This document shows, one piece after another, positions 1-21,113 of a stretch of DNA of 21,113 nucleotides. The notes below the pieces were generated by a model. It made no database searches. It saw only the letters and a program-made list of their open reading frames with translations, and was not told where the DNA came from. A program made the translations under genes and the position numbers. How positions within the stretch are numbered: position 1 is the stretch's first letter; each line of letters begins with the position of its first letter. Origin of the DNA: a virus; IMG/VR virus record IMGVR_UViG_3300030329_001584, positions 1 to 21,113 of that record; one strand, given 5' to 3'.

Positions 1-57
1 TCCAACCTTAATGAGAGCAGAGTTACATATACTAACTTCTGTCGTAGTAAGAGGCAT
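1..57 (-). CDS. Partial gene: probable tail-tubular protein A / head-tail adaptor, N-terminus only
   Basis: Only the first 19 codons are inside the window (MPLTTTEVSICNSALIKVG); the frame is open to the window edge. An SD (AGGAG, six bases before the ATG at 57-55) supports the start. The pattern 'TEVxICNxALIKVG' resembles the start of T7-type tail-tubular A proteins, which join the portal to the tail. The position just after the capsid and a head protein is where podoviruses usually place this gene. The family call rests on 19 residues and gene order and is an inference. A terminator hairpin lies just upstream, so this gene may depend on readthrough. Confidence 0.5.
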   Translation of the reverse strand, partial: MPLTTTEVSICNSALIKVG

Positions 58-70
58 ACATACTCCTAAA

Positions 71-92
71 AGAAAGGGAGCCGAAGCTCCCT
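71..92 (-). terminator. Rho-independent terminator after the capsid genes
   Basis: On the minus strand a perfect 7-bp stem (AGGGAGC/GCTCCCT) with a TTCG tetraloop is followed by TTCTTTT. It begins five bases after the stop codon of the decoration-like gene. The SD of the next gene lies inside or directly after the T-rich tail, so termination is probably partial and reduces expression of the downstream tail genes. Confidence 0.85.
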
Positions 93-97
93 AATAA

Positions 98-520
98 TTA
101 ATCAACTACGTACATAATCATTACGTAAAAGGAACCTGCCGCATCAGTAGCTGTGTTAGCTTTAGCTGCGATTTGTGTCTCTGATGAGTACGAAGCTAAG
201 TTTCCTGCTTCGTCTTCCATTTGAACACATCCTGCCGCTGTAACAGTAGTGTTAGTAATGAAAGCATCTGGATCAGCCAAAGTCCCTACAGAAATAGCTC
301 CCGTAGAACCTAAGTCATCATGCTTAAAAGTACATGCAAGAACTCTAGCTCCGGCAGGTAACTTCATAAGATAGACAAGATCATTCTGAGCAATAGCACC
401 TGACGCTGTATAAGAATCATAAGCAATATGGACACGACCATACTGCTCACCCTTTGGGATTAATTCCGAAGGGTTATTTATAAATTGTTTGGTGTAATTA
501 GCACCGTAAACTGTAGCCAT
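98..520 (-). CDS. Probable head decoration / minor head protein
   Basis: A 140-residue protein with no recognised catalytic motif. It is rich in Ala, Thr, Val and Gly, with alternating beta-like stretches (VLACTFKHDD, FYVMIMYVVD), as expected of a small virion protein. It lies 13 bases downstream of the major capsid gene in the same operon, where decoration, head-fibre or head-completion proteins are common. A good SD (GAGGGGG) sits eight bases upstream of the ATG. It is followed by a strong terminator, so it closes the head operon. The role is inferred from position and composition. It could equally be a capsid-stabilising or collar protein. Confidence 0.55.
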   Translation of the reverse strand: MATVYGANYTKQFINNPSELIPKGEQYGRVHIAYDSYTASGAIAQNDLVYLMKLPAGARVLACTFKHDDLGSTGAISVGTLADPDAFITNTTVTAAGCVQMEDEAGNLASYSSETQIAAKANTATDAAGSFYVMIMYVVD

Positions 521-533
521 ATATTACCCCCTC

Positions 534-1469
534 TTATTCAGTACACATAATTTCTACAACTTTCTCTTCTTCCATTCTAGTAGCACCAATAGACATACAA
601 GCATACACTTGTGTGCTGTATGACTTATCAGCTCTCTCAGAAATCTTCCCTTGAACATCTTTAGCAGTGGCCATAAGAAGTCCATCTTGCGCCCAAGCAA
701 AACATCTTCTAGCACCGACAGGAGCAGTAGCATTATCATCGCCATCTAGCTCACCAGTGACCTGATCATAAGCAACAGTAGCACTAAGAGTGTTTAGTCT
801 TTCTGATCTAATGAAGTTAAAGCCAAGGAACGTATTGATCTCACCTTGTACTAGGGCTTTAACACTGTTGAAGTCAGCACTAGTTACTGAAGTCTCTCCT
901 AAAAGAGCGTTAAGCTGAGAAGCACTGATAGCGATATATCTAGGAATAGACTCATCAATATCGTTAGCGTCAAACTTTTGCTTAACTTTTCTAAGCGTCT
1001 GAAGGTTCATGTTAGAAGTACCTGAACCATCGAAAGCACCTAGCTTCTGAGCATCTGGAAGAACAACAGAAGAAGCGCCTTCTTCTCCACCGTAAGATGT
1101 ACCAAGAGCATTCTCAATGATGACATCATCTTTAGCTCTACCTAAAGCCCAAACAGCAGCTTGAGCATAATCAGAAGTTGGGTCGATTAGCATACGAAGC
1201 TTATCAGTATCGTCAATCAAATCTGCCCATTCATAATCCACTAGAGTAACTCTACGTCTACTGTGTGCAGAGTCGATCTGTGGAGTGTCAGCATGACGTG
1301 AAGTTCTTTTCACGGCAGTAGCTGCACCAATTCTGTCATAGAAAGCAGACTTTCCAACTTGTTGTTCGTTTCTAACAAGACCAGAAAACTTGCTACCTTT
1401 TTGTTGGCTTAGGTGAAACACATTAGCAGAGAATTGTTTCACAAATGCCGTTGTAATTTCGCTAGACAT
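534..1469 (-). CDS. Major capsid protein
   Basis: A 311-residue protein that should form the icosahedral shell. Its features match the podoviral capsid family often labelled Phage_capsid_2: an N-terminal stretch with 'VFHLSQQKGSKFSGLVR', a central 'VTLVDYEWADLIDDTDKLRMLIDPTSDYAQAAVWALGRAKDDVI', and a C-terminal 'CFAWAQDGLLMATAKDVQ' ending in 'GATRMEEEKVVEIMC' (motif pieces, each within those regions). The SD (AAGGAG, eight bases before the ATG) is strong. It follows the scaffold gene after a 171-base non-coding leader, the longest gap in this operon, which suggests separate control of capsid expression. The fold should be HK97-like from family knowledge. Confidence 0.87.
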   Translation of the reverse strand: MSSEITTAFVKQFSANVFHLSQQKGSKFSGLVRNEQQVGKSAFYDRIGAATAVKRTSRHADTPQIDSAHSRRRVTLVDYEWADLIDDTDKLRMLIDPTSDYAQAAVWALGRAKDDVIIENALGTSYGGEEGASSVVLPDAQKLGAFDGSGTSNMNLQTLRKVKQKFDANDIDESIPRYIAISASQLNALLGETSVTSADFNSVKALVQGEINTFLGFNFIRSERLNTLSATVAYDQVTGELDGDDNATAPVGARRCFAWAQDGLLMATAKDVQGKISERADKSYSTQVYACMSIGATRMEEEKVVEIMCTE

Positions 1470-1544
1470 TTATTTCTCCTTAGTTATTTTAAACCACAAT
1501 ATAGGTTGAAATTGCCCCACGAGTGCAGGATTTCAGGTAGCACA

Positions 1545-1595
1545 ATTATAAAGGGTCCAGTCCCCAGAGGTGCGTGGCCTTATAACATCACCTCT
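1545..1595 (-). promoter_or_regulatory. Structured capsid leader with a TATAAT box
   Basis: The gap 1470-1640 between scaffold and capsid has no gene. On the minus strand it carries a perfect 7-bp inverted repeat (AGAGGTG/CACCTCT, 1566-1572 and 1589-1595). Next comes GACTGGAC (1562-1555), then a perfect TATAAT (1550-1545). A second weaker hairpin follows at about 1510-1536 (GAAAT..ATTTC). No -35 box stands at 17 bp from the TATAAT, so an ordinary sigma70 promoter is doubtful. The GACTGG.C-TATA layout resembles the sites at 7462 and 7598. It is a candidate promoter or leader for high capsid expression. Confidence 0.35.
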
Positions 1596-1640
1596 AGAAA
1601 CTTAGATTGTCCTGTGCCTTGAGATTAGTGTAATCTTATC

Positions 1641-2477
1641 TTAGACTTTTGTAAATAAGGTCTGAACTTCTTCCATTGCATTTTTATGATTTGGATGAGC
1701 CTTATCGAAGTAGGGATGATCTTTGTTAGCAAAGATGTCATTGAGCTTTCTTTGTGCTTCGTCAGGAGTAAATCCTAGCTCTCCTTTGACAGTACCTTTA
1801 AACTGATCTTCACTCAAAGTATCCCCGATCTTACTGAATGCTTTGATTAAGTTAGGATTGTTTCCCAAACCTGTCTCGTCAAGAAAGCTAACTAGGTTAT
1901 CATCACCGTAATGTCCTACGGCTGCTTGGGCTCTTTTAACTTTATCATCGTAAGCACTCCCCCACTCTTTTTGGAGTTCACGTACGCCATCGTTTTGAGA
2001 ATTAGTAAACTTCTCCTCATCTCTCTTGCCGGCTTCTTCTGCCGATCGAACGTACCAATCGAATACCTTTTGTGCTTGGTCGGGTAGAATACCTGCGCCG
2101 TGAGCAGTCTTCCTAAAGTCATCAAAGAACTCCTTATCTAGAGAATCAGACCCGTTTACCTGATACTTATCTACTTCTTCAGGAACTCCGATCTTAGTAT
2201 GGAATTGTTTCCACTCATCCTCTGTCGCATGTTTACCTGGAATAGTAACCTTATCTGCTCCAAGCATACGTTGTGAATGGACATAAGACTTAGCTAAGTT
2301 GTCTACTGATTTAATAGGACCTAGTGAAGGATCTGCTTTCAAGTCTTCAGGAAGAAAAGTTTTCCACTCTTCACCGCTAGAATACCAGTCGGGTTTTTCT
2401 ACAGGTGCAGCTTCTGCCGCTGGCTCCGCAGGTGTTCCTGCTACTTCAGGCTCTGCTGATTCAGTCAATGTACTCAT
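1641..2477 (-). CDS. Capsid assembly scaffolding protein
   Basis: A 278-residue, strongly acidic and charged protein that probably guides procapsid assembly and is absent from mature heads. The first 30 residues are a low-complexity Ala/Glu/Pro tail (SAEPEVAGTPAEPAAEAAP). The rest is predicted mostly helical, with 'DLAKSYVHSQRMLG', 'IPGKHATEDEWKQFHTKIGVPE' and a 'GFTPDEAQRKLNDIFANKDHPYFDKAHP' region near the C-terminus (given in pieces), all common in podoviral scaffolds. It sits directly before the capsid gene, the standard place. The start (SD GGAGAGA) overlaps the end of the Bbp19-like gene by 17 bases, indicating coupling. Confidence 0.8.
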   Translation of the reverse strand: MSTLTESAEPEVAGTPAEPAAEAAPVEKPDWYSSGEEWKTFLPEDLKADPSLGPIKSVDNLAKSYVHSQRMLGADKVTIPGKHATEDEWKQFHTKIGVPEEVDKYQVNGSDSLDKEFFDDFRKTAHGAGILPDQAQKVFDWYVRSAEEAGKRDEEKFTNSQNDGVRELQKEWGSAYDDKVKRAQAAVGHYGDDNLVSFLDETGLGNNPNLIKAFSKIGDTLSEDQFKGTVKGELGFTPDEAQRKLNDIFANKDHPYFDKAHPNHKNAMEEVQTLFTKV

Positions 2478-2730
2478 GTTCTCTCTCCATGCCTTTAGTT
2501 ATATGTTTTCTTAATTCCTCAGGCTTAACCTTTAGAATAGATAAAATCCTAAGTATGGCATTACGTGATCCTTCTCTTAGTGCCATCTCATGTACACACG
2601 AAGTAAACGTAGGAGCTAACATAAAGTTGTTTTTCATAAGATCAAAGAGGACACGCTCTCCTTCTTCTGTACTGAATACTGCCTTATAGTCGATAGCTAG
2701 ATCGACTTGCTTATCTATCTTAGATCCCAT
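2461..2730 (-). CDS. Bbp19-like small head protein
   Basis: An 89-residue protein. The segment from about residue 15 to 65 has the pattern 'DYKAVFSTEEGERVLFDLM ... TFTS ... MALREGSRNAILRIL'. This matches the Bbp19-type family of small phage structural proteins (F-x-T-x-x-G-x-x-V-L, then a REG-x-R-N motif) usually found between portal and scaffold or capsid genes. That is the position here: nine bases after the portal and overlapping the scaffold start. The SD AAAGGAAA supports the ATG. Its precise role in the head is not known. The family match is by eye. Confidence 0.6.
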   Translation of the reverse strand: MGSKIDKQVDLAIDYKAVFSTEEGERVLFDLMKNNFMLAPTFTSCVHEMALREGSRNAILRILSILKVKPEELRKHITKGMEREHEYID

Positions 2731-2739
2731 ACGTTTCCT

Positions 2740-4353
2740 TTATTGAGCTGCTTGCATAGCTTGCATAGCCTGAATAGCAGGGGCAGACTTCTGTACTACA
2801 TCTGCTTGATGTTGCTCCGTCTGCTGTTGTTCTGCCATAGCTTGCTGCTGTTGTCTAGCTTCTCTTGCCTGAATAACATCTTCTTGTGGTCTTAGTATCT
2901 CTTCAGGTATACCGTATGCTTTAGCAATATAACGTAAGGCTTGATCACCGTGGATGTTATCCATAACTTCTGGTTGCATCTGAATGATCGGACTAACAGT
3001 CTCAATAACTCTTAGGAAAGAATTAGCATCAGCAGCTCTTTGTGCCTTAGCTATCTGACTACTATACTGGACGTTTAGGACTCTATCCCCTAAAGCTTCT
3101 GGAGCTTCTTCAAATAGATTTTTTCTCATCATAATGTTAAACACTCTATCAATTAGAGGTCTTAGTAATTCGAACTGTTGCCGCCCAAGGATAGGACCAA
3201 GTAACCTTAGCTTCTCCTCAGTACGCTGAGAAACCTCAGTAGCAGTCATCTGTGGACCTTGCCCTAGCTGAAGCTGATCTATAAAGAAAGCTTCCCTAAT
3301 CCGCATCCTAATCTGCTCCATCATCTGATAGCCAAAGTCTACACGGCTACCTGTTTGCAATGGTTCAATACGATCAGGACTACCTGCTCTATAGTAATTA
3401 ATTCCGCCAGGAGCTGTCCGTATGGGCAATAAGATACCATCATCTGGCATCATAAGTGGAGGGTCTACTACCTTCTGAGCAGACCTAATAGTTGTTTTCA
3501 TGACCTGATTAATCATCTTAATATCGGCCAAAGCTTTCATAGCAGGTGATCTACCATAGATCTCTCCGGCTATCTTAGTCCATCTAGGTATGACGTAAGG
3601 AAATTCCTTAAACCCTTTATGGGACAATACTAGCTTCTTATCTCTTAATACGTAGACACTTCTAAACTTAAAACCTTTTGCAAGCTCAGGTCCATCGTAA
3701 GCTTCTGTAGCAGGCTCTACAGCATGAATAACTTCATGATCTACATACCTACCCTTGTCATCTTCAAGCAGTCTTTTCATTTCATCCGGCAAGTTCTCCT
3801 CACCAAACTCTTGAGCAATCTGCCTAGTTGACCACATCCAAGATCTATATACAGTATCTACCTGTCCTTTATTATTCTGATCAATGTAAGCTTCATAGAT
3901 AGGTCTAGAGTGAAAGCGTATAATGTCTTGATCATCTTCTTCCATTCTCATGCAAGCAGTTCCAAAAGAACATATGTCTAAGTAGACCTCATGTATCTCT
4001 GTTTGGAAGTTACTATTGTTGAGAACCCTGTGCATCTTCCTTACAGCCGACTGAAGCCATAGACGTACATCATCCTGTTGATCAACCAGTTCATCGCCAG
4101 TAGTAAGTTCAAACCACTGTGTACTAGGATTAGTAAGCATCCCGTGCAAAGCTGATGCAAGCATTTCGTTAGAATGGATGCCAGAAGAATCAAAGACTTT
4201 GTTCTGGCCTTTCTTCTCTCCGACCATTCTTGTCTTATAGATGTCATCTTTTCTTGGTAGAACATAGTCTGCAATCTCCTGCCAATGCTGTTCCCAATTA
4301 ATCCTATTAGATTTTAATTGCTCGAATCTCTCGATGATCTGTATAGCTGCCAT
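2740..4353 (-). CDS. Portal protein (podoviral head-tail connector)
   Basis: A 537-residue protein of the head-to-tail connecting family. It should form the dodecameric ring through which DNA enters and leaves the head. The start 'RINWEQHWQEIADYVLPRKDD' region (about residues 17-37) followed by 'FDSSGIHSNEMLASALHGMLTNP' (about 54-76) is the family signature, and 'EIYGRSPAMKALADIKMIN' and 'MTATEVSQRTEEKLRLLGP' recur in the core. The C-terminus (about 495-537) is Gln/Ala-rich low complexity. Length is typical of podoviral portals. Its ATG shares one base with the stop of the upstream gene (TAATG), so translation is coupled. Confidence 0.93.
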   Translation of the reverse strand: MAAIQIIERFEQLKSNRINWEQHWQEIADYVLPRKDDIYKTRMVGEKKGQNKVFDSSGIHSNEMLASALHGMLTNPSTQWFELTTGDELVDQQDDVRLWLQSAVRKMHRVLNNSNFQTEIHEVYLDICSFGTACMRMEEDDQDIIRFHSRPIYEAYIDQNNKGQVDTVYRSWMWSTRQIAQEFGEENLPDEMKRLLEDDKGRYVDHEVIHAVEPATEAYDGPELAKGFKFRSVYVLRDKKLVLSHKGFKEFPYVIPRWTKIAGEIYGRSPAMKALADIKMINQVMKTTIRSAQKVVDPPLMMPDDGILLPIRTAPGGINYYRAGSPDRIEPLQTGSRVDFGYQMMEQIRMRIREAFFIDQLQLGQGPQMTATEVSQRTEEKLRLLGPILGRQQFELLRPLIDRVFNIMMRKNLFEEAPEALGDRVLNVQYSSQIAKAQRAADANSFLRVIETVSPIIQMQPEVMDNIHGDQALRYIAKAYGIPEEILRPQEDVIQAREARQQQQAMAEQQQTEQHQADVVQKSAPAIQAMQAMQAAQ

Positions 4354-4745
4354 TAGTAATCACCTGTTCCTTGGCCACCTGCCCTTAATGCTTTTCTTCC
4401 TGGTGCTGCCCTACCTCTTACGACTTCTTGCTGTCTCTTCCGAAACAATCCCATCAGCCTCTGCACCTCTTCGCCGCCCTCTTCTTTATCTACAAGAGAC
4501 TCAGCCGCCATGCCAGTCCTTACAGTTTTTTCTACCCACTTATATTTTCCTCTACCTTCATACACTTTTTCCCTTACTCTTTTTGTTCCTTCACCTACTT
4601 CTGCAAGCTTAGGTCTATATTTATCTAGGTCAATAGTCATGTTAGCCATACCACCTGCTAAACCTCTTAGCTTTTCTATGTCTTGATGCCTAAAACCTGT
4701 AAACCTTTTTTCAGGCGCTGGCGCTCTACTTCCTCCAAAACTCAT
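4353..4745 (-). CDS. Unknown basic protein between terminase and portal
   Basis: A 130-residue protein that I do not recognise. It is very rich in Arg, Lys, Gly and Glu, with no membrane segment or cysteine. A central 'VREKVYEGRGKYKWVEKTVRTGMA' stretch (about 57-80, given in part) and a Gly/Arg-rich C-terminus (RGRAAPGRKALRAGGQG) suggest nucleic-acid binding or a flexible virion role. The SD GGAGGAG is excellent. It lies nine bases after the large terminase and overlaps the portal start by one base, so it is co-translated with packaging genes. Possible roles are a packaging accessory or an internal virion protein; neither is shown by the sequence. Confidence 0.65.
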   Translation of the reverse strand: MSFGGSRAPAPEKRFTGFRHQDIEKLRGLAGGMANMTIDLDKYRPKLAEVGEGTKRVREKVYEGRGKYKWVEKTVRTGMAAESLVDKEEGGEEVQRLMGLFRKRQQEVVRGRAAPGRKALRAGGQGTGDY

Positions 4746-4754
4746 CTCTCCTCC

Positions 4755-6056
4755 CTACATAAAATAGTCATACTCATCTAGGCTTACCCTAGGTAGGTCT
4801 TTATTCTCTGACCTAGTACCCTCTGGCTTCATCCCCATTGCCATGTACCTAAAGGCATCCGAACCATGAGAAGACCAGTCATGTTTAGGCTTCTGTAGAA
4901 ACATCTTATTCTTAGCATCCCACTTCCTCTGGTAATGCCTTAATGCCTCTATGCCCTTCTTACATTTTACCTCATCAAACCAACATTTGGGTAAGGTCAT
5001 ACGTGCCGCATGGATGCCATCATCCACCGACCACCTAGGTAAGATGTAGAGCTTACGTAGTCCCAAAGCTCGGAGAGTCTCCTCCCTACTCTTACCTGTC
5101 CCCAGTTCCCTTGCCCTAGCATCATGAGGGAGTGTGTGTTCTCTATAAATGTATGGCTTCTTTTGCAATGCCCGTACGTAGAAGTCAAGCCCTTGTCCTG
5201 CTTCTTCCAGATAATCTATAAGCCTATACTCATTCCCTATAACCTGGACAAACCAGATAGCCGAAGTATCACCTATCCCTAAGTCCCAGTAAGTATCTAC
5301 TGGTGCAATCGGATCATAAGGTACCTTTGTGATTCTACCTTCTTTATCTGCTTTCTCCAATAGCTTACCATAGTAAGAGCCAACCAGAGTAGCAGTAAAA
5401 CTACACTCAAATTCTTGCTCATACTCTTCCTCTGTCATTTCCCTCTTTGCCGCCTCAAGCTCACTGTCGGGAATAACTTTTGTTTCTGAAGCTCTATAGA
5501 TACGTACATACCAGTCAGGGTTTTGTTTCGCTTGATTGTAGATATCCCAAAAATGATTTTGCCCTTTCGGCGTACCGATAAAAATGGCCCAGCCCAGACG
5601 ATCAGATAGTGCAGGTCGAATAACTTGCGACCAAGCCGTAGGGTCCATTTCTGCGAATTCGTCCAGTACGACGCCATCAAGATAAATCCCCCGTATCCCT
5701 CCAGGGTTCTCAGCACCCATCAACATTAATCGAATCTTATCTTCACTCTCAGGCCGTTGAATATCTATCCGTAGATCAGCCTCATTAGCAGCAGCACCAG
5801 GAATATTACGAGTAAAATCTTTTAAGTATTCCCAAGCAACTCTCTTAGCTTGCCCGTATGTAGGGGCAACATATGCATACTGTGGATTCTTCTTGGTGTT
5901 ACGGAAAGCACGATCTATCATCTCACATATAGAAAGTACCGTCTTTCCAAAACGCCTATGAAGAACTAAAACATTGAACCGTTTTAGCTCGTTATATATT
6001 GTTGCTTGAAGAGGCCTAGGTGTAAAGCCTGTACTTATTCTCTGTACATTAGTCAT
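4755..6056 (-). CDS. terL: Terminase large subunit
   Basis: A 433-residue packaging motor that combines an ATPase and a nuclease. The variant Walker A is 'HRRFGKT' (33-39), the Walker B is 'VVLDEFAEM' (129-137, catalytic E next to D132), and the coupling motif is 'GTPKG' (161-165). The RNase H-like nuclease shows 'WDLGIGDT' (Asp258), 'LPHDARAREL' (Asp312) and 'HGSDAFRYM' (Asp400), so all three acidic positions are present. Length is normal. The start overlaps the end of the small subunit by eight bases, giving coupled translation. It should dock on the portal and translocate concatemeric DNA into the procapsid. Confidence 0.95.
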   Translation of the reverse strand: MTNVQRISTGFTPRPLQATIYNELKRFNVLVLHRRFGKTVLSICEMIDRAFRNTKKNPQYAYVAPTYGQAKRVAWEYLKDFTRNIPGAAANEADLRIDIQRPESEDKIRLMLMGAENPGGIRGIYLDGVVLDEFAEMDPTAWSQVIRPALSDRLGWAIFIGTPKGQNHFWDIYNQAKQNPDWYVRIYRASETKVIPDSELEAAKREMTEEEYEQEFECSFTATLVGSYYGKLLEKADKEGRITKVPYDPIAPVDTYWDLGIGDTSAIWFVQVIGNEYRLIDYLEEAGQGLDFYVRALQKKPYIYREHTLPHDARARELGTGKSREETLRALGLRKLYILPRWSVDDGIHAARMTLPKCWFDEVKCKKGIEALRHYQRKWDAKNKMFLQKPKHDWSSHGSDAFRYMAMGMKPEGTRSENKDLPRVSLDEYDYFM

Positions 6057-6609
6057 TTAAAGGTAACTCCAGTTGTGTTCCATGTGGAACATCTTCTTTG
6101 ACTTCTGCTTCCACATGTTCAACCTCATTACCTCTTCTGATTCCAGTATCAATTATAATCTGCATAGGTCCAGAAGGACCAGACGATGTAACTTTTGTCC
6201 CATACTCAGGATTAGCTCTTTCAGCTCCCCACTTATACAATTCACTTCTAAGTTTAAGACCTGCCACTTCTTCTTTGTCTATGTGGTCTTGCTCTGCTAT
6301 CTCCATGACTCGATCATAGTAGACATCTGCCCGATCTCGTCTGGCATCTTTTAAATTTCTAGCAAAGTCAGGATACCTTGTCCTCCAACTATAAATAGTC
6401 TGTACGTGCTTGATCCCAATTCTGGCTACGACCTGCTTATAAGTCATCCCCTCTCTAACTAGATGACAGATAGCATCTCCTAGCTCTGGTGTGTATGTTG
6501 GGTGTATTACTTTTGGAATCCAAGGACCTGACTCTGCTAAAGATTCACCCGTCTGGGCATCAATAACAACTATGTTCCCGTCTATAAGCTTAGTATAAGA
6601 TTCAGTCAT
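6049..6609 (-). CDS. terS: Terminase small subunit
   Basis: A 186-residue protein that should recognise the packaging site and regulate the large subunit. Residues about 39-90 form a helix-turn-helix (TPELGDAICHLVREGMTY, then KQVVARIGIKHVQTIYSWR and YPDFARNLKDARRDRA). This is the usual small-terminase layout of DNA-binding domain followed by a helical oligomerisation region (about 92-130). The C-terminal tail is acidic. The gene begins immediately after the zinc-ribbon gene without a spacer and has no clear SD, so it probably relies on coupling. The codons for VPHGT near the C-terminus contain a near-palindrome that is repeated in the primase gene. Confidence 0.85.
   Translation of the reverse strand: MTESYTKLIDGNIVVIDAQTGESLAESGPWIPKVIHPTYTPELGDAICHLVREGMTYKQVVARIGIKHVQTIYSWRTRYPDFARNLKDARRDRADVYYDRVMEIAEQDHIDKEEVAGLKLRSELYKWGAERANPEYGTKVTSSGPSGPMQIIIDTGIRRGNEVEHVEAEVKEDVPHGTQLELPLND
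6076..6091. repeat. parS-like near-palindrome, copy 1 (inside terS)
   Basis: TGTTCCATGTGGAACA has perfect 7-bp arms around a two-base centre. From established knowledge, ParB-binding parS sites of some proteobacteria read TGTTCCACGTGGAACA; this differs at one central base. On the minus strand the same 16 bases (ATGTTCCACATGGAAC) recur at 10633-10648. In both genes the site encodes VPHGT in a region likely to be flexible. Confidence 0.5.
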
Positions 6610-6945
6610 TTAGTATATCGTTAGTGGTTCATCTCTATATGGGTTAGTTTCTTTGCAAGCATCACAAATTCTGGTGAATTTGCCAAGAGCTTTAAACTTT
6701 TGAGAACATTTTAGGCAAGATCTGTCAAATTCTTCCGGCTTTTCTAGGTGTTTTGTAGAAAAACTCTGGTCACAATTGGGTGAACCGTACACTTTCTTTT
6801 CCTTTGGTGGAGGTTCAGGGATTGCAGGCTTGAAATTCTTTATCTTTGTCCATATTTCGTCAATACAATCGTCACACATAGCTGCTTGTTTAGCGTACAC
6901 CTGTACTTGTGCCCCGCATTCGACGCAGTATACCGTCCGGCCCAT
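6610..6945 (-). CDS. Twin zinc-ribbon protein, first gene of the packaging operon
   Basis: A 111-residue protein with two identical-spacing zinc-ribbon modules: C7-x2-C10-x13-C24-x2-C27 and C77-x2-C80-x13-C94-x2-C97. They are joined by a Pro/Lys-rich linker (about 38-51, PAIPEPPPKEKK). One extra Cys (58) lies between them. Such ribbons bind DNA, RNA or proteins, and related small proteins act in transcription or packaging; I cannot name a family. It is the first gene after the divergent control region, directly behind a good promoter (SD AGGGGG), and abuts terS. A role as a late-gene regulator or a terminase partner is an inference from position. Confidence 0.75.
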   Translation of the reverse strand: MGRTVYCVECGAQVQVYAKQAAMCDDCIDEIWTKIKNFKPAIPEPPPKEKKVYGSPNCDQSFSTKHLEKPEEFDRSCLKCSQKFKALGKFTRICDACKETNPYRDEPLTIY

Positions 6946-6965
6946 GGTTTACCCCCTATAAAATA

Positions 6966-6994
6966 AGTATATATGATGTGACGCGTCATGTAAA
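6966..6994 (-). promoter_or_regulatory. Sigma70-type promoter for the packaging operon
   Basis: On the minus strand: TTTACA (-35, 6994-6989), a 17-bp spacer, and TATACT (-10, 6971-6966), five of six consensus bases in each box. The expected start is near 6959, giving a leader of about 14 bases that contains the SD at 6955-6950 and the ATG at 6945. The spacer carries the palindrome TGACGCGTCA next to the -35 box, an ideal place for a repressor to block host RNA polymerase. Confidence 0.72.
6979..6988. promoter_or_regulatory. Operator-like palindrome inside the promoter spacer
   Basis: TGACGCGTCA is a perfect 10-bp palindrome immediately downstream of the -35 box of the packaging promoter. A related larger palindrome is at 7029-7043. 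The binding protein is unknown. The location suggests timing control of late genes. Confidence 0.5.
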
Positions 6995-7028
6995 TCTGAA
7001 AAATTCGTCCCACTTGGTTTACGCAGGG

Positions 7029-7043
7029 TGACGCAGTGCGTCA
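7029..7043. promoter_or_regulatory. Second operator-like palindrome
   Basis: TGACGCA-G-TGCGTCA has two perfect 7-bp arms around a single central base and shares the TGACGC/GCGTCA half-site with 6979-6988. Centre-to-centre distance is about 52 bp, close to five helical turns, which would allow cooperative binding on one face of the DNA. Confidence 0.45.
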
Positions 7044-7056
7044 TAGCTTTGTTTTG

Positions 7057-7089
7057 GGGGTGACACCCCGCAAAAAAGGGGTGGGGGTG
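7057..7089. repeat. GGGGTG cluster (G-rich asymmetric patch)
   Basis: Four copies of GGGGTG lie in 33 bases: 7057-7062, 7064-7069 (inverted, giving the palindrome GGGGTG-A-CACCCC), 7078-7083 and 7084-7089. The inverted pair 7064-7069/7078-7083 can form a 6-bp hairpin around GCAAAAAA. No T-tract follows, so it is not a standard terminator. It starts the GC-rich half of the divergent region. Confidence 0.5.
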
Positions 7090-7179
7090 CCGCAACGCAT
7101 TATATACCGCACCGTTTGACTCGGTACATCATATAGGCCATGCCGCAACGCCCCGTGCTGCGCCGCATCTCGCCGCACC
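7088..7179. repeat. TGCCGCAACGC / GCCGCA repeats, iteron-like
   Basis: An 11-bp direct repeat TGCCGCAACGC occurs at 7088-7098 and 7141-7151, 53 bp apart. The core CCGCA recurs at about 7106, 7162 and 7172. The block is clearly more GC-rich than its surroundings and non-coding. Such clusters are typical of replication initiator or repressor binding sites. Confidence 0.45.
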
Positions 7180-7231
7180 GCTCCAGGAATGTAGCGCCTT
7201 GAACGCTGTGTCATTGTGACCAGGAGAGTTA

Positions 7232-7256
7232 TGACGGGCTGACGGGCATGACGGGC
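7232..7256. repeat. Three tandem TGACGGGC iterons
   Basis: TGACGGGC occurs at 7232-7239, 7240-7247 and 7249-7256, in near-perfect tandem. A related CGACGGGC is at 7441-7448. An AT-rich stretch follows (about 7260-7365). Iterons next to an AT-rich unwinding zone, at the point where gene direction diverges, fit a candidate replication origin. Confidence 0.45.
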
Positions 7257-7409
7257 TAGTTCCCTATGTTACTTTATATACGTTATACACTATGCATTAT
7301 TATGCTATGCTTCTTTTTCTCTTGATTTCCAGAATACTTTAAAAGAATAATAAATACGTCCAACACGTCACGCATCTAGCTAAATGCCCTCTATTAAAGG
7401 CTTAAGCTG

Positions 7410-7603
7410 TTGACCCATTCACTCCATAAAGGGAGTCAATCGACGGGCACAATAAAAGGAGTTGACTGGTCTATTATATGTAACTTTTACATTGTCGGGC
7501 TTGACTCGTTCATTTATAAAAACTTTATGTAAAGACTTGACATCAACTAAAAGATATAATAAAAAAGGTTATCGATAATGAACCAGTCCCGACGATATTG
7601 ACT
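7410..7603 (+). promoter_or_regulatory. Cluster of TTGAC boxes upstream of the early genes
   Basis: TTGAC[T/C/A] occurs on the plus strand at 7410, 7462, 7501, 7537 and 7598 (and at 7116), and on the minus strand at 7439-7434. The copies at 7462 and 7598 share the 10-mer TTGACTGGTC. A perfect TATAAT is at 7555-7560, but only 12 bp from the TTGACA at 7537. TTGACT at 7501 has a weak TTTATG at 17 bp. The set probably contains early promoters or a repeated protein-binding site. No single copy is a convincing sigma70 promoter. Confidence 0.45.
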
Positions 7604-7623
7604 GGTCACCTATAACACTAGGA
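7582..7623 (+). promoter_or_regulatory. Leader element of the first early gene
   Basis: A perfect 7-bp inverted repeat (ACCAGTC 7582-7588, GACTGGT 7600-7606, 11-base loop) is followed by CTATAACACTAGGAG, which includes the SD. A similar arrangement is at 8338-8376: a 7-bp inverted repeat ending in TTTGGTC, then CTATTAACAAAGGGAG. Bases 7612-7623 are also repeated inverted just after this gene's stop codon. Confidence 0.45.
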
Positions 7624-7632
7624 GCTAACACA

Positions 7633-8205
7633 ATGAGTAATTTACTAGACTTCAAGGTCTTCCTTGAACATCCCCGCAGCAAAGATGGCGCAAAGCCTTC
7701 TTTGATCACAGACCATCATAAGATCAGATGGCAAGGCAAAAGGTTCAACCTTCCTACCTTCACGACGCACTACTGCGCACATTCTTCCACTAGAAACCTT
7801 GCAGAAAACCAAGTCAAAGGTGATAAGTACGCCGCAATGCGACTAAACATTTCTTATGATTACGCAAAGAATCAAAAGATGACCTTCTATATCAAACGAG
7901 TTGTCAACAATAAGATCAATGAAATTACTATGGAAGCGACTCAGGCATGGGAAGAGGGCAAGACACAGATTACTGGCAAAATGGTATATGATACCAAAGA
8001 CCTTTCAGAATATTGGGTTGAGAACCTCCCGACTATTAAATGCAGCCACGACAGAATCACATACAGCTTTGAAGAGATGTTTCATAACGCTGTAGTACAA
8101 GACCAGATACATGAGTTGGGCTGTGCTTACACACCTAAAGAATTTGAAACCGACCTGAAGGCACTACTCGGGAACCATTTGGCAGAGTCCACGGTTCTGA
8201 ATTAG
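7633..8205 (+). CDS. Unknown first early protein
   Basis: A 190-residue protein that I do not recognise. It is soluble, with no membrane segment, and has scattered His/Cys (HHK 28-30, HYCAH 46-50, CSH about 137-139) that do not form a clear zinc site. The middle part looks like mixed beta strands (KYAAMRLNISYDYAKNQ, KMTFYIKRVVNNKINEITM). The SD TAGGAG is nine bases from the ATG. It is the first gene rightward of the divergent control region, where phages often place host-takeover genes. It is monocistronic in appearance: a large hairpin follows the stop codon, and its leader and trailer contain a 12-bp inverted repeat. Function is unknown. Confidence 0.75.
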   Translation: MSNLLDFKVFLEHPRSKDGAKPSLITDHHKIRWQGKRFNLPTFTTHYCAHSSTRNLAENQVKGDKYAAMRLNISYDYAKNQKMTFYIKRVVNNKINEITMEATQAWEEGKTQITGKMVYDTKDLSEYWVENLPTIKCSHDRITYSFEEMFHNAVVQDQIHELGCAYTPKEFETDLKALLGNHLAESTVLN

Positions 8206-8217
8206 TCCTAGTGTTAT

Positions 8218-8254
8218 GCGTAGCGTCTAGAACTCACGACTCTAGGCGTTACGC
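8218..8254 (+). terminator. Strong RNA hairpin after the first early gene
   Basis: GCGTAGCGTCTAGA (8218-8231) and TCTAGGCGTTACGC (8241-8254) pair over 14 bp with two G-U wobbles and a nine-base loop. The hairpin begins 13 bases after the stop codon. No T-tract follows, so it may protect mRNA 3' ends or form part of a small RNA rather than act as a simple terminator. Confidence 0.5.
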
Positions 8255-8280
8255 TCTAACGCTATCAGTCTAATGCTTCG

Positions 8281-8358
8281 AATTAACATGATGTGTTATT
8301 CACATGACACCTTATGTTAATTGGACACACTAGACCCGACCAAATTTTTCCTTTGGTC
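8281..8358 (+). terminator. Nested hairpin and terminator-like hairpin in the 8206-8407 gap
   Basis: The gap has no gene. AATTAACAT (8281-8289) pairs perfectly with ATGTTAATT (8314-8322), enclosing a second stem ATGTG/CACAT (8291-8295, 8301-8305). Then GACCAAA/TTTGGTC (8338-8344, 8352-8358) forms a 7-bp stem followed by TTCTATT, a weak terminator candidate. Confidence 0.45.
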
Positions 8359-8407
8359 TTCTATTAACAAAGGGAGAGAGAGACTTTCCCCAAGCTAGGA
8401 TTATGGA

Positions 8408-8695
8408 ATGGTAAATCGATTAGACACAGAAGAATTTTCGTTTGTTACTTTACATGAGACTGAGAGGGCTTTATTAGTGGGCCTTGAAAAAGAGAGGATA
8501 CCAACGCCAGGCCTTGAGGTCAAAGGCAAAGAGGTAGAATCAATCATCACGTACGCTCGTGCGTGGTTCCCTAAATCCAAGTGTACTATTTCTGGCAATG
8601 ATATTGAGGTCCCTCAATGGATGTGCATTCAAAAGGAAATAGACAAGGAAGAAAACCAGTTCATGGTTTTTGATCTAAAAGATGAGGGCTTCTGA
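8408..8695 (+). CDS. Unknown small early protein
   Basis: A 95-residue acidic protein, not recognised. It begins 'MVNRLDTEEFSFVTLHETER' and contains 'GLEVKGKEVESIITYARAWFP' (in part) and a C-terminal 'NQFMVFDLKDEGF'. No membrane segment or catalytic motif is seen. An ATG at 8403 leads to an immediate stop, so 8408 is the start; AGGA at 8397-8400 is a modest SD. The leader CTAGGATTATGGA is nearly repeated before the primase gene (CTAGGATTTTGGA, 9934-9946). It stands alone between two structured gaps. It could be a host-takeover factor by location only. Confidence 0.6.
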   Translation: MVNRLDTEEFSFVTLHETERALLVGLEKERIPTPGLEVKGKEVESIITYARAWFPKSKCTISGNDIEVPQWMCIQKEIDKEENQFMVFDLKDEGF

Positions 8696-8711
8696 GCCAC
8701 CGCATCACTCA

Positions 8712-8733
8712 GGGTAGCGCATCGTGTCTACCC
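8712..8733 (+). other. Hairpin after the 95-residue gene, with tandem CGCATAA repeats behind it
   Basis: The gap 8696-8885 contains no gene. GGGTAG (8712-8717) and CTACCC (8728-8733) form a 6-bp stem with a ten-base loop, followed by AAAATCTT. Downstream at about 8745-8767 is the repeat ACGCATAACGCATAACGTA. A weak stem GACGC/GCGTC lies at 8784-8788 and 8810-8814. Confidence 0.4.
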
Positions 8734-8832
8734 AAAATCTTACATGACGCATAACGCATAACGTATACACTTATTATTAACCCGACGCATTACATCTTGA
8801 TAGGAGAGAGCGTCAACAGAAAAAAGATCTTA

Positions 8833-8856
8833 TCTCTCTATATGTATATAGGGAGA
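8833..8856 (+). other. Leader hairpin carrying the GGGAGAGA repeat
   Basis: TCTCTCTATA (8833-8842) pairs with TATAGGGAGA (8847-8856) through ten pairs including one G-U, with a TGTA loop. The 3' arm overlaps AGGGAGAGAGAGAC (8850-8863), which is an exact 14-base copy of 8371-8384. It lies in the leader of the next gene, 30 bases before its ATG. Confidence 0.5.
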
Positions 8857-8885
8857 GAGAGACACAAACCAAGGGAGAGGCAGAC

Positions 8886-9332
8886 ATGGAACTAGATCAG
8901 TGGCAGAGCTTTGATAAACGCAAGGCTAAGGAAGAGGCAAAGGTTAGATGGATTAGGCGGAAGAACGACTGGGTTAAGGACACGGGGATATATTCTACCG
9001 ATGACTTGATAGCTGACTACGTAAGGAAAACTAACGGGCATTTCTTTAAGCCTGAGACTATGAAGTTTTTTAACTCAAGGGTATCGGCAACGTTATTCCC
9101 TTCGCCAGATGAAAAGGTAATCTACTTCCTTACATCTGAGCAGGGACCGCATCAAGTACAGAGGATGTACACCCTACGCTACTACCGACCATCAGATGGG
9201 GAGATAGGGGAACCGGAAGGGCATAGCTTCCAACAGTACGATACATTACAGAAGGCAAAGCAAGCAGCTAAGAACAGGGCACACAGTACCATCGTGATAC
9301 AGGGAGGGATGCAGTATGAAGAGTGTCAGTGA
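8886..9332 (+). CDS. Conserved phage protein, DUF7447-like
   Basis: A 148-residue soluble protein. The section about 55-115 ('HFFKPETMKFFNSRVSATLF', then 'KVIYFLTSEQGP', 'RMYTLRYYRPSDGEIG' and 'FQQYDTLQKAKQAAKNRA') has the pattern FF-x-x-TMxFF-x-SRV, (Y)FxTSE, Y-T-x-R, A-x-x-A. I associate this with a domain of unknown function (DUF7447) common in phages; the match is from memory. The N-terminal 40 residues are very basic. The SD AAGGGAGAGG is strong. The gene overlaps the next by 17 bases and opens the run leading to replication genes. Confidence 0.65.
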   Translation: MELDQWQSFDKRKAKEEAKVRWIRRKNDWVKDTGIYSTDDLIADYVRKTNGHFFKPETMKFFNSRVSATLFPSPDEKVIYFLTSEQGPHQVQRMYTLRYYRPSDGEIGEPEGHSFQQYDTLQKAKQAAKNRAHSTIVIQGGMQYEECQ

Positions 9333-9603
9333 ATTCCGACGGAGACTACTACCTGGTAGTAAATGGCTGATGACTAACACATTAACGGGGTCACAGTTCA
9401 TAAGGGTAGTGAAGAGAAGGAACAATGGGCATGTAGTCTTCTATCATGATGGACCTGGCACCATTAAAGAGAGTTGGTTGCAGTATCCGAAAGCATCTGA
9501 ATGTGAGTATGATAACGGTTCGATTAGGATCAGGCTAGGGGATGGACACTACCTATCTTACAAGCAGCTAGAAAAACCAAGCGGTCAAGCACCACCAACC
9601 TAG
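9316..9603 (+). CDS. Unknown small basic protein
   Basis: A 95-residue protein, not recognised. It has a compact beta-rich pattern ('GSKWLMTNTLTGSQFIRVVKR', then 'HVVFYHDGPGTIKESWLQYPKASE' and 'RIRLGDGHYLSYKQLEKP', in pieces) that would fit a small barrel or SH3-like fold. This is a guess from strand alternation. It overlaps the preceding gene by 17 bases and has a good SD (GGAGGG, spacing seven). It is basic and lacks membrane segments. It is likely to be translated with the DUF7447-like protein. Confidence 0.65.
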   Translation: MKSVSEFRRRLLPGSKWLMTNTLTGSQFIRVVKRRNNGHVVFYHDGPGTIKESWLQYPKASECEYDNGSIRIRLGDGHYLSYKQLEKPSGQAPPT

Positions 9604-9662
9604 GGGGGATGATGATGTTAACCGTAACCTTGGGAATGAACGGTCCAATATAAGGGAGGGAC

Positions 9663-9902
9663 ATGACAATGGCAAGCACACCTACATTCTATATTGAGGG
9701 AGAGAATAAGGATGAGTACATGGTGATCGAAGGGTTAAGTGCAAGCGAAGCAGCCTGCTATTACAAGGCTTTCTATGGGAGAGAGCCTAAGCACATGAGG
9801 AAACTGGCAGGGAAGTACAGTTTCCCTAACACACATAAGAGTTACAGGGTTTCACTACCAGAAGGGACAAAGTTTCTACCAAGGATTGAAGAGTGGGTGT
9901 AG
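9663..9902 (+). CDS. Unknown small protein upstream of the primase
   Basis: A 79-residue protein, not recognised. It shows 'ATG' choices at 9663 and 9669. The polypurine SD (AAGGGAGGG, 9652-9660) is very close to the first and better spaced for the second, so the true product may begin MASTPTFYIEG. The middle contains 'LSASEAACYYKAFYGREPKHMR', a probable helix, and the end 'SYRVSLPEGTKFLPRIEEWV'. The pattern resembles small phage proteins with a single alpha/beta unit. It ends 51 bases before the primase start. Confidence 0.6.
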   Translation: MTMASTPTFYIEGENKDEYMVIEGLSASEAACYYKAFYGREPKHMRKLAGKYSFPNTHKSYRVSLPEGTKFLPRIEEWV

Positions 9903-9953
9903 CCCGACACTACACCCACCCAACAGATACACACTAGGATTTTGGATGATCTG

Positions 9954-12386
9954 ATGTCCACATTATACAGGAGCGCATTAACTATGGCAATACAGATACT
10001 AGGGTTAAGGGATTACGAAGTAAACGGGAAGATAAAAAAGAAAGAGGACTTCTTCTATAAGAAGTGGAGAGCAGAGAGTGTGCCTGATCTATTCAATAGA
10101 TTGGATGAGTACATGAATAAGATATGGAAGGTACCCCAAGAGGAGAGGATTAACCTCTACTATACAGCGGCATCATGTGTTGAGGACAGAGGGAGGAGAC
10201 TTGAGAGGCAGGAAGTGATACCCTTTGATGTTGATGACATAGATATACAGAGGGCAGAGGACTACATACCAGTGGTATGTAATGCTATCGGTATCAAAAG
10301 AAAGGAGACTGCCATTGTCATGAGTGGGAATGGCCTCCAGTTTATCGTTGGTATTAAGGAAGCTATCACCGATGAACATTTCTTTGGGGAGAATAGGAAG
10401 AAGTACAAGGAGTTGTGCAATGAGATTGATAAGGGACTTCGCAGTTCTAATTTGCCTGGCCATGCTGATGCATCAGTATTCAGCGCAGCTAGGCTATTAA
10501 GATTACCAAACACACTGAACGTAAAGATAGGGAAGGAATCAAGAGCGGCTCATGTTATAGAGAGTAAGATACTACCTATCCATTCACCGATTAGTAGTAT
10601 AGAAGGGGAGGACTTGCCTCCCCCAATACCAAATGTTCCACATGGAACTAAACCGCAAGCAGAAGTAAAAGATAAGGGAAAGAGATACGATCTACTTCCC
10701 CTTGATAGGGAAGGAGTGCTGACAGGTTGTGACTTCATAAAGTTTACGAAGACCAACCCAACTGAGGTGAAGGAGCCTCAGTGGTATTCGATGCTGTCTA
10801 TCCTTGGACGTATTGATAGGAAGATAGCTCATGAATATTCGGCAGGCCATAGTGATTACTCCTACGATGAGTGCGATGCCAAGATTGATCAAGCCTTGGA
10901 AGCAAGCGGTCCTATAACGTGTGAACATATTAGTACACAGTGGAGTGGGTGTGAAGGGTGCAAGCACTATAAGAAAGTGAAGAGTCCTATATCTATACGA
11001 CGTGATGCTTTCATCAGGAGTAAAGAGCTAGGGTTTAGGACACTCAACCTTAACAAGAACCCACCAACACAGGGCAAGCCTGACTATTCAGACCTGCTTA
11101 AATACTTTAGCATCAAGCACCCGTACGTGTCGCTTGCAGAGTACCGCTCCATATACACATGGAATGGTAAGTACTGGGAGGGGTATCCTCTTAATAAAGT
11201 AAAGGCATTTGCTGAGCAATGCATAGACTACCCACCTACCAATAGCGAAAGGGTAGAGTTCTTGGAGAAGACACTCGTTAATAACATGAAGGACCAAGAG
11301 TTCCTTAACCCATACGGGTACGCTAACTTTCAGAACGGTATGCTTAGACTACCAGGTGGTAAGAGTACAGGTGAAACTCTCCATGATATGGAAGCGTTCA
11401 AGTTGTATGACCATGACCCTGCCTTGGGATTAACTTACATCCTACCCTTTGACTACGGGAAGGAGAAGGATTGCCCTAGGTTTAAGCAGTTTGTTAAGGA
11501 AGTAACATGTGATGACCCGACACTAGAGTATGTACTCCAAGAGTACATGGGGTACGCACTATCTAACAGTGACCCTGAGCTAGGAGAACGTGCGCTCTTT
11601 CTACTTGGTGAAGGTAGCAATGGAAAGTCAGTCTTCTTAGATGTAATGAAATGGTTGGCAGGTGATGACAACTATAGCTCAGTACCTATCGATCAACTAG
11701 AGAAGGAGACATCACGCTTTGAATTGTACGGTAAGCTATTCAACGTGACAGAGGAGACACCACGGGCAGGACTAAAGGATTCATCCATCTTTAAGAACTT
11801 GGTAACAGGTGGAACCATGATCATACGCCAGTTATATAAGGACCCGATGACAGTTAAGAATAAGACTAAGCTTATCATGGCAGCGAATGAACTACCACGT
11901 AACCAAGATGTATCGAAGGGTATGTTCAGGAAGATACTGATAGTACCATTCAACGCCACGTTTGAGGGTGAGAAGATAGACAGAGGTATCAGGCAGAAGT
12001 TAAAGGAAGAACTACCAGGCATATTTAACTGGGCAATGGAAGGGTATGAAAGACTAAGGAAGAACTCGTTCCACTTCACTGCTAGTACGGCAGTGTCGAA
12101 TGAGGTTAGCTTATACCAAGACCTATCGGACCCACTAAGAGCATGGTGTAGGGAGAATGTATCAGTAGTAGATGATGAGGTGTTCACTCCCATTGAGGAG
12201 ATATACGCCAAGTATGTAGTAGACATGGAGGCAGATAGGCTAAAGGTAACACCTAAGAATTCATTTGGATTAAGACTTAAAAAGATATTTAAGTTTAAGA
12301 AAACGCAAAGGAAGTTAGTCGATGGTCGAAGGCTTAACTGTATGTATGGTATTCGGCTATCACTAGAGGAAGACTATGCAGTATAA
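9954..12386 (+). CDS. Primase-helicase (AEP-type primase fused to SF3/D5 helicase)
   Basis: An 810-residue replication enzyme. Residues about 85-190 look like an archaeo-eukaryotic primase domain: 'IPFDVDDID' (acidic pair near 92-94), 'VMSGNGLQFIVGI' and 'DASVFSAARLLRLPNTLN'. A zinc site follows (C323, H325, C333, C336). The C-terminal half carries a D5-type N-terminal region and an SF3 helicase: Walker A 'GEGSNGKS' (552-559) and 'IMAANELP' (641-648). It should unwind and prime phage DNA. The TTG at 9942 has a poorly placed SD; ATG 9954 is preferred, and ATG 9984, with AGGAG ten bases upstream, is a real alternative. The end overlaps the helicase gene by 11 bases. Confidence 0.88.
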   Translation: MSTLYRSALTMAIQILGLRDYEVNGKIKKKEDFFYKKWRAESVPDLFNRLDEYMNKIWKVPQEERINLYYTAASCVEDRGRRLERQEVIPFDVDDIDIQRAEDYIPVVCNAIGIKRKETAIVMSGNGLQFIVGIKEAITDEHFFGENRKKYKELCNEIDKGLRSSNLPGHADASVFSAARLLRLPNTLNVKIGKESRAAHVIESKILPIHSPISSIEGEDLPPPIPNVPHGTKPQAEVKDKGKRYDLLPLDREGVLTGCDFIKFTKTNPTEVKEPQWYSMLSILGRIDRKIAHEYSAGHSDYSYDECDAKIDQALEASGPITCEHISTQWSGCEGCKHYKKVKSPISIRRDAFIRSKELGFRTLNLNKNPPTQGKPDYSDLLKYFSIKHPYVSLAEYRSIYTWNGKYWEGYPLNKVKAFAEQCIDYPPTNSERVEFLEKTLVNNMKDQEFLNPYGYANFQNGMLRLPGGKSTGETLHDMEAFKLYDHDPALGLTYILPFDYGKEKDCPRFKQFVKEVTCDDPTLEYVLQEYMGYALSNSDPELGERALFLLGEGSNGKSVFLDVMKWLAGDDNYSSVPIDQLEKETSRFELYGKLFNVTEETPRAGLKDSSIFKNLVTGGTMIIRQLYKDPMTVKNKTKLIMAANELPRNQDVSKGMFRKILIVPFNATFEGEKIDRGIRQKLKEELPGIFNWAMEGYERLRKNSFHFTASTAVSNEVSLYQDLSDPLRAWCRENVSVVDDEVFTPIEEIYAKYVVDMEADRLKVTPKNSFGLRLKKIFKFKKTQRKLVDGRRLNCMYGIRLSLEEDYAV
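10634..10649. repeat. parS-like near-palindrome, copy 2 (inside the primase gene)
   Basis: TGTTCCACATGGAACT has 6-bp perfect arms (GTTCCA/TGGAAC) around CA. The 16-mer ATGTTCCACATGGAAC is identical to the minus strand at 6092-6077. It lies in the linker between primase and helicase domains, encoding NVPHGT. Confidence 0.5.
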
Positions 12387-13797
12387 GATACAACCATACG
12401 ACCACCAACTTAAAGCTATTGAGATGAGTAAGCAGCTAAAGGACATGGCCTTATTCTGGGAGATGGGTACAGGTAAGACCAAAGGAATGATAGAGATACT
12501 AAGACACAAGTATACAGAGGCAGGCAAGCTACTACCTACCCTGATACTAGCACCTGTTGTTACCTTGGAGAACTGGAAGCGTGAGTTCCTTACCCACTCT
12601 ACCATACCAGAGGGTAAGATCTTTGTGTGTTCAGGTACGGGAGTGAAGAGGCAGCGCCAGTTAAGGGAAGCATTGGTAAGCGATAGCATTATCATAATAA
12701 ACTATGAGGCATTGGTTACTATGAAAGTCTTTGAGCTACTGATGTACAGTAAGCTAGAGATTATAGTCATGGATGAGAGCCACTACCTAAAGAACCACAA
12801 GAGTAAGAGGGCAAAGAGGGTGCAGACATTAGCAAGCTCTCCATACATGAAGCATAGGTACTTACTCACGGGTACTCCCATACTCAACAGCCCAATGGAT
12901 ATGTTCCAACAGTATAGGATACTGGATGGTGGCGAGACATTTGGTAAGAACTTCTATGCGTTCAGAGGTACATACTTCTACGATAAGAATGCTAACTGGA
13001 AAGGACAGGTGTCGTTTGCTAACTGGCAGCCTATCTCTTCCAAGTTCCCTGAACTATCGGAGAAGATATATAGGAAGGCATCAAGGGTAACTAAGGCTGA
13101 GTGCTTGGACCTACCACCCCTCATAAAGCAGACTGAGTATGTAGCTATGAGTAAGGATCAGGCCAAAGCATACAAGGAAATGAAGGACAACTACCTTACC
13201 TTTGTTAAGGACACAGACAAAGCGGTGCTTGCACAGCTTGCAGTCACTAAGCTACTGCGCCTACAGCAGATAGTCTCAGGGTTCATGGTCACAGAAGAGG
13301 GTGAGGCGCTTGCATTTGATAGTGTGCCTAGGCTTGACAGACTAAGAGAATTAGTAGAAGAAATAACTCCCAATCATAAGTTGATTATATGGTGTAGCTT
13401 CAAAAAGAATTATGAAATGATTGCTACATTATTGGATGAGTTAGATATAAGATACGTAATGCTAACAGGTGGACAAAACACGAAGCAAAAACAGGAGGCA
13501 ATAGATGAGTTCCAATCAGAAGAAAGTAACAGTGCCAGAGTTGTTATCGCAAATAGACGCTCTGGTGGAATCGGTGTCAATCTTACGGCAGCGTCTTACT
13601 CCATCGTCTACTCAAGAGACTTCAACCTTGGCGACGAACTCCAATCAGAAGCAAGGAACCACAGAGGTGGGTCTGAAATCCACGACAAAATAGTGCAGCT
13701 TAATCTATGTGTAGCAGACACAGTAGATGAGGCAGTACTTGAGGCGCTTAATAATAAGCAGAAGATTAGCGATATCATAGTGGACTTAAAGATATGA
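12376..13797 (+). CDS. SF2 (SNF2-like) DNA helicase / translocase
   Basis: A 473-residue two-domain ATPase. Domain 1 shows the Q-like 'YDHQLKAIE' (8-16), Walker A 'EMGTGKT' (29-35), motif Ia 'LAPVVTLENW' (58-67), the DESH box (133-136) and motif III 'LLTGTPI' (163-169). Domain 2 shows 'IIWCSFKKNYEMI' (337-349), motif V 'GIGVNLTAAS' (398-407) and a motif VI-like 'QSEARNHR' (423-430). The DESH box and 'LTGTP' place it with SNF2-type proteins common in phage replication modules. Its start overlaps the primase gene (SD GAGGAAG) and its stop overlaps the next start as ATGA. It may remodel forks, recombination intermediates or protein-DNA complexes. Confidence 0.88.
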   Translation: MQYKIQPYDHQLKAIEMSKQLKDMALFWEMGTGKTKGMIEILRHKYTEAGKLLPTLILAPVVTLENWKREFLTHSTIPEGKIFVCSGTGVKRQRQLREALVSDSIIIINYEALVTMKVFELLMYSKLEIIVMDESHYLKNHKSKRAKRVQTLASSPYMKHRYLLTGTPILNSPMDMFQQYRILDGGETFGKNFYAFRGTYFYDKNANWKGQVSFANWQPISSKFPELSEKIYRKASRVTKAECLDLPPLIKQTEYVAMSKDQAKAYKEMKDNYLTFVKDTDKAVLAQLAVTKLLRLQQIVSGFMVTEEGEALAFDSVPRLDRLRELVEEITPNHKLIIWCSFKKNYEMIATLLDELDIRYVMLTGGQNTKQKQEAIDEFQSEESNSARVVIANRRSGGIGVNLTAASYSIVYSRDFNLGDELQSEARNHRGGSEIHDKIVQLNLCVADTVDEAVLEALNNKQKISDIIVDLKI

Positions 13798-14105
13798 AAG
13801 ATAGAATCAAACAACTAGATGGTAAAGAGGTAGGCATTGATGACTACCTAACAGGTAAGAAAGAAAAGCTAGTGATAGTACGCCAACCCGACGGTAAGTA
13901 CTACGTACCTGGCGAAGCATGGAAGGACAAGCCATTGTCCTATGATCAGTTTCACTCACTGGTGCAGGCTAACTTCATTAACTTCAATGTGTATGAGGTA
14001 AATGAAAAGCCATACCGACGGCACCTTTTTTATAAACACTTCGAAGATACCTTACAAGAGGTCATCGACGACAAACACAAAGTATGGAGGGACGTACACA
14101 GATGA
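13794..14105 (+). CDS. Unknown protein in the replication operon
   Basis: A 103-residue charged soluble protein, not recognised. The N-terminal part 'LDGKEVGIDDYLTGKKEKLVIVRQ' and 'PDGKYYVPGEAWKDKPLSYDQF' looks alpha/beta; the C-terminus is helical and rich in His, Asp and Lys. No Cys pairs or nuclease signature are seen. It overlaps both neighbours by ATGA junctions, so it is tightly co-translated with the helicase and the coiled-coil protein. A replication accessory role is likely from context only. Confidence 0.7.
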   Translation: MKDRIKQLDGKEVGIDDYLTGKKEKLVIVRQPDGKYYVPGEAWKDKPLSYDQFHSLVQANFINFNVYEVNEKPYRRHLFYKHFEDTLQEVIDDKHKVWRDVHR

Positions 14106-14521
14106 ACACAGAACAATTGGATGAGATGGTTGCAGAGATGCTTGACTACCGCAAGCAGTACGATGAACAGAAAGAGATATCAAACTCTCTACACAGACAG
14201 TACAAGACAGCACAACAGAAGCTCCAAGATTCATTGGAGAATCTAGGTAAGTCTAAGTACTTCGTGGATGGGCTTGGTACTGTTAGTCTGGTTAACAAGC
14301 TAAAGGTTAGGATGCCACAAGACCCTGATAAAAAGCAGGAGTTCTTACAGTACATGATGGACAGAGATGATGTGAAGTACAGTCTCTTGAATGTACCATG
14401 GCAATCACTTCAAGCTTGGTATAACACAGAGGTAGAAGCAAATGAGGGAGACTTCGAGTGTCCTGGCATAGAAGCACCAACAATGGAAACGACAATTCGA
14501 TTTACAAAGGAACGGAAATGA
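14102..14521 (+). CDS. Coiled-coil protein in the replication operon
   Basis: A 139-residue protein. Residues about 3-50 form a predicted coiled coil (QLDEMVAEMLDYRKQYDEQK, then EISNSLHRQYKTAQQKLQDSLENL). It is followed by 'SKYFVDGLGTVSLVNKLKVRMP' and a region with 'FLQYMMDRDDVKYSLLNV'. The ATG at 14102 forms an ATGA overlap with the previous stop and has GGAGG 11 bases upstream. The upstream ATG at 14084 lacks an SD, so it is not used here. Such proteins often sit next to phage ssDNA-binding genes and may act in recombination or as nuclease inhibitors. The sequence does not prove either. Confidence 0.7.
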   Translation: MNTEQLDEMVAEMLDYRKQYDEQKEISNSLHRQYKTAQQKLQDSLENLGKSKYFVDGLGTVSLVNKLKVRMPQDPDKKQEFLQYMMDRDDVKYSLLNVPWQSLQAWYNTEVEANEGDFECPGIEAPTMETTIRFTKERK

Positions 14522-15234
14522 ACAAAGCAGTAACAAAGAAACAAACAACAGATGTAGTAACAGGTGATAGCTTAGATGGATGGGGGAGTGTACAAGACAT
14601 TGACCAGTCCAATGTTATCATACCTAAGATACTACCAATGCAGTCTACCTCCATGCTAGTAGTGGAAGGACACGCCAAGATGGGTGAGTTTAGAGATAGC
14701 CTATCCGGTAAATTACTAGGCTCTATTGATAAAGAGGTAGAGTTTATTCCTATATCTACTGAAGCCAAGTGGATTATATTTCATGATGGCAAGTACCATA
14801 AGGAAATAGCACAAACTAATTACAATAAGAACTGGCCTATTGAAGATCACATAGATGGTGTCCATGTTAAGAGAGTAAGATGTATCAATGTCTTCGCTGT
14901 CTTACCTGAGGATATCAAGACAGGTATGGCAATGCCATATGTGGTTAGCTTTAGATCCACCAGTTATGAGGGTGGCAAGCAGGTAGTCACTCGTATATTC
15001 CAGAACGTAAACCTTATGAAGAAGAACCCTAGCATCTACACTATGAAGTTACGGGCAAAGAGAATGTCTAACGACAAGGGCAATTGGATAGTCATGACCA
15101 CTGCTGTAGGTAGACGGTCCACGCCAGAGGAATTAGATGTGTGTAAGAACTTCCATGTGATGATGCAAGACCAGAAGGTTAAGGTGGATGAGTCAGAGTT
15201 CAAGAAACCTACGGTTGATGTTCCATCTTTTTAA
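14518..15234 (+). CDS. Putative single-stranded DNA-binding protein
   Basis: A 238-residue protein. The section about 24-130 ('NVIIPKILPMQSTSMLVVEG', 'GEFRDSLSGKLLG', 'EVEFIPISTEAKWIIFHDGK') and 'MPYVVSFRSTSYEGGKQVVTRIF' later on is a beta-rich pattern I associate with phage proteins placed between helicase and polymerase genes and often called ssDNA-binding. The C-terminus ends 'VDESEFKKPTVDVPSF', partly acidic with an aromatic last residue, as in phage SSBs. The assignment is from pattern and position, without a firm family match. Start 14518 gives an ATGA overlap and an AAGGAACGGA SD; the upstream ATG at 14458 is a spurious extension. A palindrome covers its stop codon. Confidence 0.55.
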   Translation: MNKAVTKKQTTDVVTGDSLDGWGSVQDIDQSNVIIPKILPMQSTSMLVVEGHAKMGEFRDSLSGKLLGSIDKEVEFIPISTEAKWIIFHDGKYHKEIAQTNYNKNWPIEDHIDGVHVKRVRCINVFAVLPEDIKTGMAMPYVVSFRSTSYEGGKQVVTRIFQNVNLMKKNPSIYTMKLRAKRMSNDKGNWIVMTTAVGRRSTPEELDVCKNFHVMMQDQKVKVDESEFKKPTVDVPSF

Positions 15235-15245
15235 GGTATACCTTA
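15232..15245. promoter_or_regulatory. Perfect 14-bp palindrome over the stop codon
   Basis: TAAGGTATACCTTA is fully self-complementary and starts at the TAA stop of the putative SSB gene. It lies 51 bases before the start of a ribbon-helix-helix protein gene and 16 bases before a terminator. Ribbon-helix-helix proteins typically bind short palindromes as dimers, so autoregulation is a reasonable hypothesis. Confidence 0.45.
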
Positions 15246-15260
15246 CAGTTAGTCGTTAGT

Positions 15261-15284
15261 AGGGGACCAAGTGTCCCCTTTTTT
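15261..15284 (+). terminator. Rho-independent terminator between the SSB-like and ribbon-helix-helix genes
   Basis: AGGGGAC (15261-15267) and GTCCCCT (15273-15279) form a perfect 7-bp stem with a CAAGT loop, followed by five more T residues. The next gene's SD (GGAGG, 15287-15291) begins three bases after the T-tract. Polymerase transcription must come from readthrough or antitermination, since no space for a promoter remains. Confidence 0.9.
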
Positions 15285-15295
15285 ATGGAGGCGAG

Positions 15296-15448
15296 ATGGC
15301 GATACTTTATACCAGAGGTGTAGACGATAAGGTTAAAGCACATGCAGTTAAGAGGGCAAGAGAACGTAACGAAACGGTAGCTGACTATCTTAGTTGGCTC
15401 ATTGAGAAGGACAGAAAGATGTATGTTAAGAGGAGAAAAAAGAAATGA
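15296..15448 (+). CDS. Ribbon-helix-helix DNA-binding protein (50 residues)
   Basis: A short gene whose product begins MAILYTRGVDDKVKAHAV and continues with KRARERNETVADYLSWLIE. The pattern is a short strand (ILYTRGV) then helix, turn (RNETVADY) and helix, as in Arc/CopG-type repressors, plus a basic tail (KRRKKK). It should bind DNA as a dimer. An SD GGAGG five bases before the ATG and an ATGA overlap with the polymerase gene support expression. It sits immediately behind a strong terminator and 51 bases after a 14-bp palindrome, which makes it a candidate autoregulator of the polymerase transcript. Fold call from sequence pattern; target inferred. Confidence 0.75.
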   Translation: MAILYTRGVDDKVKAHAVKRARERNETVADYLSWLIEKDRKMYVKRRKKK

Positions 15449-17304
15449 TAGTAACCAGAGAATCCTATAAGCAAACAGTGGAGAAGCTAACGAAAAGCTC
15501 TGGCTACTACGGTCTGGATACCGAAACGACGGGGTTAAGGCACCATGATAAACTATTTAGTATAATTATATCTGATAGTAAAGAGTCATTCTACTTTAAC
15601 TTTAATCAGCAAGAGGATTATGAGGGAACCAAAATAAGAGAGGAATGCATTCTCGATAGGCAGTGGTTGCAGGACCTGGCTCCAATGTTTAGTAACCCAA
15701 AGAACTATTGGTTCATTCATAATGCTAAGTTTGATCTGCGTATGTTGGCGAAGGATGGTTTATTTATAGCAGGTACTGTGCATTGTACGCAAGCCTTAGA
15801 GAGATTAATAAAGAATAACTTGGTAGGTAAGTCCCCTTACTCCTTATCCTCTTGTGCTAAAAGATATGGGTTCGGGGACAAACTTGATGCAGTAGCTAAA
15901 TGTGTGAAAGATAACAAGCTGTCAACTACCCTTAAATTACCAGGCCGATCACGAAAAGAAAAGCTACTTCACTATGACAAAGTACCCTTCGATCTTATGG
16001 CAGAGTATGGTGAGATGGATGGAACACTAGTGTACAAGCTAGGCATGGAACAAATCAAACGCATCAAGTCTATGCCTGATTGCATACCGCTTGCACGTAT
16101 CGAACGTGAACTTACCAAGGTGTGCTTCGACATGGAGTGGGATGGTATCCAACTCGACATGAACTATGTAGCAATGGCAGAGCAATACGAAGAGATAGGT
16201 GTGGAGATAGGCTACTCCCAGTTTAAAAACCTAACAGGTATAGACTTCAAGCGTGGTCCCAAATGTTTGGTGGAAGCTTTCGACAAGCTAAATGTACCCT
16301 ACCCTAAGACAGAGAAGGGCAACCCTTCCTTTAACTCAGATGCCTTGGAAGATATGAACCATCCATTAGGTGACTTACTTAAGTTGATACGCAAGCGTGA
16401 AAAGTTTATCAGTACCTACTACAGTAACTTCCGTTACCTATCAGACAGTGATGGTGTCCTTCGCCCATCTATAAACCAAGGTGGTACACAGACAGGTAGG
16501 TTCTCATACTCTGCACCTAATCTACAGAATGTACCCAAGGAAGACAGCGATAACCTTAAGTATTATGTACGTAAATGTTTCGTACCTAGACCAGGCCATT
16601 GCTTTGTCATGATAGACTATGACCAACAGGAATACCGTATGATGGTAGACCTGGCAGGAGAACACCAACTCATTAAGAAGATACATGATGGCATGGATGT
16701 ACACACTGCCACGGGTGAGATGATGGGTGTCGATAGACGGACAGCTAAGACTATTAACTTCATGCTGTTGTATGGTGGTGGACATGAGAAGCTTGCGAAA
16801 GCACTAGGCGTATCTAACCATGAAGCTAAAGGATTGAAGGACAGGTACTTCCGTACCCTGCCAAAGGTAGAAAGGTTTATCAAAGAGACTAAGATAGACG
16901 GTCAACTACTTGGCAGTACCACAAACTGGATGATGCGTAGGTATTACCTGTATGATAAAGGGAAAGCATACATCCTACCCAACCATGTCATACAAGGTGG
17001 TTGCGCCGACGTAATTAAATCTGCTATGGTTAAGATATCCAGTCTTCTAAAGACAGAGAATCTCCGGTCTAGGATGTTAGTTCAGGTTCATGATGAGCTG
17101 CTTTTCGAAGTACATGAGTCTGAACTACACCTAGTACCTAAGTTTAAAGAGATAATGGAATCTGTCTACCAACCCAGAAGTAACCTCCGCCTAACATGTG
17201 GAGTAGATCATTCATGGAAGTCATGGGCTACCATAGATAAGATCAAAGGGATACCCGATGGCAAAGAAACCAGAGACAGTATTCAAGGAAAGGATTCGGC
17301 CTAA
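15445..17304 (+). CDS. polA: DNA polymerase, family A, with 3'-5' exonuclease
   Basis: A 619-residue replicative polymerase. Exonuclease motifs: Exo I 'LDTETTG' (D25, E27), Exo II 'HNAKFDLRM' (D97), Exo III 'YGEMD' (Y188, D192). Polymerase motifs: 'TQTGRFSYSAPNLQNVP' (348-364), motif A 'DYDQQEYR' (391-398, catalytic D391), motif B 'RRTAKTINFMLLYG' (431-444) and motif C 'QVHDELLFEV' (547-556, D550). Proofreading and polymerase sites are both intact; the 5'-3' exonuclease domain of bacterial Pol I is absent, as usual in phages. The residue equivalent to E. coli F762 is Phe439. It overlaps the ribbon-helix-helix gene by ATGA and the nuclease gene by 47 bases. Confidence 0.95.
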   Translation: MIVTRESYKQTVEKLTKSSGYYGLDTETTGLRHHDKLFSIIISDSKESFYFNFNQQEDYEGTKIREECILDRQWLQDLAPMFSNPKNYWFIHNAKFDLRMLAKDGLFIAGTVHCTQALERLIKNNLVGKSPYSLSSCAKRYGFGDKLDAVAKCVKDNKLSTTLKLPGRSRKEKLLHYDKVPFDLMAEYGEMDGTLVYKLGMEQIKRIKSMPDCIPLARIERELTKVCFDMEWDGIQLDMNYVAMAEQYEEIGVEIGYSQFKNLTGIDFKRGPKCLVEAFDKLNVPYPKTEKGNPSFNSDALEDMNHPLGDLLKLIRKREKFISTYYSNFRYLSDSDGVLRPSINQGGTQTGRFSYSAPNLQNVPKEDSDNLKYYVRKCFVPRPGHCFVMIDYDQQEYRMMVDLAGEHQLIKKIHDGMDVHTATGEMMGVDRRTAKTINFMLLYGGGHEKLAKALGVSNHEAKGLKDRYFRTLPKVERFIKETKIDGQLLGSTTNWMMRRYYLYDKGKAYILPNHVIQGGCADVIKSAMVKISSLLKTENLRSRMLVQVHDELLFEVHESELHLVPKFKEIMESVYQPRSNLRLTCGVDHSWKSWATIDKIKGIPDGKETRDSIQGKDSA

Positions 17305-17569
17305 GCTTGATATGATCCCTGACTCCTGGTGGATTAAAACACAGATGCTTGCAACCGTTGGCGTACCTGATTTCCTTGGGTGTGTTAACGGTTTGTTTGT
17401 GGGCATCGAATTGAAAGCAAGCCAAGCAGACATGAACAAATCAAGAGGGTCGATACAAAACTACATCCTCTTCCAGATAAATAGAGCAGGTGGGTATGCT
17501 GCCTACATGTACCCTGAGAATGCAGACGAAGTTATCGATGAGATATGTGAACGTGCCTTCCTTATGTAG
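17258..17569 (+). CDS. VRR-NUC domain nuclease
   Basis: A 103-residue PD-(D/E)XK nuclease of the VRR-NUC type. The core reads 'GVPDFLG' (35-41, D38) then 'GIELKAS' (49-55, E51 and K53), the standard PD...ExK active site, with Gln67 in the following helix. Stand-alone VRR-NUC proteins are common next to phage polymerases and probably cut branched or structured DNA during replication or recombination. The start lies inside the polymerase gene (overlap 47 bases, SD AAAGGGA). Its stop overlaps that of the convergent minus-strand gene by eight bases, with no terminator visible between the two. Confidence 0.87.
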   Translation: MAKKPETVFKERIRPKLDMIPDSWWIKTQMLATVGVPDFLGCVNGLFVGIELKASQADMNKSRGSIQNYILFQINRAGGYAAYMYPENADEVIDEICERAFLM

Positions 17570-17891
17570 GTTGGGATATCATGAACCCTGCATTCCTGAA
17601 CCTGTTGAATACCTCAGGATCAGATAGGTCCTCTACAATAAGCATAGTCTTTCTACATTTACCAACGAATGTCCATGTACAGTAGCGGTAGCACAGTTTA
17701 CCAATAGGATCTGGTATTTCCCTTGGGTCACAGAATCTATAGGTCCTTTGATTGAACGCCCTTACCTCTAATCTCTTGGCTAAAGTTGTTGAGGAGCATG
17801 ACAAGCTGATCGTTAAGATCATCAATAACAGAATCAACCCTAAGATGTACGGCTCTCTTATTCTCTGCCTCAAGTTTCTTTTGGATTTCAT
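17562..17891 (-). CDS. Membrane-anchored small Cys-rich protein, possible outer spanin-like lysis protein
   Basis: A 109-residue protein. A basic N-terminus (KSKRNLRQRIREP) precedes a hydrophobic segment (about 16-31, ILGLILLLMILTISLS) ending at Cys32. This looks like a signal-anchor or imperfect lipobox (SLSC lacks the usual Leu/Val at -3). The exported part has Cys54, Cys67, Cys71 and Cys79 (LCYRYCTWTFVGKC), suggesting disulfides. A strong SD (GGAGG, five bases before the ATG) supports it. It begins inside the preceding gene, overlapping it by 155 bases in the +1 frame, as Rz1 does within Rz. Together with its place after the endolysin, this suggests a spanin-type role; that is inference. 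Confidence 0.6.
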   Translation of the reverse strand: MKSKRNLRQRIREPYILGLILLLMILTISLSCSSTTLAKRLEVRAFNQRTYRFCDPREIPDPIGKLCYRYCTWTFVGKCRKTMLIVEDLSDPEVFNRFRNAGFMISQPT

Positions 17892-18042
17892 GGAACCTCC
17901 GCTTGTACTTAGTCTCCATGTGTTTTAAATGTACTTGCATTAATGTATCGACTAGTTTAATAGAACTGTTTGCAAGTTCAATCATGTATACCTCACGTGG
18001 ATAGGAGAGTGAAGGCAGATAAGACTGACTTCTGTTGACCAT
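17737..18042 (-). CDS. Helical soluble protein overlapping the Cys-rich protein gene
   Basis: A 101-residue protein (or 82 residues from ATG 17985), mostly one long helix: 'VDTLMQVHLKHMETKYKRRF', 'HEIQKKLEAENKRAVHLRV', 'DSVIDDLNDQLVMLLNN'. No membrane segment is seen, so it is not a standard Rz. Both starts have an SD: AGGGA before ATG 18042 and GAGG before ATG 17985. A 14-bp inverted repeat encloses the first start codon. Its last 51 codons are shared in another frame with the next gene. It lies between a 58-residue gene and the Cys-rich gene in the lysis cassette. Function unknown. Confidence 0.55.
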   Translation of the reverse strand: MVNRSQSYLPSLSYPREVYMIELANSSIKLVDTLMQVHLKHMETKYKRRFHEIQKKLEAENKRAVHLRVDSVIDDLNDQLVMLLNNFSQEIRGKGVQSKDL

Positions 18043-18072
18043 AGCTTCCCTGCTGTTGTCACTCTCCCATCC
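17999..18072 (-). promoter_or_regulatory. 14-bp inverted repeat enclosing a start codon
   Basis: GGATAGGAGAGTGA (17999-18012) and TCACTCTCCCATCC (18059-18072) are complementary at 13 of 14 bases. In minus-strand RNA the odd pair is a G-U wobble, so all 14 pair. The 46-base loop contains the SD and ATG at 18042; the second start (17985) lies just after the stem. Confidence 0.55.
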
Positions 18073-18082
18073 AACCTATATG

Positions 18083-18259
18083 TTACTCTGGTGGTAGCAA
18101 TCGATCAATAATACTATCGACTAATGAAAGCCCTAGGTCATCAAAGGTGTTAGTTGTAACCTCTACGACTTCTTCTTTTAAGGCAGCCCTGACTCCCTTA
18201 AACCAAAGCTTCCTGCCAAATAACATCCAGTCGATCTTATCCTTTAGTTCATTCTCCAT
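18083..18259 (-). CDS. Unknown 58-residue protein in the lysis cassette
   Basis: A small acidic, helical protein beginning MENELKDKIDWMLFGRKLWF, with 'VVEVTTNTFDDLGLSLVDSI' later and ending 'DRLLPPE'. No membrane segment or Cys is present. A strong SD (AAGGAGG, four bases before ATG 18259) fixes the start; a longer reading from 18304 has no comparable site. It overlaps the endolysin gene by 11 bases, so it is co-translated with it. It could be a regulator of lysis or a small structural protein; the sequence does not decide. Confidence 0.6.
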   Translation of the reverse strand: MENELKDKIDWMLFGRKLWFKGVRAALKEEVVEVTTNTFDDLGLSLVDSIIDRLLPPE

Positions 18260-18632
18260 CTGCCCTCCTTGGGTGTGTTTGAATGTGGAAGTGATACGCT
18301 CCATGCTCTGTCTTATGATATACTATAGGTCTGTTTTCGCCAGAGGAATTAAACGCTCCCCTTCCCCTAAACTTTTTCTTAAAGTTAAATAACAATGTTT
18401 GAATGTGGAAGTTAGACCAGTCACGAACGGACAGGTCCACTGCCCTGCCTTCCTTATGTGTGTTATGTTTACGGCCAGGCGCATCCTCCCTTAGGGAAGT
18501 AATCAAAAATGGTAGGTCATACTTGTTAGCATAGTCTGATATATAAGCTAACATCTCAAGGATGGTAGGGTCTAGGAAGAGAAGGTCATTAATATCCAGA
18601 CCTTCCTTTAATCTGATGTATTGTTTCTCCAT
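18249..18632 (-). CDS. Endolysin, M15-type peptidase
   Basis: A 127-residue zinc peptidase that should cleave peptide bonds in peptidoglycan. The zinc-site pattern is 'THKEGRAVDLS' (H59-x6-D66) and 'YHFHIQ' (H114, H116), as in D-Ala-D-Ala carboxypeptidase or L-Ala-D-Glu endopeptidase families. Arg48 in 'TSLRED' fits the conserved upstream strand. Length matches single-domain M15 endolysins; there is no signal peptide, so it needs a holin for access. SD GGAGAG. It overlaps the membrane-protein gene by 25 bases. FHIQT occurs twice (75-79, 115-119), encoded by an exact 17-base repeat. Confidence 0.87.
   Translation of the reverse strand: MEKQYIRLKEGLDINDLLFLDPTILEMLAYISDYANKYDLPFLITSLREDAPGRKHNTHKEGRAVDLSVRDWSNFHIQTLLFNFKKKFRGRGAFNSSGENRPIVYHKTEHGAYHFHIQTHPRRADGE
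18276..18412. repeat. 17-bp direct repeat inside the endolysin gene
   Basis: TGTTTGAATGTGGAAGT occurs at 18276-18292 and 18396-18412, exactly 120 bp apart and in the same reading frame, encoding FHIQT each time (second copy in protein order includes zinc ligand H116). Recombination between the copies would remove 40 codons in frame. Confidence 0.75.
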
Positions 18633-18865
18633 ACTTCACTCTCCAATTCTTTTAGTCGTTGCTCAATAGCATTGAATCGGTCAGCGTATCTGTTGGTCTC
18701 ACTAATAAGAACAGCAAGCTTCTTATCTAACTCGGTCATGCTTAAGCCAAGTCTGTTTATCTTGGAAAGAAGCTGTCTTATAAAGAATGCTATGATAGAT
18801 AGTAGCCCACCACCTACTGCTATGATTGAAGCTACTACCACATCGAATGCCACCTGGTTATCCAT
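18608..18865 (-). CDS. Membrane/coiled-coil protein, candidate holin or inner-membrane lysis protein
   Basis: An 85-residue protein with one N-terminal membrane segment (about 6-28, VVVASIIAVGGGLLSIIAFFIRQ by pieces), then a coiled coil (about 33-78, ELDKKLAVLI and FNAIEQRLKELESEV). The N-terminus is short and acidic. A position directly before the endolysin, with a 25-base overlap, favours a holin. The membrane-then-coiled-coil topology also fits an inner spanin. ATG 18865 (SD AGGA) is used; the TTG three bases upstream has no advantage. Its start overlaps the stop of the lysine-rich micro-protein (TGATG). Confidence 0.7.
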   Translation of the reverse strand: MDNQVAFDVVVASIIAVGGGLLSIIAFFIRQLLSKINRLGLSMTELDKKLAVLISETNRYADRFNAIEQRLKELESEVWRNNTSD

Positions 18866-18966
18866 CAATATTTTCCTGTCAATATCGTTTTCTTTGGTGA
18901 CATTGTACTCTTTTTTCTTTTCTTTTTCTTAGATTTTTTCTTATCTTTGTACTTCAATGACTGCAT
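18865..18966 (-). CDS. 33-residue lysine-rich micro-protein
   Basis: A very short gene, 33 residues, of which 14 are Lys and one Arg. It begins MQSLKYKDKKKSKKKKRKK and ends with a hydrophobic-basic tail (TILTGKY). Evidence for expression is an excellent SD (TGAGGTGG, just before the ATG), placement ten bases after the preceding gene, and a TGATG stop-start overlap with the holin-like gene. It may be a translational leader that feeds ribosomes to the holin gene, or a peptide that binds DNA or membranes. No family is known to me. Confidence 0.6.
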   Translation of the reverse strand: MQSLKYKDKKKSKKKKRKKSTMSPKKTILTGKY

Positions 18967-18976
18967 AACCACCTCA

Positions 18977-19477
18977 TTACTTAGGAAACTTTTCCTTAAT
19001 AGCCGAACGAAGTTTTAAATACTCTTCCATCTTGCCTGCCTTATTCTCTTCTTTCTCAGCCAAGGCTTCCAAGAGTAGCTCGTCTATTTTTCTGTACTCA
19101 TTCCGACGATCAAGCATAGGACGTTCACGTTCTGACTCTTCGTCCATTTCTTTTTTGGCAGCCTCAAGCTTCAAAACTTTTTGTTCAAAGTCATCGAGGT
19201 CGTCGCGGTCCCACTCTGCTATTTCTTTTTCATAATGAATGCCATAACTTCCACCATTAACATGCTTAACTCTTTCACCAAAAGCCTTAACGTAATAAAC
19301 ATTGTTAGCAATTAAGGGCTTAAACCTTTTCTCTAAGTCAGCCTTTCTTTTTTGTCTGGCAATCTCTGCTAACTCTTCAGGAGTAAATGGAATAAGTTCT
19401 TTCTTTTCCATGTCCCATCTATGAGTGTCAGGGTTGTACTCAGGTATCTCGTCTTCAAGTTCTTTTACTTTTCCCAT
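18977..19477 (-). CDS. Unknown protein downstream of the tail fibre, possible fibre-assembly or tail accessory protein
   Basis: A 166-residue, highly charged protein. The N-terminal 'PEYNPDTHRWDMEKKELIPFTPEELAEIARQK' region (about 13-44, in pieces) resembles the end of tail-fibre assembly or DUF-type fibre accessory proteins. Residues 95-165 form a long charged coiled coil (DLDDFEQKVLKLEAAKKEMD, LLEALAEKEENKAG). ATG 19477 with an AGGGA SD is used rather than the GTG at 19480. It follows the fibre gene by nine bases. A chaperone role for the fibre is inferred from position and coiled-coil content. Confidence 0.55.
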   Translation of the reverse strand: MGKVKELEDEIPEYNPDTHRWDMEKKELIPFTPEELAEIARQKRKADLEKRFKPLIANNVYYVKAFGERVKHVNGGSYGIHYEKEIAEWDRDDLDDFEQKVLKLEAAKKEMDEESERERPMLDRRNEYRKIDELLLEALAEKEENKAGKMEEYLKLRSAIKEKFPK

Positions 19478-19486
19478 CACCTATCC

Positions 19487-21113
19487 CTATTTAAGTTTTT
19501 CAATTCTGACATTGGCGTATATTTCATTTACCCCAAAGCTATCATTCTGACCCAAATCATTAGTGGAGTTTGTATTACTAACTCTATAATGTAATTCAAA
19601 ATTAGTATTCGCTGTAATAACAAAACTTCCATTAAGTGAAGCAAATGGTCCCGTCCCTGCCGATGCACTAATATAGCTAGACATTCCTATAACTACATCT
19701 TTGCTATTAGATGTATCGTACAACTTTATTCTAGTAAGGTTAGTATTCATAAAGTGCGCTTGAGCAAAGATAGTGTAATGACCAGGTTGAAGTTGAAATG
19801 TGTTTGAAGATAATGAGTTTAAAAACCAACTGTCGCCAGACACAGTGTTCAATGTTCTTGGATACCAATTGCTTCCAGAACTACTAGCGCCTCCCCCAAG
19901 TGTCCCACTTGACCTTTGATCTGTTAAGAATAGAACCGCAGGCTTAATAACAGCAGCAGTAGGTCCACTTGGTGGTTTCCTATAGTCAGTACCCTGCCTT
20001 ACTACTGTCAACATCATGTTGTGTACATCGTTAGCAGTCTGCGCCCCACTTGATTGGTTAACAGAACTGATTACACAGTTAGAAGAACTGTGAGAAACAA
20101 CCTGCCCAATTCTACCATGACTAGTAGTAGAATCTACTGTTACCTGTACAGCAGGAGCTACACTAAAGAACCCTGACTTATAAGTAATCGTCCACTGCCC
20201 ACTATCTGTACCACCCTGAGAAATACTTTCAATGAAGTCTGCACTCGTAGTGGATATTGATGTCCCTGAGATTACCGCACTATAAGTATTCTCATACTCA
20301 GAGAAATCTACCAGAGGCATACTAAGGACTGGATTAAAAGTAGCTGAGCATCCGGCTATTGGGGCTTCGAAATCTGCGGTAAGAGCAAAAGTTGCATATC
20401 CGGCCAACGGGAACATTGCCGATCCCCAGACACCATCGTCGCCATGTCGCGAGAGAAACACCCGAAACTGCGTTGCCGAATAAGGAACAATAAAGCCTGT
20501 AGCTGATTGATCTGACCACGATCCAGAAGCTGAACCAAGACCTACACCTCCAGTGTTCCAAACGCCATAGCCTTCTGCTGTAGTATAGGTAGATACTTTT
20601 GCAAGATCAAAACTAAGACCCGCAGGCAATGTAACTAGATAATCCGTACTAGACCCAGAAGCTGCTGGTGAACTAATATTTGCTTGGGCGTACTCAATCC
20701 TAAACTGATAATTAGGTCCATTTCTTCTATACCAAATTTTATCTTTTGTATTTCCATTTGGCTTGGTCGGACTGCCATTTGTTCCGGTTAGAACTATTTC
20801 CCCTCCATCAATCCAATCCGTAAAGATCTCATCTTGGGAATTTAGCAGCACCACATCGTTGACTAGTGGGGTAGCTGTAAGGGTCATCGTTCCATATCGG
20901 CCGTTTTTATGCTTAAGCTTTGCCCAAATGTAATCATCTTTTGCCAGATTGATTGAACAGGTTGACTCATTAAAACTTACAGTTCCTGCTACTGGGCCCT
21001 GAAACCCAATAATTTCTTCACTAGAATTAAGTATGTGAAGCTCTCCGCTAGCTGTGCCATCACCCGATATCGTAAAATTTAGTGTTATATTTTCTTTAGC
21101 TTTAATCCCTGAA
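19487..21113 (-). CDS. Tail-fibre / receptor-binding-type structural protein (5' end outside the window)
   Basis: The frame is open from the stop at 19487 to the window edge, giving at least 541 residues. The Met at 20887 is internal: the preceding 75 codons read as beta-rich coding sequence (for example KENITLNFTISGDGTASGEL and DDYIWAKLKHKNGRYGT), and no SD precedes it. The protein is rich in Ser, Thr, Gly and Asn with many short strands. The last 140 residues (LQPGHYTIFAQAHFMNT, GSFVITANTNFELHYRVSNT, NEIYANVRIEKLK) look like a C1q/TNF-type jelly-roll head used for receptor binding. That fold is inferred from the pattern. It probably determines host range. Confidence 0.72.
   Translation of the reverse strand, partial: SGIKAKENITLNFTISGDGTASGELHILNSSEEIIGFQGPVAGTVSFNESTCSINLAKDDYIWAKLKHKNGRYGTMTLTATPLVNDVVLLNSQDEIFTDWIDGGEIVLTGTNGSPTKPNGNTKDKIWYRRNGPNYQFRIEYAQANISSPAASGSSTDYLVTLPAGLSFDLAKVSTYTTAEGYGVWNTGGVGLGSASGSWSDQSATGFIVPYSATQFRVFLSRHGDDGVWGSAMFPLAGYATFALTADFEAPIAGCSATFNPVLSMPLVDFSEYENTYSAVISGTSISTTSADFIESISQGGTDSGQWTITYKSGFFSVAPAVQVTVDSTTSHGRIGQVVSHSSSNCVISSVNQSSGAQTANDVHNMMLTVVRQGTDYRKPPSGPTAAVIKPAVLFLTDQRSSGTLGGGASSSGSNWYPRTLNTVSGDSWFLNSLSSNTFQLQPGHYTIFAQAHFMNTNLTRIKLYDTSNSKDVVIGMSSYISASAGTGPFASLNGSFVITANTNFELHYRVSNTNSTNDLGQNDSFGVNEIYANVRIEKLK

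Follow-up and report, generated by a model that had tools for sequence, protein, structure and literature searches.

Does the repeat-rich, non-coding DNA between the divergent operons of this virus mark the place where its genome begins to be copied? The window analysed here, a 21,113-base IMG/VR virus record, reads as coming from an uncultivated, podovirus-like phage and is probably a fragment of a longer genome; no named phage matched it by DNA, no known RNA families or tRNAs were found, and the search for relatives in bacterial genomes gave no hits in a protein scan and chance matches only in a pattern scan. Its leftward block holds morphogenesis genes and its rightward block replication genes, including a D5-type primase-helicase (Table 1), and a 687-bp gap (6946-7632) separates the two. 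The original prediction, made from the letters at 7057-7256 and the AT-rich DNA that follows, was of a single field of iterons beside an unwinding zone, that is, an origin at which an AEP primase-helicase starts, with a complex operator array as the alternative. The gap is best explained as a composite control region of two parts, different in kind, that meet at ~7070. The left part (6966-7069) is best explained as terminase-linked; it holds the promoter of the leftward operon and a palindromic element that is conserved. A stretch of the right part (7232-7450) is best read as a probable replication origin, a reading that we hold with modest confidence.

The repeats themselves are genuine. All of those originally named lie where they had been placed, and they exceed chance expectation, save for the bare counts of GGGGTG and CCGCA. 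Four GGGGTG units are present, three direct (7057, 7078, and 7084) and one inverted (7064-7069); the 5 copies in the window as a whole do not exceed chance expectation (mean 6), but 4 of them fall within 33 bp. The TGCCGCAACGC pair (7088-7098 and 7141-7151, 53 bp apart) has no third copy in the window even when one mismatch is allowed, the TGACGGGC triple (7232, 7240, and 7249) is absent elsewhere in the window, and neither finding was reproduced in any of 100 shuffles. Six CCGCA cores, all on the same strand, lie between 7068 and 7177, and CGCCGCAYC occurs twice (7161 and 7171). Overall, 7057-7256 holds more repeated 6-, 7-, and 8-mers than all 1,000 dinucleotide shuffles of it, and its repetitiveness is equalled or exceeded by 13-17 of 1,046 windows elsewhere; the field folds no better than shuffles do (z 0.04). 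The AT-rich DNA expected after the repeats is also there, with a GC content of 27% at 7257-7360 against 61% at 7057-7256 and 42% in the window, and no other 100-mer of the window has a GC content or a stability as low as that of 7257-7356. The original prediction had overlooked a fourth GACGGGC at 7442, beyond the AT tract on its right, and had not recognised that the outer GGGGTG units (7056-7069) are inverted copies of each other; the perfect palindromes TGACGCAGTGCGTCA (7029-7043) and TGACGCGTCA (6979-6988) had also gone unremarked.

What these repeats do not form is one unit. Two contigs, L004 and L005, are close to the window in the terminase region (TerL 98-99%). L004 agrees with the window at 95% identity as far as 7071, is unalignable over 7072-7232, and matches again briefly at 81% over 7233-7274, beyond which its first early gene is unrelated and its second is 78% similar; in L005 the identity is 88%, and the contig stops at window position 7080. 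These alignments place a module junction at ~7070, with most of the noted repeats on the early-gene side, and the right half of the gap changes together with the early genes. Because the outermost GGGGTG units (7056-7069) read as arms of a terminase-linked palindrome and not as iterons, the field is not one iteron set, and it divides at that same junction.

Table 1. Coordinates of the features of the window, with strand and basis of assignment.
Feature	Position	Strand	Basis
Leftward genes: capsid-like, portal-like, TerL (Terminase_6N), TerS (Sf6 type), small zinc-ribbon-like protein	~98-6945	-	
Leftward promoter TTTACA-17-TATACT before zinc-ribbon/terS/terL operon; palindrome TGACGCGTCA (6979-6988) in spacer	6966-6994	-	Promoter scan, conservation
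Composite element: palindrome 7056-7069 (GGGGTGTCACCCCC on minus strand), block GTGGGACGAATTTTTCAG 6996-7013, TGACGC 6983-6988	6979-7069	-	Alignments and independent model match
Perfect palindrome TGACGCAGTGCGTCA, candidate operator	7029-7043	.	Similar sites in L004, L005, L009, L016
GC-rich CCGCA/TGCCGCAACGC field, including 14-mer CGCATTATATACCG (7096-7109) common to L004	7078-7182	+	
Left iteron set (candidate), TGACGGGC x3	7232-7256	+	Repeat search
AT-rich tract, least stable 100 bp of window, candidate unwinding region	7257-7356	.	
Fourth GACGGGC copy, right of AT tract	7442-7448	+	
Possible early promoter, TTGACA and TATAAT, spaced only 12 bp	7537-7560	+	Read from sequence
Rightward genes: small early genes, primase-helicase (D5_N + DUF5906), SNF2 helicase, Pam3_gp34-like protein, family A DNA polymerase, others	7633-17569	+	
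D5-type primase-helicase, proposed initiator	9942-12386	+	Domain and PDB matches

The origin reading, which does not hold for the whole field, does gain backing from relatives for the part made up of the TGACGGGC/GACGGGC repeats and the AT tract. L001 and L002 are viral contigs with the window's gene order and primase-helicases 55-58% identical to that of the window, and in both of them this gap again contains the 100-mer of lowest stability in the locus examined (13% and 18% GC, weaker still than the tract of the window), with TGGACAGGGTGGACA on its left and similar repeats, some inverted and some direct, on its right. These repeats (GGTRGACA/GGACAGG) are unlike those of the window, yet they stand at the same place; GGTRGACA falls in this gap in 3 of 3 occurrences at the L001 locus and 4 of 7 at the L002 locus (Poisson P 8e-7 and 7e-6, values that are optimistic because the motif was chosen after looking). 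L004 has degenerate units here (GACGGAC, TGACGTAG, and TGACAGGC), which are not above chance by count. The least stable 100-mer falls in this gap in all 4 of the sequences compared (the window, L053, which is the L001 contig, L054, and L004). L001 and L002 share the architecture but not the repeat sequence; a shared arrangement with group-specific repeats is what would be expected if the repeats follow a binding protein. Weighing against an origin are the single repeat copy on the right side of the AT tract in the window, the degenerate state of the L004 units, a position 2.3 kb upstream of the proposed initiator's gene, and the fact that repeats and AT-rich DNA between divergent operons would fit a regulatory region too.

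If 7232-7450 is indeed an origin, the TGACGGGC iterons would flank an easily melted tract, and the phage's own D5-type primase-helicase would bind them, perhaps via its C-terminal domain, melt the AT tract, load as a ring, and prime synthesis for the phage PolA. The protein matches D5_N, DUF5906, and PDB 7ola 'DNA primase' (E 2e-17), and its C-terminal 70 residues give a weak RFX winged-helix match (E 0.006, below the Pfam cut-off); conservation along the protein is also lowest at the C-terminus. Named phages have no close counterpart, the matches listed covering at most 61% at ~24-31% identity, and the AlphaFold model was of poor quality and was set aside. The idea that a primase-helicase starts here draws support from relatives of this class, which act at iteron and AT-rich origins; the AEP primase at the N-terminus is a reading of sequence motifs.

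Origins of other known kinds were considered for the gap and set aside. DnaA boxes (TTWTNCACA) are absent from it, the only one in the window lying at 8296 and at chance level, which speaks against a DnaA-dependent, oriC-like origin. An NrS-1 PrimPol-type origin was rejected because the window lacks any exact copy of the recognition motif TTTGGTTA and the gap has none even at one mismatch, and a pRN1/BIP-1-type origin because no non-coding DNA lies 3' of the primase-helicase gene and the repeat field folds only as shuffles do. GC skew, which had been suggested as a check, cannot decide the matter, since it follows gene orientation: the cumulative minima of the window (8368), L053 (7574), and L054 (9029) all lie near a change of gene strand, and the window's maximum sits at a convergent gene border. 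As proof of an origin it was accordingly rejected.

Divergent operons meet in this gap, and perhaps the whole of it is an early/late transcription switch only, composed of operators and promoter DNA, with replication starting elsewhere. The conserved leftward promoter with a palindrome in its spacer, the perfect 15-bp palindrome at 7029-7043, and the overlap, in L001 and L002, of promoter-like matches with the repeats by the AT tract would all suit such a switch. Promoter-like matches are, however, at chance level except in L002, and in L004 a near-consensus early promoter (TTGACA-17-TATATT) lies away from the repeats, ~60-90 bp before the first early gene, the same distance as the possible early promoter of the window. 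In addition, 100 bp at 13-27% GC with repeats on both sides exceeds what a promoter needs, and we consider a switch alone rather unlikely. It is far less probable, indeed very improbable, that the origin is instead the strong hairpin pair at 8209-8335, acting as a pRN1-like stem-loop between the first two early genes. The two neighbouring long hairpins are the strongest folds of the window, the cumulative GC-skew minimum at 8368 is nearby, and pRN1 needs a 100-nt stem-loop (PMC4234260). Yet that minimum is shallow, the pair does not lie 3' of the primase gene, which at its end runs into the next ORF, and folds in the regions tested in L001 and L002 are weaker. The sense RNA folds better than the antisense (-58 vs -50.9 kcal/mol; z -9.2 vs -5.6), which argues for a role in the transcript, for instance as an RNase III site separating early genes; the hairpins are likely RNase III processing or mRNA-stability sites. 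L004 has other hairpins in the same gap between its first two early genes.

Between the junction and the candidate origin, the CCGCA field shares 6- to 10-mers with the corresponding field of L004 far above shuffles, the exact 14-mer CGCATTATATACCG included; sharing with L001 is at most marginal and with L002 there is none, so that the field is clearly shared with one close relative only. The stretch (7078-7182) changes fast and may serve as an array of operators for the rightward operon.

Other sequences near these features deserve mention in their own right. Just before the TGACGGGC units, a ribosome-binding-like sequence and an ATG (CCAGGAGAGTTATG, 7216-7243) open a frame of three codons only; L001 and L002 have comparable short frames after GGGGAGTCAATG and GGGGGTCGATG, respectively. 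L017 carries six tandem 13-bp units of CACGTCAATCAAT (49-125), ~35 bp upstream of its terminase-linked palindrome. In L008 (1-115), four 10-bp units of CGTGTCCGAT are accompanied by AT-rich DNA and a pair of perfect DnaA boxes (TTATCCACA), an array with a textbook origin-like look that lies ~1.1 kb from the terminase-linked element, on its upstream side.

The left half of the gap is of a different nature. Its element runs in the order GGGGGNNNCCCCCAAA, ~43 bp, ACTGGGACAA.TTTTT, ~10 bp, and TTGACGCA, and it stands upstream of terS, at near-fixed spacing, in at least 12 phages, among them phages with ~60% TerL identity and with other early modules. For example, L009 (TerL 60%) has GGGGTGCACCCCCAAA, ~45 bp, GGGACAAGTTTTTCAG, and then TTTGACGCAGTGCGGC upstream of terS, and the minus strand of the window has, in the same order, GGGGTGTCACCCCCAAAA (from 7069 down), GTGGGACGAATTTTTCAG (7013-6996), and TGACGCGTCA (6988-6979). 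The carriers are the window, L001, L002, L004, L005, L008, L009, L013, L014, L018, L020, L064, and L072, with a partial copy in L017; in the HTVC203P record the palindromic element was not found. A sequence-only model (R1), built from nine distant copies of the element and searched against 292 kb, matches at the exact element site in L004 (E 1e-7), L053 (1e-6), the window (~1e-4), and L005 (2e-4), and gives no more than weak matches on the L002 contig. A loose pattern for the palindromic element matched 20 contigs, 14 of them by chance. L009 and L010 (70- and 105-kb contigs, far longer than the expected podovirus genome) share the terminase module and have primase-helicases of 35% identity.

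The leftward promoter, a 10 of 12 scan match, is the same in L004 and is conserved in L004 and L005; promoter matches are at chance level by count, and it is therefore conservation that provides the evidence for it. An intrinsic terminator at 7056-7069 was rejected, since the A and T tracts, as read from the sequence, are on the wrong sides, and the terminator scan gave a sole match, at 7028-7044, near chance level.

A possible role for 6979-7069, though one that we would place somewhat short of probable, is that of a packaging site (cos or pac), in which the palindrome would be cut and GGGACAA.TTTTT bound by the small terminase. In lambda, a palindrome, an adjacent block, and terS stand in that order, and the element agrees with a lambda-type cos in having a conserved GC-rich palindrome and adjacent block upstream of terS. 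Its near-fixed place there, kept down to ~60% TerL identity, also speaks for packaging, as do contig ends that cluster near the element, within ~350 bp and upstream of it, in L005, L012, L013, L014, L016, L017, L018, L071, and L072, those of L071 and L072 falling at an identical base. However, the ends are scattered and not gathered at one point of the element, and assembly breaks at a variable module border would explain them equally well. The small terminase, moreover, is Sf6-like, while Sf6 packages its DNA by headful. The element could alternatively be a late-operon control site, which fits because the promoter with the palindrome in its spacer overlaps the element's end. As for L071 and L072, they come from different metagenome records, and their common end lies 109 bp beyond the pattern match, upstream of the element; the sequence of L064 runs on through this point, which may be a DNA terminus or an assembly effect.

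It is tempting to speculate, although we regard the combination as unlikely, that a large group of uncultivated podoviruses uses a so far undescribed and widely shared element as its packaging site and has, directly next to it, an iteron origin that evolves fast and can be exchanged. If so, copying and packaging would start at neighbouring sites, and the palindrome would be the point at which one origin could replace another. For lytic phages that have not been cultivated the origin is seldom known, and the locus offers a concrete, testable candidate, along with a comparative recipe for finding the origins of relatives, namely the weakest-paired tract together with group-specific repeats. With a simple model one can also search for the element next to terS, which in many environmental phages marks a late-gene or packaging signal.

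Among named phages, the HTVC010P-group pelagiphages and similar phages have the nearest terminases (46-48%). The phage NrS-1 likewise has a primase-helicase fusion, and differs in its TTTGGTTA sites (PMC8718748), of which the window has no exact copy. pRN1 and BIP-1 share with the window the fusion of a primase to an SF3-type helicase, whereas the window has no non-coding stem-loop 3' of the gene. P4 alpha binds the repeats of its origin by means of a winged helix, and pRN1 uses a stem-loop (PMC4234260); P4 resembles the window in its phage-encoded fused primase-helicase, probable C-terminal winged helix, and repeats at the origin, although P4 alpha has a Toprim-type primase. The window's class of primase-helicase has been linked with iteron origins chiefly from satellites and islands, and here it occurs in a phage. 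Origins of PICIs have two iteron sets around an AT-rich region (PMC6092414), and SaPI Rep, which in SaPI5 is a fusion of primase and helicase, and SCCmec Cch2 act at iteron origins bound through their C-terminal domains (PMC7581432). The window phage differs from these elements in having its own morphogenesis and PolA genes and another iteron sequence, its iterons being candidates, and in the position of its gap, 2.3 kb upstream of the initiator gene, whereas the SaPI origin is directly 3' of the initiator; in the window the 3' end of this gene overlaps the SNF2 ORF. Because its candidate origin is not directly 3' of the initiator, we do not file it as PICI-type, but it would work like one: repeats flank an AT tract, clearly so in L001 and L002 and with three copies on the left and one on the right in the window, and the phage encodes a related D5/SF3 primase-helicase (DUF5906, D5_N, PDB 7ola).
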